DNA from: Mycolicibacterium cosmeticum
Lineage (GTDB): Bacteria > Actinomycetota > Actinomycetes > Mycobacteriales > Mycobacteriaceae
DNA: 64,000 nt
Direction of reading: 5' to 3'
Assembly: GCF_000613185.1 (NCBI RefSeq)
Contig: NZ_CCBB010000001.1
Coordinates: 2,604,001 to 2,668,000 of the forward strand
The first letter of the stretch is position 1. Each line of letters begins with the position of its first letter. The notes under the pieces were generated by a model. It searched no databases. It saw nothing but the letters and a program-made list of their open reading frames with translations, and had not been told where the DNA came from. Below, piece by piece: positions 1 to 64,000 of the stretch. The translations under genes were made by a program, and so were the position numbers.

Positions 1-211
1 TGATGACTCCACTGTGACACAGGTCGGCCGCCAATTCTTCTGCCGCGCCGGACCTTTGACCAATCTCACGAACATGCCGAATAGGCGGTGAACGTATCCC
101 GACGACGCGCACACCGCAACGTGACGCGGATGTGTCAAAGCCCACACAGCAACTTCACCACGGAGTAACCTGCGGTTCAGGTGCCCTACGGCAGTGCACC
201 GAGGGGGAATC

Positions 212-1462
212 ATGGCGACCCATACTTCGACCCGAAAACTGCCCGCACTGTTCGCAGCGCTGGGAATGGCGATTGCCCTGGCCCTCTCTCAGGTCCCCGA
301 ACCGCCGCTGCACGGTCTCCTGCCCAGGCTGCTGAACACCGTCATCGGGATCGGCGGCCGCGACGACCCAGACGCGGCGAACATTCCACACAAACTGCGC
401 GGCGAGGTCATCCCCGACGGTTACGCATACGTTCCGCTGTCCTACCCGGCTTCGCTGGACATGATCGGCAGCGTCCGCACCGGCATGCCAGCGCTGCACC
501 AACTGGTGACGACCACGCCGGGCAAGGTCATCGTCGTGTCCTACTCCGAAGGTTCCCTGCTGGCCGAGCAGGAGAAACGCAACCTGCGCGGCGGCGCCGG
601 CGCGCCCAAACCCCAGGACCTCAGCTTCCTCGAGATCGCCGCGCCGTTCATCCCGAACGGGGGGATTTTCGCCCGGTTCCCCGGTGTCGGGATCCCGCTC
701 ATGATCCCGGGGATGGGCCCGGCGCAGCCCTCGGCGTACGACACCACCTACGTGACCAACGAGTACGACACGTACGCCGACTTCCCGGCCTATTTCAATC
801 CGCTCGCGCTGCTCAATTCCCTGGCGGCGGTCGCCTACGCGCACCCCGACGCGTATTACGACAGCGACGACATCGGCAGCCCGGACAATTACGTCAAGGT
901 GGTCAAGAACCCGGCGGGCGGTACCGACACCTACGTCCTGATCCCGAGCGCGCATCTGCCGCTGCTCGCCCCGGTGCGCCAGGCGGCCGCCGCGCTGCGC
1001 CTCACCGAACCGGCCGAACGCCTGCTCGGCGCGGTCGAACCGGTACTGAAGGTGATGGTCGACATGGCCTACACCGATCGCCAGAACCTCAACCCCGAAG
1101 TCCACCAGCCCTTCTCGATGGTGACACCGCCGCACAAGGTCGCCGAGGCGCTCGCCGCCACGCCCAGGGCGTTGCGCGAAGGACTGGACAACCTGCTGGG
1201 CCGCAATCCCAAGAAGCCCGCGCCGGTCACGACCACGACGACGGCCACCGCGGGGGCGGCCCGTGGCCCCACCGACATGACCGACGGCAACAAGGTGTCG
1301 CCGACGACGTTCGCCGGGACGAAGCCGGCCGACACCGACCCGGTGAAAACCCCGCCGAGCGTCGATGGCCCCCCGGAACCGACGGGCACCGCACCGGCCG
1401 ACGCCGAGCAGCCCGAACCGGACGAGCCGGATAACACCGAGCCGGCAGCAGCCGCGGCCTGA
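212..1462 (+). CDS. PE-PPE-domain (alpha/beta hydrolase-type) exported protein
   Basis: A 416-residue protein. The ATG at 212 is preferred over one at 194 because a GAGGGGG ribosome site (201-207) sits just ahead. A hydrophobic stretch at about residues 10-27 looks like a signal peptide or anchor. The body resembles the mycobacterial PE-PPE domain, a serine-hydrolase fold. Its nucleophile motif is probably SYSEGS, with Ser112 central. The C-terminal 90 residues are low-complexity, rich in Pro, Thr, Glu and Asp. There is no PE or PPE N-terminal domain, so this is a stand-alone hydrolase domain. It is followed 69 bp downstream by another exported hydrolase-like gene on the same strand. The substrate is unknown; members of the family are proposed esterases or acyltransferases acting on cell-envelope lipids. 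Confidence 0.75.
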   Translation: MATHTSTRKLPALFAALGMAIALALSQVPEPPLHGLLPRLLNTVIGIGGRDDPDAANIPHKLRGEVIPDGYAYVPLSYPASLDMIGSVRTGMPALHQLVTTTPGKVIVVSYSEGSLLAEQEKRNLRGGAGAPKPQDLSFLEIAAPFIPNGGIFARFPGVGIPLMIPGMGPAQPSAYDTTYVTNEYDTYADFPAYFNPLALLNSLAAVAYAHPDAYYDSDDIGSPDNYVKVVKNPAGGTDTYVLIPSAHLPLLAPVRQAAAALRLTEPAERLLGAVEPVLKVMVDMAYTDRQNLNPEVHQPFSMVTPPHKVAEALAATPRALREGLDNLLGRNPKKPAPVTTTTTATAGAARGPTDMTDGNKVSPTTFAGTKPADTDPVKTPPSVDGPPEPTGTAPADAEQPEPDEPDNTEPAAAAA

Positions 1463-1531
1463 CCCATTCCGGCCCCACAACTGCTGACACCTGTCAAGAT
1501 CGGGACGGGTTCGTGTGAGAAGGGGTCCGCT

Positions 1532-3064
1532 GTGCAGCGTTTGTCGACGTGGGTGAGTGCCGGTCTGCTCACCGCGGGTCTATCGGCCGCGCTGCTGAGC
1601 GGGGCCGGTCTCGCCGCGGCGGACGCCGGCTCGCCGCCCACCGACTCGACGTCGTCCGCCGCCGCGGCGGAACCGTCATCGTCGGGATCGACCACCGGCG
1701 CCACCGAGACGGAGCCGTCGGACACCAAACCGGTCGAGTCTGCCCCACCCAAGAAGAAAAAGAAGAAGAAACCGGGCACCGGTGTGGCCGCCGCGCCCGA
1801 GGCCCGCCCCAAGACCGGATCCGGCACCGACGGCCCCGAGTCCGGCTCCGAGTCCGCTTCAGCCAAGACCGAGCCGAAGAGCGTGCCGGATTCCGAGCCG
1901 GCCGCCCCGGCCATCACGGTCAAGCCCACGACGTTGCGGTTGGCCCAGGACCCGATCACACCCAAAGCCGCCGCCGCGCCGCCCAATCCGATCAAGGTGG
2001 TGGCCAGGGCCGTCACCAACCTGATCACCAATATCGGTTCCGCCGCCATCAACGCGCTGCAGGCGCTGGAGAAGTTCGTCACCGGGCCGCCGGTGCTGCC
2101 CGCCAAGACCACGGTGACCGTCGGCTCGTCGACGATCCTGCTCGGCAACGGTCAACGCGTACAAGCCAATTGGTACTACCCCAAACCCTCGGGCACCGGG
2201 GCACCGCCAGAGAAGATGATCCTGTTGCAGCACGGGTTCTTCGCGCTGGGACCGATGTACAGCTTCACCGCGGCAAACCTGGCCGAACGCACCAACAGCG
2301 TCGTCGTGACCCCGACCCTGCCGTCGAACTTCTTCGCCGCCGACGACCGGTGGCTGGGCGGATCCGGGATGGCGACCAATATCGCCGACCTGTTCCGCGG
2401 CGACCGGGCGGCCCTGACCGAGAGCGCGCTGGCCGCCGGGTACGCCACCCGGTACGGCCTGGACCCGGCGACGGCGGCGCTGCCCCAGAAGTTCGCGCTG
2501 GCAGGTCATTCCGCCGGTGGCGGCTTGGTCTCCGGGGCGGCGGGATCGCTTGCCGCGAGCGACGACGCCGCCGACCTGGTGGGTGTCATCCTGCTCGACG
2601 CGGTACCCACCGGCAACACCCTCAAGGACGCGCTGACCGAACTGGACGCCTATCAAGGCCGCGGCGGGCAGTACATCCCGGTCCGCGCGATCGGGGCCCC
2701 GCCCAACGCGTTCAACTTCATCAGCACGGTCAACCAGACGCTGTCGGCGGCGCGACCCGGCCGGTTCAACGGGGTGGTGCTCGCCGGTGGCGTGCACATG
2801 GACTCGATGCAGGGCGGCAACTCGCTGATCCAGTTCGTCGCGCAGCTGCTGGCCGGCGTGCCGCAGGCCCAGAATCCGCCCGCGGTCACCGATCTCGCGG
2901 TGGCGTGGTTCACGGACTGGTTCGCCGGCGACACGGCCGACGGCGACGAGTTGGTGCCCGGCAGCACCATCGACATCCCCACCCCGAAGGGCACGGCGCA
3001 CGGTCGGGTGATCGGCACGGCGCCGGCGGCCATCGCGCCCACCGCCGGGACCACGGCGGCCTGA
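1532..3064 (+). CDS. Exported alpha/beta hydrolase with a lysine-tract linker
   Basis: A 510-residue protein starting at GTG 1532, with a GAGAAGGGG ribosome site at 1517-1525. Residues 1-32 form a typical signal peptide ending near Ala-Ala-Asp-Ala. Residues 33-165 are a low-complexity Ser/Thr/Pro/Glu linker interrupted by a run of seven lysines near residue 75. The C-terminal 300 residues are an alpha/beta hydrolase: an HGFF oxyanion-type motif near residue 235 and a GHSAGG nucleophile elbow with Ser327. The architecture (signal, long disordered linker, hydrolase) is common among mycobacterial exported hydrolases. The linker may span or bind the envelope. The precise substrate cannot be read from the sequence. 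It probably shares transcription with the preceding PE-PPE gene. Confidence 0.75.
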   Translation: MQRLSTWVSAGLLTAGLSAALLSGAGLAAADAGSPPTDSTSSAAAAEPSSSGSTTGATETEPSDTKPVESAPPKKKKKKKPGTGVAAAPEARPKTGSGTDGPESGSESASAKTEPKSVPDSEPAAPAITVKPTTLRLAQDPITPKAAAAPPNPIKVVARAVTNLITNIGSAAINALQALEKFVTGPPVLPAKTTVTVGSSTILLGNGQRVQANWYYPKPSGTGAPPEKMILLQHGFFALGPMYSFTAANLAERTNSVVVTPTLPSNFFAADDRWLGGSGMATNIADLFRGDRAALTESALAAGYATRYGLDPATAALPQKFALAGHSAGGGLVSGAAGSLAASDDAADLVGVILLDAVPTGNTLKDALTELDAYQGRGGQYIPVRAIGAPPNAFNFISTVNQTLSAARPGRFNGVVLAGGVHMDSMQGGNSLIQFVAQLLAGVPQAQNPPAVTDLAVAWFTDWFAGDTADGDELVPGSTIDIPTPKGTAHGRVIGTAPAAIAPTAGTTAA

Positions 3065-3158
3065 GCGGCTTCGGAGTCTTCCAAGGATCTTCCAACCGCG
3101 GATCCCTAACTTCCTCGTGATCGCATCGCACACCGCTTCACGAGGAAGGTATCCACCG

Positions 3159-3674
3159 ATGACCGAACAACCACTGCCGCAGGGGGCAGCGACCGCGAAT
3201 GCCGCCGCGTACACACCATGGCTGACGCGCGTGCTGGCGTTCCTGATCGACTACATCCCGTACGGGATCATCCTGGGGATCGGCTACGCCGTCGAGGCGC
3301 TGACCCAGGAAACCGCCTGCGTCAGCGACACCTCGGAGTACAACCTGGGCCAGTTCTGCGCGACCGGCAACTCCACGATCGGTGTGGCGGCGTTCCTGCT
3401 CTCGGCGGCGGTCGGGTTGGCCTACCTGCTGTGGAACTACGGCTACAAGCAGGGCACCACGGGCTCCAGCATCGGCAAATCGGTCATGAAGTTCAAGGTG
3501 GTCAGCGAAGCGACCGGCCAGCCCATCGGGTTCGGCATGTCCGTGGTCCGCCAGCTGGCGCACGTCCTCGACGGCCTCATCTGCTACCTCGGCTTCCTAC
3601 TGCCGCTGATCGACGCCAAGCGCCAGACCATTGCCGACAAGGTCATCAAGACCGTCTGCGTGCCGGTGTCCTGA
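3159..3674 (+). CDS. RDD-family membrane protein
   Basis: A 171-residue protein. The ATG at 3159 is chosen because GAGGAAGG lies at 3142-3149; an in-frame GTG at 3117 lacks this. It has the RDD-family layout: an Arg-Asp-type start to helix 1 (the segment VLAFLIDYIPYG), a second helix at about residues 80-100, the conserved segment SIGKSVMKFKVV, and a final hydrophobic helix near residues 130-150. RDD proteins are small polytopic membrane proteins; some are linked to ion transport, but most have no known role. A strong terminator hairpin follows the stop codon immediately, so the gene ends its transcription unit. Confidence 0.8.
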   Translation: MTEQPLPQGAATANAAAYTPWLTRVLAFLIDYIPYGIILGIGYAVEALTQETACVSDTSEYNLGQFCATGNSTIGVAAFLLSAAVGLAYLLWNYGYKQGTTGSSIGKSVMKFKVVSEATGQPIGFGMSVVRQLAHVLDGLICYLGFLLPLIDAKRQTIADKVIKTVCVPVS

Positions 3675-3680
3675 ATACGA

Positions 3681-3715
3681 GAAACCCCCGCCGGACTCGG
3701 TTCGGCGGGGGTTTC
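3681..3715 (+). terminator. Intrinsic terminator of the RDD gene
   Basis: A perfect 13-bp inverted repeat: GAAACCCCCGCCG at 3681-3693 pairs with CGGCGGGGGTTTC at 3703-3715 around a 9-nt loop. It starts 6 nt after the RDD stop codon. The stem ends in A:T pairs on both sides, so it could also stop transcription arriving from the vapC-like gene on the other strand. Confidence 0.8.
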
Positions 3716-3720
3716 TGCTA

Positions 3721-3742
3721 TGGCGGTGGCGGAGGGATTTGA
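3721..3742 (-). repeat. Displaced tRNA-Ser 3' end (candidate att site)
   Basis: These 22 nt are identical to 5288-5309, the last 22 nt of tRNA-Ser(CGA) including its encoded CCA, in the same orientation. The tRNA similarity stops abruptly after 3742, so no tRNA is encoded here. This is the expected scar when an element integrates in the 3' end of a tRNA gene: one end restores the tRNA and the other keeps the displaced original 3' end. The interval 3743-5287 would be the inserted DNA. The identity extends to 25 nt (3718-3742) against tRNA-Ser(TGA) at 28090-28114. Confidence 0.7.
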
Positions 3743-3873
3743 TCCATCCTTGATCACCTGGTCAGAAGGCTCCGAACCGGCTCTACCTGCACGCCATCAT
3801 CACACTTACCTGTATCTGTGGGCAGATCGTGGGCACGCGGCATGTCGCGCAGCGTGTGGCTTCGACGCTTCGT

Positions 3874-4302
3874 TCATACCCGTTCGGGTGCGCCCGGTTC
3901 GTATCGCATAACCACGGCGCGGTCACGGCGCAGGGACAGCCACCACGGTCCGTCGATTGCGGTCTGACGTTCGACGGCTTCCCATCGAGTGGTCAGCCTG
4001 ACGAGCTGTTCCCACGCAGGCCGGTTACCGACCTCCCCGTGCAGATGCACGACCTTCAGCTTGTGCGTGATAGCCAGGTTGGCCTCGGTCGGCCGTGTGC
4101 GCAGACGCCGATCGTTGGTGATCACCGTCCAACCCCGCTCGCCGACGACGGGTATCCAGTCCCGGTCGAGAATCCCGGCGTACAGGAGCTCATGCACAGG
4201 TGGGCGACTAAACCGTGCCGTGTCACGCCGCACTGCGACAAGTCCATTACCTAAGCGCAGCAGGTTCTCGTCCACGACGTAGGTCACCTGCTCCACGTCC
4301 AT
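3874..4302 (-). CDS. vapC45: VapC45-like PIN-like toxin
   Basis: A 142-residue protein of the PIN-like (DUF5615/VapC45) type. Visible features are the N-terminal acidic motif VVDENLL, the segment DRDWIPVVGERGW and the TND motif that follows, which match the acidic Mg-binding positions of PIN-like nucleases. The length is close to what I recall for M. tuberculosis Rv2019 (VapC45). It lies 12 nt downstream of a DUF433 antitoxin-type gene on the same strand, the normal antitoxin-toxin order. Its predicted role is RNA cleavage when it is not neutralised. It sits in the DNA inserted at tRNA-Ser. Toxicity is inferred, not shown. Confidence 0.7.
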   Translation of the reverse strand: MDVEQVTYVVDENLLRLGNGLVAVRRDTARFSRPPVHELLYAGILDRDWIPVVGERGWTVITNDRRLRTRPTEANLAITHKLKVVHLHGEVGNRPAWEQLVRLTTRWEAVERQTAIDGPWWLSLRRDRAVVMRYEPGAPERV

Positions 4303-4314
4303 GCCGTCGCCGGT

Positions 4315-5022
4315 CTACGCGGCCAGCTTGTACTTGGCCGCGTAATCGACCGCTGCCTGCACCTGCTCCAGGCTCAGCCCGTAGTCCGCGGCCAAGTCCT
4401 CGTGACGCTCACCCGCACTAGCCATCCCTGCGATGGTGGCCACTGATACCCGACGCCCGACAAAGGTCGGCTGGCCGCTGTAGCGGTCAGGGCTGATCAC
4501 GATGTCGGGAAACTCGAGGTCTGGCCGCAACTCAGTAACGATCTTCTCTCCGCGCTCGTCTTGAGCGAGTGACGCTTGCACAATCAGGTTCCAGCTAGCA
4601 CCCCCGAGAAGCTGCTGGCCGGTGCGAACCACCATCTGCTCATCTTCGGACAGACCGACATCATCACCGCTGATCGTCAGGTCGCGGTCGTGTACTGCGA
4701 GGTACGGACGTAGATGCGCTAGCGGGTAGTCGATCCCGTACAGGCGACGTAAGCCGCCGATGGCACCACGCAGTCGGGCAGTCGGGATGTTCTCGTCGCG
4801 GTACTCGGCAAGGATGCGCGCCTCCACGAACTCGCCCCATGTCGCCCACTCGGTGTCACGGGGCGCGACGCGGAGGATCGGCGGGTACGCCGTCCCACTG
4901 CGCTCATAGCCGTTGATCCAGCGGCGGGCGGTGCCTACCGAGAGGCCGATCAGCCTGTCTACCTCGGCATACAGGTAGACCTCTCGGTCGAGCATCGAGG
5001 TAACCGACATGCGCGCAAGCAT
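4315..5022 (-). CDS. vapB45: VapB45-like DUF433 antitoxin
   Basis: A 235-residue protein. The N-terminal part reads as a MerR-like or excisionase-like helix-turn-helix ([21 protein letters not shown], residues 18-38). The C-terminal 60 residues are a DUF433 domain ([21 protein letters not shown] and the following helices), the antitoxin module paired with PIN-like toxins. The size fits M. tuberculosis VapB45 (Rv2018, about 239 residues as I recall). Starts at 5022 or 5010 are both possible. It would bind the toxin next door and probably repress its own promoter. Base composition looks less GC-rich than the flanking genes, consistent with acquired DNA. Confidence 0.72.
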
Positions 5023-5248
5023 GACACAGAGGTATCAGCCGAGACCGACAATAATGGACGGAGGCGAGCGCCGGCACGTCGCTGGGATGCCCGACGACCG
5101 CCATTCAGGGCTGCCCGTCCACGGACACCGCCTGCACGCCGACAGTCTCAGCCATCGAGACAAGCCATGAGCCGCAAGGTATGTCCGAACTGCGACGACA
5201 TGTGGGCAGAAGTCGCAAACCGTGCGCAGGCAGCACTCCATCAAGTGG

Positions 5249-5285
5249 CAAAAACCGCCCTTACCTGCGCGAGCAGGCGGGCGGT
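5249..5285 (-). terminator. Intrinsic terminator of tRNA-Ser(CGA)
   Basis: Read on the minus strand, ACCGCCC pairs with GGGCGGT (5254-5260 with 5279-5285). An inner CCTGC/GCAGG stem closes a four-base loop. The hairpin is followed at once by TTTTTGCC. It lies 3 nt past the tRNA CCA end and forms a complete Rho-independent terminator. By the integration model it belongs to the inserted element, because the element supplies everything downstream of the restored tRNA. Confidence 0.75.
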
Positions 5286-5287
5286 GT

Positions 5288-5378
5288 TGGCGGTGGCGGA
5301 GGGATTTGAACCCTCGGACGGGGGTTACCCGTCACACGCTTTCGAGGCGTGCTCCTTAGGCCGCTCGGACACGCCACC
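5288..5378 (-). tRNA. tRNA-Ser(CGA)
   Basis: Minus-strand cloverleaf. The acceptor stem is GGTGGCG/CGCCACC with G discriminator and an encoded CCA (5288-5290). The anticodon stem CACGC/GCGTG closes the loop CTCGAAA, so the anticodon is CGA and reads UCG. It has the long variable arm typical of serine tRNAs, and the T arm carries GGTTCAAATCC. The 3' end is duplicated at 3721-3742, marking it as an integration site. tadA lies about 100 bp upstream on the same strand. Confidence 0.93.
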
Positions 5379-5483
5379 GGGAGGCAGCTTACCGGGCGAG
5401 TGCGGATGGCCCTAATCGCGCCGTTTTCCGCGCCAGGGCCGTGCCCGGCGGCGGATCACGACCCTGCCGAAGAAAGCGGCGCG

Positions 5484-5933
5484 TCAGCGCTGGCGGGCGA
5501 AAAACTCCTCCAGCGGCGCCGCGCACTCGGCGGCCAGCACCCCGCCGCGCACCTGCGGCCGGTAGGTCAGCCGCCGATCGCGCACCACGTCCCACAACGA
5601 TCCGACCGCCCCGGTCTTGGGTTCCCACGCCCCGAATACCAGCAGGCCCACCCGCGCCATCACGATGGCGCCGGCGCACATGGTGCAGGGTTCGACCGTC
5701 ACCGCCAGCGTGCAGCCCTCCAGCCGCCAGCCATCCCCCAGCCGGGTCGCGGCCGCGCGCATCGCCAGGATCTCGGCGTGCGCGGTCGGATCGCCGAGTT
5801 CCTCGCGTGCGTTGGCGGCGCGGGCCAACTCGGTGCCGTCGGGCCCGAACACCACCGCGCCGATCGGTACGTCCCGCGGACCGGCCAGCCGGGCGGCGTC
5901 CAGCGCCTGCCGGATCAGCTGTTCCTCGGTCAC
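5484..5933 (-). CDS. tadA: tRNA-specific adenosine deaminase TadA
   Basis: A 149-residue cytidine/deoxycytidylate-deaminase-fold enzyme. The zinc site is complete: His52-Ala-Glu54 (Glu54 as proton shuttle) and Pro82-Cys83-Thr-Met-Cys86. It converts adenosine 34 to inosine in tRNA-Arg(ACG); that tRNA is also in this window at 19088-19161. The start is GTG at 5933, whose GTGA overlaps the stop codon of the upstream partner gene, so translation is probably coupled. The arrangement matches the M. tuberculosis Rv3753c-Rv3752c pair. Confidence 0.93.
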   Translation of the reverse strand: MTEEQLIRQALDAARLAGPRDVPIGAVVFGPDGTELARAANAREELGDPTAHAEILAMRAAATRLGDGWRLEGCTLAVTVEPCTMCAGAIVMARVGLLVFGAWEPKTGAVGSLWDVVRDRRLTYRPQVRGGVLAAECAAPLEEFFARQR

Positions 5934-6448
5934 CGACCGATCTTGTCGAGCACCGCGGACAGCTCCGACTCGAAGCCCATCCGCTGCGCGATCGCGGCGA
6001 TCTGCTCCTCGATCTCCATGTCGATATCGGAGACGATCACCCCGAGTACGCCCTCGGGCAGCCCGATGTCCGAGAGCACCCCGAGGTCGCCCTCCTCGAA
6101 CGGATCCGCCTCCTCGAGGTCCTCGTCGTCGAGGTCGGCGTCCAGCTTGTCCAAGGCCTCGGCGGCGATGTCGTAGTCCAGCGCCGCGGTGGCATCCGAC
6201 AGCAACAGCCGGGTGCCGGCCGGGGCGGGCCGCACGATCAGGAAGAACTCGTCGTCGACGTCGATCAGCCCGAAAACGGCACCGGCGCTGCGCAACTCAC
6301 GCAACTCGGTCTCGGCGGCGGTCAGGCTGGTCAGCGCTCCTCGGCGCATCTGCGAGCAGCGCCACTTCCCGTCCTCGCGGACGACCGCGACACCGAAACC
6401 CTCCGGCTGGTCGGCAGCTTCCTGCGCCGGCGCACGCTGTGCTCCCAT
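5930..6448 (-). CDS. TadA-associated conserved actinobacterial protein (Rv3753c-like)
   Basis: A 172-residue acidic protein. The ATG at 6448 is chosen because the sequence upstream in this frame is antisense to tyrA and not protein-like. It contains a short beta-rich N-terminal part (VAVVREDGKWR) and a strongly acidic centre (residues about 100-125, DLDDEDLEEADPFEEGD). Such proteins are annotated as tRNA adenosine deaminase-associated because they precede tadA throughout Actinobacteria. The function is unknown. The stop overlaps the tadA start (GTGA). It is divergent from tyrA with a 78-bp gap that should hold both promoters. Confidence 0.8.
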   Translation of the reverse strand: MGAQRAPAQEAADQPEGFGVAVVREDGKWRCSQMRRGALTSLTAAETELRELRSAGAVFGLIDVDDEFFLIVRPAPAGTRLLLSDATAALDYDIAAEALDKLDADLDDEDLEEADPFEEGDLGVLSDIGLPEGVLGVIVSDIDMEIEEQIAAIAQRMGFESELSAVLDKIGR

Positions 6449-6526
6449 GGTGCTAACGCTAGTCGCAGACCAGGGGCTTTGACCACCTATCGACCGGCTG
6501 CGCGGACCGTATGCCAACCTTGAACG

Positions 6527-7486
6527 GTGACCGACACACCGGTGTGCGTGCTGGGGCTGGGACTGATCGGCGGCTCCCTGATGCGCGCCGCCGCGGAGGC
6601 TGGCCGCCAGGTCTTCGGCTACAACCGATCCGTCGACGGCGTCGCGGCCGCCCGCCTCGACGGTTTCGACGCCACCGCGGCACTGGACCAGGCGCTGGCG
6701 CGCGCCGCCGAGACCGATGCGCTGATCGTGCTGGCCGTCCCGATGCCCGCCCTGTCGGGGATGCTCGACCACATCGGCCGCATCGCCCCGGACTGCGCGC
6801 TGACCGACGTGATCAGCGTGAAGGGCGCGGTCCTGCGTGAGGTGCGCGAGCACGGGCTGCTGTCCCGGTTCGTGGGCGGGCACCCGATGACGGGCACCGC
6901 GCACTCCGGCTGGGCCGCCGGTAACAAGAAGCTGTTCGCCGGCACCCCGTGGGTGGTCAGCGTCGATGACCATGTCGATCCGCAGGTGTGGGCGGCGGTG
7001 ATGAACCTGGCGCTGGACTGCCGCGCGTTCGTGGTCCCGGCCCGCTCCGATGAGCACGACGCCGCCGCGGCCGCGATCTCGCACCTGCCACATCTGCTGG
7101 CCGAGGCGCTGGCCGTCACCGCCGGCGATGTGCCACTGGCGTTCGCGCTGGCCGCCGGTTCGTTCCGGGACGGCACCCGCGTCGCGGCGACCGCCCCCGA
7201 CCTGGTGCGCGCCATGTGTGAGGCCAACTCCGAGGAGCTGCTGGCCCAGCTGGACCGCACCCTGGAGCTGCTCACCCAGGCCAGGGAGCACCTGGCCGCG
7301 CAGACCTCGGTGGCCGACCTGGTGGACGCCGGCCATGCCGCCCGCGTCCGCTACGACAGCTTCAGCCGGCCCGACATCCTGCACGTGACGATCGGCGCGG
7401 AGAACTGGCGCGACGAACTGGCCGCCGCCGGCCGGGCCGGCGGGGTGATCAGATCCGCTCTGCCAGTCCTGGATAGTCGAGGATGA
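6527..7486 (+). CDS. tyrA: Prephenate dehydrogenase
   Basis: A 319-residue enzyme for NAD(P)-dependent oxidative decarboxylation of prephenate to 4-hydroxyphenylpyruvate in tyrosine synthesis. The N-terminal Rossmann motif GLGLIGGS lies at residues 10-17. Downstream are the conserved segments DVISVKG and [12 protein letters not shown], which form the prephenate site. No ACT domain is visible. The start is GTG at 6527. The last 38 bp overlap the 3' end of the convergent glycolipid-binding gene. Position matches M. tuberculosis Rv3754. Confidence 0.92.
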
Positions 7487-8060
7487 AACCGTCGGAGTCG
7501 ACGGTGATGGTGGTCTCGGCGATCGGCGATTTCAGGCTGATGCCGGCGCCCTCGCCGGTGCTGCTGTAGCTGATGGTCTCCAGCTCGACGGTGAGTTCGG
7601 GCAGCCGCACGTAGACCACCGGCAGGCTCAGCGTGTCGGCCCGCTGGTGCAGGCCGGTACGCCGGATGGGCAGCGCGTTGAAGAACGGGCTGAACACCAC
7701 GTCGACGTCGAGCGCGCCCTCGTAGGCGGCCCGCCTGGTCTGGTTCTGGTGGTCCTGCACCAGCCACATGTTCTCTTCGTCGCGGGCGATGGACAGCTGG
7801 CGTTCCCGCTCGGCGAGCGTCATGGTCAGCGACAGCCGTTTGGTGGCACCGGCCTCGTCGGTGACCAGATCGTAGGAGGCGCTGAAGGCGGGATGTGACT
7901 CGGTGGCGGCGGCCACGATGCGGCCGTAGGCCTTGATCCGGTTGCCGGACAGCTGGACCCGCACCGACTCCATGCGGGGCAACTCGTGGGCGCGCCAGGT
8001 GAGAATCGCCGGCCATGCGCCGTCGGACTCAGTGCCTGATTGAGGGGCTGCGTCAGTCAC
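7449..8060 (-). CDS. Putative glycolipid-binding (DUF1089) protein
   Basis: A 203-residue protein that matches the 'putative glycolipid-binding' family, represented by M. tuberculosis Rv3755c. The fold is predicted to be a beta-barrel. Characteristic segments are the N-terminal [12 protein letters not shown] and the central [17 protein letters not shown]. No signal peptide or membrane segment is visible, so it is cytosolic. The GTG start at 8060 shares GTGA with the stop of proZ, so it is the last gene of the proXVWZ operon and probably translationally coupled. Why a lipid-binding fold travels with an osmoprotectant importer is not known. Confidence 0.75.
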
Positions 8061-8842
8061 CTCTCTACCGTAGGCGACGCGCCCCTGGCTTCGTAGCCGC
8101 GTTCCGAACTCCGACCCCGCACGGGCCCCGATCGTGATTCGAGCGCGACCTCGTCGTCGATCAGCGGCTGGGGTAGCCGCCGCCACCGGCCGACCCCCGG
8201 CTGGGACAACCACACCGCGAAGGCCAGCGCGGCGTCCAGGATCAGCGCCAGCGCGGTCACCATCAGGGCACCCACCAGCGCAATGTGGAATTGCCTGATC
8301 TTGATGCCGTCGATCAGGTAGCGGCCCAGCCCGCCCAGGCTGGCATAGGCGGCGACGGTGGCGGTGGCCACGATCTGCAGGGTGGCGGTGCGCAGCCCAC
8401 CCAGGATGAGCGGCAGCGCGTTGGGCACCTCGACCCGGGACAGCACCTGGCGTTCGGTCATCCCCATGGACCGCGCGGCGTCGACGACGGCGGCGTCGAC
8501 GTTGGCGATGCCGGCATACGTCCCGGCCAGCAACGGCGGGATGCCCAACAGCATCAGCGCAACGGTGGGCGGTATCAGTCCCAGACCCCACAGCAGCACC
8601 CCGAGCAGCAGGACCCCCAGCGTGGGCAGGGCACGCAGCGCGTTGACGCCGCTGACCACCAGGAAGGTGCCGCGGCCGGTGTGCCCGATGAGCAGCCCGA
8701 CCGGGATCGCGACCAGCGCCGAGAACAGCACCGCGATCGCGGTGTACTGCAGGTGTTCGACGATCCGGATGCCCAGCCCGGCCGGGCCGGACCAGTGCTC
8801 CGCGGTGAAGATGTAGGACAGGGCCTGCTGCAGGAAGTTCAT
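8057..8842 (-). CDS. proZ: Osmoprotectant ABC transporter permease ProZ
   Basis: A 261-residue integral membrane permease of the glycine betaine/carnitine/choline class. Six or so hydrophobic helices are visible between residues 25 and 215. The EAA-type cytoplasmic loop is DAARSMGMTERQVLSRVEVP near residue 120, where the ATPase docks. The C-terminal 45 residues are charged and poorly conserved. Its ATG (8840-8842) overlaps the stop codon of proW by 4 nt. It pairs with ProW to form the heteromeric channel. Confidence 0.9.
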   Translation of the reverse strand: MNFLQQALSYIFTAEHWSGPAGLGIRIVEHLQYTAIAVLFSALVAIPVGLLIGHTGRGTFLVVSGVNALRALPTLGVLLLGVLLWGLGLIPPTVALMLLGIPPLLAGTYAGIANVDAAVVDAARSMGMTERQVLSRVEVPNALPLILGGLRTATLQIVATATVAAYASLGGLGRYLIDGIKIRQFHIALVGALMVTALALILDAALAFAVWLSQPGVGRWRRLPQPLIDDEVALESRSGPVRGRSSERGYEARGASPTVER

Positions 8843-9486
8843 CGCGCCCCCGCCGTGGCCCGGGTCCAGGGAGTGATGATCTTGCCCGCCAACAGGATCA
8901 GCGCGTCGATCACCACGGCCAGCACGAAGATGGCGATGATGCCTGCGATGATCTGGCCGCTCTTGTTGGCCTGATAACCCTCGGTGAACCAGGTGCCCAG
9001 GCCGCCGATACCGATCACCGACCCCACCGACACCATCGAGATATTGGTCACCGCGACCACCCGCAGGCTGGCGATGAGAACCGGAACGGCCAGGGGCAGT
9101 TCAACTTTCACGATGCGGGTGAAGGGCCGGTAGCCGACGGCGGTGGCGGCGTCGAGCACGTCGGCGGGGACCGCGTCCAGCGCCTCGGGCACGGCGCGCA
9201 CCAGCAGCGCGGTGGTGTAGAGCGTGAGGGCGACGATGACGTTGGCCTCGTCGAGGATGCGGGTCGGGATGATCAGCGGCAGCGCCACGAACAGCGCCAG
9301 CGACGGGATGGTGAAGACGATGCTGGCGATCACCGTGATGGTGCGGCGCGGTACGGTGGTGCGCTGCACGGCGGCGCCCAGTGGTATCGCGATGAGCAGT
9401 CCGAGCACGATCGGCACCAGCGACAGGCGCAGGTGGATCAGCGTCAGCGCCCACGCCTTGTCCAGATGGGTCAGCAGATACGTCAC
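8839..9486 (-). CDS. proW: Osmoprotectant ABC transporter permease ProW
   Basis: A 215-residue permease. The start is GTG at 9486, where TAGTG fuses the proV stop with this start; upstream sequence in this frame only extends into proV. Hydrophobic segments span residues 15-210. The EAA-like loop is LDAATAVGYRPFTRIVKVELP, near residue 115, followed by a hydrophobic segment and a GIGGLG turn. It forms the membrane channel with ProZ. The 4-nt overlap with proZ and the 1-nt overlap with proV indicate one transcript. Confidence 0.9.
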   Translation of the reverse strand: MTYLLTHLDKAWALTLIHLRLSLVPIVLGLLIAIPLGAAVQRTTVPRRTITVIASIVFTIPSLALFVALPLIIPTRILDEANVIVALTLYTTALLVRAVPEALDAVPADVLDAATAVGYRPFTRIVKVELPLAVPVLIASLRVVAVTNISMVSVGSVIGIGGLGTWFTEGYQANKSGQIIAGIIAIFVLAVVIDALILLAGKIITPWTRATAGAR

Positions 9487-10595
9487 TACCCGACCTTCGG
9501 CACCCGGCGTTGTCGTTGCAGGGCCGCCAGCACGTCGTCGGCCCGGATACCGCCCAACAGCCGGCCGTCGTCGTCGACGGCCACCCCCAGCCCCGACGGT
9601 GAGGACAGCGCGGCGTCCAGCGCCTGGCGCAGCGAGCCGTCCGGCGGGAAGAACGAGCCTCCACCGATCGTGCTGTCGTACAACGCACTTCCCTTGCGGT
9701 GGACGTCGACGCCCTCGGCGTTGATCCACGCGAACGGCTTGCCGTCGGCCCGGATCACCAGCAACCATTCCCCGGGATCGAGCTGCTGGGCGTCGATCTC
9801 GGACTCGGCCACCTGCGGGATGTCGTGCAGCGGCAGTCCGTTGCCCTCGAAGAACTGCAGCCCGCGGTAGCCGCGGTCGGCCCCGACGAAACCGGACACC
9901 AGTTCGTTGGCCGGATTGGACAACACGAACGCCGGCTCGGCGTACTGCTGCAGCACCCCACCGCGGCCGAACACCGCCACCTTGTCGCCGAGTTTGACCG
10001 CCTCGTCGATATCGTGCGTGACGAACACGATGGTCTTGCGCAATTCGCTTTGCAGCCGCAGGATCTCGGTTTGCAGTTCCTCGCGCACCACCGGGTCGAC
10101 GGCGCTGAACGGTTCGTCCATCAGCAGGATGGGCGGGTCGGCCGCCAGCGCCCTGGCCACCCCGACGCGCTGCTGCTGGCCGCCGGACAGTTGCGCCGGA
10201 TAGCGGTTGGCCAATTTGGGGTCCAGGCCCACCCGCTCCAACACACCGAGGGCGGCTTTGCGTGCGGCGCGGCGTGTTTCGCCTTTGAGCACCGGTACGG
10301 TGGCGACGTTGTCGACGACCCGCTGATGCGGCATCAGCCCGGCGCTCTGGATGACGTAACCGATGCCCAGGCGCAGCTTGACCGGGTCCACCTGGGTCAC
10401 GTCGTTGCCGTCGACGGTGAGCGTGCCCGAGGTCGGCTCGATCATCCGGTTGATCATCCGCATCGAGGTGGTCTTGCCGCAGCCCGACGGCCCGACGAAC
10501 GCCGCCAGGGTGCCCTCCGGGATGTCGAGGGTGAGATCGTCGACCGCGACGGTGCCATCCGGATAGGTCTTGGTGACGTTGGTGAAGGTGATCAT
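9486..10595 (-). CDS. proV: Osmoprotectant ABC transporter ATP-binding protein ProV
   Basis: A 369-residue ATPase. Walker A GPSGCGKT is at 35-42, the signature LSGGQ at 136-140 and Walker B LLMDEP at 157-162, with a switch His in VFVTHD. The C-terminal third carries CBS-like repeats (VAVDDDGRLLGGI is one recognisable half), used in this family for ionic-strength sensing. The ATG at 10595 is preferred to longer in-frame forms that run into proX. It lies 7 nt downstream of the proX stop. It energises uptake of glycine betaine-type solutes. Confidence 0.92.
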   Translation of the reverse strand: MITFTNVTKTYPDGTVAVDDLTLDIPEGTLAAFVGPSGCGKTTSMRMINRMIEPTSGTLTVDGNDVTQVDPVKLRLGIGYVIQSAGLMPHQRVVDNVATVPVLKGETRRAARKAALGVLERVGLDPKLANRYPAQLSGGQQQRVGVARALAADPPILLMDEPFSAVDPVVREELQTEILRLQSELRKTIVFVTHDIDEAVKLGDKVAVFGRGGVLQQYAEPAFVLSNPANELVSGFVGADRGYRGLQFFEGNGLPLHDIPQVAESEIDAQQLDPGEWLLVIRADGKPFAWINAEGVDVHRKGSALYDSTIGGGSFFPPDGSLRQALDAALSSPSGLGVAVDDDGRLLGGIRADDVLAALQRQRRVPKVG

Positions 10596-10602
10596 CGCAA
10601 AC

Positions 10603-11553
10603 TCACTTACCGGGAAGGGGTTTGTCGAAACCGTTGTCCGCGATCCACTTTCCGGCCGCCTCGTCGGGGTCGACACCCTTGTTGCCCTCGACCGAGGTGT
10701 TGAGGTCGATGAGCGCCGCGGTGGACAGTTTCGCGCTGACCGCATCGAGCACGGATTTCAGATCGGTGGACAGTTTCTGCGAGGCCACCAGGGGCACCAC
10801 GTTGGCGGCGAGGAAGACGCTCTTGGGATCCTCCAGCACCACCAGCTTGTCCCGCACGATGGCCGGTGAGGTGCTGAAGACGTTGGCTGCGGTGATGGCG
10901 CCGCTGGTGAGGGCCTGCACGGTGGCCGGCCCGCCGCCGTCGCTGATCGCCACGAAGTTGGCCGGGGCAATGGTCAGCCCGTACTGGTCCTTGAGGCCCA
11001 CCAGTCCGGTGCGCCGGGTCTGAAACTCCGACGGGCCGCCGACTTTCACCTCCGCCGAGTGGGCGGCGAGGTCGGCGATGGACTTCAGTTTCCAGCGCTG
11101 CGCGGTGGCCGCCGAGACGGCGAGGGTGTCCTTGTCCTCGGCCGGGGACGGGTAGGTGATCGACAGGTCCCCCGGCAGCGCCTTGAGCAAGGCCAGCAGC
11201 ACCGCGTCCGAGGTGGTGGCCGTGCTGGCGGCATCGAAGTACTGCAGCAGGTTTCCGGTGTATTCCGGAATGAGGTCGATGGAATGGTCCTGCACGGCGG
11301 GGATATAGGTTTCGCGGCTGCCGATACCGAATTGCCGCTTGATGGTGAAACCGTTGGCCTCCAGCGCCTGGGCGTAGATCTCGGCGATGATCTTCGACTC
11401 GGTGAAGTCGGCCGAGCCGACGGTGATCGCTTTCAGATCACCGGAGACCGTGCCACCGCCGAGCGGGTCGGCGCTACCGCAGCCCGCGCTCAGCACGGCG
11501 AGCAACGTCGCGAGGACGAGCCCGACCGCCGATGTTCCCCGTCTGCAGCGCAT
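10603..11553 (-). CDS. proX: Osmoprotectant-binding lipoprotein ProX
   Basis: A 316-residue substrate-binding lipoprotein with a signal peptide and lipobox LSAGC (Cys25). The mature domain has the OpuAC/ProX features GSADFTESKIIAEIYAQAL and PEYTGNLLQYF, which form the quaternary-amine site. It captures glycine betaine, choline or related compatible solutes outside the membrane and delivers them to ProW/ProZ. It is the first gene of the proXVWZ operon. A GAGGGGA ribosome site precedes the ATG. Confidence 0.9.
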   Translation of the reverse strand: MRCRRGTSAVGLVLATLLAVLSAGCGSADPLGGGTVSGDLKAITVGSADFTESKIIAEIYAQALEANGFTIKRQFGIGSRETYIPAVQDHSIDLIPEYTGNLLQYFDAASTATTSDAVLLALLKALPGDLSITYPSPAEDKDTLAVSAATAQRWKLKSIADLAAHSAEVKVGGPSEFQTRRTGLVGLKDQYGLTIAPANFVAISDGGGPATVQALTSGAITAANVFSTSPAIVRDKLVVLEDPKSVFLAANVVPLVASQKLSTDLKSVLDAVSAKLSTAALIDLNTSVEGNKGVDPDEAAGKWIADNGFDKPLPGK

Positions 11554-11686
11554 ACCATCCCCTCGGCCATGCCGACTGTGATACGTGGCAATTCCCCCGA
11601 CAGTAACGGGCCACGGCGCGACATGCCGGGCTTTGATTCAGCGTGAAGTAGTTTGCTTCGGGCGCCGAAGGGGCAAGGATGGGGGC

Positions 11687-12031
11687 ATGAGCAACGATCC
11701 GATCGCGCCGGACCCGGTCCCGGAACCGCCGGCCGACCCGTCCCCGGCGGCCCCACCGGAGGACGCGGTCAAGTTCACCAGGGCGGCCGCACTGTGGTCA
11801 TCGCTGATCGTGGGCTTCCTCATCCTGATCGTGCTGCTGATCTTCATCGCGCAGAACACCGATTCCGGCACCTTCCACTTCCTGGGCTGGAACTGGTCGC
11901 TGCCGCTCGGGGTGGCGCTGCTGCTGGCCGCGGTGTGCGGCGGATTGCTGGCGGTGCTCGTCGGCGCCGCCCGGATCGTGCAGCTGCGCATCGCGGCCCG
12001 CAAGAACCTCAAAGCCGCTCGGCGACTCTAG
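11687..12031 (+). CDS. LapA-domain (DUF1049) membrane protein
   Basis: A 114-residue protein starting at ATG 11687 after a GGATGGGGG ribosome site. The N-terminal 30 residues are Pro/Asp-rich and cytoplasmic. Two membrane helices follow, separated by a short loop with the LapA-domain signature FIAQNTDSGTFHFLGWNWSLPLG. The tail is basic. LapA-domain proteins take part in envelope assembly in other bacteria; the role here is unknown. Position matches M. tuberculosis Rv3760. The stop overlaps the convergent gene through a shared CTAG. Confidence 0.8.
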   Translation: MSNDPIAPDPVPEPPADPSPAAPPEDAVKFTRAAALWSSLIVGFLILIVLLIFIAQNTDSGTFHFLGWNWSLPLGVALLLAAVCGGLLAVLVGAARIVQLRIAARKNLKAARRL

Positions 12032-13038
12032 ACCAGCCGCAGGCCCTCGGCGATCAACGGCGCCACGGTCGCACCCACGACGGACTGTTCGCCGCCCTCC
12101 CTGGCGCGGAAGTCGATGCCGGCCGCGATGATGGCCAGCTTGAAATAGGCCAGGGCCATGTAGAAATCCCAGTGGCTCAGTTCCTGCCCGCTGGCCACCG
12201 CGTACCGCTGGGCCAGACCGTCGGCCGACGGCAGCAGCGGTGACGTCCAGGCCGCCCGCATGCCGAGTACATCGTCGAAGTTCGGGTTGCGGTACACGCA
12301 CATCAGGGCCGCATCCGACAGCGGGTCACCGAGGGTGGACAGTTCCCAGTCCAGCACCGCACGCACCACGGTCGGGTCCGAGTTGTCGAGGATGGTGTTG
12401 TCGATGCGGTAGTCGCCGTGCACGATCGAGGCCCGCGAACTCACCGGAATCCCTTGTGCCAGAGCGGAATGCAGCCGCTTCACGTCGTCGTCGCGGGGGT
12501 CGTCGGGCAGCCGCACCAGATCCCACTGCGACCCCCAGCGCCGCACCTGCCGCTCCAGGTAGCCCTGCGCCTTCCCGAAGTCACCCAACCCGACAGCCTG
12601 CGGATCGACAGCATGCAGGTCGGCCAGCACCTGGATCAGCGCGTCGACGCAGCCCTCGATGACCGTCGCGTCGCCCAGGGCCTGCAGTTCGTCGGCGCTG
12701 CGCACCACCTGGCCGTCGACGTTCTCGACCATCTGGAACGGCGCACCCAGCACGGAGTCGTCGTTGCGCATCGTCACCGCGCGGGCCACCGGCACCGGGG
12801 TGCCTGCCAGCGCGGCCACCACCTTGTACTCGCGGGCCATATCGTGCGCCGACGGGGTCAGCCCGTGCAGCGGCGGCCGGCGCAACACCCAGGCCGACGC
12901 GTCGTCGAACACCCGGAAGGTCAGGTTGGACCGGCCACCGGAGATCAGTTCGGCACGCAGCTCACCGGAGCGGGGAATCCCTTCGGCGCGCAGGTGGCGG
13001 TCCAGGGCGTCGAGGTCGAGTCCATCCAGAGAGGTCAC
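12028..13038 (-). CDS. fadE36: Aminoglycoside-phosphotransferase-fold kinase (FadE36-like)
   Basis: A 336-residue protein matching the gene historically named fadE36 (Rv3761c), although it is not an acyl-CoA dehydrogenase. It has the APH kinase fold: ISGGRSNLT nucleotide loop (residues 32-40), catalytic HGDYRIDN at 207-214 and the metal-binding DWE at 230-232. The closest functional relative is the phosphotransferase domain of human ACAD10/11, which acts on 4-hydroxy-acyl-CoA. A role in fatty-acid or sterol side-chain metabolism is an inference. It lies 9 nt downstream of the histidine phosphatase gene on the same strand. Confidence 0.8.
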   Translation of the reverse strand: MTSLDGLDLDALDRHLRAEGIPRSGELRAELISGGRSNLTFRVFDDASAWVLRRPPLHGLTPSAHDMAREYKVVAALAGTPVPVARAVTMRNDDSVLGAPFQMVENVDGQVVRSADELQALGDATVIEGCVDALIQVLADLHAVDPQAVGLGDFGKAQGYLERQVRRWGSQWDLVRLPDDPRDDDVKRLHSALAQGIPVSSRASIVHGDYRIDNTILDNSDPTVVRAVLDWELSTLGDPLSDAALMCVYRNPNFDDVLGMRAAWTSPLLPSADGLAQRYAVASGQELSHWDFYMALAYFKLAIIAAGIDFRAREGGEQSVVGATVAPLIAEGLRLV

Positions 13039-13047
13039 CGGAACTGT

Positions 13048-13656
13048 TTACCACCGCACATTTCGCGGCAGCAGATCCCATACGTGTTCGGTGCCGTTGA
13101 CCGCGGCAACGGACAGCTTGCCGCTGCGGGAGGCCAGCAACCGGGTCACCGAGGCGTAGTCGACGTGGAACGACAGCAGCCGCTCGGTACCCAGGATGTG
13201 ATGCAGCAGGACGTTGATGACGCCGCCGTGGCTGAACAGCACCAGGGTGTCGTCGTGGCCGGCCGCGGCGATGAGGTCGTCGACGGCGGCGACCACCCGG
13301 TCCAGGAACGCCTTCTCGTCGACACCGGTGGGCAGATGCCCGGCTGCCAGCCGGGCCAGTTCCTCGGGGTTTTCCTGCGCGATCTGTTCGATGGGCACGT
13401 AGTGCGACATGTCGCGGTCGTATTCGGCGAGCCGTTCGTCGATGTCGACGGTCAACCCCAGCTTGTCGGCGAGCGGGCCCGCGGTCTGCACGGCACGCCG
13501 CTGCGGGCTGCTGACCAGCCGGCCGACCGGGAACCGGGACAGCGCGTCGGGCAGCCGCGCCGCCTGCGCGATGCCCTGCTCGGACAACTCGGGATCGGAG
13601 CCCTGGCCGGGCTCGCTGCGCAGGGGGAGCGCATGTCGGACCAGAAGCAGTTGCAT
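13048..13656 (-). CDS. Histidine phosphatase-superfamily protein
   Basis: A 202-residue phosphoglycerate-mutase-like phosphatase. The ATG at 13656 places the phospho-accepting motif VRHA (Arg7-His8) at the N-terminus, as usual. Conserved SPQRRAVQT (about 50-58) and the second catalytic His143 in FSHGG are present. The substrate is not predictable. It is divergent from the SDR gene with only 38 bp between starts, and probably forms an operon with the kinase downstream. Confidence 0.85.
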   Translation of the reverse strand: MQLLLVRHALPLRSEPGQGSDPELSEQGIAQAARLPDALSRFPVGRLVSSPQRRAVQTAGPLADKLGLTVDIDERLAEYDRDMSHYVPIEQIAQENPEELARLAAGHLPTGVDEKAFLDRVVAAVDDLIAAAGHDDTLVLFSHGGVINVLLHHILGTERLLSFHVDYASVTRLLASRSGKLSVAAVNGTEHVWDLLPRNVRW

Positions 13657-13694
13657 CGTGACACCATATGGCCGCATACCGAGGAGGTCCGGAG

Positions 13695-14453
13695 ATGGGT
13701 TATGCCGACGAGCTGTTCGACCTCACCGACCGCGTCGTGTTGATCACCGGCGGCAGCCGCGGACTGGGCCGGGAGATGGCGTTCGCGGCCGCCCGCTGCG
13801 GGGCCGATGTGGTGATCGCCAGCCGCAACCTGGAGTCGTGCGAAGCGACCGCCGCGCAGATCACCGCCGAGACCGGCCGGGCCGCGCTGGCCCACCGGGT
13901 GCATGTCGGGCGGTGGGATGAGTTGGAGCCGTTGGCCGATGCCGCCTATGACCGGTTCGGCAAGGTGGACGTGCTGGTCAACAATGCCGGCATGTCGCCG
14001 CTGTACGACTCGCTGGGCTCGGTGAGCGAGAAGCTGTTCGACTCGGTGGTGAACCTGAACTTCAAGGGGCCGTTCCGGTTGACCGCGCTGATCGGCGAGC
14101 GGATGGCGGCCGCCGGCGGCGGGTCGATCATCAACGTGAGCTCGTCGGGATCGCTGCGGCCGGACGCGTCGATGCTGCCCTATGCCGCGGCCAAGGCGGC
14201 GCTGAACGTGCTGACCGAGGGGTTCGCCAAGGCGTTCGGCCCGGCGGTGCGGGTGAACACCCTGATGGCCGGCCCGTTCCTCACCGATATCAGCAAGGCA
14301 TGGTCACTCGGGGATCCGGCGGCTTTCGCGCATCTGGCGTTGCGGCGCGCCGGTGATCCGGCCGAGATCGTCGGCGCGGCACTGTTTCTCATGTCGGACG
14401 CGGCCAGCTTCACCACCGGGTCGATCCTGCGCGCCGACGGCGGGTTGCCCTGA
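13695..14453 (+). CDS. Short-chain dehydrogenase/reductase
   Basis: A 252-residue classical SDR. The ATG at 13695 is preceded by GAGGAGGTCCGGAG. It has the cofactor motif TGGSRGLG (18-25), NNAG (96-99), the catalytic serine in NVSSSGS, and YxxxK as Tyr163/Lys167. The C-terminus has the substrate-lid and oligomer segment ending in RADGGLP. The basic residue after the glycine motif suggests NADP(H). The substrate is unknown. It ends directly against the convergent alkyl-sulfatase gene with no spacer. Confidence 0.87.
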   Translation: MGYADELFDLTDRVVLITGGSRGLGREMAFAAARCGADVVIASRNLESCEATAAQITAETGRAALAHRVHVGRWDELEPLADAAYDRFGKVDVLVNNAGMSPLYDSLGSVSEKLFDSVVNLNFKGPFRLTALIGERMAAAGGGSIINVSSSGSLRPDASMLPYAAAKAALNVLTEGFAKAFGPAVRVNTLMAGPFLTDISKAWSLGDPAAFAHLALRRAGDPAEIVGAALFLMSDAASFTTGSILRADGGLP

Positions 14454-16373
14454 CTACGGCGTGATGATGGCGAAGCCCGGGTCGGGCCGGTCCAGGGCGC
14501 CCAGCAGCTGCGCCAAGGCGTTTGGATCGCCGGTGAACTCCACCCCCGGTGAGTCGCGGTCGCCGGCGGCGAACGTCAACAGCCGGCCCTTGGTGGCGAA
14601 CGTGACGGTGGCCGTCGCGGTGGCCGGATCTGCCGGGGCCTTGCGGTGCACCAGCACCCCGTTGCGCAGCGTCAGCCGGTAGTCGGCCGCCAGGTCGACG
14701 AACGTCACGTCGATGGTCAGGTCCAGCTCCCAGGCTCGCGGACCGTTGACGTTGATGGCGAAGGTGTCGAACATCTGCTCGGGGGTCAGCTGGGCGAGCA
14801 CCGTCGGTGACGTGGTCTGGGTGGGGGTGCCGAAGTTGCCGTCGCGCAGCTCGGTCGCCCCGGACAGGAAGAAGTTGCGCCAGACCGCGTTCTCGGCGCC
14901 GTACGCCAGTTGTTCCAGGGTGTCGGCGTACAGGTCGCGGGCGCCGGAGTGGTTCTCGTCGGTGAAGATGGCGTGGTCCAACAGTGTTGCCGCCCAGCGG
15001 AAGTCGCCGTCGTCGAAGGCTTGCTGCGCCAGCTCGACGACGCGGTCCAGCCCACCGATGGCCTGCACATACCGGGGCCCGATGGCCTCCGGCGGGTGCG
15101 GCCAGAGCCGGCCGGGGTTGCCGTCGAACCAGCCCATGTAGCGCTGGTATACGGCCTTGACGTTGTGGCTGACCGAGCCGTAGTAGCCGTGGGTGTGCCA
15201 GGCCTGCTCCAACGCCGGTGGCAGCGCGAAGTTCTCGGCGATCTCGGCACCGGTGAACCCCTGGTTGAGCTGGCGCAAGGTCTGGTCGTGCAGGTAGGCG
15301 TACAGGTCGCGCTGCACCGAGAGGTATTCGACGATGTTGTCCCGGCCCCAGGTGGGCCAGTGGTGCGAGGCGAACACCACATCGGTGCGGTCGGCGAAAG
15401 TGTCGATGGCCTCGGTGAGGTAACCGGCCCAGCCGTGCGGGTCCCGCACCAGCGCACCGCGCAGGGTCAGCAGATTGTGCAGGTTGTGGGTGGCGTTCTC
15501 GGCCATGCACAGCGCCTTGAACTGCGGGAAGTAGAAGTGCATCTCGGCCGGCGCCTCGGTGCCGGGCGCCATCTGGAATTCGATCTCGACCCCGTCGATG
15601 GTGTGCTTCTCGCCGGTGTCATGGACGTCGATGGTGGGGACGATCAGCGCCACCTCCCCCAGCGACGGGGCCTGGCCGAGCCCGCAGCCGACCTGGCCCT
15701 GCGGCCCGCGCGCCAGCACCGCGCCGTACATGTAGGCGGCGCGGCGGGTCATCGCGGTGCCGGCATAGACGTTCTCCTGCACCGCGTGGTCGGTGAACCC
15801 CTCCGGCGCGATGATGGCCACCGTGCCGGCGTCCACCTCGTCCTGCGAGGTCACGCCCAGCACGCCACCGAAATGGTCGACGTGGCTGTGGGTGTAGATC
15901 ACGGCTTTGACGGGCCGATCCCCGCGGTGCTCGCGATACAGCGCCAGCGCGGCGGCCGCGGTCTCGGTGCTGACCAGCGGGTCGATCACGATGATGCCGG
16001 TGTCACCCTCGACGAAGCTGATATTCGACAGGTCCAGCCCGCGTACCTGGTAGATCCCTGGTGCGTCGTTGGCCGTCGCTCCACTGGCCTTGGTGACCTC
16101 ATACAGCCCCTGCTTGGTGCACAGCTGGGACTGCCGCCACAGGCTCGGGTGCACCGAATCCGGCGCCTCGCCCGCCAGGAAGGCATAGGAGTCGTTGTCC
16201 CATACCACTTTTCCACCGGAACCGGTCACCACGCACGGGTCCAGTGCCCCGATGAACCCGCGGTCGGCGTCGGCGAAGTCGCGGGTGTCGTCGAACGGCA
16301 GGCCGGTGCGGTGGCCGCGGTTGGCGGCGGCGATGGTGGCGGTGGGCGGCTTCTGCTCCATGGGCACGACCAT
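14454..16373 (-). CDS. Alkyl sulfatase (SdsA1-type metallo-beta-lactamase fold)
   Basis: A 639-residue protein of the class III alkyl sulfatase family. The binuclear zinc motif THSHVDHFGG is at 161-170. Downstream are FYFPQFKALCMAENATHNLHNLL and FASHHWPTWG, which are further metal and substrate sites. The C-terminal third contains an SCP2-like domain. No signal peptide is visible. It hydrolyses primary or secondary alkyl sulfate esters to alcohols. It corresponds to M. tuberculosis Rv3762c. The ATG at 16373 is used; a second ATG four codons later is also possible. Confidence 0.88.
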   Translation of the reverse strand: MVVPMEQKPPTATIAAANRGHRTGLPFDDTRDFADADRGFIGALDPCVVTGSGGKVVWDNDSYAFLAGEAPDSVHPSLWRQSQLCTKQGLYEVTKASGATANDAPGIYQVRGLDLSNISFVEGDTGIIVIDPLVSTETAAAALALYREHRGDRPVKAVIYTHSHVDHFGGVLGVTSQDEVDAGTVAIIAPEGFTDHAVQENVYAGTAMTRRAAYMYGAVLARGPQGQVGCGLGQAPSLGEVALIVPTIDVHDTGEKHTIDGVEIEFQMAPGTEAPAEMHFYFPQFKALCMAENATHNLHNLLTLRGALVRDPHGWAGYLTEAIDTFADRTDVVFASHHWPTWGRDNIVEYLSVQRDLYAYLHDQTLRQLNQGFTGAEIAENFALPPALEQAWHTHGYYGSVSHNVKAVYQRYMGWFDGNPGRLWPHPPEAIGPRYVQAIGGLDRVVELAQQAFDDGDFRWAATLLDHAIFTDENHSGARDLYADTLEQLAYGAENAVWRNFFLSGATELRDGNFGTPTQTTSPTVLAQLTPEQMFDTFAINVNGPRAWELDLTIDVTFVDLAADYRLTLRNGVLVHRKAPADPATATATVTFATKGRLLTFAAGDRDSPGVEFTGDPNALAQLLGALDRPDPGFAIITP

Positions 16374-16401
16374 GCCACGTAAGGCGTTTCCGCGCGCCGG
16401 A

Positions 16402-17244
16402 TTACGGTGTCAGCACGCTGATCTCCTTGGCGCCGTTCCCGTCGGCGATGGCCTTCTCGACGACGCCCGCAAACGCCTGCAGCGCCGCGTCGTCCATCCC
16501 GGCCGAGCGTGCGGTGGCGATCAGATGGTGCAGCGACGCGGCCACCGATGACACCGATGCGCTGGGGTCATCGTGGTGACCGGTGTCGGCGCGTTCGGCG
16601 ATCTCGGTGAAGATCGGGGTCAGGATGTCGACGATGCCGGTGGCGTGCGGCAACAGTGCGGTGGGGCCGATGCCGTGCGCCTTGGCGATGCCGACGGCAT
16701 GCAGGAACCCGGCCACCGAGGTCCAGAACAGGTCCAGCAACGCCATGTCGAACGCGGCAGCGCGGTCGTACTCGGGGCCCAGCCAGGTGGGGGTGCCCAA
16801 GGCGTCGAACACCTGCACGCCGGCGTCATAACGGTCCCGCGGGCCGGCGAAGAGGATGCTGGCGGCCGGGGTTCCGATGGTCGCGGTGGGCGTCATGATG
16901 GCCCCGTCGAGATACCCGCCGCCGAGGCCGGCCACCAACTCTGCGGTGCGGCGGGCGCGCTCGGGCGTATCCGAGCTGAGCCCCACCACCGTTTTCCCCG
17001 CGACGGCGTCGCCGGCCGCGGTGAGCACCGCGTCCACCGCGTCGTGGTCGACGACGTTGACCAGGATCAGGTCCGCCGCACCGACGGCCGCGGCGGGCGT
17101 GCCGGCGGCCACGGCGCCGCGGGCCTGTAGCGGGCCGGCCTTGGCGGCGGTCCGGTTCCACACCGTGGTGCGGTATTTCGCGTCGAGCAGCGCGCCGGCC
17201 AGCGCCTGGCCCATGGGTCCCAGTCCGAGCACGGCGACGTTCAT
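16402..17244 (-). CDS. NAD(P)-dependent 6PGDH/hydroxyisobutyrate-dehydrogenase-fold reductase (second copy)
   Basis: A 280-residue protein. The N-terminal Rossmann motif GLGPMG is at residues 7-12. VWNRTAAKAG follows, where Asn-Arg-Thr points to NADP(H). The C-terminal domain is helical, as in beta-hydroxyacid dehydrogenases and bacterial imine reductases. The canonical catalytic Lys of beta-hydroxyacid dehydrogenases is not evident: the corresponding helix reads AAAFDMALLDLFW, with Asp, as in imine-reductase-like members. Its ATG shares ATGA with the stop of the upstream paralogue, so the two are co-translated and may work as a pair. Confidence 0.82.
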   Translation of the reverse strand: MNVAVLGLGPMGQALAGALLDAKYRTTVWNRTAAKAGPLQARGAVAAGTPAAAVGAADLILVNVVDHDAVDAVLTAAGDAVAGKTVVGLSSDTPERARRTAELVAGLGGGYLDGAIMTPTATIGTPAASILFAGPRDRYDAGVQVFDALGTPTWLGPEYDRAAAFDMALLDLFWTSVAGFLHAVGIAKAHGIGPTALLPHATGIVDILTPIFTEIAERADTGHHDDPSASVSSVAASLHHLIATARSAGMDDAALQAFAGVVEKAIADGNGAKEISVLTP

Positions 17245-18113
17245 GCCGCACGCTCCTGGCTGCGCAGGCCCTCGATGATGCGGGCGAACCCTTCGTGCCC
17301 GTGGCCGGCGTCGATCTGCCGGTGGATGAGCCGTTGCACGACGTCGACCACCTCGGTGCTGACGCCCTGTTCGCGGCTGGCCGACACGATGTCGCTGATA
17401 TCGGAGAACAGCAGGCTCTGCTGGCCCGGCACCGTGTAGTCGGCGCCGTCGATGACCTTGGCGTAGCCCGGGAGCTCGGCGGTCATCGCCTGCAACCACG
17501 GCACGGCCATCGCCGCGAAGTCACCGGCCGGCACGCCCGCCGCCCCGACCATGGCCGCACCGTGGAAGAACCCGGCGAACATCACGTACATGGCCGACAG
17601 CAGGGCCAGGTCGTACAGCGCAGCCATGCCCGCGTCGGCGCCGAAATACTCTGCTGTGCCCCACAATTCGAGGACGGATCGGAAGTCGTCGAGCACTGCG
17701 CGGTCGCCGCTGTAGAAGATCCGAGCGCCAGGCGCACCGATCATGCCGGGGGTCGCCATGATGCCACCGTCCAGGTATTGCGCGCCGGCGGCGCGGGCCC
17801 AGTCCGCCAGTTCGCGCGCGCCGGCCGGTGAGGTGGTGGTGAGGTTGACGATGCGGACGCCGGTCAGGTGCGCGGCCACCGGGTCCAGGACCTCGTGCAC
17901 CGAGCGGTGGTCGAACAGGCACACCACCACCAGGTCGGCATCCAGCGCCGCGCCGACCGTCGGGGCCACCCGGGCGTCCGGCACGGCCTGCGCCTTGGCC
18001 GCGGTGCGGTTCCACACCGTGGTCGCGTGCCCGGCTCGGACGGCCGCCGTGGCCAGTGCCGTACCCATCTCACCGAGCCCGAGGAAACTGATCCGTTGCG
18101 AGGTGTTGGTCAT
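17241..18113 (-). CDS. NAD(P)-dependent 6PGDH/hydroxyisobutyrate-dehydrogenase-fold reductase (first copy)
   Basis: A 290-residue paralogue of the next gene. GLGEMG is at about residues 11-16, followed by the same VWNRTAAKA cofactor loop. The interdomain helix reads MAALYDLALLSAMYVMF, again with Asp in place of the usual catalytic Lys, so an imine-reductase-like chemistry is possible. The ATG at 18113 is preferred; a TTG at 18149 would start inside the operator. It is divergent from an HxlR-type regulator and shares its control region, so it is the likely regulated target. Confidence 0.82.
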   Translation of the reverse strand: MTNTSQRISFLGLGEMGTALATAAVRAGHATTVWNRTAAKAQAVPDARVAPTVGAALDADLVVVCLFDHRSVHEVLDPVAAHLTGVRIVNLTTTSPAGARELADWARAAGAQYLDGGIMATPGMIGAPGARIFYSGDRAVLDDFRSVLELWGTAEYFGADAGMAALYDLALLSAMYVMFAGFFHGAAMVGAAGVPAGDFAAMAVPWLQAMTAELPGYAKVIDGADYTVPGQQSLLFSDISDIVSASREQGVSTEVVDVVQRLIHRQIDAGHGHEGFARIIEGLRSQERAA

Positions 18114-18147
18114 GCGACCATCGTTGGTGTCATGCGGAAGATCCGAC

Positions 18148-18174
18148 AAGTACCCACTATAAAGTGCGGTACTT
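18148..18174. promoter_or_regulatory. Palindromic operator between the reductase pair and the hxlR-type gene
   Basis: AAGTACCCACT (18148-18158) and AGTGCGGTACTT (18163-18174) are inverted copies differing by one inserted base, separated by four bases. AAGTAC/GTACTT half-sites resemble the GTAC-centred operators of HxlR-family regulators. A TATAAA -10-like hexamer (18158-18163) lies at the centre, so binding would block transcription. It sits between divergent starts at 18113 and 18218, and so can control both. Confidence 0.65.
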
Positions 18175-18217
18175 ACCGAAACGTAACCATTGGCTTTGAC
18201 CTGCGAGGGGATGATCG

Positions 18218-18556
18218 ATGACTCAGCTGGGCAAGTTCACCTGCGGCCTGGACGCGGCGTTCGCGGTGGTGGACGGGAAGTGGAAGCCGCTGATCCTGTG
18301 GGAGTTGCAGGCCGGTCCGAAACGGTTCAACGCCCTGCACCGCAGCCTGCCGGGGGTGTCGCAGAAGATGCTGACTCAGCATCTCAAGGAGTTGCAGCGG
18401 CACGGGGTGGTGCACCGGGAGAGCTACCACGAGGTGCCGCCGCGGGTGGAGTACTCGATGACCCCGGCCGGCGCGGAGCTGCTCGACTCGCTCGAACCGC
18501 TCAGCGATTGGGCCACCAAGCACATCGACCTGATCTGCGCGGCCGAGGCGGGCTGA
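18218..18556 (+). CDS. HxlR-family winged-helix regulator
   Basis: A 112-residue protein with the HxlR signature: a Cys near the N-terminus in FTCGLDAAFAVVDGKWKPLIL, the segment PKRFNALHRSLPGVSQKMLTQHLKEL forming the recognition helix, and the beta-wing HEVPPRVEYSMTPAG. Cys9 matches the position of the redox- or electrophile-sensing cysteine in YodB/HypR-type members. It is divergent from two NADP-dependent reductases, a common setting for regulators that sense reactive carbonyls or quinones. The inducer is inferred only. Confidence 0.88.
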   Translation: MTQLGKFTCGLDAAFAVVDGKWKPLILWELQAGPKRFNALHRSLPGVSQKMLTQHLKELQRHGVVHRESYHEVPPRVEYSMTPAGAELLDSLEPLSDWATKHIDLICAAEAG

Positions 18557-18559
18557 GGC

Positions 18560-19051
18560 TCACAACCGGTGCAGCGTGACGTCGGCGAGCGCGCCGGCGG
18601 TCAGCGTCGCGGTCATGTAGGTGCAGTGCGGCTGGCGCCGCCGGTCGGTCGGCGAACCCGGATTCAGCAGCCGCAGGCCGGTGGACGCGGTGGCGTCCCA
18701 CGGGATGTGACTGTGCCCGAACACCAGCACGTCGGTCTCCGGGTAGAGCCGCGCCATCCGCTCGTCCCGGCCGGCCGCCGCCCCGGTTTCGTGCACGACG
18801 GTGAAGCGCAGCCCGTGCAGTGTCGCGTCGGCGCGTTCGGGCAGCCGGGCCCGCAGTTCGTCACCGTCGTTGTTGCCCCAGCACGCCAGCAGCCGGCGCG
18901 AGCGCGCCTCCAGTTGATCGAGCAGGTCCGGGGACACCCAGTCACCGGCGTGGATCACCACATCGGCGGTGTCGACGGCCGCCCAGACCGCGGCGGGCAG
19001 ATCCCGCGCCCGTTTGGGGACGTGGGTGTCCGCGATGAGGAGCAGGCGCAC
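18560..19051 (-). CDS. YfcE-type metallophosphoesterase
   Basis: A 163-residue calcineurin-like phosphoesterase. All metal-binding motifs are present: D8-T-H10, G36-D37, G59-NN-D62 and GHSH at 112-115. The compact length and motif spacing match the YfcE/MJ0936 group, cytosolic Mn-dependent phosphodiesterases of unclear physiological substrate. It is convergent with the hxlR-type gene, with a 3-nt gap. Confidence 0.88.
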   Translation of the reverse strand: MRLLLIADTHVPKRARDLPAAVWAAVDTADVVIHAGDWVSPDLLDQLEARSRRLLACWGNNDGDELRARLPERADATLHGLRFTVVHETGAAAGRDERMARLYPETDVLVFGHSHIPWDATASTGLRLLNPGSPTDRRRQPHCTYMTATLTAGALADVTLHRL

Positions 19052-19087
19052 GGCACCACCGTAACGCGGTGCCGGAATGCGAGATGA

Positions 19088-19161
19088 GTGCGCCCGAAGG
19101 GATTCGAACCCCTAACCTTCTGATCCGTAGTCAGATGCTCTATCCGTTGAGCTACGGGCGC
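19088..19161 (-). tRNA. tRNA-Arg(ACG)
   Basis: Minus-strand cloverleaf: acceptor GCGCCCG/CGGGCGC with A discriminator, anticodon loop CTACGGA, anticodon ACG, T arm GGTTCGAATCC. CCA is not encoded. Its A34 is the substrate for TadA, encoded at 5484-5933. Confidence 0.95.
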
Positions 19162-19196
19162 TTGGTCGTGCCTGGTACTGCTATTCAACTATCCGG

Positions 19197-19285
19197 CGGA
19201 GGCGAGAGGATTTGAACCTCCGGTCCCCTGTAAGGGGGACAACTCATTAGCAGTGAGTCCCATTCGGCCGCTCTGGCACGCCTCC
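19197..19285 (-). tRNA. tRNA-Ser(GCT)
   Basis: Minus-strand cloverleaf with a long variable arm: acceptor GGAGGCG/CGCCTCC, G discriminator, anticodon stem ACTCA/TGAGT closing CTGCTAA, so the anticodon is GCT and reads AGC/AGU. CCA is not encoded, unlike in the other two serine tRNAs of this window. It lies 35 nt upstream of tRNA-Arg(ACG) and may share its transcript. Confidence 0.94.
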
Positions 19286-19391
19286 TGAACGATCTGAGGG
19301 TACCGGACCCCCGGAACCGCCGAGCGCACAGATTACACAGGCCGGACGGCGGAAGGCAAAGCGCGACCTCGGACGGCCACCACGGCACCCC

Positions 19392-19397
19392 TAGAAT
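19392..19397 (+). promoter_or_regulatory. -10 box of a leaderless hisC2 transcript
   Basis: TAGAAT fits the mycobacterial -10 consensus TANNNT and ends 6 nt before the GTG start of hisC2. That spacing puts the transcription start at or next to the start codon. No Shine-Dalgarno sequence is present, which agrees. Confidence 0.6.
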
Positions 19398-19403
19398 GGC
19401 CGG

Positions 19404-20471
19404 GTGACCGCCCGCCTGCGCCCCGAGATGGCCGACCTCCCGGCTTACACCCCCGGCCGTACGGTGCCCGGCGCCATCAAGATCGCCAGCAACGAGACCG
19501 TGGACGGCCCGCTGCCCAGCGTGCGCGAGGCCGTCGCCGCCGCCATGGACACCATCAACCGGTATCCGGACAACGGCTACCAGGACCTGCGCGAGCGGCT
19601 GGCCAAGCACGTCGACTTCGCCCCCGAGCACATCTCGGTGGGCTGTGGCTCCGTCAGCCTGTGCCAGCAGCTCATCCAGATCACCGCGTCGGTGGGCGAC
19701 GAGGTGATGTTCGGCTGGCGCAGTTTCGAGATCTACCCGCTGCAGGTGCGCACGGCGGGCGCGACCCCGGTGCCGGTGCCCCTGACCGACCACACCCACG
19801 ACCTGGACGCCATGCTGGCCGCGATCACCGACCGCACCCGGCTGATCTTCGTGTGCAATCCGAACAACCCGACCTCCACCGTGGTGGAGCCGGCCGAACT
19901 GGAGGCGTTCGTCGCGGCGGTGCCGTCGGACATCCTGGTGGTCATCGACGAGGCGTACGTCGAGTACATCCGCGACGGACTGCTGCCCGACAGCCTGGCA
20001 CTGGTACGCAACCACCCGAACGTCGTTGTGCTGCGCACTTTCTCCAAGGCATACGGGCTCGCCGGCCTGCGCGTCGGGTACGCCGTCGCCGACCCGGAGA
20101 TCGTCACCGCGCTCGGCAAGGTCTACGTGCCGTTCACCGCGACGACGGTGTCGCAGGCCGCCGCCATCGCCAGCCTGGATGCCGCCGACGAGTTGCTGGC
20201 CCGCACCGACAAGGTGGTCGCCGAACGCAGCCGGGTCAGCACCGCATTGCGCGACGCCGGGTACGAGTTGCCGCAATCCCAGGCCAATTTCGTCTGGTTG
20301 CCGCTGCCCGGCCGCACCGAGGAATTTGTCAACGCCGCCGCCGAAAGCCGCATCGTGGTGCGGCCGTACGGGCAGGACGGGGTGCGGGTGACCGTCGCCG
20401 CTCCGCACGAGAACGATGCGTTCCTGGCCTTCGCCCGCAAGTGGATCGCCGCGTCAGGAGGACAGAAGTGA
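19404..20471 (+). CDS. hisC2: Aromatic/histidinol-phosphate aminotransferase
   Basis: A 355-residue fold-type I PLP aminotransferase. It has CNPNNPT (151-157), DEAY (182-185), and the PLP lysine Lys215 in TFSKAYGLAGLRVGY. Overall similarity is to the HisC/Pat group, and position matches M. tuberculosis hisC2 (Rv3772), reported to act mainly on aromatic amino acids such as phenylalanine. A role in histidine synthesis remains possible. GTG 19404 looks leaderless. The stop overlaps the next gene (GTGA). Confidence 0.88.
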   Translation: MTARLRPEMADLPAYTPGRTVPGAIKIASNETVDGPLPSVREAVAAAMDTINRYPDNGYQDLRERLAKHVDFAPEHISVGCGSVSLCQQLIQITASVGDEVMFGWRSFEIYPLQVRTAGATPVPVPLTDHTHDLDAMLAAITDRTRLIFVCNPNNPTSTVVEPAELEAFVAAVPSDILVVIDEAYVEYIRDGLLPDSLALVRNHPNVVVLRTFSKAYGLAGLRVGYAVADPEIVTALGKVYVPFTATTVSQAAAIASLDAADELLARTDKVVAERSRVSTALRDAGYELPQSQANFVWLPLPGRTEEFVNAAAESRIVVRPYGQDGVRVTVAAPHENDAFLAFARKWIAASGGQK

Positions 20472-20926
20472 GTGCCCGCACCGTCTTCGAGGACTTCAAG
20501 CGGCGTGACGGCCAGATCGCCGACGCCGAGCTCGACGAGTTCTGGGCGACGCTGCCGCCGGCCGGTATCGACTTCATGCTGGGCGAGTGGAAGGGCGGCG
20601 AATTCCAGACCGGCCACAAGGCCAACGGATTCATGAAGCGGCTCAACTGGTTCGGCAAGACGTTCAACTCTGCCGCCGATGCCCAGCCATTGGTGTGCCT
20701 GGATGCCGACGGCAACAAGTTCTCCAACACCGAGGCGATGAACGGCGAGGCCAGTCTGTGGCTGGAGGAGTTCCGCGGCGAGTCGACGGCCACCATGGTG
20801 TACGACGGCAAGCCCGTGCACGACCATTTCAAGGTGATCGACGACAACGCGGTGCTGGGCATCATGAACGGCAAAGGTGCTGTGGTGGACGGGAAATATC
20901 TCTACTTCTATCTGGAACGCGTGTAA
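20468..20926 (+). CDS. GXWXG/DUF4334 domain protein
   Basis: A 152-residue soluble protein. It has the GXWXG signature in MLGEWKGGEF (about residues 36-46) followed by a DUF4334 C-terminal domain with VYDGKPVHDHFK and a terminal KYLYFYLERV. These paired domains form a small beta-barrel of unknown function, common in mycobacteria. It begins at GTG 20468 inside the hisC2 stop codon (GTGA), so it is translationally coupled to hisC2. Confidence 0.8.
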   Translation: MSARTVFEDFKRRDGQIADAELDEFWATLPPAGIDFMLGEWKGGEFQTGHKANGFMKRLNWFGKTFNSAADAQPLVCLDADGNKFSNTEAMNGEASLWLEEFRGESTATMVYDGKPVHDHFKVIDDNAVLGIMNGKGAVVDGKYLYFYLERV

Positions 20927-20928
20927 CC

Positions 20929-21330
20929 GTGCGGCGGGCACTGGCGGCAGCTTCTCTGGTGACGATGGTGCTGCTGGCCGGCTGTGCCCGCACCACCGAA
21001 GGTTCGGTGGCGATGACCACCGAACCGGGTCCCGCGCTGACCACCCGACCGACGGCGCCGGCCACGCCGACCACCCCGAGTCGTACCCCGCGGGGGTCGA
21101 CGGTGCCCGATGTGCCCGCGCCGCCGGATGCGCTGACGATGAGCTGCTCGGACTACACCCAGCTCGACGAGGCCACCCAGAAGGCCGTCGTCAACGCGAT
21201 CCTGGAGCAGGAGCAGTCGATCCTGACCCCGGACAACATCGACGTCGCCAAGACCCTGGCCGACGCGGTGTGCCAGTTCCTGGGCGACAGCACGGTCAGC
21301 GAGGTGCTGCTCGGGGGTCCGGTTCCGTAG
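20929..21330 (+). CDS. Small mycobacterial lipoprotein
   Basis: A 133-residue protein starting at GTG 20929, 2 nt after the preceding stop. The signal peptide ends in the lipobox LLAGC (Cys19), so the mature protein is lipid-anchored outside the membrane. A Thr/Pro-rich linker (residues 25-60) leads to a helical C-terminal domain of about 65 residues that contains two cysteines (MSCSDYTQ and AVCQFLG), a possible disulfide pair. I do not recognise the family beyond small DUF732-like exported proteins. It is co-transcribed with hisC2 and the GXWXG gene. Confidence 0.72.
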   Translation: MRRALAAASLVTMVLLAGCARTTEGSVAMTTEPGPALTTRPTAPATPTTPSRTPRGSTVPDVPAPPDALTMSCSDYTQLDEATQKAVVNAILEQEQSILTPDNIDVAKTLADAVCQFLGDSTVSEVLLGGPVP

Positions 21331-21335
21331 CGCGT

Positions 21336-21341
21336 TAGCCT
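21336..21341 (+). promoter_or_regulatory. -10 box of a leaderless echA21 transcript
   Basis: TAGCCT matches TANNNT and ends 7 nt before the echA21 ATG, with no ribosome site in between. This is the leaderless pattern and suggests that echA21 has its own promoter apart from the hisC2 operon. Confidence 0.5.
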
Positions 21342-21348
21342 TCAACAC

Positions 21349-22158
21349 ATGGCTTACGAATCCGTCACCGTCGACATCGCCGACCACGTCGCACGGGTCA
21401 CGCTGATCGGGCCGGGCAAGGGTAATGCCATGGGCCCGGCGTTCTGGGACGAGATGCCTGACGTGTTCGGCACGCTGGACGCCGACCCCGAGGTCCGTGC
21501 GATCGTGCTGACCGGCTCGGGGAAGAACTTCAGCTATGGGCTGGATCTGCCCGCGATGGGCGCCACGCTGCCGGGTCTGGACGCCGGCGCGAAGGCCCGG
21601 GCCGAGTTCCACACCAAGCTGCAGCGGATGCAGGCGGCCATCTCCGCCGTCGCCGACGCCCGCACCCCGACCGTCGCCTCGATCCACGGCTGGTGCATCG
21701 GCGGCGGCGTCGACCTGATCAGCGCCGCCGATATTCGGTACGCCAGCGCGGACGCCAAGTTCTCGGTGCGGGAGACCAAATTGGCCATCGTCGCCGACGT
21801 GGGGTCGCTGGCCCGGCTGCCGCTCATCCTGTCCGACGGCCACCTGCGCGAGTTGGTGTTGACCGGCAAGGACATCGATGCCGCCCGTGCCGAGAAGATC
21901 GGTCTGGTCAACGACGTCTACCCCGACGCCGAGGCCGCGTTGGCTGCCGCGCACGCCACCGCAGCCGAGATCGCGGCCAACCCTCCGCTGACCGTGGCCG
22001 GGGTGAAGGACGTGCTCGATCAGCAGCGCATCGCCCGGGTGTCGGAGAGTCTTCGCTATGTGGCGGCCTGGAATTCGGCGTTCCTGCCGTCGAAGGATCT
22101 GGCCGAGGCGGTGACCGCGATGTTCCAGAAGCGGCCGCCTCAGTTCACCGGCGAATAA
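21349..22158 (+). CDS. echA21: Enoyl-CoA hydratase/isomerase family protein
   Basis: A 269-residue crotonase-fold protein. The oxyanion-hole segments are visible: GSGKNFSYGLDL near residue 60 and HGWCIGGGVDLISAADIRYAS near 118-138. The residue after the second segment lies in KFSVRETKLAIVADVGSL. The Glu and Asp there are in positions seen in delta3,5-delta2,4-dienoyl-CoA isomerases, so isomerase activity is as likely as hydration. Position matches M. tuberculosis Rv3774. Confidence 0.85.
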   Translation: MAYESVTVDIADHVARVTLIGPGKGNAMGPAFWDEMPDVFGTLDADPEVRAIVLTGSGKNFSYGLDLPAMGATLPGLDAGAKARAEFHTKLQRMQAAISAVADARTPTVASIHGWCIGGGVDLISAADIRYASADAKFSVRETKLAIVADVGSLARLPLILSDGHLRELVLTGKDIDAARAEKIGLVNDVYPDAEAALAAAHATAAEIAANPPLTVAGVKDVLDQQRIARVSESLRYVAAWNSAFLPSKDLAEAVTAMFQKRPPQFTGE

Positions 22159-22310
22159 GCGTTCCACAAATTACACCGGCGTGAGTCGCGACACGGTCAC
22201 GGATGGATATCCATCGATGCACCGCTAGCCACATCGGCCTCACCGGACACTAGCGTCACAGCTGTACAAGTGCAGGCGTCGATCCGGCGTCCGCCCCTGA
22301 AAGGTGTGAC

Positions 22311-23696
22311 ATGTCGCGGCGTCGTCGAATTGCCCCGCTGCCGGTGGTCGTGGTGACCGCCGCCGGACTGTGCGCGGCGATCGGCGGCTCACCGACGGCG
22401 CTGGCCGAACCCTGCACCGGTGCCGCGGCGGCCGCGCAACCGCCCGCGGGCACCGGCGCCATCCCCGAAGCTCCCGTCAACGGTGGCCCGCCTTTGGGGC
22501 ACAAACCATCCGGCGCCAACGACAACGCGCCCCTGCCCCGGCTCGGGCAGTTGACCCGGTCGATCATCAGCGCGCTGACCCCGCAGCAGGTTCAGCAGCA
22601 GGCAGCGGTGGCGCCCACCCCGAAACCGACCAAGACGGCGGCGCCGGCCCCGCCCCCGGCGCCCGCGTCGGCCCCGATGCCGGCTCCGGGCACCGCACTG
22701 ATCGGCTGGGTCACCGGTCCGGAGAGTTCGAACAACACCATCGCCAAGTACTCCGTCACCGGCACCGATCTCGGAATCATGTGGGACAACGGCAATCCCG
22801 GCAATCACCAGGTGTTGATGGCCTTTGGTGACACCTACGGGTATTGCAGCACCCCGCAGAAGCAGTGGCGCTACAACGTGTTGATGCGCAGTCAGGACAC
22901 CGCGCTGACCAACTCCGTCGCGGCCTCCAGCGCGCCGTCCTGGCGGCCCGGCCTGGCCAAGCAGATCATCAACAGCATCGGCTGGGCCCCCGTCGAGAAG
23001 GGCATCATCCCGACCGCCGGGATCTCGGTGGGCGGCAACCAGTACGTGAACTTCATGTCCATCAAGAACTGGGATGCCGACGGCCGGTGGTCGACCAACT
23101 TCTCGGCCCTGGCCGTCTCGCCGGACAACGGCGAGCACTGGGGTGTCTACCCGAACACCGTCCGCACGCCGTCCCCGGACAGCATCGACCGCGTCGGATA
23201 CACACCGGGGAACGAGAATTTCCAGATGGGCGCCTTCATGAAACCGGGCCCCGGTGACAACTACCTGTATTCGTTCGGCACCCCGCCGGGACGCGGCGGC
23301 TCGGCGTATGTCGCACGGGTGCTGCCGGCCTTCCTGCCCGACCTGAGCAAGTACGAGTACTGGAATTCCGACAACAACGCCTGGGTGCCGGGCAATCCCG
23401 GGGCGGCCACCGCCGTCATCCCCGGACCGCTCGGGGAGATGTCGGCGCAGTACAACACCTACCTGAAGCAGTACGTGGTGCTCTACTGCAACGGGCTCAA
23501 CGATGTGGTGATGCGCACCGCGCCGGCCCCGCAGGGTCCGTGGGGGCCGGAGGCCATGCTGGTGTCGCACTCGGAGTTCCCCGGCGGTATCTATGCTCCG
23601 TTCCTGCACCCGTGGTCGACGGGAAAGGTGTTGTACTACAACCTTTCCCTGTGGTCGGACTACAACGTGATGCTGATGCGCACGGTGTTGCCGTAA
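22311..23696 (+). CDS. Exported DUF4185 protein
   Basis: A 461-residue protein with an Arg-rich N-terminus and hydrophobic signal peptide ending near ALAEP (residue 37). A Pro/Ala-rich linker to about residue 130 includes PAPPPAPASAP. The C-terminal 330 residues match DUF4185, a predicted beta-propeller with recurring blocks such as NGNPGNHQVLMAFGDTYG and WSTNFSALAVSPDNGEHW. The fold resembles five-bladed glycosidase propellers, but catalytic residues are not established. A GAAAGG ribosome site precedes ATG 22311. It is convergent with kup, with a 7-bp gap. Confidence 0.8.
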   Translation: MSRRRRIAPLPVVVVTAAGLCAAIGGSPTALAEPCTGAAAAAQPPAGTGAIPEAPVNGGPPLGHKPSGANDNAPLPRLGQLTRSIISALTPQQVQQQAAVAPTPKPTKTAAPAPPPAPASAPMPAPGTALIGWVTGPESSNNTIAKYSVTGTDLGIMWDNGNPGNHQVLMAFGDTYGYCSTPQKQWRYNVLMRSQDTALTNSVAASSAPSWRPGLAKQIINSIGWAPVEKGIIPTAGISVGGNQYVNFMSIKNWDADGRWSTNFSALAVSPDNGEHWGVYPNTVRTPSPDSIDRVGYTPGNENFQMGAFMKPGPGDNYLYSFGTPPGRGGSAYVARVLPAFLPDLSKYEYWNSDNNAWVPGNPGAATAVIPGPLGEMSAQYNTYLKQYVVLYCNGLNDVVMRTAPAPQGPWGPEAMLVSHSEFPGGIYAPFLHPWSTGKVLYYNLSLWSDYNVMLMRTVLP

Positions 23697-23703
23697 CCGG
23701 CGA

Positions 23704-25611
23704 TCACACCTCGATGCGTGACCCGATGATGACGGTACGGTCCAGCGGCAGCCCGAAATGGCCCGCGGCATCCGCGGTGATGTGTGACGTGGCGATGAAA
23801 AGCCTTTTCCGCCACGGGGCCATCGTGTCGGCGGGGCCGGGGGTCAGCTCGAGTTTGGACAGGTAGTAGGTCGCGTCGTCCGCCGACAGCGGCCGGTCGG
23901 CGAACGGTAGCGGGCCCAGAAGACGCAGGGCCGCAGGGACATCCGGCCGCTCCATGTAACCGTATTTGGCGCTGACGAAGATGATGCCGTCGTCGGTGTA
24001 GCCGAGATTGTCGATGGTGATCCGGTCCTGGTCCGCGACGCGCGGCACCGGCTGCACGTCCAGCGACATGATGATGGCCTGCTCGTGCAGCACCCGGTTG
24101 TGTTCCACGTTGGAGCGCATGGCCAGGGGCGCCGTCTCACCGCCCCGGTTGAGGAACACCGCGGTGCCCGGAATCCGGATCGGCGTGCCGCGGTCGGCCG
24201 CCAGCTTGTCGACGAAAGCCTGCAGCGGGCCTTCGGCCTTCTCCCGCGCCACGGTCACCACCTCGCGTCCGCGCTGCCAGGTGAGCATCACGGTGAACGC
24301 GGTGATGGCGATGAGCAGCGGCAGCCACGCCCCGTGCACCAGTTTGGTGAGGTTGGCGGCGAAGAACATCAGATCCACCACCAGCAGCGCGCCGCCACCG
24401 CCGATCAGCAGCCACAGCGGGGTGCGCCAGCGGGCCCGGGCCTGATAGAGGAACAGCAGGGTGGTGATGGTGATGGTGCCGGTGACCGCCATCCCGAACG
24501 CGTAGGCCAGGGCGGCGGAGCTGCGGAAGGCGAACACCAGCGTCAACACCGCCACCATCAGCACGCCGTTGATCCACGGCACGTAGATCTGACCGATGGA
24601 CGACTCCGAGGTGTGGGCGATCCGCAGCCGGGGCAGGTAGCCGAGCTGCGCGGCCTGGGCGGCCACCGAGAACGCGCCGGTGATGACCGCCTGGGACGCG
24701 ATGACCGTCGCCGCGGTGGCGAGCACTACCATCGGAATGCGCGCCCACTCAGGGGTGAGCAGGAAAAACGGTGCGCTGACGGCATTTTCGTCGCCCAGCA
24801 GCAGCGCGCCCTGCCCCAGATAGCTGAGCACGCAGGCCGGCAGCACCAGCCCCAGCCACGCGGTGACGATGGCGGGTCTGCCGAAATGGCCCATATCGGC
24901 ATACAGCGCCTCGGCGCCGGTGACGGCCAGCACCACCGCGGCCAGTGCGAAGAACGCGATGTGCAGATGACCCGCCATGAATCCGAGCGCATAGGTCGGC
25001 GAGAGTGCGCGCAGGATGTCGGGGTGCGCGACGATCCCGGCGACCCCGCAGGCGCCGATCGCGACGAACCAGGCGATCATCACCGGGCCGAAGAACCGGC
25101 CGATGGTGGCGGTGCCGCGCCGCTGCACCGAGAACAGCACCACGATGATGATCACCGTCAGCGGGATGACCCAGCGGTCCAGTCCCGGCTCGACCACCTT
25201 CAGGCCCTCGATCGAGGACAGCACCGAAATCGCCGGGGTGATCATGCTGTCGCCGAAAAATAGTGCCGCGCCGAACAATCCGAGGCCCGACAGCAGCGCG
25301 GCCGTCCGTTCGTGGCCGGCCGGGCAACACCGGCGCACCAGCGTGATCAGCGCCATGACCCCGCCCTCGCCGTCGTTGTCGGCGCGCATCACCAGCGTGA
25401 CGTAGGTGAGGGTGACGATGAGCATCACCGACCAGAAGATCAGCGACACCACGCCGTAGACGTGCGTGGCACTGATCGGCACCGGATGGGGATCGCCGGG
25501 GTTGAACACGGTCTGGAGGGTGTAGATGGGGCTGGTGCCGATATCGCCGAAGACGACGCCGAGCGCGGCGATGACCAGCGGCGGCCGCAGGGACTGCGCA
25601 TGACTGTGCAC
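23704..25611 (-). CDS. kup: KUP-family potassium transporter
   Basis: A 635-residue membrane transporter. The family signature ALGVVFGDIGTSPIYTLQTVF starts about residue 12. Around twelve hydrophobic segments follow, then a 150-residue cytoplasmic tail. Motifs such as GGVMALITL and GDSMITPAISVLSSIEGLKVVEP are intact. KUP proteins import K+ by proton symport. The start is uncertain: GTG 25611 places the signature at the usual depth, but GTG or ATG codons upstream (up to 25746) are in frame. A hairpin in the leader (25641-25657) may regulate it. Confidence 0.88.
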   Translation of the reverse strand: MHSHAQSLRPPLVIAALGVVFGDIGTSPIYTLQTVFNPGDPHPVPISATHVYGVVSLIFWSVMLIVTLTYVTLVMRADNDGEGGVMALITLVRRCCPAGHERTAALLSGLGLFGAALFFGDSMITPAISVLSSIEGLKVVEPGLDRWVIPLTVIIIVVLFSVQRRGTATIGRFFGPVMIAWFVAIGACGVAGIVAHPDILRALSPTYALGFMAGHLHIAFFALAAVVLAVTGAEALYADMGHFGRPAIVTAWLGLVLPACVLSYLGQGALLLGDENAVSAPFFLLTPEWARIPMVVLATAATVIASQAVITGAFSVAAQAAQLGYLPRLRIAHTSESSIGQIYVPWINGVLMVAVLTLVFAFRSSAALAYAFGMAVTGTITITTLLFLYQARARWRTPLWLLIGGGGALLVVDLMFFAANLTKLVHGAWLPLLIAITAFTVMLTWQRGREVVTVAREKAEGPLQAFVDKLAADRGTPIRIPGTAVFLNRGGETAPLAMRSNVEHNRVLHEQAIIMSLDVQPVPRVADQDRITIDNLGYTDDGIIFVSAKYGYMERPDVPAALRLLGPLPFADRPLSADDATYYLSKLELTPGPADTMAPWRKRLFIATSHITADAAGHFGLPLDRTVIIGSRIEV

Positions 25612-25640
25612 GGAACGTATTGTGCCTTGCAGGGAGTCGC

Positions 25641-25657
25641 CCCGGACTTGGTCCGGG
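25641..25657. promoter_or_regulatory. Perfect palindrome between kup and the zinc-ribbon gene
   Basis: CCCGGAC and GTCCGGG form a 7-bp perfect inverted repeat around TTG. It lies 30 nt ahead of the chosen kup start and 38 nt ahead of the divergent zinc-ribbon gene. It could be an operator shared by both, or an RNA hairpin in the kup leader. No U-tract follows, so it is not a standard terminator. Confidence 0.45.
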
Positions 25658-25682
25658 ACGCTCGTCACCGCGGAGCGGGTTC

Positions 25683-25688
25683 TAAACT
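25683..25688 (+). promoter_or_regulatory. -10 box of a leaderless zinc-ribbon gene
   Basis: TAAACT (TANNNT) ends 6 nt before GTG 25695, the leaderless spacing. It supports the reality of the small gene that follows. Confidence 0.5.
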
Positions 25689-25694
25689 TGCTGT

Positions 25695-25871
25695 GTGCCA
25701 CGTTCTTCGATCGACACCCACTGCGCGCGGTGCTTGCGGACTGCACCGCCGGACGGTGATCCCGAGGAAGCGTCGTGGACGCCGCTGATCCTGAATTCGC
25801 GCTGGTCGTTCGTGATCGAATGCCCCAATTGCGGCCCGGGTTCGACGGCGCGCCCGAGACGGTCGCGCTGA
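25695..25871 (+). CDS. 58-residue CxxC/CxxC zinc-ribbon protein
   Basis: A small open frame from GTG 25695 to TGA 25869-25871. The peptide carries two CxxC knuckles, Cys10-Ala-Arg-Cys13 and Cys43-Pro-Asn-Cys46, separated by 29 residues, with a Trp-rich middle and a basic tail (RPRRSR). This is the pattern of a single zinc ribbon. A TANNNT -10 box lies 6 nt upstream. It fills the gap between kup and the convergent marR gene and ends 15 nt before the latter. Function unknown; nucleic-acid or protein binding would be typical. Confidence 0.65.
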   Translation: MPRSSIDTHCARCLRTAPPDGDPEEASWTPLILNSRWSFVIECPNCGPGSTARPRRSR

Positions 25872-25886
25872 CCTTCGCCGGCCGGC

Positions 25887-26339
25887 CTATGCGTCGTCGG
25901 CGCCGTCCCGCAGGGAGTGGATCATGCTTCGCAGGGCCCGGGAGGCGCTCGCCTGCTCGGTGTCGGTCAGGCCGGCGAGCATCCTGACCTCGACGGACCG
26001 GACGGCCGCGCTCGCCTTCTCCAGGCTGCGTCGGCCGCGTGGCGTGAGCCGGGTGGGCAGCGCCTTGCCGACGGGCGGCTGTGCCGGCCTGGTCACGTAA
26101 CCGTCGCGTTCCAGGGTCTGGAGCAACACGTTCATCGACTGCCGGGTGACGAATGCGCCGCGTGCGAGCTCGGAGTTGGACAGGCCGGGGCGTTGCGCCA
26201 GCAGCTCGAGGCAGGAGTAGTGCGTGATGCTCATGCCGAGCGGTCGCAGCACCTCCTCCATGGCGGCACGCAGCACGCTCGAGGCCTCCTTCAGCAGGTA
26301 GCCCAGCGACGTCTCGAGGTCCACCCGGTCTTGCGTCAT
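25887..26339 (-). CDS. MarR-family regulator
   Basis: A 150-residue winged-helix repressor. The ATG at 26339 is preferred; the longer frame to 26408 only reads through operators. Recognisable segments are SITHYSCLELLAQRPGLSN, the recognition helix ELARGAFVTRQSMNVLLQTLERDGYV, and the wing with LPTRLTPRGRRSLE. It is divergent from a VOC-fold gene. Two identical palindromes lie between the genes, one overlapping its own start codon, so it should repress both itself and its neighbour. Confidence 0.88.
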   Translation of the reverse strand: MTQDRVDLETSLGYLLKEASSVLRAAMEEVLRPLGMSITHYSCLELLAQRPGLSNSELARGAFVTRQSMNVLLQTLERDGYVTRPAQPPVGKALPTRLTPRGRRSLEKASAAVRSVEVRMLAGLTDTEQASASRALRSMIHSLRDGADDA

Positions 26340-26354
26340 GTCAGTATTCTGACA
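26339..26354. promoter_or_regulatory. MarR operator 1
   Basis: TGTCAG-TATT-CTGACA is a perfect 6+4+6 palindrome. It begins within the ATG of the marR gene (26337-26339) and covers the -10-like CAGAAT on that strand. Occupancy would block marR transcription. Confidence 0.7.
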
Positions 26355-26366
26355 TACGGTGGTTTG

Positions 26367-26382
26367 TGTCAGATAACTGACA
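26367..26382. promoter_or_regulatory. MarR operator 2
   Basis: TGTCAG-ATAA-CTGACA has the same half-sites as operator 1, and starts 28 bp after it. It lies 17 nt before the VOC gene ATG, over its probable promoter. The 28-bp offset (not a multiple of a helical turn by much, about 2.7 turns) places two dimers side by side. Confidence 0.7.
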
Positions 26383-26398
26383 TGATTGGAGGAGCACC

Positions 26399-26767
26399 AT
26401 GCCAGCAACCGGCCCCGACTTCATCTCGCTGCAAGCCCGCGACCTGCCTGCGTCGCAGTCGTTCTACGAGCGCTACCTCGGCCTGGTCCGCTCTCCCGCC
26501 GGACCACCACACGCCGTCGTCTTCGAGACCAAACCCATCGCATTCGCGCTCCGCCATGTCATCCCGGGTACGGATCTCGACTCGGCCCCGCGACCGGGCG
26601 TCGGTGCGGCGATCTGGCTGCACGCCACCGACGTCCAGGAAATCCACGACGCGCTGGCCGCCGACGGGCACACCATCGTGACCGCGCCTATCGACGGGCC
26701 GTTCGGCCGGACGTTCACCTTCGCCGATCCGGACGGCTACCACGTCACGCTGCACGACCGGGCCTGA
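26399..26767 (+). CDS. VOC-superfamily (glyoxalase/bleomycin-resistance-like) protein
   Basis: A 122-residue protein made of two beta-alpha-beta-beta-beta modules: FISLQARDLPASQSFYERYLGL at the start and FGRTFTFADPDGYHVTLHD at the end. His and Glu residues at the usual metal positions are only partly visible. It could be a small-molecule-binding resistance protein or a lyase. A GGAGGA ribosome site (26388-26393) precedes the ATG. It is divergent from a MarR gene with paired operators, so it is the probable regulated target. Confidence 0.82.
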   Translation: MPATGPDFISLQARDLPASQSFYERYLGLVRSPAGPPHAVVFETKPIAFALRHVIPGTDLDSAPRPGVGAAIWLHATDVQEIHDALAADGHTIVTAPIDGPFGRTFTFADPDGYHVTLHDRA

Positions 26768-26779
26768 CCCACGCCCCTC

Positions 26780-26829
26780 GCGTTCGCTGGGCCGACATCA
26801 GTTGCACAAAACAGGTTCGGCGCGAACGC
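26780..26829. repeat. Intergenic palindromic element
   Basis: GCGTTCGC (26780-26787) and GCCGA (26791-26795) are repeated inverted as TCGGC (26817-26821) and GCGAACGC (26822-26829), around a 21-nt loop rich in A/C. It starts 12 nt after the VOC gene stop. It could stop transcription or be one of the dispersed palindromes also seen at 36802 and 59549. The remainder of the gap to 26938 holds a small perfect palindrome, AGCTAA-G-TTAGCT, at 26851-26863. Confidence 0.5.
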
Positions 26830-26937
26830 TTTGCGTCGATGTCGTGGAGCAGCTAAGTTAGCTGGTGCTATCAGCCCGTTTGAAGTCATGAGCCGGTGTC
26901 ACCTGCTCGCTTCAGACGATCAAGAAGAGGGGGAACC

Positions 26938-28080
26938 GTGCGCACTGCCGGCCGTAGCGTGGCACCGATATCGTTCGCAGCGACGGCCGTGGTGGCCGCA
27001 GCGGTTGCCCTTCCCGTGATGCCGCAGTCCGGCCATGTGGCGCATGGGGCGGCGTTGCCGACATGCGCACCGCAGACGCTGCAGGTGCAGCTCGCCGGCC
27101 TGGTGGAGTCGGTGATCGACGAGGCGGTGGCGACCGGCGCCATCCCCACCAGCACCGATCCGGTCAGCGTGGCGCGAAAAGCCGTGCCGGCCAACGCGAC
27201 CGCGGCGGCGGTACCGCCGCCACCGGCGTACAGCCCCTGGTATCCGTTCACCACGCCCACCACACAGCCGGGATTGTGGTTGACGTTGCCGATCGCCATC
27301 CCCGGCCTGGTTTTCAACAGCCTTGCCCAAAGCTGGACACGAGACCTGACCGATAAAGGCCTGGATCCGCGTCTGGCCAACCAACCCGAACTGCTCTCCC
27401 GTTACCTGCTGGTGCCGATCGCGGTCACGGTGCAGACCACGCTCACGGGTCTCATCGGAGGCGGCACCTTCGAACTCGGGCAATTCACCATCCCGCAGGC
27501 GTTGACCTGGGCGGCCAACAACCTGCGAGTGGCGATCACGAACACGATCGCCGCGGAGAAGGACCTCCTCAGCGGCGGAACCGGCGTCCTGCCCGACGTG
27601 ACATCGGCCCCCGTGGACAAGCCCGCCGCGCTCACCGCCGCGGCGCCTGCGCCCGCCGGTACCGCCACCACCGGCCAGAAGGTCACCAAGCGGGCGGTCG
27701 GCGCCGACACGGAACCGCAGGCCGAAGAGCACGCCGGCAACACCTCGGGAACCGAGGTCGACCAGTCACCCAAAGCGGCACCGCCGAGCGAGAAGGCCGC
27801 CGAGAAATCCGAATCCGATGGCAAGCCCGAGGCCAAACCCGAAGCCGCATCTGAGGCCAAATCCGACGCCACCACTCAGTCGCCGACGGTGAAGACGACC
27901 ACCGATCGCGGTCACCGGTTTAGGCTCGGCCGGATCTCGCTGCCTAATCCGTTCCCACGCACGAAGACGGCGGCCGTGTCCCCGGCATCACCCGCGGGGC
28001 AGCCGGCAGACTCGGGAAGCGCCGCGGGCGCCAAAACAGCCGGTACCGACGGGGACTCGGCCGCCGGCGACACGCGGTGA
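26938..28080 (+). CDS. Exported mycobacterial protein with a charged low-complexity tail
   Basis: A 380-residue protein starting at GTG 26938 after an AGAGGGG ribosome site. The signal peptide spans about residues 1-38. A folded region of roughly 175 residues follows, with a PPPPAYSPWYPFTTPTTQPG linker and the segment WTRDLTDKGLDPRLANQPELLSRYLL. The C-terminal 170 residues are disordered, rich in Ala, Glu, Lys and Ser. I do not recognise the domain. The position, next to tRNA-Ser(TGA), and exported nature are all that can be said. Confidence 0.65.
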   Translation: MRTAGRSVAPISFAATAVVAAAVALPVMPQSGHVAHGAALPTCAPQTLQVQLAGLVESVIDEAVATGAIPTSTDPVSVARKAVPANATAAAVPPPPAYSPWYPFTTPTTQPGLWLTLPIAIPGLVFNSLAQSWTRDLTDKGLDPRLANQPELLSRYLLVPIAVTVQTTLTGLIGGGTFELGQFTIPQALTWAANNLRVAITNTIAAEKDLLSGGTGVLPDVTSAPVDKPAALTAAAPAPAGTATTGQKVTKRAVGADTEPQAEEHAGNTSGTEVDQSPKAAPPSEKAAEKSESDGKPEAKPEAASEAKSDATTQSPTVKTTTDRGHRFRLGRISLPNPFPRTKTAAVSPASPAGQPADSGSAAGAKTAGTDGDSAAGDTR

Positions 28081-28092
28081 CGGTCGACCCTA

Positions 28093-28182
28093 TGGCGGTG
28101 GCGGAGGGATTTGAACCCCCGGACGGTGTTAGCCGTCTCTCGCTTTCAAGGCGAGTGCATTAGGCCGCTCTGCCACGCCACC
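28093..28182 (-). tRNA. tRNA-Ser(TGA)
   Basis: Minus-strand cloverleaf with a long variable arm: acceptor GGTGGCG/CGCCACC, G discriminator, encoded CCA (28093-28095). The anticodon stem CTCGC/GCGAG closes CTTGAAA, giving anticodon TGA for UCA. It shares its acceptor and T arm with tRNA-Ser(CGA) at 5288, so either gene could be recognised by the same tRNA-targeting integrase. Confidence 0.94.
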
Positions 28183-28201
28183 GCCGATAAGCGTAAGCGG
28201 T

Positions 28202-28714
28202 CTACACCCGGCCGAGTCTGGCGGGCGGGGCATCGGCCATCAGTCCCGCGCTGATCCGGCGGCAGTTCTCCCCCACCGCCGCCATCTGCGGCCGCGACAG
28301 CCGGCCCAGATAATGCGTGCGCACGCCGTCCCCGTAGGTTTCGAGCGCCTCCTTGAGCAGTGCGCGCCCGTCCTCGGTGATGGTGGCCAGCACACCGCGG
28401 CCGTCCTCCGGGCTGGCCACCCGCTTGACCAGGTTGAGCTTCTCCAAGCGGTGGATCTGCCGGGTCACCCGGCTGGGCAGCGACATCAGGTTGTCCGCGA
28501 GGTCGCCCATCCGGGCCGACCCCGTCATCGAACGGTCCAGGATGTCGAGGAGACGCACATCATTGAGCGTCAGCCGATGCGCTTCCACCAGTGAGCGGTT
28601 CAGCGTTGCATAAAGCCGTAGCGCGGCGTCCAGGAAATTTTGCCAGGACCTCTGCTCGGCGATATCGAGACCGGGCATCGTGCTGGCGGTTCGCCCGGCG
28701 ATAGTGCCTTCCAT
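28202..28714 (-). CDS. MarR-family regulator
   Basis: A 170-residue winged-helix protein. The core is LTLNDVRLLDILDRSMTGSARMGDLADNLMSLPSRVTRQIHRLEKLNLVKRV, followed by a wing with SPEDGRGVLATITEDGRALL. The ATG at 28714 is used because a TACGAT -10 box lies exactly 6 nt upstream, giving a leaderless message. It is divergent from a quinone oxidoreductase with 41 bp between the starts, and may regulate it. Confidence 0.85.
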   Translation of the reverse strand: MEGTIAGRTASTMPGLDIAEQRSWQNFLDAALRLYATLNRSLVEAHRLTLNDVRLLDILDRSMTGSARMGDLADNLMSLPSRVTRQIHRLEKLNLVKRVASPEDGRGVLATITEDGRALLKEALETYGDGVRTHYLGRLSRPQMAAVGENCRRISAGLMADAPPARLGRV

Positions 28715-28720
28715 CGCGCC

Positions 28721-28748
28721 ATCGTAAGGCGCTACCACCGGGTAGCGT
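28721..28748. promoter_or_regulatory. Divergent leaderless promoters (marR and quinone oxidoreductase)
   Basis: On the minus strand TACGAT (28726-28721) ends 6 nt before the marR ATG. On the plus strand TAGCGT (28743-28748) ends 7 nt before the oxidoreductase ATG. Both fit TANNNT with leaderless spacing. The two -10 boxes are 16 nt apart and back to back, so the promoters overlap and probably compete. Confidence 0.55.
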
Positions 28749-28755
28749 TCACCGA

Positions 28756-29727
28756 ATGCGCGCCATTCTTGCAGAGTCAACCGAACGTATGACAATTCAA
28801 GTAGTTCCCGACGTCGCAGCTCACACCCGTCAAGTTGTGATCCGCGTGGCGGCCGCCGCCGTCAACCGAGCCGATCTGCTGCAGGCCGCCGGCAACTACC
28901 CGCCGCCGCCGGGTGCGAGCGACATTCTCGGGCTCGAGGTGTCGGGCACCATCGCCGAGGTGGGCAGCGAGGTCACCGGTTGGTCCGTGGGGCAACCGGT
29001 ATGCGCTTTGCTGGCCGGTGGTGGCTACGCCGAGTATGTGGCGGTTCCCGCCGAACAGGTGATGCCCGTTCCCGACGGGGTCGGCTTGCACGAGGCGGCC
29101 GCCCTCCCGGAAGTGGCGTGCACGGTCTGGTCCAACCTGATGATGACCGCGCACCTGGATCCCGGCCGGCTGCTGTTGGTGCACGGTGGCGCCAGCGGTA
29201 TCGGCACTCACGCCATCCAGGTAGCCCGCGCGCTGGACAGCCACGTCGCCGTCACCGCCGGCTCCGCCGAGAAGCTCGCGGTGTGTGCCGACCTGGGTGC
29301 CGATATCACCATCAACTACCGGGAAGAGGATTTCGTCGAGCGGGTGCGCGCCGCCGGTGGCGCCGAGGTGATCCTCGACATCATGGGCGCGAAGTACCTG
29401 GACCGGAACATCGACGCCCTCGCCGACGGAGGCCGGCTCGTCATCATCGGTATGCAGGGCGGGATCACGGCCGAACTCAACATCGCCAAGTTGCTGGGCA
29501 AGCGGGCCGGTGTCATCGCGACGGCACTGCGATCGCGCCCGGTCGACGGGCCCGACGGCAAGGGCGCCATCGTCGCGGAAGTGGTGGCCAACGTGTGGCC
29601 GCTGATCGCGGCGGGCAAGGTCAAGCCGATCGTCGGCGCCGAGCTGCCGCTGGAGGAGGCGGCGCGGGCGCACGCGCTGCTGGCCGCCGGCGACGTGCAC
29701 GGCAAGGTGCTGCTGCGGGTGAGTTAG
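28756..29727 (+). CDS. NAD(P)H-quinone oxidoreductase (zeta-crystallin-like MDR)
   Basis: A 323-residue medium-chain reductase without the zinc-binding residues. It has the N-terminal GroES-like fold with NRADLLQAAGNYPPPPGAS, and the cofactor motif GASGIG (145-150) followed by THAIQVAR. These features match PIG3/QOR-type reductases that use NADPH to reduce quinones. It corresponds to M. tuberculosis Rv3777. The ATG at 28756 gives the usual MRAI-type start. Confidence 0.88.
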   Translation: MRAILAESTERMTIQVVPDVAAHTRQVVIRVAAAAVNRADLLQAAGNYPPPPGASDILGLEVSGTIAEVGSEVTGWSVGQPVCALLAGGGYAEYVAVPAEQVMPVPDGVGLHEAAALPEVACTVWSNLMMTAHLDPGRLLLVHGGASGIGTHAIQVARALDSHVAVTAGSAEKLAVCADLGADITINYREEDFVERVRAAGGAEVILDIMGAKYLDRNIDALADGGRLVIIGMQGGITAELNIAKLLGKRAGVIATALRSRPVDGPDGKGAIVAEVVANVWPLIAAGKVKPIVGAELPLEEAARAHALLAAGDVHGKVLLRVS

Positions 29728-29730
29728 CCG

Positions 29731-30927
29731 TCAGCCGAGCGAGGCAAGCGCGCGCACCAACTGATCGACCTCGGCCGTCGTCGTGTAGGGCGCCAGTCCG
29801 ACGGTCACGGCACCGCCGATATCGCTGACACCGATCAGGTCGAGCACCCGCGAGGTGGGGTCGGTGCTGGCCAGGATGCCGTTGTCGGCCAGCCGCTGCA
29901 GCACCCGCGCGGCGGGCACACCCTGCACCGCGAAGCTCAGCACCGGGATGCGCTCGACCGGGCTGCCCAGCACCATCACCAGCGGCAGTGATCGCAGCGA
30001 CGCCAATAGGTAGGCGAACAGCCGGTCCATGTAGGCGGCCGCGGAATCCATTGACACGCCCAGTCTTTCGCGCCGCGTGCCCTGCGCCGACTCGTCCAGG
30101 GAAGCCAGGTATTCGATGCTGGCCACCACGCCCGCGAGCAGCCCGTACTGGTGGGCGCCCATCTCCAGGCGCGCCGGGCCCGTCGCGTGCGGATCCAGCG
30201 AGACCGAGCCGAACATGTCGATGACCGCCGGATCGCGGAACACCAGCGCACCGATCGGCGGCCCACCCCACGCCACCGCATTGAGCGCGACGACGTCGGC
30301 GTCGATGTCGTCGATGTCGATCAGCCGGTACGGCGCGGCCGCCGAGTGATCCACGATGACCAGCCCGCTGTTGGCGTGCACCAGCTTGGTCACCGGTTCC
30401 AGATCGGTGAGCGTGCCCAGCGTCGACGACGCCGACGTGATGGCGACCAGCCGAGTCGGCTTGGTGATCAGGTTCTCCCACTGCCAGCCCGGCAACTCAC
30501 CGGTCTCGACGTCGACCTCGGCCCATTTCACCTTGGCGCCGTACCGATTCGCCGCCCGCAGCCACGGCAGGATGTTCGCCTCGTCGTCGAGGCGGGTCAG
30601 CACCACCTCATAACCGAGACCCACCCGGGACGAGGCGGCATCCGACAGCGAGGTGAGCAGCACGGCGCGGTCGGCGCCCAGCACGACGCCCTCCGGACGG
30701 GCCCCCACCAGATCGGCGATGGCCTGCCGGGCCGCCGCGAGCACCGCGGCGCTGCGCCGGGCGGAAGGGTGCGGTCCCGATGCCGAGGGCATGGACCCGC
30801 GGAACGCCGTCGACACCGTGGTCGACACGGAGTCAGGCAACAGCATCCCGTGCGGGGCGTCGAAGTGCACCCAGCCGTCGCCAAGTGACGGGTGCAATCC
30901 GCGCACCCGGGCGACGTCATAAGCCAT
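29731..30927 (-). CDS. Class-V aminotransferase-fold protein lacking the PLP lysine
   Basis: A 398-residue protein of the cysteine-desulfurase/kynureninase fold (Rv3778c-like). Typical segments are present, such as [18 protein letters not shown]. However, the site that normally reads S-x-H-K-x-x-G-P is [17 protein letters not shown] here, with no lysine, so the internal aldimine cannot form at the usual place. It is therefore either catalytically dead or works by another mechanism. The ATG at 30927 follows from the loss of similarity upstream. It is divergent from the GT-C-like gene, with 111 bp between the starts. Confidence 0.78.
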
Positions 30928-31026
30928 GCAAGCCACCTTAGAACGTCTGCGATCGAGCCAGACGGACACAGTTCAGGTAAGTGCCCGGCCGCGCCACACG
31001 GTCCCGGCCCGGATCACTTCGGCAGC

Positions 31027-31032
31027 CATACT
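31027..31032 (+). promoter_or_regulatory. -10 box of a leaderless membrane-glycosyltransferase transcript
   Basis: CATACT keeps the A2 and T6 positions of the mycobacterial -10 and ends 6 nt before GTG 31039. No ribosome site is seen. It may drive the run from this gene to the galactan export genes. Confidence 0.4.
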
Positions 31033-31038
31033 AGTGCA

Positions 31039-33006
31039 GTGGGCTTGTCGTTCGGGGTGCTAATTGCCCTGCTGTTGCTGGTGTGCCCGGGAGCAATCGT
31101 CGCGCGGACGGCGGGCCTGACCTGGCCGACCGCGGTCGCGGTGAGCCCGGCGGTCACGTACGGCGTTGTGGCACTGGCAATCGTGCCGTTGGGCGCCGTC
31201 GGCATCCCGTGGAACGGCTGGACCGCCCTGGCGACCCTGATCGTTGTGACCGCCGTCACGTTCGGTTTGCGAAAACTGCTCGCCCGGTTCGGCGACGCGG
31301 AGGCCGAGTCCCTGGCCGCCGGTCGCGGGCCCGCGCTGGTGGTGGCCGCCGGCGTGCTCCTGGGGGCCGCCCTGATCTTGCTGGCCGCGGTCAAGGGCTT
31401 ACCGAATTGGCAGTCGATTCCCAGCAACTGGGACTCCGTGTGGCACGCCAACACCATCCGCTGGATCCTCGACACCGGTCAGGCGTCGCCCACCCACATG
31501 GGCGAACTGCGCAATGTCGAGACCCACGACGCCCTGTACTACCCGTCCACCTTCCACGCCCTGGCGGCGGTGTTCAGCCAGGTCAGCGGGTCCGCGGCAA
31601 CCACGGCGTACACCGTCAACTCACTCGTGGCGGCCATCTGGCTGTTCCCCGTCAGCGCCGCCGTGCTGACCTGGCTGATGCTGCGCCGGTCGACCACGCA
31701 ATGGCGTACCGCGGGCTGCGCGGCCGCCGCGGCCGCGCTGGCGGCGAGCTTCACCGCGGTGCCCTACGTCGAGTTCGACACCGCGTCGATGCCCAATCTG
31801 GCGGCCTACGGGGTGGCGGTGCCCGCCGCGGCGCTGACCATCTCGGCGCTGCGCCACCGGGACCGGATCCCGTTGGCGGTGGTCGCCGTGGTCGGGGTGT
31901 TCTCCGTGCACATCACCGGAGGCGTGGTGACGGTGTTGTTCGTCGCGGCGTGGTGGCTGTTCGACGGGCTCTGGCGGCCGGTCCGCGGCCGGGTGGCGGA
32001 CTTCATCACCCTGCTGACCGTCGGGGTGCCGACCCTGGTGCTGCTGCTGCCCCAGTTCGTCGGGGTGTTGCAGCAGGCCGAGATCATCGTCGGGCACGCC
32101 TTCGTCACCCATGAGGGCAAGAAGCGCGGGCTGATCGACGCGATGGTCCAGCACACCCGCCATCTCAACGACTTCCCGATCCAGTGGTTCCTGATCGTGG
32201 TGGCCGCCGCCGGTGCGGTGGTGCTGCTGTACCGCCGGGTCTGGTGGCCGCTGGCGATCTGGCTCCTGCTGGTGGTGTCGATCGTGCATTCGTCGGCGCC
32301 CTTCGGCGGCATCATCGGCACGCTCACCGGCCGGTTCAGCGACCTGTTCTACAGCGATCCGCGCCGGCTGTCGGCGGTGGTGACCATGCTGCTGACCGCC
32401 GCCGGCGGGATCGGGCTGTACACCGTGGTGGCGCTGGCCTTCGGTCGGTTGCGCCGGCTGGCCAACCGTGGCACGCCACGCCTGTGGTACGGCGCGACCG
32501 CCGCGGTGCTGGCGGCCGTCGCCGTGGTCAGCGCCTGGCATTACTTCCCGCGGCACCGCTACCTGATCGGCGAGAAGTACGACCAGGTGATGATCGACAA
32601 CAAGGACCTGGAGGCGTTCGCCTACCTGGCCACCCTGCCCGGCGCCCGCGACACCATGATCGGCGACGCCAACACCGACGGCACCGCGTGGATGTACGCG
32701 GTGGCCGGCCTGCATCCGTTGTGGACGCATTACGACTATCCGCAGCAGCAGGGGCCCGGCTACCACCGGTTCATCTTCTGGGCCTACGCCGACGACGCCG
32801 ACCACGATCCCCGGGTGGCCGAGGCCGTGCGAGCGCTCAACATCCGCTACGTGCTGACCAGCACCCCGGTGGTGCGCGGGTTCGTGATGCCCGACGGACT
32901 AGTGTCACTGGACAAGTCGAAGTCGTGGGCCAAGATCTACGACAACGGAGAGACGCGCATCTACGAATGGCGCGGCGACGCTGCTTCGACACCGACGAAC
33001 GGCTGA
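31039..33006 (+). CDS. GT-C-like polytopic membrane protein (Rv3779-like)
   Basis: A 655-residue protein with about eleven to thirteen predicted membrane helices and a C-terminal periplasmic domain of about 150 residues. An extracellular loop after the third or fourth helix (LPNWQSIPSNWDSVWHANTI) holds acidic and aromatic residues as in GT-C glycosyltransferases. Position and length match M. tuberculosis Rv3779, linked in the literature to polyprenyl-phosphate-mannose or lipoglycan synthesis. GTG 31039 follows from a leaderless-type -10 box; the longer frame from 30892 is antisense to the neighbour. Confidence 0.75.
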   Translation: MGLSFGVLIALLLLVCPGAIVARTAGLTWPTAVAVSPAVTYGVVALAIVPLGAVGIPWNGWTALATLIVVTAVTFGLRKLLARFGDAEAESLAAGRGPALVVAAGVLLGAALILLAAVKGLPNWQSIPSNWDSVWHANTIRWILDTGQASPTHMGELRNVETHDALYYPSTFHALAAVFSQVSGSAATTAYTVNSLVAAIWLFPVSAAVLTWLMLRRSTTQWRTAGCAAAAAALAASFTAVPYVEFDTASMPNLAAYGVAVPAAALTISALRHRDRIPLAVVAVVGVFSVHITGGVVTVLFVAAWWLFDGLWRPVRGRVADFITLLTVGVPTLVLLLPQFVGVLQQAEIIVGHAFVTHEGKKRGLIDAMVQHTRHLNDFPIQWFLIVVAAAGAVVLLYRRVWWPLAIWLLLVVSIVHSSAPFGGIIGTLTGRFSDLFYSDPRRLSAVVTMLLTAAGGIGLYTVVALAFGRLRRLANRGTPRLWYGATAAVLAAVAVVSAWHYFPRHRYLIGEKYDQVMIDNKDLEAFAYLATLPGARDTMIGDANTDGTAWMYAVAGLHPLWTHYDYPQQQGPGYHRFIFWAYADDADHDPRVAEAVRALNIRYVLTSTPVVRGFVMPDGLVSLDKSKSWAKIYDNGETRIYEWRGDAASTPTNG

Positions 33007-33027
33007 GGACGGGGTACTAGGAAGGCC

Positions 33028-33522
33028 ATGACGATCAATCCCGACGACGAGAACATCGAGATCCTGGCGGGCGAACCGGGCGGATCCAGCGGCGACGACG
33101 ACAAGTCGCTGACCGACCTGATCGAGCAGCCGGCCAAGGTCATGCGGATCGGCACCATGATCAAGCAGCTGCTCGAAGAGGTGCGCGCCGCACCGCTGGA
33201 CGACGCGAGCCGCAGCAAGCTACTGCAGATACACCGCAGCAGCATCAGCGAACTCGAGGACGGCCTCGCCCCGGAACTCCGCGAAGAGCTGGAGCGGCTC
33301 ACGCTGCCGTTCACCGATGACGCGGTGCCCTCGGATGCCGAGCTGCGCATCGCGCAGGCCCAGCTGGTCGGTTGGCTGGAGGGCCTGTTCCACGGCATCC
33401 AGACCGCGCTGTTCGCCCAGCAGATGGCCGCGCGTGCCCAGCTGGAGCAGATGCGCCAACTGCCGCCGGGCATGGTCCAGCAGCGTGGCCCCGGCCACCC
33501 CGGCACCGGGCAGTACCTGTAG
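33028..33522 (+). CDS. bpa: Bacterial proteasome activator Bpa
   Basis: A 164-residue protein that forms a dodecameric ring and opens the 20S proteasome gate independently of ATP and Pup. The acidic disordered N-terminus is followed by a four-helix core (LIEQPAKVMRIGTMIKQLLEEV onward). The C-terminal Gly-Gln-Tyr-Leu (161-164) is the gate-docking GQYL motif and is intact. It corresponds to Rv3780. It lies 21 nt after the GT-C-like gene and 9 nt before the ABC ATPase, so it is embedded in a wall-precursor operon. Confidence 0.93.
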   Translation: MTINPDDENIEILAGEPGGSSGDDDKSLTDLIEQPAKVMRIGTMIKQLLEEVRAAPLDDASRSKLLQIHRSSISELEDGLAPELREELERLTLPFTDDAVPSDAELRIAQAQLVGWLEGLFHGIQTALFAQQMAARAQLEQMRQLPPGMVQQRGPGHPGTGQYL

Positions 33523-33531
33523 CCGATTTGC

Positions 33532-34332
33532 ATGAGTAGACCGCACATCGAGACCCGCAATGCGTGGGTGGAGTTCCCGATCTTCGACGCCAAGTCGCGC
33601 TCGCTGAAGAAAGCGTTTCTCGGCAAGGCCGGCGGCGCGATCGGGCGCAACGAGTCCAACGTGGTGGTGATCGAGGCGCTACGGGACATCACCATGTCGC
33701 TGGAGATGGGCGACCGGGTGGGCCTGGTCGGGCACAACGGGGCCGGCAAATCGACGCTGCTGCGGCTGCTGTCGGGCATCTACGAACCGACCCGCGGTTC
33801 GGCGACGGTGCGCGGACGGGTGGCCCCGGTGTTCGATCTGGGCGTCGGGATGGACCCGGAGATCTCCGGATTCGAGAACATCATCATCCGTGGGTTGTTC
33901 CTCGGGCAGACGCGCAAGCAGATGCTGGCCAAGGTCGACGAGATCGCCGAATTCACCGAGTTGGGCGACTACCTGTCGATGCCGCTGCGCACCTACTCCA
34001 CCGGTATGCGGGTGCGGCTGGCCATGGGCGTGGTCACCAGCATCGACCCCGAGATCCTGCTGCTGGACGAGGGCATCGGCGCCGTCGACGCGGAGTTCAT
34101 GCACAAGGCCCGCAGGCGGCTGCAGGATTTGGTGGCCCGCTCCGGAATCCTGGTGTTCGCAAGCCATTCCAACGAGTTCCTGGCCCAGCTGTGCAACACC
34201 GCGATGTGGGTGGACCACGGCACCATCAAGATGACCGGCGGCATCGAGGAGGTGGTCGGCGCCTACGAGGGTCCCGACGCCGCCCGGCATGTGCGCGAGG
34301 TGCTCGAGGAAAATGCCCGCACCGACCAGTGA
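33532..34332 (+). CDS. rfbE: Galactan-precursor exporter ATPase (Wzt-like)
   Basis: A 266-residue ABC ATPase of the polysaccharide-export class. Walker A GHNGAGKST is at 67-75, the signature is YSTGMRVRL and Walker B is LLLDEGIGAVD. It has the Gate-helix-type N-terminal extension (HIETRNAWVEFPIF) of Wzt/TagH proteins and no carbohydrate-binding domain. With the Wzm-like permease two genes on, it is proposed to flip lipid-linked galactan across the membrane. Corresponds to Rv3781. Its last 20 nt overlap glfT1. Confidence 0.9.
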   Translation: MSRPHIETRNAWVEFPIFDAKSRSLKKAFLGKAGGAIGRNESNVVVIEALRDITMSLEMGDRVGLVGHNGAGKSTLLRLLSGIYEPTRGSATVRGRVAPVFDLGVGMDPEISGFENIIIRGLFLGQTRKQMLAKVDEIAEFTELGDYLSMPLRTYSTGMRVRLAMGVVTSIDPEILLLDEGIGAVDAEFMHKARRRLQDLVARSGILVFASHSNEFLAQLCNTAMWVDHGTIKMTGGIEEVVGAYEGPDAARHVREVLEENARTDQ

Positions 34333-35257
34333 CACCGTCGTGGCTGTCGTCGTCACCCACCGCCGCGTCGACACGCTGGCCGCCTCGCTGGCAGCGGTGT
34401 GCGGCCAAGAGCGCGCCCCCGACCACCTGATCGTGATCGACAACGACGCCGACGATCGGGTACGCACCCTGGTCGAGGGCCAGCCGGTGCCGTCCACCTA
34501 TCTCGGTTCGCGCCGAAACCTCGGTGGCGCAGGCGGTTTCGCGCTCGGGATGTTGCATGCGCTGACGCTCGGCGCGGACTGGATCTGGCTGGCCGACGAC
34601 GACGGCCGACCCGCCGACGCCACCGTCCTCGGCACGTTGTTGCGTTGCGCTGCAGCGCATTCCCTGGCCGAGGTGTCGCCGGTGGTGTGCGATATGGACC
34701 AGCCGGACCGGTTGGCGTTCCCGCTGCGTCGCGGGCTGGTGTGGCGCCGGTGGGCCGCCGAGCTGCGTGAGGGCAGCAGCGACCTGCTCCCGGGCATCGC
34801 CTCGTTGTTCAACGGGGCGTTGTTCTCCGCGGCGGCCGTGGAAGCCGTTGGCGTTCCGGACCTTCGGCTGTTCATCCGTGGCGACGAGGTGGACCTGCAC
34901 CGCCGGCTGGTGTTGTCGGGGGTGGCCTTCGGCACCTGCCTTGAGGCGGTGTACCTGCACCCCTACGGGTCCGACGAGTTCAAACCGATCCTCGGTGGGC
35001 GGATGCACACCCAGTACCCGGACAACGACGTCAAGCGCTACTACACCTACCGCAACCGGGGCTATGTGCAAGCCCAGCGCGGTCAACGCCGCCTGATCCC
35101 GCAGGAGTGGCTGCGATTCGGCTGGTACTTCCTGATCACCCGCCGCGACCCGGCGGGGCTGCGAGAGTGGTTGCGGCTGCGGAAGCTGGGGCGGCAGGAG
35201 AAATTCGAGAGGTACAAGGGCCAGGGCGAGCGAAGCGACGGGAGGATAATTCAGTGA
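34313..35257 (+). CDS. glfT1: Galactofuranosyltransferase GlfT1
   Basis: A 314-residue GT2-family enzyme. It adds the first two galactofuranose residues to decaprenyl-PP-GlcNAc-Rha in arabinogalactan synthesis. The nucleotide fold begins VVAVVVTHRR; the metal-binding motif is Asp95-Asp-Asp97 in WLADDDGRP. The catalytic-base region contains RGDEVDLHRR. The C-terminal tail (GQGERSDGR) is encoded by a copy of the dispersed GGGCGAGCG-AGCGACGGGAG repeat and probably extends the usual protein by a few residues. Start ATG 34313 lies inside the ABC gene. Confidence 0.9.
   Translation: MPAPTSDTVVAVVVTHRRVDTLAASLAAVCGQERAPDHLIVIDNDADDRVRTLVEGQPVPSTYLGSRRNLGGAGGFALGMLHALTLGADWIWLADDDGRPADATVLGTLLRCAAAHSLAEVSPVVCDMDQPDRLAFPLRRGLVWRRWAAELREGSSDLLPGIASLFNGALFSAAAVEAVGVPDLRLFIRGDEVDLHRRLVLSGVAFGTCLEAVYLHPYGSDEFKPILGGRMHTQYPDNDVKRYYTYRNRGYVQAQRGQRRLIPQEWLRFGWYFLITRRDPAGLREWLRLRKLGRQEKFERYKGQGERSDGRIIQ
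35224..35246 (+). repeat. Dispersed GCGAGCG-n-AGCGACGGGAG repeat at the end of glfT1
   Basis: GGGCGAGCGAAGCGACGGGAG here matches the unit that is repeated in tandem at 49971-50075, apart from one base. It encodes the last residues of GlfT1 and supplies the GGGAGG ribosome site of the next gene. Confidence 0.6.
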
Positions 35258-36084
35258 CGTTCACCGACGCGGCAGCACAATCGAAGACCTTCACCCGCGC
35301 CTGGGGTGACCTGGTTTCCGGTTTCGGCAAGCGGGAGCTGTGGCTGCACCTGGGGTGGCAGGACATCAAGCAGCGGTACCGGCGCAGCGTGCTGGGCCCG
35401 TTCTGGATCACCATCGCCACCGGCACCATGGCCGTGGCACTCGGCGGGCTGTACTCGCAGTTGTTCCACCTCAAGCTGGCCGAGCACCTGCCCTACGTCA
35501 CCCTCGGGCTGATCATCTGGAACATGATCAACGCGGCCATCATCGAAGGCGCCGAGGTGTTCATCGCCAACGAGGGCTTGATCAAACAGCTCCCCACGCC
35601 GCTGAGCGTGCACGTCTACCGGCTGGTGTGGCGCCAGGTCCTGCTGTTCGCGCACAACATCATCATCTTCGTCATCATCGCGATCATCTTCCCGCAGCCG
35701 TGGAAGTGGACCGACCTGATGTTCATCCCCGCCCTGGCCCTGATCGTGGCCAATTGTGTCTGGGTCGCACTGTGTTTCGGCATCCTGGCGACCCGATACC
35801 GCGATATCAGCCCGCTGTTGTTCAGCCTGGTGCAGCTGCTGTTCTACATGACGCCGATCATCTGGAACGACCAGACGCTGCGCGACCAGGGGGCCGGCGG
35901 GTGGGCCAAGATCATCGAGTTCAACCCGCTGCTGCACTACGTCGACATCGTCCGGGCGCCGCTGCTGGGCGCGGATCAGGAGCTGCGGCACTGGATCGTG
36001 GTGCTGGTGTTCACCGTGCTGGGCTGGCTGATGGCGGCGCTGGCCATGCGTCAGTACCGCGCCCGGGTGCCGTACTGGGTGTAG
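35254..36084 (+). CDS. rfbD: Galactan-precursor exporter permease (Wzm-like)
   Basis: A 276-residue ABC-2-type permease. It has an amphipathic N-terminal segment (WQDIKQRYRRSVLGPFW) before six membrane helices, as in Wzm/TagG. The signature LIWNMINAAIIEGAEVF and the C-terminal RARVPYWV are conserved. It pairs with the ATPase at 33532 to move lipid-linked galactan. Corresponds to Rv3783. The start GTG (35254) overlaps the glfT1 stop (GTGA). Confidence 0.9.
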   Translation: MTFTDAAAQSKTFTRAWGDLVSGFGKRELWLHLGWQDIKQRYRRSVLGPFWITIATGTMAVALGGLYSQLFHLKLAEHLPYVTLGLIIWNMINAAIIEGAEVFIANEGLIKQLPTPLSVHVYRLVWRQVLLFAHNIIIFVIIAIIFPQPWKWTDLMFIPALALIVANCVWVALCFGILATRYRDISPLLFSLVQLLFYMTPIIWNDQTLRDQGAGGWAKIIEFNPLLHYVDIVRAPLLGADQELRHWIVVLVFTVLGWLMAALAMRQYRARVPYWV

Positions 36085-36179
36085 TTCGGCCGTTCACCTC
36101 GACGCCATCGCAGATTCGGGTCCGGCGCGTTGAATGGCGCTCAGCGCACATCTGACGTCCCAGATTCCCAGGAGCAGCC

Positions 36180-36785
36180 ATGACCGATGTCATCAACGGC
36201 GAAACCGCCACCCCCGCCCCGGAGAACGTCATCGAGGCCGAACTCATGCCGATGGACGGCGAGGCCGACACGCAACGCCCGGTGCTGGCGATTCGGGAGG
36301 TGCTGGGCCGCCAGCTCGCGGCCGGGCACAGCCTGTCCGGCGAACTCGTCACCGTCGCCACCGACACCGCCGCGGCCCTGGTGGAAGCACCCGCGAAGGT
36401 GATCGCCGCGATCCGCGACGGCGCCACCCTGCCGACCGCGTTCGGTGAGACGGGCGACGCCGTGCAGGTGGCCGTCGGCGATGCCGGGGCGCGGCTGCGG
36501 CACGCCGTCGGCGATTACGTCGGCCAGCAGGCCACGCTGCCCAACGCCGTCCTCACCGGTGCGGCCGAGGTGGCGGGCTCGCTGGTGCGGGCCCAGGGGT
36601 CGCTGGCCGCCTCGGCCGTGGACGGCGTCTTCAGCGTCGCGACCGTCGCCAGCCGGGGCGGTGACGTCCGCGATGCCCTCGACCAGGAGTGGAGCGAGCT
36701 CAACGCCACCGCCGTCGCCGCGCGCGACGCCGTGCAGGCGCGGGTGTCGGCCGCCCGCCAGGGCATCCGGGACGCGATCGCCTGA
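36180..36785 (+). CDS. Alanine-rich helical protein of unknown function
   Basis: A 201-residue protein, very rich in Ala and Val, without signal peptide or membrane segment. Nearly the whole length reads as amphipathic helices (for example DTAAALVEAPAKVIAAIRDG), reminiscent of phasins, HbhA-like or apolipoprotein-like proteins. I do not recognise a family. An AGGAGC ribosome site precedes ATG 36180. It stands alone between the galactan genes and a zinc-ribbon gene, with palindromic DNA downstream. Confidence 0.6.
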   Translation: MTDVINGETATPAPENVIEAELMPMDGEADTQRPVLAIREVLGRQLAAGHSLSGELVTVATDTAAALVEAPAKVIAAIRDGATLPTAFGETGDAVQVAVGDAGARLRHAVGDYVGQQATLPNAVLTGAAEVAGSLVRAQGSLAASAVDGVFSVATVASRGGDVRDALDQEWSELNATAVAARDAVQARVSAARQGIRDAIA

Positions 36786-36801
36786 CCCAGGCGCGGCGAG
36801 C

Positions 36802-36854
36802 GTGAACTCGTGCTCGACGGATCGCCGATTCATCGCACACGAGATCACGTTCAC
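36802..36854. repeat. Intergenic palindromic element
   Basis: GTGAACTCGTG (36802-36812) is matched inverted by CACGAGATCACGTTCAC (36838-36854), with a bulge of a few bases on the right arm. It lies in the 104-bp gap between the helical protein and the zinc-ribbon gene. The GCGAGCG just upstream of the left arm resembles the core of the other palindromes in this window. Confidence 0.5.
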
Positions 36855-36889
36855 AGGCACTTCCCAGCCTGTTCGTGCGTTGACGACTC

Positions 36890-37207
36890 ATGAGCATTCC
36901 GCCATATGAGCCGCCGACGTCTCCCGGAGCGCCCCACGTGGGCAACACCCTGCTGTGCCCGAAATGCGCCGGGGTGATGAAGACCTACGAACGCAACGGC
37001 GTGCACCTGGAACAGTGCGACACCTGTCGTGGCATCTTCCTGGACTTCGGCGAACTGGAGGCGCTGACCCAGATGGAGAACCGGTTCGTCGCCGCGCCGC
37101 CGCCCCCGCCGCAGCAACAGGGCTACGGGTACGGCCCGCAGTGGGGGCACCGGGGCAACAAGCACTACCGCAAGCAGGGTTTCGGGCGGCTGTTCTTCTC
37201 CAGTTAG
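36890..37207 (+). CDS. TFIIB-type zinc-ribbon protein
   Basis: A 105-residue protein. The zinc ribbon is CPKC (residues 23-26) and CDTC (43-46) with the conserved CRGIFLDFGELEAL that defines the zf-TFIIB family. The rest is Pro/Gln/Gly/Tyr-rich with a basic end. Such proteins are common and uncharacterised in Actinobacteria. The stop TAG overlaps that of the convergent kinase gene. Confidence 0.82.
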   Translation: MSIPPYEPPTSPGAPHVGNTLLCPKCAGVMKTYERNGVHLEQCDTCRGIFLDFGELEALTQMENRFVAAPPPPPQQQGYGYGPQWGHRGNKHYRKQGFGRLFFSS

Positions 37208-37887
37208 TCCATCCGGGCGCAGGCCGCGGCCAGCAGCGGATCCTCGGGATGCCGGGCGGCCGCCGCCAGGACCGCGGCGCGCGCGAACGGTTCCAGCACC
37301 GGCCACGGGTCACCGGGTGGGATCGCCGGGCCCGCCCCGGCGCGGTAACCGTCGACGAAGCGGTACCAGTCGGCGTCCGGGATCATGCCGGCCGCCCAGA
37401 ATCCGGCCGGCCGCGCCAAATCCCACGCCGGGTCGCCGACGGCGAGGTCATCGATGTCGATCAGCACCCATTGGCCGGCGGTGTGGCCGAGCTGGCCGAG
37501 GTGAAAGTCACCGTGTACCAATGTCGGTCGGGCCTGCCGGGCAGCGGGCGGGGCGGCCAGGGCCGGCAACTCACCCAGTGGCTCGTGGTGCAGCCGGGCC
37601 AGTAGCCGCCCCGCCTGGTACCAGGGCAGGTCCACCGGCCGTTGGGCCACCACCTCGACGCGCGGCCACCGGGTGACCCAGCGGTCGCCGCGTGGCTCGG
37701 GGTCGACGCTCAGCGGTGTCAGCAGCTCGGGGCAACGCGCGGCGACCCGCAGGCGTTGACGCAACGCCTGCGGGTCGGTGCCCGGCGCATGCAGCTTCGT
37801 CACGATGTCACCGTCGACGGTGACGACGGCGCGGCCACTCAGCGGCGCGGCGCCTTCATCCGGGTCGCGACGTTGAACCGGTTCCAC
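37204..37887 (-). CDS. APH-fold phosphotransferase
   Basis: A 227-residue kinase-like protein shorter than standard APH enzymes. The catalytic HGDFHLGQL and metal-binding IDIDDL motifs are intact in the C-terminal half. The N-terminal nucleotide lobe (VVTVDGDIVTKLHAPG) is short. The start is unclear: GTG 37887 overlaps the upstream gene by 49 nt, and no better start is visible. It probably phosphorylates a small metabolite or sugar. Confidence 0.72.
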   Translation of the reverse strand: MEPVQRRDPDEGAAPLSGRAVVTVDGDIVTKLHAPGTDPQALRQRLRVAARCPELLTPLSVDPEPRGDRWVTRWPRVEVVAQRPVDLPWYQAGRLLARLHHEPLGELPALAAPPAARQARPTLVHGDFHLGQLGHTAGQWVLIDIDDLAVGDPAWDLARPAGFWAAGMIPDADWYRFVDGYRAGAGPAIPPGDPWPVLEPFARAAVLAAAARHPEDPLLAAACARMD

Positions 37888-38309
37888 GCGTTGATGGTGA
37901 CAGCCATCGCGATCACCTGCGCCAGCTCCTTCTCGCTGAACACGGCGGCGGCCTTCGCGTACACCTCGTCGGAGACGTGGCCGTGGTGCAGTTCGGTGAT
38001 GGCCTCGGTCAGCTCCAGGGCGGCACGCTCGCGTTCGGTGAACAGGTTGCCGGCCTCCTCCCAGGCCGCCACGAGGGCCAGGCGCTGCTCGGTCTCGCCG
38101 TGCTTGCGGGCGTCCGCGACGTGCATGTCGAGGCAGAACGCGCAGTGGTTGATCTGGCTGGCCCGGATCTTGATGAGCTCGCCGATGGTCGGGTCGACGT
38201 CCTGGGCCGCGGCGCCGGACAGCTTCATCATGGCGTCGTACAACTCGGGCGAGACCTTGTAGATCTGCACGCGGTCCAGGGCGGTGGGGTGTTCGAGTGT
38301 CTGTGTCAT
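37839..38309 (-). CDS. Carboxymuconolactone decarboxylase/AhpD-family protein
   Basis: A 156-residue all-helical protein. It has the AhpD-type redox site CAFCLDMH (Cys-x-x-Cys with His three residues later) followed by EAGNLFTERERAALELTEAIT. This subgroup is predicted to be alkylhydroperoxidase-like. It is divergent from a MocR-type regulator with 46 bp between the starts, so it is the probable regulated target. Confidence 0.85.
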   Translation of the reverse strand: MTQTLEHPTALDRVQIYKVSPELYDAMMKLSGAAAQDVDPTIGELIKIRASQINHCAFCLDMHVADARKHGETEQRLALVAAWEEAGNLFTERERAALELTEAITELHHGHVSDEVYAKAAAVFSEKELAQVIAMAVTINAWNRFNVATRMKAPRR

Positions 38310-38355
38310 GCCTGCAACGCTAGCCACCAAAGACCCATCTACATGGTTCAATTCG

Positions 38356-39777
38356 ATGGTGACTTCGTGGGCCAATTCTGGGCCGGCCAATTCTGGCGCG
38401 CGGGACCTGCATCTCGACCTGCGCGAGGTCATCACCCCCGGCGCCCGCGGTGCCCGAGAACTGCTGCTCAACGCCCTGCGCCAGGCCGTGCGATCCGGGC
38501 GGCTGACGGCCGGCACCATGCTCCCGCCGTCCCGCAGCCTGGCGACCGATCTCGGGCTGTCCCGCAACACCGTCGCCGACGCCTACGCCGAACTGGTTGC
38601 CGAAGGCTGGTTGGCGTCGCGCCAGGGCGCCGGCACCTGGGTGGTGAACACCGGCGCCACCCCGCTGCCCGCCCGGCCACGCGGCACCCCGGGCGCCCCA
38701 CGCCACAACCTGATGCCGGGCTCCCCCGACGTCGCGGCCTTCCCCCGCACGGCCTGGCTGGCCGCCACCCGCCGCATGCTGGCCACCGCACCGAATGACG
38801 CTCTGCGCATGGGTGACCCGCGCGGTCGCATCGAATTGCGCACGGCGCTGGCCGAATATCTGGCCCGGGTGCGCGGGGTCCGCGCCACCCCCGACGAGAT
38901 CGTCATCTGCGCGGGCACCCGGCACGCCGTCGAGATCCTCGGCCGGGCGCTGGGCGGACCGTTCGCGGTGGAGGCCTACGGCCTATTCCTGTTCCGCAAC
39001 GCCCTTGCCGCCCAAGGCGTCTCGACCATACCCATCGATGTCGACGACCGAGGCGCCGTCGTCGAAGATTTGCCCGACGGTGTCCGTGCCGCGTTGCTGA
39101 CCCCGGCACACCACTTTCCGCACGGGGTGCCGCTGCACCCGGCCCGGCGCACCGCCGCGTGCGAGTGGGCGCACCGCACCGGGGCATACCTCATCGAGGA
39201 CGACTACGACGGCGAGTTCCGCTACGACCGCCAGCCCATCGGGGCGGTGCAGGGCCTGGATCCGGACCGGGTGGTGTACTGCGGCTCGGCCAGCAAGAGC
39301 ATGTCACCGGTGCTGCGGCTGGGCTGGATGGTGGTGCCCGGCGACCTGCTCGACCCGGTGCTCGCGGCGATGGGAGGTGACCAGTTCTACGTCAGCGGGC
39401 TGGCCGCCCTGACCATGGCCGACTTCATCGCACATGGCAGCTACGACAAGCACATCCGGCGCATGCGGCTGGCCTACCGACGCCGGCGCGACCGCCTGGT
39501 CGCGGCGCTGGAACCTCTGGGCGTGGGGGTCAGTGGACTGTCGGCCGGGCTGCATCTGCTGCTCACCCTGCCCGAGGGCACCGAGGCCGAGGTGGTGCGC
39601 CGGGCGGGGGACGCCGGGATCGCGTTGTCCGGCCTGGCCATGCTGCGGCATCCGGACGCCGGCCCCGGCACACCGGTCCGCGACGGGGTGGTGGTGAGCT
39701 TCGGCACGCCGGCCGAGCATGCGTTCGGCCCCGCGGTGGACGCGTTGTGCGAAGTGCTGGCCGGGATCAATCGGTGA
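38356..39777 (+). CDS. MocR/PdxR-type GntR-aminotransferase regulator
   Basis: A 473-residue fusion. Residues 20-95 form a GntR winged helix (GRLTAGTMLPPSRSLATDLGLSRNTVADAYAEL). A linker follows, then a fold-type I aminotransferase domain with the aldimine lysine in CGSASKSMSP. Such proteins sense PLP or an amino compound and control adjacent genes. The ATG at 38356 is chosen over 38284, which would read through the divergent AhpD-like gene. The 3' end overlaps the convergent HD gene by 11 bp. Confidence 0.86.
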   Translation: MVTSWANSGPANSGARDLHLDLREVITPGARGARELLLNALRQAVRSGRLTAGTMLPPSRSLATDLGLSRNTVADAYAELVAEGWLASRQGAGTWVVNTGATPLPARPRGTPGAPRHNLMPGSPDVAAFPRTAWLAATRRMLATAPNDALRMGDPRGRIELRTALAEYLARVRGVRATPDEIVICAGTRHAVEILGRALGGPFAVEAYGLFLFRNALAAQGVSTIPIDVDDRGAVVEDLPDGVRAALLTPAHHFPHGVPLHPARRTAACEWAHRTGAYLIEDDYDGEFRYDRQPIGAVQGLDPDRVVYCGSASKSMSPVLRLGWMVVPGDLLDPVLAAMGGDQFYVSGLAALTMADFIAHGSYDKHIRRMRLAYRRRRDRLVAALEPLGVGVSGLSAGLHLLLTLPEGTEAEVVRRAGDAGIALSGLAMLRHPDAGPGTPVRDGVVVSFGTPAEHAFGPAVDALCEVLAGINR

Positions 39778-40399
39778 GCGAGCGCAGTTCGGCGGACAGA
39801 TTGGCCCGCGCGGCGGCCTCCCACAGCCGCCTGCCCCGCTCGGTGCGATACAGCGACGGACCGGCCAGCAGCGCCCTGATGACCCGCGCCCGCCCGGCCC
39901 GGAAATCCGCATCGGCAACGTGCCCGTACTCGGCCCGCACCTTGGCGGTGTTGGTCCGGTACTCCTGTGGCGGCAGCCCGAGGACGGCCAGGTCGGCGTC
40001 GGAGAGCACCTGCCCGTTGCGGTCGTCGTCGGCCGGGTCGTGCTCGACCGTCAGCCGGACCAACCGGGCCACCTCGGCCACCAATGCCGGGGCCACCCCG
40101 AGCGCGGTGAGATCCGACTCGGCCAGCAGGGCGCTGTTCTCCTCGTCGTCGGGCCGGCCCGCGTACACGGCGTCGTGATACCAGGCGGCCAGCCGGACCG
40201 CGTCGACGTCGTCGGCGGCATCAGCATCCTCGGCCAACTGATCCACCGCCTGCAGCACCCCGCGCAGGTGCGAAAGGTCGTGGTAGCGGCGATGCGGTTC
40301 GGTCCACCTGGCCAACAGCGCGGCACCCGTGGCGTCGACGGCCGGCGCCGCGCTGTGGCGCGTCAGCAACCGCCGCCACGCCTCGAGCAGATCGGTCAC
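39767..40399 (-). CDS. Predicted HD-superfamily metal-dependent phosphohydrolase
   Basis: A 210-residue protein of the COG4339-type HD family. It has RRYHDLSHL near residue 40, WYHDAVY (the His-Asp pair) near residue 82, and a later EHDPADDD. The substrate is unknown. GTG 40399 is used; a GTG two codons earlier is possible. It is divergent from gtrA, with 43 bp between the starts. Confidence 0.8.
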
Positions 40400-40442
40400 G
40401 CGCACATTGTTGCAGCAGCGCGCGCGGTTAAGCTTCGCGGCG

Positions 40443-40844
40443 ATGACTGAGTCAGCACCTCTGAGCCTGCGCACCCAGGCGTGGCGTTTCCTGGTCACCG
40501 GCGGCCTGTCCGCCTGTGTGGACTTCGGGCTGTACGTGCTGTTGCTGACGGTGGGGCTGCAGGTCAACGTGGCCAAGACGCTGAGCTTCATCGCGGGCAC
40601 CACCACCGCCTACCTGATCAACCGGCGGTGGACCTTCCAGGCACCGCCCAGCACGGCCCGCTTCATCGCGGTCGTCGCGCTGTACGCGCTGACCTACGCG
40701 GTACAGGTCGGCATCAACTATGTGTTCTATCTCAAATTCGCCGGCCAGCCCTGGCAGGTGCCGGTGGCCTTCGTGATCGCCCAGGGCACCGCCACCGTCA
40801 TCAACTTCGTGGTGCAACGCGCGGTGATATTCAGGTTGCGCTGA
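40443..40844 (+). CDS. gtrA: GtrA-family membrane protein of the DPA pathway
   Basis: A 133-residue protein with four membrane helices and the GtrA signature [19 protein letters not shown] near the start plus INRRWTFQ. It corresponds to M. tuberculosis Rv3789, proposed either to flip decaprenyl-phosphoryl-arabinose or to recruit AftA. It lies 40 nt upstream of dprE1, first in the dprE1-dprE2-aftA run, which supports a role with that lipid-linked sugar. Confidence 0.88.
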
Positions 40845-40884
40845 ATCCGCCCCGGTAGCCGGACCGGTATCGTCTGGCACTGAT

Positions 40885-42285
40885 ATGTCTACCGACCTTC
40901 CCCTTACGCCCCGATCCCTGACCGGGTTCGGCCGGACCGCGCCCAGCGTCGCGCAGGTGCTGTCCACCCCCGACGTCGAGGTGATCGCGGCGGCCGTTCG
41001 GCAGGTGGCCGACGCCGACGCCGCCAGTCCGTCCCATCTGCGGCGCGGCATCGTGGCCCGCGGACTCGGCCGCTCCTACGGTGACCATGCCTGCAACGGG
41101 GGCGGCATCGTCGTCGACATGACGCGCCTGAACCGGATCCATTCGCTGTCGTCCGAGACGGCGATCGCCGACGTGGACGCCGGGGTGAGCCTGGACCAGC
41201 TGATGAAGGCCGCGCTGCCGTTCGGGTTGTGGGTTCCGGTACTGCCCGGCACCCGGCAGGTGACGGTCGGCGGCGCCATCGGCTCCGACATCCACGGCAA
41301 GAACCACCACAGCGCGGGCAGCTTCGGCAATCACGTGCTGTCGCTGGACTTGCTGATGGCCGACGGTGAGGTGCGCACGCTGACCCCCGAGGGGTCCACG
41401 AGTGAGTTGTTCTGGGCCACCATCGGCGGAAACGGCTTGACCGGCATCGTGATCCGGGCCCGCATCGCCATGACCCGGACCGAAACCGCGTACTTCATCG
41501 CCGATGGTGTCGCGACGGCCGACCTGGACGAGACCATCGCCGTGCATCTGGACGGCAGCGAGGACAAGTACACCTACTCCAGCGCCTGGTTCGACCTGAT
41601 CAGCCCGCCGCCGAAACTGGGGCGCGCCGCCGTCAGCCGCGGCAGCCTGGCCAGGCTCGATCAACTGCCCAAGAAACTGGCCAAGAATCCGCTGAAATTC
41701 GATGCGCCGCAGCTTCTCACGGTGCCCGACATCTTCCCCATCAGCGCCATGAACAAGCTGTCGTTCACCGCGATCGGCGAGGTGTACTACCGGCTCGGCG
41801 GCACCTATCAGGGCAAGATCTTGAACCTGTCGCAGTTCTACCACATGCTCGACCTGGTCAGCGGCTGGAACAACGCTTACGGCCCAGCAGGTTTCGCGCA
41901 ACACCAGTTCCTGGTACCGCCCGATGCGCTCGACGAGTTCAAGGACATCATCCGGTGGATCCAGACCAGCGGGCACTACTCGGCACTCAACGTCTTCAAA
42001 CTGTTCGGCCCCGGTAACAAGGCGCCGCTGAGCTTCCCGATGGCCGGCTGGAACGTCGCCATGGATTTCCCGATGAAACCCGGCGTCAACGAATTCCTCA
42101 ACGAACTGGACGACCGCGCAATGGAATTCGGTGGCCGCGTGTACACCGCGAAGGACTCCCGGGTCAGCGCCGAGAAGTTCCACAAGATGTACCCGCGCAT
42201 CGACGAATGGATTGCCGTGCGCCGCAAGGCCGATCCGAACGGTGTGTTCGCCTCCGATATGGCCCGCCGTCTAGAACTGCTGTAG
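40885..42285 (+). CDS. dprE1: Decaprenylphosphoryl-beta-D-ribose 2'-oxidase DprE1 (Cys387-equivalent is Ala392)
   Basis: A 466-residue FAD enzyme of the VAO fold. It oxidises decaprenyl-phosphoryl-ribose at C2', the first epimerisation step to the arabinose donor. The FAD-binding segment [21 protein letters not shown] and the following [10 protein letters not shown] are conserved. The substrate-site segment reads [13 protein letters not shown], where M. tuberculosis has WNICVDF with Cys387, the residue covalently hit by benzothiazinones. The aligned codon (42058-42060) is GCC, Ala392. The C-terminus MARRLELL is as in M. tuberculosis. It probably works in a complex with DprE2. Confidence 0.95.
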
Positions 42286-42304
42286 AAAGGCACCCCGCGT
42301 AACC

Positions 42305-43084
42305 ATGATCGACGCCACCGGCAACCCACAGACCATCCTGCTGCTGGGCGGAACATCCGAGATCGCGCTGGCCATCGCCGAGCGGTACCTGCGCAACGCG
42401 AAGGCACGGGTCATCCTGGCCGACCTGCCCAACGCACCCAAGCGCGAAGCCGCCATCGCCCAGCTCGAGTCCGCCGGCGCGAAGTCGGTGCAGTACCTGG
42501 ATTTCGACGCCCTGGACACCGCCTCACACCCGAAGGTGATCGAAGCCGCCTGGGCCGACGGCGACGTCGACGTCGCGGTGGTCGCCTTCGGCGTGCTCGG
42601 GGACGCCGAGGAGTTGTGGCAGAACCAGGCCAAGGCGGTGGCCACCGCCCAGATCAACTACGTCGCCGCGGTATCGGTGGGCGTACTGGTCGGCGAGAAG
42701 ATGCGCGCCCAGGGTTTCGGACAGATCATCGCGATGTCCTCGGTGGCCGGCGAGCGGGTCCGCCGCTCCAATTTCGTGTACGGCTCCACCAAGGCCGGCC
42801 TGGACGGTTTCTACCTTGGGCTGGGAGAGGCGTTGCGCGAGTTCGGGGTTCACGTGCTGGTGATCCGGCCCGGTCAGGTACGCACCACCACCACACTCGA
42901 GCACTGGAAGGCCACCGGCGCCAAGGAAGCCCCGTTCACGGTGGACAAGGAACAGGTGGCCGACCTGGCGGTGACCGCGGCCGCCAAGGGCAAGGACCTG
43001 GTCTGGGCGCCCGGGCAGGTGCGGGTGCTGATGTCGGTGCTGCGGCACATCCCGCGCCCGGTCTTCCGCAAGCTACCCATCTGA
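42305..43084 (+). CDS. dprE2: Decaprenylphosphoryl-2-keto-beta-D-erythro-pentose reductase DprE2
   Basis: A 259-residue SDR-type reductase. It uses NADH to reduce the DprE1 product to decaprenyl-phosphoryl-arabinose. The N-terminal cofactor motif [16 protein letters not shown] is an atypical SDR variant, as in other DprE2 proteins. The catalytic Ser in MSSVAGERV and the YxxxK pair in [11 protein letters not shown] are intact. It starts 19 nt after dprE1. Confidence 0.93.
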
Positions 43085-43142
43085 TGTTGCCCGGGGCTGG
43101 GGGCACCACCCGAGTGCGGGGGAGAGCGGAGCGACCCGGGAA
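43085..43142 (+). repeat. GC-rich dispersed repeat upstream of aftA
   Basis: The 58 nt between dprE2 and aftA read GGGGCTGGGGGCACCACCCG, then a run of G with GAGAGCGGAGCGACCCGGGA. The second half resembles the GCGAGCG-n-AGCGACGGGAG repeat at 35224 and 49971. The last GGGAA may serve as the aftA ribosome site. Confidence 0.45.
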
Positions 43143-45005
43143 ATGAGGCACACTCTGCCGGCCTCCCCGGCTCGGGTCCTGAGCCAAATGGTGGTCGCGG
43201 TCATCCTGTCGGCCACCGTGTCCGCCGTGGCGCTGATCGCGATCGACCGCGTCGAATGGCCGGCGTACAACTCGTCGAACCAGTTGCACGCGTTGACCAC
43301 CGTCGGCCAGGTCGCCGCCCTGGCCGGGATCTTCGCCGCCGGGTGGCTGTGGCGGCGCGGCCGGCGGGTGCTGGCCAGGGTCACGGCGGTGGCCATGCTG
43401 TCGGCCCTGTCGGTGGTCACCCTGGCGATGCCGCTCGGCGCCACCAAGCTGTACCTCTTCGGCATCTCGGTCGACCAGCAGTTCCGCACCGAATACCTGA
43501 CCCGGCTGGCCGACAGCCCGGCCCTTCACGACATGACCTACCAGGGCCTGCCGCCGTACTACCCGCCCGGCTGGTTCTGGATCGGCGGCCGGCTGGCCGC
43601 CCTGACCGGCACCCCGGCCTGGGAGATGTACAAGCCGTGGGCCATCGTCTCGATCACCGCCGCCTGCGCCGTCGCCTTCGTGCTGTGGAAGGCGATGATC
43701 CGGTTCGAGGCCGCCCTCGTGGTCACCACCGCGACCGCCGTCGTCACCCTGGCCTACACCTCCACCGAGCCGTACGCGGCCGTCATCACGGTGCTGCTGC
43801 CGCCGGTGTTCGTGCTGGCCTGGTCGGGACTGGGCGGGAAGGCCAGAAACGGCGGCTGGGGCGCGGTGCTCGGGGTCGCGATCTTCCTGGGTGCCGCTGC
43901 ACTGACCTACACGCTGCTGCTGGCTTACGCGGCCTTCACCATCGCCCTGATGGCGCTGGTGTTGACGGTGTCCCGGCGCAGCCTGGACCCGCTGCTGCGG
44001 CTGGTGGTCGTCGGAGTCCTCTCGGGGGCCATCGCACTGATCGGCTGGGGGCCGTGGCTGCTGGCCGCCGCCACGGGCACCCCCGCCGACACCGGTACCG
44101 CCCAGCACTATCTGCCCGACGACGCGGCGGTGCTCACCTTCCCGATGTTCCAGACCACCCTGCTGGGGGCGCTCTGCCTGCTCGGCACCGTGTGGCTGGT
44201 GATGTACGCGCGGTCGTCCACCCGCGCCGGCGCGCTGACGGTCGGCGTGGTGGCCGTCTACCTGTGGTCGCTGCTGTCCATGCTCACCACCCTGATGGGC
44301 ACCACGCTGCTGTCGTTCCGGCTGCAGCCGACCCTGACCGTGCTGCTCGCCGCCGCCGGCGCCTTCGGCTTCATCGCGGTGACGCAGGCCGTCGCGGCGC
44401 GCTACCAGCACCCGGGCCGGCATCTGGTCGCCGTCGCCGCCACCATCGGGGCCATCGGCGCCGTCACCTTCAGCCAGGACGTGCCCGACGTGCTGCGCTC
44501 GGACATCACCGTCGCCTACACCGACACCGACGGCTACGGGCTGCGCGCCGACCGCCGCCCGCCCGGGTCCGAGCAGTACTACCGGGAGATCGACGCCCGC
44601 ATCCGGCAGGTGACCGGCCGGCCCCGGCACGACACCGTCGTGATGACCGCCGACTACAGCTTCCTGTCCTATTACCCGTACTACGGCTTCCAGGGCCTCA
44701 CCTCGCACTACGCCAATCCGCTGGCCCAGTTCAAGGAGCGCTCCGCGGCCATCGAGAGCTGGGCGCTGTTCACCGAACCCGACCAGCTCATCGGGGCGCT
44801 GGACACGCTGCCGTGGGCCCCGCCCACGGTGTTCCTGATGCGCCGGGGCGGGCCGGACAGTTACACGTTGCGCCTGGCGGCCGACGTCTATCCCAACCAG
44901 CCCAACGTCAAGCGCTACCAGGTGGAACTCAACGCGGCCATCTTCGACGACCCGCGCTGGGACGTCTCGACGGCCGGTCCGTTCACGCTGGCGATCCGGC
45001 GGTGA
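43143..45005 (+). CDS. aftA: Galactan 5-O-arabinofuranosyltransferase AftA
   Basis: A 620-residue GT-C membrane enzyme. It transfers the first arabinofuranose from decaprenyl-phosphoryl-arabinose to galactan. About eleven hydrophobic helices are followed by a periplasmic C-terminal domain of about 190 residues. The first periplasmic loop with [20 protein letters not shown], and the later loop [20 protein letters not shown], match this family. Corresponds to Rv3792 (643 residues). It is followed by embC after 100 bp of repeat-like DNA. Confidence 0.92.
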
Positions 45006-45026
45006 TCGACGCCGTGCACCTGCCGT

Positions 45027-45032
45027 TAGCAT
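45027..45032 (+). promoter_or_regulatory. -10 box upstream of the embC leader peptide
   Basis: TAGCAT fits TANNNT and ends 8 nt before the GTG at 45041. It would start a leaderless message at the uORF and so give embC a promoter inside the aftA-embC gap. Confidence 0.45.
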
Positions 45033-45040
45033 CACAAGCC

Positions 45041-45109
45041 GTGAGCGACGCCTGCGGAGCGAACCGACAGATGACACGCGGCTGCCGAACCTGCGAGGCC
45101 GCCGCGTGA
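45041..45109 (+). CDS. Candidate leader peptide (uORF) overlapping embC
   Basis: GTG 45041 opens a 22-codon frame that ends at TGA 45107-45109, sharing GTGA with the embC start. The peptide has three cysteines (positions 5, 15 and 18). A TAGCAT -10 box sits 8 nt upstream, so it could be leaderless. The DNA (GTGAGCGACGCCTGCG, later CTGCCGAACCTGCGAGGCCG) looks like a diverged copy of an element I recall as encoding MSERLRANNRQ at many mycobacterial gene starts, with small indels. It may therefore be a repeat rather than a regulator. Confidence 0.35.
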   Translation: MSDACGANRQMTRGCRTCEAAA

Positions 45110-48100
45110 CCAACCACCGCACTGCGCGGCTGATTGCCATCGTCGCGGGCCTGCTGGGCACCGTGCTCGCCGTGGCAACCCCGCTGCTGCCCGTCACCCA
45201 GACCACCGCGCAGCTCAACTGGCCCCAGAACGGGACACTCACCAGTGTCGACGCCCCGCTGATCGGCTACGTCGCCACCGACCTGAACATCTCGATCCCG
45301 TGCAGCGCCGCCGCGGGCCTCTCGGGGCCACGCAACGTCCTGCTGTCCACCGTGCCCAAGCAGGCACCGAAGGCCGTGGACCGCGGGCTGCTCATCGAGC
45401 GGGTGGGCGACGACCTGCTGGTGATCGTGCGCAACACCCCGGTGGTCAGCGCGCCGCTGAGCCAGGTGCTCAGCCCGGCCTGCCAGAAGCTCACCTTCAC
45501 CGCCCATGCCGACAAGGTCACCGGCGAGTTCGTCGGCCTGTATGCCAGCCCCGACCAGAACGGCGAGGTCGACCCGGACCGGCCGCTGCGCGGCGAACGC
45601 GGTGGCTATGACTTCCGCCCCCAGATCGTCGGCGTCTACACCGACCTGGCCGGCCCCGCCCCGCCCGGCCTGACCTTCTCGGCCACCATCGACTCGCGCT
45701 ACAGCAGCTCGCCCACCTGGATCAAGATGCTGGCGATGATCCTCGGGGTGGCCGCCACCGCCATCTCGCTGCTCGCCCTGCACCGCCTCGACGTGGCCGA
45801 CGGCATGCGGACCCGCCGCGTCCTGCCACCGCGCTGGTGGTCGGTCACCCCGCTGGACGGCGTCGTCACCGCGATCCTGGTGTGGTGGCATTTCGTCGGC
45901 GCCAACACCTCCGACGACGGCTACATCCTCACCATGGCCCGGGTGTCCGAACACGCCGGGTACATGGCCAACTACTACCGCTGGTTCGGTACACCCGAGG
46001 CCCCGTTCGGCTGGTACTACGACCTGCTCGCGCTGTGGACACACGTGTCCACCGCCAGCGTCTGGGTTCGGCTGCCCACCCTGGTGATGGCGCTGGCCTG
46101 CTGGTGGGTGATCAGCCGGGAGGTGATCCCCCGCTTGGGCCGGGCCGTGAAACGCAGCCGCGCGGCGGCGTGGACGGCGGCGGCGATGTTCCTGGCGTTC
46201 TGGCTGCCGCTGAACAACGGGCTGCGCCCGGAGCCGATCATCGCCCTGGGCATCCTGTTGACATGGTGCTCGGTGGAACGCGGGGTGGCCACCAGCCGAC
46301 TGCTGCCGGTCGCCATCGCCACCATCATCGGCGCGCTGACCCTGTTCTCCGGCCCCACCGGGATCGCCGCGGTCGGTGCCCTGCTGGTGGCCGTCGGACC
46401 GCTGCGCACGATCGTGGCCGCGCACACCTCACGCTTCGGGCGCCTTGCTCTGCTGGCGCCGATCGCGGCGGCCGCGACGGTGACGATCATCCTGATCTTC
46501 CGCGATCAGACGCTGGTCGGTGAGATCGAGGCCAGCAGCTTCAAATCGCTGATCGGGCCGAGCCTGAGTTGGTTCGACGAGCACATCCGCTACGAGCGGT
46601 TGTTCACCACCAGCCCGGACGGCTCCGTGGCCCGCCGTTTTGCCGTGCTCACCCTGCTTCTGGCGCTTGCCATTTCGGTGGCGGTGTCGCTGCGCAAGGG
46701 CCGTATCCCCGGCACCGCGGCGGGTCCGGCGCGGCGGATCATCGGCATCACCATCATCTCGTTCTTGGCGATGATGTTCACCCCCACCAAGTGGACGCAC
46801 CACTTCGGCGTGTTCGCCGGGCTGGCCGGTTCGCTCGGCGCGTTGGCCGCGGTCGCGGTGACCGCGGCGGCCATGCACTCCAAACGCAACCGCACCATCT
46901 TCACCGCGGCGGTGCTGTTCATGATGGCGCTGTCGTTCGCCACCGTGAACGGGTGGTGGTACGTCTCGAATTTCGGTGTGCCGTGGTCGAATCAGTTCCC
47001 CGAGTGGCATTTCGGGTTCACCACCATGCTGCTCGGGCTTTCCGTGCTCGCCTTGTTGGTGGCCGCGTGGCTGCACTTCTCCGGCCAGGACCGACCCCGG
47101 CCGTGGTCCCGGTTCACCCACGCCCCGTTGGCGGTGGCGGCCTGGGTGGTGGTGATCTTCGAGGTGCTGTCACTGACCCTCGGGGTCACCGAGCAGTACC
47201 CGGCGTGGTCGGTCGGCCGGTCCAACCTGGACGCGCTGACCGGCAAGACCTGCGGCCTGGCCGACGACGTGATGGTGGAACAGGACCCCAACCTCGGCAT
47301 GCTGCTGCCGGTCGACAAGCCGATCGGCGAGGCGCTCGGGGGTACCACCGCTGCGAACTTCGGGCCGAACGGGATTCCGGCGGACGTGTCGGCCGACCCG
47401 GTGATGGAGCAACCGGGCGGCACCAACTTCGCCGATACCGACTCGGGCCCGGTCACCGCGAGCGAACCCGGCACCGAGGGCGGCACCACCGCCGTGGCCG
47501 GCGTCAACGGTTCCAAGGCGCGGCTGCCGTACAACCTGAACCCGGCCCGCACCCCGGTGATGGGCAGCTGGCGGCCCGGTGCCCAGCAGCCCGCCGCGCT
47601 GCGCTCGGCGTGGTATCGCCTGCCACCGCGCGGCGAACGCGGCCCGCTGCTGGTGGTCGCCGCCGCCGGCCGGTTCGATCCCGGTGAGGTGGTGGTGCAG
47701 TGGGCCACCGACGAGCAGGCCGCCAAGAACACCCCCGGCGGGGGCCTGGGCTTCGCCGATGTCGGGGCCGCGCCCGCATGGCGCAATCTGCGCGCGCCCA
47801 TGTCGGCGATCCCCGAGGATGCCACCCAGGTCCGGCTGGTGGCCACCGACGACGACCTGGCGCCCCAGCACTGGATCGCGGTCACCCCGCCACGGATCCC
47901 GCACCTGCGCACACTGCAGGACGTCGTCGGGTCGACGGATCCGGTGCTGCTGGACTGGCTGGTGGGCCTGGCGTTCCCGTGCCAGCGTCCGTTCGGCCAC
48001 CAGAACGGTGTCACCGAGGTACCCAAGTGGCGGATCCTGCCGGACCGGTTCGGCGCCGAGGCAAACTCACCGGTGATGGACTACCTGGGCGGCGGCCCGC

Positions 48101-48288
48101 TGGGGATCACCGAGTTGCTGCTGCGTGCCACGCCGGTGCCGACGTATCTGAAGGACGATTGGTTCCGCGACTGGGGATCACTGCAGCAACTCACCCAGTT
48201 CTATCCCAACGCCGTCCCGGCACGCATCGATCTGGGCACCGCGACCCGCAGCGGATGGTGGAGCCCGGCACCGCTTCGACCTTCCTGA
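45106..48288 (+). CDS. embC: Arabinosyltransferase EmbC
   Basis: A 1060-residue GT-C enzyme that extends arabinan, mainly of lipoarabinomannan. The identity as EmbC is clear from segments such as ATPLLPVTQTTAQLNWPQNG, TVPKQAPKAVDRGLL and GAEANSPVMD. The catalytic acidic pair is Asp270-Asp271 in NTSDDGY. The C-terminal periplasmic carbohydrate-binding domain follows the last helix at about residue 690. GTG 45106 gives a shorter N-terminus than the 1094-residue M. tuberculosis protein. It is not followed by embA as usual but by three other genes. Confidence 0.95.
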   Translation: MTNHRTARLIAIVAGLLGTVLAVATPLLPVTQTTAQLNWPQNGTLTSVDAPLIGYVATDLNISIPCSAAAGLSGPRNVLLSTVPKQAPKAVDRGLLIERVGDDLLVIVRNTPVVSAPLSQVLSPACQKLTFTAHADKVTGEFVGLYASPDQNGEVDPDRPLRGERGGYDFRPQIVGVYTDLAGPAPPGLTFSATIDSRYSSSPTWIKMLAMILGVAATAISLLALHRLDVADGMRTRRVLPPRWWSVTPLDGVVTAILVWWHFVGANTSDDGYILTMARVSEHAGYMANYYRWFGTPEAPFGWYYDLLALWTHVSTASVWVRLPTLVMALACWWVISREVIPRLGRAVKRSRAAAWTAAAMFLAFWLPLNNGLRPEPIIALGILLTWCSVERGVATSRLLPVAIATIIGALTLFSGPTGIAAVGALLVAVGPLRTIVAAHTSRFGRLALLAPIAAAATVTIILIFRDQTLVGEIEASSFKSLIGPSLSWFDEHIRYERLFTTSPDGSVARRFAVLTLLLALAISVAVSLRKGRIPGTAAGPARRIIGITIISFLAMMFTPTKWTHHFGVFAGLAGSLGALAAVAVTAAAMHSKRNRTIFTAAVLFMMALSFATVNGWWYVSNFGVPWSNQFPEWHFGFTTMLLGLSVLALLVAAWLHFSGQDRPRPWSRFTHAPLAVAAWVVVIFEVLSLTLGVTEQYPAWSVGRSNLDALTGKTCGLADDVMVEQDPNLGMLLPVDKPIGEALGGTTAANFGPNGIPADVSADPVMEQPGGTNFADTDSGPVTASEPGTEGGTTAVAGVNGSKARLPYNLNPARTPVMGSWRPGAQQPAALRSAWYRLPPRGERGPLLVVAAAGRFDPGEVVVQWATDEQAAKNTPGGGLGFADVGAAPAWRNLRAPMSAIPEDATQVRLVATDDDLAPQHWIAVTPPRIPHLRTLQDVVGSTDPVLLDWLVGLAFPCQRPFGHQNGVTEVPKWRILPDRFGAEANSPVMDYLGGGPLGITELLLRATPVPTYLKDDWFRDWGSLQQLTQFYPNAVPARIDLGTATRSGWWSPAPLRPS

Positions 48289-48294
48289 AAATCC

Positions 48295-48323
48295 TTGACA
48301 GTGTTCTGATCTCGCTCTAAGCG
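48295..48323 (+). promoter_or_regulatory. Candidate promoter after embC
   Basis: TTGACA (48295-48300) is a perfect -35 hexamer. It is followed after 17 nt by TAAGCG, a weak -10. It lies 7 nt past the embC stop codon and upstream of the DUF7159-type gene. The rest of the gap to 48462 shows no other feature. Confidence 0.4.
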
Positions 48324-48461
48324 GGGATTAAGGAAACGGCCGCACTTCGGCGCGCCCGCTATCGTGGAGCCAGGACTGCACAACTGGTGAGTCGTGATTG
48401 TTTGCTGACAACGATGTCACGCACCACGATCGAGAACAGACAAGACAGGGATTGCGTGGTA

Positions 48462-50129
48462 ATGGACGTCGTGCTCGGGATAGCGCTGACGGTCGACAGC
48501 GTTCGGTTGGTGCTGGTCGACGGATCCGACGGTGATCTGATCGATCAGGACACTTTCGACATCGACCGCACCGGCGGTGTCGAAAGTGCCACTGTCACAG
48601 AGCATGTCGTCAACGCGGTGCTGGGGACGTACGGCGTGGCCGCCGCCAACGGGCACACGGTGGCGCGCATCGCGGTCACCTGGACCGACGACGCGGCCGA
48701 GGACGCCGGGTTGCTGGTGGAGGCGCTCGGCGAGGTCGGGATGCCGAATGTCGTTGCCGTGACAGGCTGCGACGCGGCCGAGACGTTCGTCGAGCAGATG
48801 GCCGAGGCGGCCGGTGAGACCTGCGCGGCCGCCTGCCTGATCGAAGGCAGCCAGGCGCCGGTGGCGTATATCGCCGTCATGCACGCCACCGCCGCCGGGG
48901 TGCGGCGGATGCGCAGCCGGGTGGTGGACGCGGCCGATCACCGGCAGTTGGCCCTCTCGGTGCGCGGTGCCTGCGCGGAATGCGTCGCAGAAGCCGACCG
49001 GGTGGCGGTGTTCGCCGCCGGATCTGCGTCAGGGCTCACGGGATTGCTTGCCGGAGAACTCAATTCGATCCTATCGACGCAGGTGATCATCCCGCAGAAC
49101 GCGACGCTGGCCTTTGCCCACGGCGCCGCGCTCACCAATGCCGGCACGTACCGGCGACTGCACGTGGTCGGTGCGCGGGCCGCGATCGCGTCCGGGGGCG
49201 GCGCGGTCCCACCCGCGGTGTTCGTGCCGCGCACCGCCAAACTGATGGCCATCCCGGGGCTCACCGACGTTCCGGAGCCGCCCGCCCCGGCCGTCCCGGA
49301 CAGCACGCGGCAGGTCCGGACGCTGCAGGCCGTCGTCGGCGGCGGCGTGCTGGCCTTCGTCGCCGCGCTGTCCATGTACGTCGGCAGCCAGATCCGCGAC
49401 ACCGGTGAACAGACCGCGCAGGCCAAATCCCGCCCGGCAGAGGTCACTCCGGCGGCGGCCATCGAACCGGCACCGCCCGCGGCGGCCATCGAACCGGCAC
49501 CGCCGGCAGCGGCCATCGAGCCGGCACCGCCCGCGGCGCCCCCGGCAGCTCCGCCGGCCGCACCCGCGCCGGCGCCCGTCGCGCCGGCCCCGGTGGTCAT
49601 CCCGGCCGCGGTCACCGCCACCCCGCCCCCGGCGCCCGCCGTCCCACCCAACCCGTTGCAGCTGCTGGCCGCCGTGGCCGGACCGCAACTGGCGGCCCTG
49701 AATCAGGGCCTGCACGGCAACATGCCACCGGTGACCGACCCGGCGCTGAACAACACCGCGCTGCAGGTGGCGCAGAACGTCGTTCCGCCGGCGATCGACC
49801 GGGCGAATCAGCCCGTGGACCTACCCGCCGTGCCGCCGGTGACCAACGGCCCCATCACATTGCCGCCGCTGCGCGACATCATCGACGGCATCCGCCCGGA
49901 CCGCCAGAATGAGGACGCGCACTTCGGTCCGAACGTGCCGACGCCGGCCACGCCGTATTACCAGCCCTCCGGGGCGAGCGTAGCGACGGGAGAAGCACCC
50001 GGGGCGAGCGTAGCGACGGGAGAGGCACCCGGGGCGAGCGCAGCGACGGGAGAAGCACCCGGGGCGAGCGCAGCACCGGCGGACCCGCCGCCGCTGCCCG
50101 CGGAGGCCCCGCTACCGCCGGCACCTTAG
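48462..50129 (+). CDS. DUF7159-type mycobacterial protein with Pro/Ala and tandem-repeat tail
   Basis: A 555-residue protein. Residues 1-265 are a globular domain starting MDVVLGIALTVDSVRLVLVD, with an actin/Hsp70-like beta-strand pattern typical of DUF7159. One membrane helix follows at about 288-308 (VVGGGVLAFVAALSMYVG). The extracellular part is Pro/Ala-rich. It contains a nine-residue IEPAPPAAA repeat and, at the end, three and a half copies of a ten-residue GAS-VATGEAP unit encoded by 30-bp DNA repeats. Function unknown. ATG 48462 or GTG 48456 may be used. It is the first of three genes between embC and embA. Confidence 0.7.
   Translation: MDVVLGIALTVDSVRLVLVDGSDGDLIDQDTFDIDRTGGVESATVTEHVVNAVLGTYGVAAANGHTVARIAVTWTDDAAEDAGLLVEALGEVGMPNVVAVTGCDAAETFVEQMAEAAGETCAAACLIEGSQAPVAYIAVMHATAAGVRRMRSRVVDAADHRQLALSVRGACAECVAEADRVAVFAAGSASGLTGLLAGELNSILSTQVIIPQNATLAFAHGAALTNAGTYRRLHVVGARAAIASGGGAVPPAVFVPRTAKLMAIPGLTDVPEPPAPAVPDSTRQVRTLQAVVGGGVLAFVAALSMYVGSQIRDTGEQTAQAKSRPAEVTPAAAIEPAPPAAAIEPAPPAAAIEPAPPAAPPAAPPAAPAPAPVAPAPVVIPAAVTATPPPAPAVPPNPLQLLAAVAGPQLAALNQGLHGNMPPVTDPALNNTALQVAQNVVPPAIDRANQPVDLPAVPPVTNGPITLPPLRDIIDGIRPDRQNEDAHFGPNVPTPATPYYQPSGASVATGEAPGASVATGEAPGASAATGEAPGASAAPADPPPLPAEAPLPPAP
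49971..50075 (+). repeat. 30-bp tandem repeat, about 3.5 copies
   Basis: Units start at 49971, 50001, 50031 and 50061 (the last is partial). Each begins GGGGCGAGCG, then (T or C)AGCGACGGGAG. They are in frame in the DUF7159-type gene. The core is the same as the single copy at the end of glfT1 (35224). Confidence 0.85.
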
Positions 50130-51760
50130 TGCCGGCCGGCCAGGATGGCTTCGATATTGCGCTCGGCCAGCGCGGTGATCGACATGAACGGATTGCAGCC
50201 GATATAGCCGGGGACCAGTGACGCGTCGTTGACGTAGAGGTTGTCGTAGCCGTTCACCCGGCCGAAGGCATCGGTGGCCTTGCCCCGGACACATCCGCCC
50301 AGCGGGTGAACGGTGTTGGAGGCGAAGACGTTTCCATCGAACAGGTCGTCGCGGTAGTCGACGCCGTTGGCCTGGGTGACCTTGTCGAAGACGACCTTGG
50401 CCCGCTCGATCAGATGATCGGTGTGACTCTGCGGCCAGTCGATGCGGATGGAGTCGGACGCCTTGTCGTAGGTGATCTCGGAGCGGTCACCGGTCTTGAC
50501 CATGACGTAGTAGCCGAGGGCGTTGGTCTCGACCGGCAAAGGTAGCGAGAACATGCTGGCGTACACCGGATTGTCGGGGTCGTTGCGGCCGTCCAGGTTG
50601 ATCATGCCCAGCAGGGACTGCTTGGTGCCCACCGGGTCGGCCGCGCCGGTGTTGTGCGCCACCATCACATCGCCGTTGTTGCCGTAGCCGCGGCCGATCT
50701 CGTCGGACAGGTCAGGCAGCGTGCCGGTCTCGCGGGCGCGCAACAACAGCTCGTTGGTGCCCAGCACACCGGCGGCCAGATACAGCTGCTCACAACCGAA
50801 TTCGTCGCGGGACTGCTCGGCTCCCCACCGGTCGATGCGCCGGGTTGACACCACGTACTCACCGGATTTCTCGCGACGGATACCGGTGACCTCGGTCAGG
50901 GTCTGCAACGTCACCTTGCCGGTCTGCACCGCCGCCGCGATGTAGGTCTGGTCCACGCTGCCGTCGCGGCCGTAGTTGTTGCCGAACTGGCACTCCCAGT
51001 CCAGCGCCGACAGCGGCACCTCACCATTGGCCTCGCGCACCATGTAGTCGAACGAATAGGCGCTGCCGTTGTAGTCGACCTGGTATCCAGCGGCGTCGGC
51101 GTACTGACGGCCGACGCGCGCGTACTGGAAGTAGGGCGTCTGCTCGAACCAGTCCATGTTGCGGTAGTTGATCCGCAGCGCGGCCTTCGCGCGCTCGACA
51201 TAGGTGCCCAGGAATTCCGCCGGGTCGATATCGGGAAAGGCCGCCCGCACCTGGTCCGGCGTCGGGATGGCCGCGATCGCGGCATTGACCATCGAGCCGC
51301 CGCCGACCCCCGTCCCGCGGAACACGTGATGGGCACCATGGGTGACCTTCTCGCAGATGCCGGCCTGCTTGGGCTGGGCGGACGGATTGTGGGCGGCGAC
51401 CGCGGAGATGGACACACCCCGGTACGACGTCACGATGCTGGGCGGGACGTCGGCGAACCAGCCCGCTCGGGTGTCCGCGGGCAGCATCTTGGTGAACCGT
51501 TTGCCGTCCGCGTCGGCGGTGTCCCACAGCCGGCCGCGCTCCAGCACCAGGGTCTGCACCCCGGCCTGAGCCAGCCTCAGCGCACTGACCCCGCCGCCGT
51601 AGCCGCTGCCGATCACGATCGCGCGGTAATACTTGCGCGAATCCGGACGATGTTCCGATCTGGAAAGGAGATATGCCCCCGCACCGGCACCGCCGAGGAC
51701 GATTCCCGTGGTAGCGCCCAGGAATTTACGTCTTGTCAACTTAACTTGCGGTAGTGTCAC
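50126..51760 (-). CDS. Tat-exported GMC oxidoreductase (cholesterol-oxidase-like)
   Basis: A 544-residue FAD-dependent oxidoreductase. The N-terminus has a twin-arginine signal (Arg10-Arg11 in TRRKFLG, then a hydrophobic stretch). The dinucleotide motif GSGYGGG is at 51-57. GTGVGGGSMVNAA and the C-terminal NTVHPLGGC with the final NPFMSITALAER are as in cholesterol oxidases and GMC alcohol oxidases. It probably oxidises an alcohol outside the membrane. GTG 51760 is chosen because GAGAGG lies just ahead. It is convergent with the DUF7159 gene and divergent from alkB. Confidence 0.85.
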   Translation of the reverse strand: MTLPQVKLTRRKFLGATTGIVLGGAGAGAYLLSRSEHRPDSRKYYRAIVIGSGYGGGVSALRLAQAGVQTLVLERGRLWDTADADGKRFTKMLPADTRAGWFADVPPSIVTSYRGVSISAVAAHNPSAQPKQAGICEKVTHGAHHVFRGTGVGGGSMVNAAIAAIPTPDQVRAAFPDIDPAEFLGTYVERAKAALRINYRNMDWFEQTPYFQYARVGRQYADAAGYQVDYNGSAYSFDYMVREANGEVPLSALDWECQFGNNYGRDGSVDQTYIAAAVQTGKVTLQTLTEVTGIRREKSGEYVVSTRRIDRWGAEQSRDEFGCEQLYLAAGVLGTNELLLRARETGTLPDLSDEIGRGYGNNGDVMVAHNTGAADPVGTKQSLLGMINLDGRNDPDNPVYASMFSLPLPVETNALGYYVMVKTGDRSEITYDKASDSIRIDWPQSHTDHLIERAKVVFDKVTQANGVDYRDDLFDGNVFASNTVHPLGGCVRGKATDAFGRVNGYDNLYVNDASLVPGYIGCNPFMSITALAERNIEAILAGRH

Positions 51761-51872
51761 AAACACCTCTCAGCAAATAAACCCCGAACCGCCGCCCGCC
51801 TTTGCGTAACGCAGGATTCCAGGTTAAATAGTCACCACAGCTAATCGCTCGATACAACGGCAAGGACACAAC
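51761..51872. promoter_or_regulatory. Divergent control region of the GMC oxidoreductase and alkB
   Basis: This 112-bp gap is less GC-rich than the genes. It holds the GMC ribosome site, a small palindrome TGCG-TAA-CGCA (51803-51813), AT-rich TTAAATAGT (51824-51832), and AAGGA before alkB. Both genes must be driven from here. No recognised operator class is evident. Confidence 0.45.
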
Positions 51873-53021
51873 GTGGCAGATCGAGAGGGCCTCCGCACGC
51901 CGAGGTGGCGTGACGCGAAGCGATACCTCTGGCTGCTCGGTGCCATTGTGCCTGGCCTTGTGCCGTTGGCGTGGCTACTCGTCCAGCTGACCGGCCAGGA
52001 AGTGTTCTGGTGGGTGGGGCCGGTCATGGCCTTCATGATCGTCCCTGTACTGGATCACCTGGTCGGAAGCGCCGAATCCGACGAATCCGAGCGCACCCTG
52101 GACTGGCTGGAAGACGACGCCTTCTACCGTTGGGTCACCTACCTCTACCTGCCGAACCAGTACCTGTCGCTGGTGTTCGCGTGCTGGCTGTGGAGCGGCG
52201 GCGGCTGGGTCACCATGAGCTGGCTGGACAAGGCCGGACTGATGCTCACCGTCGGAATTGTGGGCGGAATCTCAATCAACGCCGCACATGAGCTCGGTCA
52301 CCGGCGCGCCACCGCCGAACGCCGGCTCAGCAAGCTCGCCCTGGCACAGACCGGCTACGGCCACTTCTACGTCGAGCACAACCGCGGCCACCACGTGCGG
52401 GTGGCGACCGCCGAGGATCCGGCCAGCGCGCGGCTCGGCGAGACGGTCTACCACTTCATCCCGCGCTCGGTGCTGGGCGGCCTGCGGTCGGCCTGGAGCC
52501 TGGAACGCAACCGGCTGGCCCGGGCCGGCAGGTCGCCGTGGACGCTGCGTAACGAGGTGCTCAACGCCTGGTTGTTGAGCGCCGTGATGTTCATCGGGCT
52601 CAACGTGTGGTTCGGCGCCGTCGTCGCACCCTGGCTGATCGGTCAGGCCGTCATCGGGGTGTGCTTGCTGGAGTCGGTGAACTATCTGGAGCACTACGGG
52701 CTGCGCCGGCAAAGGTTGGCCACCGGCCGCTACGAGCGGGTCGGGCCGCAGCACTCGTGGAACAGCAACACACTCATCGCCAATGTGTTCCTGTTCCATC
52801 TGCAGCGGCACTCCGATCACCACACCAACCCGCAGCGGCGATACCAGACGCTGCGCCACGCCGACGAGGCGCCGCAGCTGCCGTTCGGGTACGGCACGAT
52901 GCTGGTGCTGGCCTGGTGCACCCCGATCTGGCGGCGGGTGATGGATCCCCGGGTGCTCGACCACTACGACGGCGACATCAGCCGGGCCGCCCTGCACCCG
53001 GCCCGGACACCGGCCGCGTAA
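51873..53021 (+). CDS. alkB: Alkane 1-monooxygenase AlkB
   Basis: A 382-residue membrane-bound non-haem diiron hydroxylase. All histidine boxes are intact: HELGH (139-143), EHNRGHH (168-174) and LQRHSDHH (310-317), with the NYLEHYG motif (270-276) diagnostic of AlkB rather than desaturases. About six helices. It hydroxylates medium- to long-chain n-alkanes at the terminal carbon and needs rubredoxin plus rubredoxin reductase; neither is encoded nearby. The start is GTG 51873. It lies directly upstream of embA. Confidence 0.92.
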   Translation: MADREGLRTPRWRDAKRYLWLLGAIVPGLVPLAWLLVQLTGQEVFWWVGPVMAFMIVPVLDHLVGSAESDESERTLDWLEDDAFYRWVTYLYLPNQYLSLVFACWLWSGGGWVTMSWLDKAGLMLTVGIVGGISINAAHELGHRRATAERRLSKLALAQTGYGHFYVEHNRGHHVRVATAEDPASARLGETVYHFIPRSVLGGLRSAWSLERNRLARAGRSPWTLRNEVLNAWLLSAVMFIGLNVWFGAVVAPWLIGQAVIGVCLLESVNYLEHYGLRRQRLATGRYERVGPQHSWNSNTLIANVFLFHLQRHSDHHTNPQRRYQTLRHADEAPQLPFGYGTMLVLAWCTPIWRRVMDPRVLDHYDGDISRAALHPARTPAA

Positions 53022-53079
53022 CGCATCCGAAAAGTCGGGCACCGCCGCGGGTCGCCCGGCCGGGCCCATAGCTACGTCG

Positions 53080-53085
53080 CATACT
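53080..53085 (+). promoter_or_regulatory. Candidate -10 box of embAB
   Basis: CATACT ends 10 nt before GTG 53096. Because embA is cut off from embC by the inserted genes, some promoter in the 75-bp gap after alkB, or read-through from alkB, is needed for embAB expression. Confidence 0.35.
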
Positions 53086-53095
53086 CTTGAGCCTC

Positions 53096-56000
53096 GTGCC
53101 CGCCAGGACTGCCCGACTCGTCGCCATCATCGCGGGCATCGTCGGCCTGCTGTTGTGTGCGCTGACCCCGCTGCTTCCCGTCAACCAGACCACGGCCACC
53201 ATCACGTGGCCGCAGGCCCCGAGCGCCGACGGGTTCGTCGGCGACGTGACCGCCCCACTGGTCTCCGGCGCGCCGCTGGCCCTCGACGTCTCCATCCCGT
53301 GCCAGGCGATGGCCTCGCTGCCGGCCTCCGGCGGACTGGTGTTCTCCACCATCCCGCCCGGCGGCATCGACGCGACCCGCAACGGGCTGTTCGTGCGCGC
53401 CACCTCCGACACCGTCTTCGTCGCGTTCCGTGACACCGTCACCGCCGTGGCGCCGCGCGCCGCCGTCAGCTCCGGGGCCTGCAGCACGTTGCACGTCTGG
53501 GCCAACTCCGGTGGCGTCGGCGCCGACTTCGCGGGGATCCCCGGTGCCACCGGCACCGCGGCCGTCGAGAAGAAGCCTCAGGTGGCCGGCATCTTCACCG
53601 ACCTCAAGGTCGCTCCCCAGCCCGGTCTGAGCGCGCGGGTGGACATCGACACCCGGTTCATCTCCAAGCCGACGGCGCTCAAGGCGATCGTGATGGATAT
53701 CGGCCTGCTCAGCGTGCTGATCTCGATCGTGGCGCTGGCCCTGCTTGACCGCACGGCCGGGCACCGGGTGCGGCACGCCTGGGCACGGTTCTGGAAGGTC
53801 GGCTGGGCGGTCTGGCTTGCCGACGCGGCGGTGATCGGTGGGCTGCTGGTGTGGCATGTCATCGGCGCGATTTCCTCCGACGACGGCTACAACCTGACCA
53901 TGGCGCGGGTGTCCGGCGAGGCCGGGTACGTGGCCAACTACTACCGCTACTTCGGCACCTCGGAAGCTCCGTTCGACTGGTACCAGCTGGTGCTCAAACA
54001 CCTGGCCACCGTCAGCACCGCCGGGGTGTGGATGCGGCTGCCGGCCCTGCTGGCCGGTATCGGCACCTGGATCCTGGTGTCGCGCTGGCTGATCCCCCGG
54101 CTCGGGCGCACGCTGGCCACCAACCGGATCGCCGTGTGGACGGCGGCCGCGGTGTTCCTGGCCGCCTGGTACCCGTTCAACAACGGGTTGCGCCCCGAAC
54201 CCCTGATCGCCTTCGGTGTGCTGGCGGTGTGGGCGCTGGTGGAGTACACCATCGCGGCCCGGCGGCTGTGGCCCACCGCCCTGGCCATCGTCGTCGCGGT
54301 GTTCACCGTGACGCTGGCACCGCAGGGGCTGCTGGCACTGGCCCCGCTGCTGGTCGGCGCCCGCGCCGTGGTGCTGGTGATCCGCGACCGTCGTGCGGTG
54401 CTGCCCGCCCTGGCGGCGTTCGCCGCGGCGGCGTCGCTCATCGCGATCGTCGTGTTCCGGCGCCAGACGCTGGCCACCGTCGCCGAGGCGGTGCGCATCA
54501 AGTACACCGTCGGACCGACCATCTCCTGGTACCAGGAATTCCTGCGCTACTACTTCCTCACCGTCGAGGACAGCGTGGACAGCTCCCTGACCCGGCGCTT
54601 CGCGGTGCTGACCATGCTGCTGTGCCTGTTCGGCATGATCGCCGTGCTGCTGCGCAAGCGCCGGATCCCCGGCCTGGCCGGCGGCCCGACCTGGCGGCTG
54701 ATCGGCATCTGCGCGGTCGGCCTGCTGCTGCTGCACTTCACGCCGACCAAATGGGCCGTGCAGTTCGGCGCGTTCGCCGGCATCGCCGGGCTGTTCGGCG
54801 CGGTGACGGCGTTCACGTTCGCGCGGGTGGGCTTGCACAGCCGGCGCAACCTCGCGCTGTACGTGACCGCACTGCTATTCGTGCTGGCGTGGGCGACCTC
54901 GGGGCTCAACGGCTGGTTCTACGTCGGCAACTACGGGGTGCCGTGGTTCGACCGGCAGCCGGTGCTGGCCGGTCAGCCCGTCACCACCATGTTCCTGGTA
55001 CTGGCCATCATCACCGGTGTGCTGGCCGGCTGGCTGCACTTCCGCATCGACTACGCCGGGCACACCGAGGTGGCCGACACCCGCCGTAACCGGGTGCTCG
55101 CCTCGACCCCGTTGCTGGTGGTGGCGATCATCATGGTGGTGCTCGAAGTCGGTTCGATGGCAAAGGGTTTCGTTCAGCGTTACCCCGCCTACACCACCGC
55201 CAAGGCCAACCTGTCGGCGCTGACCTCCGGGCTGTCGGGCACCAGCTGCGCGATGGCCGACGACGTCCTGGTCGAGGCCGACCCGAATGCCGGTATGCTG
55301 CAACCGGTTCCGGGCCAGACGTACGGCCAGTACGGTCCGCTTGGCGGGGAGAACCCGGTCGGCTTCACCCCCAACGGCATCAGCGACACCCTGGAACCCC
55401 CGAAGCCGGTGGTGGCCAACCCGGGCACGGTGAACTCCGACGGCTCGCCCAACAAACCCAACGTCGGCATCGCGTACGCCGCGGGTACCGGCGGTGGTTA
55501 CGGGCCCACCGGAGTGAACGGCTCGAATGTGTTCCTGCCGTTCGGATTGGACCCGGCGCGCACCCCGGTGATGGGCAGCTACAAGGAGAACTCCACCGCC
55601 GCCAAGGCCACCTCGGCCTGGTACCAGCTGCCGCCGCGCACCCCGGACCGGCCGCTGGTGACCGTCGCGGCGGCGGGGGCGATCTGGTACTACGACGAGG
55701 AAGGCGACTTCCACTACGGCCAGTCGCTGAAACTGCAGTGGGGTGTGCACCGGCCCGACGGCAGTTATCAGGCCCTCGATTCGGTGCAGCCGATCGACGT
55801 GTTCGCCCAATACGCTTGGCGCAACCTGCGTTTCCCGCTGGCGTGGGCGCCGCCGGAGGCCAACGTCGCCCGGCTGGTGGCCGACGACCCGAACCTGTCC
55901 GACGACCAGTGGTTCGGTTTCACGCCGCCGCGGGTGCCGCAACTGCAGACCGCGCAGCAGTTCCTCGGCTCGCAGACCCCGGTGATGCTCGACATCGCCA

Positions 56001-56338
56001 CCGCCGCGAACTTCCCCTGCCAGCGGCCGTTCGCCGAGCACCTCGGGGTGGCGGAGCTGCCGCAGTACCGCATCCTGCCCAACGTCAAACAAGTGGTGGT
56101 GTCGTCGAATATGTGGCAGTCCGCCCAGAAGGGTGGCCCCTTCCTGTTCATCCAGGCGCTGCTGCGTACGTCGACCATCCCGACGTATCTGCGCGACGAC
56201 TGGTATCGGGACTGGGGCTCGCTGGAGCGGTACGACCCGGTCGTGCCGCCGGCCCAGGCTCCGGTGGCCGACATCCAGCAGGGCACCCAGCGGGTGTTCG
56301 GTTGGAGTAGGCCCGGACCGATCAGGGCGCTGCCGTGA
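53096..56338 (+). CDS. embA: Arabinosyltransferase EmbA
   Basis: A 1080-residue GT-C enzyme. With EmbB it builds the terminal hexa-arabinose of arabinogalactan. EmbA-specific segments include [30 protein letters not shown] and the C-terminal [12 protein letters not shown]. The catalytic acidic pair is Asp262-Asp263 in ISSDDGYN. The start is GTG 53096; a TTG at 53087 is less likely. The stop shares GTGA with embB, so the two are coupled as usual. Confidence 0.95.
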
Positions 56339-59300
56339 ACGGGGCCATGAGCGACATGAAAGACAACGTGAAGACCATCCGGTGGATCGCGATCATCGCC
56401 GGTCTCATCGGCTTCGTGTGCGCGGTGGCCACGCCACTGCTGCCGGTGGTGCAGACCACGGCGACGCTGAACTGGCCGGCGGCAAGCGCGACGTCGGGTA
56501 CCACGGGGCAACTGAGCAGTGTCACCGCACCGCTGATCACCCAGACCCCGGTGGACATGACGGTGACGGTGCCGTGTGAGGTGATCAGGTCCGCACCGCC
56601 GGGCGGCGTGCTGGTGCTGGGCACCGCACCGAAGAACGGCAAGCAGGCCGCACTCAACGCGCTGTTCGTCAACGTCACGTCCTCGCGGGTGGACATCACC
56701 GACCGCAACGTGGTGATCGCCAGCGTGCCGCGCGCGAAAGCCGCTGCCTGCCAGCGCATCGAGGTCACCTCGTCGGAGCAGGGCACGTTCGCCACCTTCG
56801 TCGGGCTGCCGGGCGGTGACCAGCGCACCGGCTTTCCCGACCCCAACCTGCGCCCGGCCATCGTCGGGGTGTTCACCGAGCTGACCGGACCTGCGCCGCA
56901 AGGGTTGTCGCTGTCGGCGACAATCGACACCCGGTTCACCACCAAACCCACCGCGCTCAAACTGGCTGCCATCCTGCTGGGCATCGTGGCCACCGTCGTT
57001 GCGCTGTTCGCGTTGTGGCGCCTCGACCAGTTGGACGGCCGGCGGATGCAGCGGCTGATCCCGACCCGCTGGCGTACCGTCACCCCGGTCGACGGTGTGG
57101 TGGTCGGCGGGTTCCTGCTGTGGCATGTGGTCGGTGCCAACTCCTCCGACGACGGCTACATCCTCCAGATGGCCCGGGTCGCCGACCACGCCGGCTACAT
57201 GTCGAACTACTTCCGCTGGTTCGGCAGCCCGGAGGACCCGTTCGGCTGGTTCTACAACCTGCTGGCCCTGATGACCCATGTCAGCGACGCCAGCATCTGG
57301 ATGCGGCTGCCGGATCTGGTGTGCGCGCTGGTGTGCTGGCTGCTGCTGTCCCGGGAGGTGCTGCCCCGGCTGGGGCCCGCCGTCATCGCGAGCCGGCCCG
57401 CGCTGTGGGCGGCGGGGTTCGTGCTGATGGCGGCGTGGATGCCGTTCAACAACGGTCTGCGCCCCGAGGGGCAGATCGCCACCGGCGCGCTGATCACCTA
57501 CGTGCTGATCGAACGGGCCATCACGTCGGGCCGGCTCACCCCGGCCGCCATGGCGATCATCTCCGCCGCGTTCACCCTGGGTATCCAGCCCACCGGGCTG
57601 ATCGCGGTGGCGGCGTTGCTGGCCGGTGGCCGGCCGATCCTGCGCATCCTGGTGCAGCGCCGGCGTCGGGTCGGGTTGTGGCCGCTGATCCTGCCGCTGC
57701 TGGCGGCCGGCACCGTGATCCTGACGGTGGTGTTCGCCGACCAGACCCTGGCAACGGTGTTGGAGGCCACCAGGATTCGCACCGCGATCGGGCCCAGCCA
57801 GGAGTGGTACACCGAGAACCTGCGCTACTACTACCTGATCCTGCCGACCGTGGACGGCTCGCTGTCGCGCCGGTTCGGCTTCATGATCACCGCCCTCAGC
57901 CTGTTCGCCTCGATGTTCATCATGTTGCGCCGCAAGCGCATTCCGGGTGTGGCCCGCGGACCGGTATGGCGGTTGATGGGCATCATCTTCGCGACGATGT
58001 TCTGCCTGATGTTCACCCCCACCAAGTGGGTGCACCACTTCGGGCTGTTCGCCGCCGTGGGTGCGGCGATGGCCGCCGTGGTGACGGTGCTGGCGTCGCC
58101 GGTGGTGCTGCGCTCGGCCCGCAACCGGATGGCGTTCACCTCGGCCGTGTTCTTCGTGATGGCGCTGTGTTTCGCCACCACCAACGGCTGGTGGTACGTG
58201 TCCAGCTACGGGGTGCCATTCAACAACGACAAACCCGCGATCGGCGGGATCACGGTCAGCGCCATCTTCTTCGCGTTGTTCGCCATCACCGCGGTGTGGG
58301 CGTACTGGCTGCACTTCGCGCCGCGCAACGGTGGCGAGAGCACGGTGATCCGGCGGCTGACGGCCGCGCCGGTGCCGGTGGCGGCGGGCTTCATGGTGAC
58401 GGTGTTCGTGGCGTCCATGCTGTTCGGCGTGGTGCGCCAGCACGGGACCTACAGCAACGGGGAATCGAATATCAAGGCGTTCGCCGGCGGCTGCGGCCTG
58501 GCCGACGACGTGCTGGTCGAACCCGACCCCAACCAGGGCTTCCTGACCGCGCTGCCCGGTGACTACGGTCCCCTCGGCCCGTTGGGCGGCGTCAAGCCGG
58601 TGGGCTTCACCCCCAACGGGGTGCCGGATCACATTGTCGCCGAAGCGATTCGGCTGACCCTGCCGATGCCGGGCACCGACTACGACTGGGACGCCCCGGT
58701 GAAGCTGACCACCCCCGGTATCAACGGTTCGACCGTGCCGCTGCCGTACGGCCTGGACCCGACCCGGGTGCCGCTGGCCGGCAGCTTCGCCAGCGGCGCG
58801 GCCCAGCAGGAGGCCCGACTGGCCTCGGCGTGGTACCAGCTACCGCCGCCGGACGCCGCGCACCCGCTGGTGGTCGTCACCGCGGCGGGCACCATCACCG
58901 GCAACAGCATCTTCAACGGCCTCACCCAGGGGCAGCCGGTGGAACTCGAGTACGGCAAGCCCGGACCCGACGGCACGCCGGTGGCCGCCGGGCGGGTGGT
59001 GCCCTATGACATCGGCCCGCTGCCGTCCTGGCGCAACCTGCGCTACGACCGGCGCCAGATCCCCGGCGATGCCACGTTCGTTCGTGTTGTCGCCGAGGAC
59101 AAGTCGCTGTCGCAGGGTGACTGGGTCGCGATCACCCCGCCGCGGGTGCCGCAGCTGAAGACGATCCAGGAGTACGTCGGGTCGCAACAACCGGTGCTGA
59201 TGGACTGGGCCGTCGGCCTGGCGTTCCCCTGCCAGCAGCCGATGCTGCACGCCAATGGCGTCACCGACGTGCCGAAGTACCGGATCACGCCGGACTACAA

Positions 59301-59541
59301 CGCGAAGATGAAGGACACCGACACCTGGCAGGACGGCATCAACGGCGGCCTGCTCGGCATCAGTGACCTGCTGCTGCGGGCCCATCTGATGGCGACCTAC
59401 CTGAACAAGGACTGGGGCCGGGACTGGGGTTCGCTGCGCCGATTCGAGACCATCGTCGATGCGCCACCCGCCGATATCGAATTGGGCACCGCGACGCACT
59501 CGGGCCTGTACTCCCCCGGCCGGATCCGGATCAAGCCGTAG
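56335..59541 (+). CDS. embB: Arabinosyltransferase EmbB
   Basis: A 1068-residue GT-C enzyme and the main ethambutol target. The catalytic acidic pair is Asp272-Asp273 in [14 protein letters not shown]. The methionine equivalent to M. tuberculosis Met306 is kept (Met279 from this GTG); the residue before it is Gln rather than Gly. Alternative start ATG 56347 also fits. About fifteen helices and a C-terminal carbohydrate-binding domain end in [13 protein letters not shown]. The gene ends the emb cluster. Confidence 0.95.
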
Positions 59542-59548
59542 CCTTCGT

Positions 59549-59614
59549 TCCGCGAGCGGCCGTGTTTGCACGCGACACGCCGTCAAAGTGTGGCAGTTTG
59601 GGGCCGCTCGCGGA
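59549..59614. repeat. Intergenic palindromic element after embB
   Basis: TCCGCGAGCGGCC (59549-59561) and GGCCGCTCGCGGA (59602-59614) form a perfect 13-bp inverted repeat around a 40-nt centre. It fills almost the whole 75-bp gap between the convergent embB and ankyrin genes. It may act as a bidirectional transcription stop, and resembles a dispersed mycobacterial palindrome. Confidence 0.7.
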
Positions 59615-59616
59615 GT

Positions 59617-60810
59617 TCAGGTGGGGCGCAACAGCTCCGCGGCCTCGGTCTGGTAGGCGTGCTCGGCCCAACCCTGCGGGGTGGCGTCGAAGCGCAGATC
59701 GGTGACGCCCGGGTCCGCCCCGGCCGCGAGCAGCCGCTCGATCAGATCCACGTCGCCCGCCCACGCCGCGTGGTGCAGCGGGGTGGCACCTTCGGCGTCG
59801 CGCTGGTTGGGGTCGGCGGGGAACGTCACCGGCCGCAACTGCGCGCCGGAGGTGTCGATGCCGTGCCGGGCCAGCAGCGCCAACCGCTCGGCGAAGCCGT
59901 GTTCGGCGGCCCACTGCACCTGCCGCCGCCACATCTGATCGCGGCTCTCCATCGCCTCACCGAGGCGGCGCTCCCACGGACTGGGACCGGCTCCGGCCAG
60001 CCCGTGGGCGAACAGCAGCCGCAGGTGCGAGTCGTCGGCGCCGAACATCCGGTTGTACAGCGTCTGCTGATCGGCCGGATGCGCCCCGCGCTGCAGCAGC
60101 AGGGCGGCCAGTTCGTCGGCGTCGGGGTGCCGTGGCTGCCGGCGCGGCCCCTGCTCACCCTCGCCGAACACCCCGGTCAGCACGGTGAACGGGGTCGACA
60201 TGCCGCACCACAGGTAGCCGTCGTCGGGGTCGGCACCGGCGTCGAGCAGGACGCGGGCCGCGGCCGGAGCGTCACCGGGCACACGGCTGTAGGCCAGGTA
60301 CAGCAGCGGCGACCACCGATACGGCCCGCCGCGGGCGGTCGCCGATTCGGTGCGCAGGTGATGGCGCAGGGCGTCCGGGTCGGCGGCCGCGGCGGCCGCC
60401 CAGATGTGTCTGCCCACCAGATCCGGCTGCGCGGCCAGCAGGTCCGCGGCGGCCTGCCGGCGCGGTGGGGCGTCGGCGGCGTCGTACCGCAGCACCGCCA
60501 GGGCGCAGAACCGGTCCTGCGGCGCCAGGGCATCCTCGTCCACACCGTCGGGGTCGACGCTGAGTCCGGCGGCCGTGCGCATGTAGCCCACCAGCGCCGG
60601 CCAGCCGGTGAAGCCGTACTGTCGCGCGACCGTCAGCTGCGCGTCGTGTAGCGCGAAAGCCGCTCGGGCAAGCGCTATTTCGGGTCGTGGATGGTGGCTG
60701 CGCACCGTCGCGCGGGCGTCCGCGGTCCCGGCGCGCACGGCCCGTTGCAGGGCGCGGGCGTCGGCGCGGAGCCGAACGAGGGACGGATTGGCGGGAAGTG
60801 TGCTGGCCAT
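59617..60810 (-). CDS. Ankyrin-repeat protein
   Basis: A 397-residue cytosolic protein. The ATG at 60810 is preceded by GAGGAGG on the minus strand; the longer frame upstream is not protein-like. Ankyrin units are visible as SPLLYLAYSRVPGDAPAAARVLLDAGADPDD and, most clearly, at the end as EGATPLHHAAWAGDVDLIERLLAAGADPGVTD. The N-terminal 70 residues (ARQYGFTGWPALVGYM) match the leader often found in such actinobacterial proteins. It probably binds another protein; the partner is unknown. Confidence 0.85.
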   Translation of the reverse strand: MASTLPANPSLVRLRADARALQRAVRAGTADARATVRSHHPRPEIALARAAFALHDAQLTVARQYGFTGWPALVGYMRTAAGLSVDPDGVDEDALAPQDRFCALAVLRYDAADAPPRRQAAADLLAAQPDLVGRHIWAAAAAADPDALRHHLRTESATARGGPYRWSPLLYLAYSRVPGDAPAAARVLLDAGADPDDGYLWCGMSTPFTVLTGVFGEGEQGPRRQPRHPDADELAALLLQRGAHPADQQTLYNRMFGADDSHLRLLFAHGLAGAGPSPWERRLGEAMESRDQMWRRQVQWAAEHGFAERLALLARHGIDTSGAQLRPVTFPADPNQRDAEGATPLHHAAWAGDVDLIERLLAAGADPGVTDLRFDATPQGWAEHAYQTEAAELLRPT

Positions 60811-60971
60811 GACGGCCTCCTCTCGGGTGCCCGGCGTCCGCGAGGTCGGGCCGAGAAGAGGTCGGTCCTGGTGTGGTACTGCTGCAGGGGGGCTGAGCCC
60901 CTTCGAGCGGACGTCGGGCGGTCCTGCGCGCCTGCACCGCAACCTACCCGACTGCGCCGTACCGTCAAGGC

Positions 60972-61910
60972 ATGGCCGACCGTGATTCGATTGCCGGCAC
61001 CGCCGGCGGTGATTCGACTGCCGGCACCACTGGCGGGCATGTCCGCCTTGGGACCGCCGTGCTGACCCGTGTGGTGGAGATGATGTTCGAACCGTCGGCC
61101 GCGGTGTTCGGCCAGACGCCGGCGCAGGCATGGACCGACAACGCCGAGCTACTGGTGCCGACGTTCTACCGGCCCGACACGCAGAAGTGGCGGGTGTCCG
61201 TGCAGTCCTGGGTGATCGACGTCGACGGGTTGCGGATCGTGGTGGACACCGGCGTGGGTAACGGCAGGCGCCGTACCATCCCGGTGCTGGATCAGCTGAA
61301 CACCGATTTCGCGGCCGCCCTCGGCCGCGCGGGTGTCCCACCGGAGAGTGTGGACGTCGTGGTCAACACGCATCTGCACAGCGATCATGTCGGCTGGAAC
61401 ACCTGGCGCGTAGACGACGCCTGGGTACCGTTCTTTCCCAATGCCCGATACCTGTTCCCGGAGGCCGATTTCCGGTTCTTCGAGCCGGGCGGCACCGGCT
61501 ACGACGAGGCCACCGCGTTGGTGTTCGACGACAGCATCGCGCCGGTGTATGCCGCCGGGCAGGTCGAAATGTTCGGCGGCGATCATCAATTGAGCGAATC
61601 GGTGTGGCTACGGCCGGCGCCGGGACACACCCCGGGCTCCTCCGTGGTCTGGCTGGACGCGGGCACGCCGGCAGTGTTCGTCGGAGACCTCACCCACTGC
61701 CCCATCCAGATTCCCCGGCCCGACGACGCCTGCGCATTCGACGTGGACGGTCCGGCGGCCGCGGCCACCCGCAGACGGATCTTCACCGAGGCGGCCCGCC
61801 GGCGGGCCGCCGTGGTGCCCGCGCACTATCCCGGGCATGGCGGCGCGACCATCGTCGCCCGCGGGGACGCGTTCATGGTCGACGACTGGCTGGACCTGGA
61901 GCCGATCTGA
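60972..61910 (+). CDS. MBL-fold metallo-hydrolase
   Basis: A 312-residue metallo-beta-lactamase-fold enzyme. The zinc motif is NTHLHSDHVGWN near residue 132. Further ligands are PAPGHTPGSS and AHYPGHGGA near residues 215 and 283. The overall pattern resembles quorum-quenching lactonases and related hydrolases (AidC/AttM-like). The N-terminal 20 residues come from a 27-bp imperfect tandem duplication (60984-61037). The last 38 bp overlap the convergent ctpC. Confidence 0.83.
   Translation: MADRDSIAGTAGGDSTAGTTGGHVRLGTAVLTRVVEMMFEPSAAVFGQTPAQAWTDNAELLVPTFYRPDTQKWRVSVQSWVIDVDGLRIVVDTGVGNGRRRTIPVLDQLNTDFAAALGRAGVPPESVDVVVNTHLHSDHVGWNTWRVDDAWVPFFPNARYLFPEADFRFFEPGGTGYDEATALVFDDSIAPVYAAGQVEMFGGDHQLSESVWLRPAPGHTPGSSVVWLDAGTPAVFVGDLTHCPIQIPRPDDACAFDVDGPAAAATRRRIFTEAARRRAAVVPAHYPGHGGATIVARGDAFMVDDWLDLEPI
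60984..61037 (+). repeat. 27-bp imperfect tandem duplication
   Basis: Two adjacent 27-nt units (60984-61010 and 61011-61037), both starting GATTCGA(T or C)TGCCGGCACC, differ at four positions. They encode two DS(I/T)AGT-type units at the N-terminus of the MBL hydrolase. Confidence 0.75.
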
Positions 61911-64000
61911 CCGGGCTCAGTTCGGCCCGGATCAGCCGGGAACTGTTCGCCACCACGGCGACCGAGGACGCGTTGTGCAGCACCGCGGCCAGCACGGGCG
62001 ACAAGGCGCCGCCCGCACCGATGGCCAGGCCGATCGCGTTGACGGCGATGGACATCGCGTAGTTCTGCCTGATCACGGTCACCGCGGCGGCACCCAGCGA
62101 GCGCACGTCCAGTAGCCGGCGCAGGTCATCGCTGGCCAGGGCGACGTCCGCGGTTTCGACGGCGACGTCCGTGCCCCCGAGACCCATCGCCACGCCGATA
62201 TCGGCGGCCGCCAGCGCGGGCGCGTCGTTGACGCCGTCGCCGACCATGGCCACCACATGGCCCGTCGCACGCAATTCGCGCACCACCTCCAGCTTGTCCT
62301 CGGGCAGCACCTCGGCCCGCCACTCGGTGATGCCGAGCTCCTCGGCGACGGCCCGCGCCGTCTCCGGATGATCACCGGTGAGCATCACGATCCGGCGAAC
62401 ACCCGCGGCGCGCAGCGCCGCCAGCACCTCGAGCGCCTCGGGACGCACCTCGTCGCGCAGGCTGATCAATCCGACCAGCGCACCGTCCACGGCCAGCAGC
62501 AGCGGCGTCTCGGCCTGCCGCTGCAGCCGCGTCACCCATTCGGTCGCCTTCTTGGTGACCCGCACCTTCTCCTGCCGGAGCAGCGCCGGGCTGCCCAGTA
62601 GCAAGGTCCGCCCGTCGGCGCGGGTCCGCATGCCCAGGCCGACCAACACCTCACATTCCTCGTGCGGTGGGATGACGATGTGGCGTTCCTCGGTCGAGCG
62701 GATGACCGCCTGAGCGAGCGGATGCCTGGCGTGGATCTCCGAACTGGCCGCGTAGGCGAGTACCTCGTCGGGCTGCCAATCCTTTTTGAAGGCAATGATA
62801 TTGGTGACCACGGGCCGGCCCACGGTCAAGGTTCCGGTCTTGTCGAACACCACCGCGTCGACCTGGCCGGCCTGCTCCAGATGCGAGCCGCCCTTGACCA
62901 GGATGCCGCGCCGGGCACCATTGCCGATGGCGGCGCTGATGGCCGTCGGGGTGGCCAGTCCCACGGCGCAGGGGCACGCCACCAGCAGCATGGTCATGGC
63001 TCGGCGGACATCACGGCTGAGCAACAGGGTCACGCCGGCCAACAGAAACGAGGCCGGGACGAACCGTCTGGAAAAGTTCTCCCCGACGGTCTGGATGGGC
63101 GCCCGGTCGTGCTGCGCCTCCTCGACCCGCGTGATGATCCGGCCGATCGCGGTCTGCGATCCCACCGCGGCGGCACGCACCACGATCCGCCCCTGCATCA
63201 CGACGGATCCGGCGTGCACCGGTTCGCCGGTGCGTTTGGCGACCGGTAGCGTCTCGCCGGTGATCGCCGACTGGTCGATCACCGCGTCGCCGTCGACGAT
63301 GTCACCGTCGACCGGCACCGCGACCCGCTCGTGCACGACGACCTCGTCACCGACGGCGAGGGTGTCGATGGCGACCTGCACCTCGGTGCCGTCGGTCAGC
63401 CGGATCCACGCGGTGTCCTGGTTTCCGGTGAGCAGATCGGCGATCGCGCGCCGGGTCCGGCGCAGGGTCAGATCCTGAAGGTACTCACCGATATTCAGCA
63501 ACCACAGCACCGTCAGCGCCACCACGTTCTCTCGCAGCACCAAGCTCGCGACGGTGGCCGCCGACACCAGCACGTCGGTGCCCATGGAGCGGCCGCGCCG
63601 CAGGGCACGCAGCGCCCCGCGCAGAAATGGATAGCCGGTGAAGATGGTGACCGCGGTGGCGAACAGCCTGGTGGTCGGACCGAGGATCGGTGGCCGCGCC
63701 AGCACATATCGCCGGATCCCCAACACCCCGAGGGCCGCCCCACCCAGGCCCATCCGCATGATGTCGCCGCTGCGCACATCGGCGGAATGCGGAGCTCGGG
63801 TCGACAGCTCGGACTTCGGCATGGCCAGCGCCTCGGTGACCGCCGCCAGCAGCGTGCCGACATCGGCACGGGCCGGCGAATACCAGATGACCACCGCACC
63901 GGTCCGCGGATAGGCGTGCACCGCACGCACCCCCGGCACGCGCAGCACGGTGTCCTCGATCAGCACCGCCCGCGGCGTCTCGTTGCGGAAGCCGTCGGCT
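61873..64000 (-). CDS. ctpC: CtpC-like metal-transporting P1B-type ATPase (5' end beyond the window)
   Basis: At least 708 residues are visible; the reading frame stays open to base 64000, so the start lies outside. The sequence closely follows M. tuberculosis CtpC (Rv3270), linked to Mn/Zn handling. It has an HMA-like N-terminal fold without a CxxC (RVPGVRAVHAYPRTG), the membrane motif CPCAVGLATP, the phosphorylation site DKTGTLTVGRP, and the hinge MVGDGVNDAP. The actuator TGE is in SAITGETLPVA. It would export transition metal, probably Mn2+. Its 3' end overlaps the MBL gene. Confidence 0.9.
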   Translation of the reverse strand, partial: ADGFRNETPRAVLIEDTVLRVPGVRAVHAYPRTGAVVIWYSPARADVGTLLAAVTEALAMPKSELSTRAPHSADVRSGDIMRMGLGGAALGVLGIRRYVLARPPILGPTTRLFATAVTIFTGYPFLRGALRALRRGRSMGTDVLVSAATVASLVLRENVVALTVLWLLNIGEYLQDLTLRRTRRAIADLLTGNQDTAWIRLTDGTEVQVAIDTLAVGDEVVVHERVAVPVDGDIVDGDAVIDQSAITGETLPVAKRTGEPVHAGSVVMQGRIVVRAAAVGSQTAIGRIITRVEEAQHDRAPIQTVGENFSRRFVPASFLLAGVTLLLSRDVRRAMTMLLVACPCAVGLATPTAISAAIGNGARRGILVKGGSHLEQAGQVDAVVFDKTGTLTVGRPVVTNIIAFKKDWQPDEVLAYAASSEIHARHPLAQAVIRSTEERHIVIPPHEECEVLVGLGMRTRADGRTLLLGSPALLRQEKVRVTKKATEWVTRLQRQAETPLLLAVDGALVGLISLRDEVRPEALEVLAALRAAGVRRIVMLTGDHPETARAVAEELGITEWRAEVLPEDKLEVVRELRATGHVVAMVGDGVNDAPALAAADIGVAMGLGGTDVAVETADVALASDDLRRLLDVRSLGAAAVTVIRQNYAMSIAVNAIGLAIGAGGALSPVLAAVLHNASSVAVVANSSRLIRAELSPVRSAPGPASRRP

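Follow-up and report, generated by a model that had tools for sequence, protein, structure and literature searches.

A three-gene insert between embC and embA of Mycolicibacterium cosmeticum, upstream of a conserved predicted embA promoter

The emb region of M. cosmeticum and of described mycobacteria

The arabinosyltransferases encoded by embCAB are the targets of ethambutol, and the three genes, which in Mycobacterium tuberculosis are ordered embC, embA, embB with aftA presumably upstream of embC, are commonly termed one operon. The arrangement in M. avium, reportedly described by Belanger in 1996, is embR-embA-embB, embR being a regulator of emb genes. According to a study of M. tuberculosis (PMC2885622), embC and embA are separated by an intergenic region only, embA is transcribed with embB and apart from embC, and the embA -10 box (TACCAT) is functional by mutagenesis. 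The locus analysed here, within a window of 64,000 nucleotides of Mycolicibacterium cosmeticum DNA, resembles that of M. tuberculosis in having a predicted -10 box directly before embA (TACTCT in place of TACCAT) and in the close association of embA and embB (overlapping genes here, one transcription unit there), but 4.8 kb with three genes, one of them antisense, separate embC from embA. As in M. avium, embC is followed by extra coding DNA before the conserved embA box is reached; unlike embR, the genes found here (for a DUF7159 protein, a GMC oxidoreductase and AlkB) have, to our knowledge, no link to emb genes. The features are:

43143..45005, plus strand: aftA (arabinofuranosyltransferase); Pfam AftA_N 1.8e-165, AftA_C 3.8e-74
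45027..45032, plus strand: embC -10-like box TAGCAT, 8 nt before GTG 45041
45106..48288, plus strand: embC; three Emb Pfam domains; one of the three Emb loci of the genome
48463..50129, plus strand: DUF7159 gene (PF23717)
50126..51766, minus strand: GMC oxidoreductase of cholesterol-oxidase type (PF22500 and PF05199)
51767..51872, no strand: divergent GMC/alkB intergenic region of 106 bp, from the coordinates
51873..53021, plus strand: alkB (alkane 1-monooxygenase); FA_desaturase family, match to 8f6t
53082..53087, plus strand: putative embA -10 box TACTCT (TANNNT), 8 nt 5' of GTG 53096; predicted leaderless start
53096..56338, plus strand: embA; start GTG 53096, listed ORF opening at TTG 53087; three Emb Pfam domains
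56335..59541, plus strand: embB, overlapping the embA stop; three Emb Pfam domains

The genome search found three Emb loci, each encoding a protein that has the N-terminal, the membrane and the C-terminal Emb domain, 3' of aftA. The embC stop (48288) and the embA GTG (53096) are 4,807 bp apart, and the split by three genes that the earlier note had described is borne out by Pfam domains, by the coordinates and by three further assemblies with the same arrangement, one of which (L005, the same as L117) is complete from aftA to embB; embC is unseen in the other two (L004 and L118) because the contig stops inside the DUF7159 gene. The families named in that note, including a Tat-type GMC protein, stand, with the GMC gene corrected to the minus strand: it is divergent from alkB and its stop overlaps that of the DUF7159 gene (50126/50129), so that a single transcript from embC to embB would have to traverse a 1.6-kb antisense gene. 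No transposase or integrase bounding the insert was found, the three genes of the interval matching other Pfam families, and no strong flanking repeat pair was found in the window. The claim that no repeat pair marks the edges thus holds for strong repeats, but one weak 20-nt match (17 of 20) is present between 48369-48388 and 53102-53121 (block-shuffle p 0.004 in the window and 0.046 in L005), with no significant counterpart in seven loci of a second clade (B, below) or in a locus from a MAG (L054). A bounding repeat formed by duplication of the embA 5' end was rejected because the match is weak and was not seen in clade B.

The inserted genes and their carriers

The DUF7159 ORF opens at GTG 48387, and its match to PF23717 (29.8 bits, cut-off 27) begins at residue 27, near ATG 48463; the C-terminal part of the gene contains repeats of 27 and 30 nt, and the genome search gave four more matches to the family, three of them above the cut-off. 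The GMC protein, in which a twin-arginine motif (TRRKFLG) followed by a hydrophobic stretch was recognized by eye as a putative Tat export signal, belongs by sequence to the cholesterol oxidase family: it aligns with cholesterol oxidase 1b4v over residues 44-542 (4e-126) and scores 94 bits against the NCBIfam cholesterol oxidase model, the cut-off of which is 850. With the secreted GMC cholesterol oxidase of Streptomyces it shares the family and, of the catalytic positions that we take to be Glu 361, His 447 and Asn 485, the His and the Asn; the Glu position in the alignment to 1b4v is Ser404 by hand count, and the catalytic set read from that alignment is incomplete. AlkB matches the solved alkane 1-monooxygenase 8f6t (2e-117, residues 9-379) and contains in that alignment all four histidine motifs (HELGH, HNxGHH, EHYGL and HSDHH) that presumably make up the list for the AlkB di-iron site; judged by these, the inserted gene is a true alkB, apparently complete. 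Two AlkB paralogues are encoded elsewhere in the genome. Hydroxylation of alkanes by AlkB uses rubredoxin as electron donor. The window's AlkB looks complete, like those of alkB-rubredoxin clusters, but motif scans found no rubredoxin-like frame or motif in the 106-bp gap between the GMC gene and alkB or in the rest of the window; elsewhere in this genome such a frame adjoins one AlkB paralogue (L116), and 8 of 45 divergent GMC-alkB pairs have such a frame between the two genes.

The expectation that the insert is clade-restricted was upheld for the three-gene content: DUF7159 occurs at the embC-embA junction in the window's clade (A) only, in 4 of 154 distinct loci, two of them cut by contig ends. 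The GMC-alkB pair is found at the same junction also in clade B (7 loci) and in one MAG (L054/L139), and none of 50 other GMC regions fetched showed an emb gene. The GMC and AlkB proteins of clades A and B each form a single clade (support 98 and 100). Arrivals of the pair number three on the EmbA and EmbB trees and two on the AftA and EmbC trees, and tests of the independence of the MAG copy gave p-AU 0.239 for GMC and 0.741 for AlkB.

The embA box and the embC-embA junction

In 154 of 154 loci an in-frame embA start is preceded, at 7-8 nt, by a TANNNT box (compared to about 3% of shuffles), that is, in 59/59 loci with an occupied junction, 94/94 with an empty junction and one that was not assigned, and the start codon behind it is GTG in every locus (154/154). 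No such box precedes embB (0/153 loci) or aftA (0/128), and a -10-like box with the same spacing before an in-frame GTG was found for embC in 125 of 135 loci; the window is not counted among the 125 because GTG 45041 does not share the reading frame of its embC ORF, which is listed from 45106. In the window 60 nt separate the alkB stop from the embA box, and in six of the seven clade-B loci the box lies 34-42 nt past the end of the alkB match, the seventh (L124) having alkB in two pieces. The earlier note gave the hexamer as CATACT; the box itself is conserved, but is better read as TACTCT, 8 nt before the GTG. Its presence in every locus and its homology to the mutagenised M. tuberculosis -10 argue for the separate embA promoter that the note had proposed, and this promoter is predicted from sequence to be active in M. 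cosmeticum. The further proposal that the insert could have uncoupled embC from embAB is not supported: the box is found in occupied and empty loci alike, and in M. tuberculosis, which has no insert, embA and embC are not co-transcribed, so the uncoupling did not come from the insert. It probably alters gene order rather than gene control.

Intervals of at least 300 bp were found at the embC/embA junction in 57 of 151 loci (window included), compared to 0/135 at aftA/embC, 1/153 at embA/embB and 0/126 at dprE2/aftA. Inserts in 8 of 114 loci at dprE1/dprE2 mean that embC/embA is not the sole open junction of the region, and since aftA/embC has no inserts despite the embC box, a unit's having its own promoter is not enough to account for the location of inserts. 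Contiguity of embC, embA and embB, assumed at the outset to be the norm, is true of 94 of 153 scored loci in a sample that is not random. Among 56 gene-called loci there are 13 insert contents with no gene in common, which rules out a single insertion event for all loci, and the state of the junction changes 11-12 times on the four gene trees (115 loci). One of the contents contains embR; a gene of the EmbR family, always encoded on the other strand from embA, lies in the junction in 19 loci, and the copy of L244, taken as a representative, aligns with M. tuberculosis EmbR (2fez, 6e-139). The best EmbR relative in the window's genome (59%) is elsewhere, at C1:1699793. In literature on the order and exchange of emb genes and on their start sites, no report of this junction was found among the matches listed.

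Gene histories and competing explanations

The partner of the window is one clade for AftA, EmbC, GMC and AlkB and another for EmbA-EmbB. Clades A and B group together in the AftA and EmbC trees (SH-aLRT 99), both of which reject the union of A with the fortuitum group (p-AU 3e-5 and 0.002), whereas EmbA+EmbB reject A + B (p-AU 1.3e-45). For dprE2, A + B has p-AU 0.366 and A with the fortuitum group is rejected (p-AU 3.36e-70); the species relation is based on rpoB, and gyrB identities are mixed. By identity, clade A tends towards B in AftA, is nearly balanced between B and the fortuitum group in EmbC and in the first 120 columns of EmbA, and tends towards the latter beyond them; on this measure the seam is not sharp. 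The explanation considered probable is that embC is one transcription unit and embA-embB another, with a tolerated GMC-alkB(-DUF7159) insert at the seam of an exchanged embAB block. Transcription of embAB would start at its own leaderless promoter, and with the -10 box directly before embA, DNA could settle between the embC stop and the box, harming neither unit. The divergent GMC-alkB pair would have arrived in the common ancestor of clades A and B, and the DUF7159 gene would have been added next to embC in clade A alone, unless it was lost from B. Exchange of the promoter and the embAB block as a unit between lineages, the presumed cause of the tree conflict, would leave the insert where DNA segments of differing ancestry meet, and AlkB and the GMC enzyme would be passengers as regards arabinan synthesis.

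It is very unlikely that read-through from an alkB promoter into embA-embB lets alkanes raise arabinogalactan synthesis independently of LAM, a reading along the lines of the alkane-linked control that the earlier note suggested. AlkB looks complete, and alkB is immediately 5' of embA in all 11 loci of clades A and B (the window, L004, L005 and L118-L125), co-directional with it and 65-74 nt away in the window, where no terminator-like site is listed between the two, so that some read-through from alkB may occur; but every carrier has an intact embA box and unrelated or opposite-strand genes occupy the same place in many relatives, which rules out an alkane-linked operon as the main reading. 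The M. tuberculosis study describes an embA promoter with no significant change with growth phase and no induction by ethambutol or ofloxacin, its activity being higher on solid than in liquid medium (PMC2885622). An ancestral interrupted order, from which contiguous embCAB arose by repeated deletion, is highly improbable: parsimony counts are blind to gain versus loss, and the first large clade of the tree (L184 to L181) has an occupied junction in 35 of 38 loci (two empty, one not assigned), but deletions in a single ancestral insert would not account for 13 contents without a shared gene.

Possible, if rather doubtful, is repeated homologous import of embAB blocks, the upstream end of which brings or captures foreign DNA, so that the inserts are import edges and not a sign of mere tolerance. 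The distance matrices of 115 loci form two blocks, {AftA, EmbC} and {EmbA, EmbB}; supported branches in conflict are 11-16 of 48-65 across the embC/embA junction versus 3/48 and 3/65 between AftA and EmbC; and aftA/embC has a promoter box yet takes no inserts, all of which fit such import. The fortuitum group, however, is also placed in conflict between trees, yet in 14 of its 17 loci the junction is empty, and when adjacent gene halves are compared, the conflict of EmbA with EmbB (9/45, 9/46) exceeds that of EmbC with EmbA (5/47, 7/52). Over their full lengths, EmbA and EmbB conflict in 9/65 and 7/61 supported branches. Under the preferred reading of separate units around a tolerated insert, embAB together with its promoter may be a block open to exchange, but conflict within embAB is also high. 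A broader statement, plausible but somewhat short of an even chance, is that embA-embB with its leaderless promoter is a horizontally exchanged module, that aftA-embC has another history, that the embC/embA seam is a breakpoint of recombination as well as a place where unrelated genes have landed repeatedly, and that the arabinosyltransferases for AG and LAM in one species can differ in ancestry.

In the loci sampled, embC and embA-embB look like separate units with partly different histories that are often split by other genes. This matters for operon annotation, for selecting model species in which to study emb regulation and for phylogenies based on emb genes, and the variety of inserts ahead of a single conserved predicted promoter constitutes a natural test set.

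Genes between embC and embA

The earlier note had embC and embA split by three genes, and all three are present in the interval between the following window positions; the genome is of 6.46 Mb.

48288: embC stop
Between embC and embA, plus strand: DUF7159 ORF
Between embC and embA, minus strand: GMC oxidoreductase
Between embC and embA, plus strand: alkB
53096: embA start (GTG)

The stops of the DUF7159 and GMC genes overlap, and 106 bp separate the divergent GMC and alkB genes. AlkB residues 9-379 align with the solved alkane 1-monooxygenase 8f6t (2e-117); the GMC protein matches cholesterol oxidase 1b4v (4e-126) and by sequence appears to belong with the cholesterol oxidases, and the position that we take to be their catalytic glutamate is a serine. 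Direct repeats of 27 nt and 30 nt lie in the C-terminal part of the DUF7159 gene (49422-50079). A 20-nt stretch just past embC (48369-48388) matches the embA start (53102-53121) at 17 of 20 positions, with weak statistics, and is possibly a relic of an older junction. An ankyrin-repeat ORF 3' of embB (59617-61341, minus strand) overlaps an opposite-strand ORF of 361 aa; at coverage of at least 60% it matches only L004, L005 and L118 of the window's clade (94, 86 and 73%), many loci ending near embB.

EmbA is 99% identical to that of Mycolicibacterium canariasense and 97% to that of Mycolicibacterium sp. J2. A relative of the GMC protein (E ≤ 1e-100) was found in 62 of 297 genomes, the window's own counted, and lies at the emb site in 11: three of clade A, the window's clade (G000, G286 and G254, the contig of the last stopping short of embC), seven of clade B (G187, G200, G121, G178, G096, G198, G034) and one MAG (G041). 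The other 50 fetched GMC regions (49 genomes; at most about 9 kb per side, less at contig ends) contained no emb gene, and three of these 50 also had no AlkB. The clade restriction that the earlier note proposed to look for holds for the three-gene content, the DUF7159 gene being found at this junction only in the window, L004, L005/L117 and L118 (4 of 154 distinct loci, two of which stop at a contig edge); the GMC-alkB pair is shared with clade B and the MAG. Clades A and B form one clade in the GMC tree (support 98) and in the AlkB tree (100). With the window, 58 GMC-alkB pairs were scored: 45 divergent, the remaining 13 tandem or in other arrangements. Eight of the divergent pairs have a rubredoxin-like frame between the two genes, and the 11 scored emb-site pairs have none; a stricter rubredoxin motif gave 6 of 57. 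One locus, L133, has an extra loose match to the motif, unlike a rubredoxin. In clade B locus L124 the alkB match (10783-11918) is split into two overlapping pieces, as in the shorter locus L092, and the embC-to-GMC spacers of L119, L122, L124 and L125 carry repeated inverted elements around CCAGGTA that by eye resemble small intergenic palindromes.

Inserts and promoter boxes across the emb loci

Three sets of loci were scored, none of them a random sample: 80 named loci (the best-matching among 217 relatives), 80 genus survey regions picked from about 150 matches listed of 396 genomes (one, L198, without EmbA), and 60 of 63 GMC places (the window's own, G035 and G157 left out). Deduplication gave 154 distinct EmbA loci (80 named, 65 survey, 8 GMC-selected and the window). 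An interval of at least 300 bp separates embC from embA in 57 of 151 loci, or 50 of 144 once seven loci fetched for carrying the GMC gene are removed, compared with 0 of 135 at aftA|embC and 1 of 153 at embA|embB. Other genes occupy embC|embA in 16 of the 80 named loci (63 empty, one undetermined) and 34 of the 65 survey loci. Inserts number 0/126 at dprE2|aftA and 8/114 at dprE1|dprE2 (1.9-3.4 kb; L006, L008, L011, L012, L018, L041, L056, L195); six of these eight loci are of the fortuitum group. In L073 (4440-14638), the sole scored locus with an embA|embB insert (1.4 kb), the embC-embA insert is the longest of all, at 5.6 kb. The embC|embA junction switches between occupied and empty 11-12 times on four gene trees (115 loci) and 13 times on the EmbA+EmbB tree (154 loci), counts that cannot separate gain from loss.

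Among 56 gene-called occupied loci, a set outside which the window, L004 and L118 fall, there are 13 groups with no insert gene in common. Pfam searches of 19 representatives found AAA ATPase, AbiEi-like, ArsR, AHSA1, AraC and GGDEF genes, a DUF222 gene paired with an integrase-core gene, a kinase, an isoamylase-like enzyme, a GlfT2-like galactofuranosyltransferase and a P-II-like protein. The galactofuranosyltransferase gene (L200, 12252-14156, plus strand) places a galactan gene beside the arabinan genes. An EmbR-family regulator occupies the gap in 19 loci, on the strand opposite to embA in all 19; one representative matches EmbR 2fez at 6e-139.

Scored without selecting loci on the box, a -10-like TANNNT precedes an in-frame embA start by 7-8 nt in all 154 loci (59/59 occupied, 94/94 empty, one undetermined). 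The start is GTG in 154/154, with a spacing of 8 nt at 144 loci and of 7 nt at the other 10, so a leaderless embA mRNA is predicted; 134/154 have a longer motif, TCSNNTANNNTYG-N4/5-YCGTG. Such a box precedes embC in 125/135 loci, embB in 0/153 and aftA in 0/128, and about 3% of shuffled sequences carry one; because the loci are related, these counts are not independent trials. The window's embC box (TAGCAT, 45027-45032) is followed by a GTG at 45041 that does not share the reading frame of the embC ORF, which is listed as opening at 45106; in L005 the GTG after the box is in frame.

Ancestry on the two sides of the junction

Group names (A, B, fortuitum, parafortuitum, rhodesiae) are our own. 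Mean identity of clade A to clade B is 90 for DprE1, 92 for DprE2 and 79 for AftA, and the rhodesiae group is also close to A (DprE1 87, DprE2 89); two identity classes are seen for DprE1/DprE2, and they do not match the grouping by EmbAB. For the EmbA C-half, A has 90 with the fortuitum group versus 81 with B, and for the EmbB halves 86 and 84 versus 77 and 72; EmbAB of B resembles that of the parafortuitum group (88, 83, 84). The AftA and EmbC trees unite A and B (support 99) and reject A with the fortuitum group (p-AU 3.05e-05 and 0.00218, A being two rows), and the EmbA+EmbB tree rejects A with B (log-likelihood 651 lower, p-AU 1.3e-45) and joins A to the fortuitum group (support 90, not starred), p-values that are stronger than in a blind test because the groups were picked after the identities were seen. 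By rpoB DNA, clade B genomes are closest to the window genome, taking ranks 1-5, 7 and 9 among the 26 full-length matches when J2 is set aside, and gyrB gives a mixed picture of its relatives. Most simply, A and B would be sister clades, with movement between lineages of embAB in B and of embAB, or else aftA-embC, in the fortuitum group.

Across the genus, the distance matrices of 115 loci separate into two blocks, {AftA, EmbC} and {EmbA, EmbB}. Among closer pairs the dip at the junction is shallow, adjacent halves correlating at 0.57 across embC|embA and at 0.61-0.84 elsewhere. Supported branches in conflict number 3/48 and 3/65 for AftA versus EmbC, 11-16 of 48-65 across embC|embA, and 9/65 and 7/61 for EmbA versus EmbB. 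In AftA, clade A is closer in identity to B (+2 to +15 points); in EmbC and the first 120 EmbA columns the two sides are roughly balanced, and beyond that point clade A is closer to the fortuitum group. Given this gradual shift and the conflict inside EmbA|EmbB, recombination appears to reach beyond the embC|embA junction.

Probable separate expression of embC and embAB

According to a study of M. tuberculosis (PMC2885622), TACCAT, homologous to the embA box, is a functional -10, an embC-embA co-transcript was not found and a 6.6-kb transcript spans embA-embB. This homology, with the box in every locus, supports the separate promoter before embA proposed in the earlier note, and transcripts may also read through from alkB into embA. 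The further suggestion, that the insert could uncouple EmbC from EmbA/EmbB, is not supported, given the M. tuberculosis result and the box at every empty junction; by inference, the two were already expressed separately before the window's insert arose.

If embC and embAB are separate units, a leaderless promoter of its own would let DNA settle upstream of embAB harmlessly. Such tolerance alone is insufficient for the insert pattern, because embC has its own box, yet aftA|embC lacks inserts in 135 loci. That absence fits a fair if rather improbable alternative, in which inserts gather at the edge of a recombined, exchanged embAB block; against recombination focused on the junction, adjacent halves conflict more at EmbA|EmbB (9/45, 9/46) than at EmbC|EmbA (5/47, 7/52). 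That embAB and its leaderless promoter are a horizontally exchanged module, with the embC|embA seam as both breakpoint and recurrent landing site, is a tentative reading somewhat short of an even chance. The best explanation, and a probable one, is that embAB has its own promoter, the gap tolerates inserts, the promoter and embAB form an exchangeable block, and GMC and AlkB would be passengers as regards arabinan synthesis.
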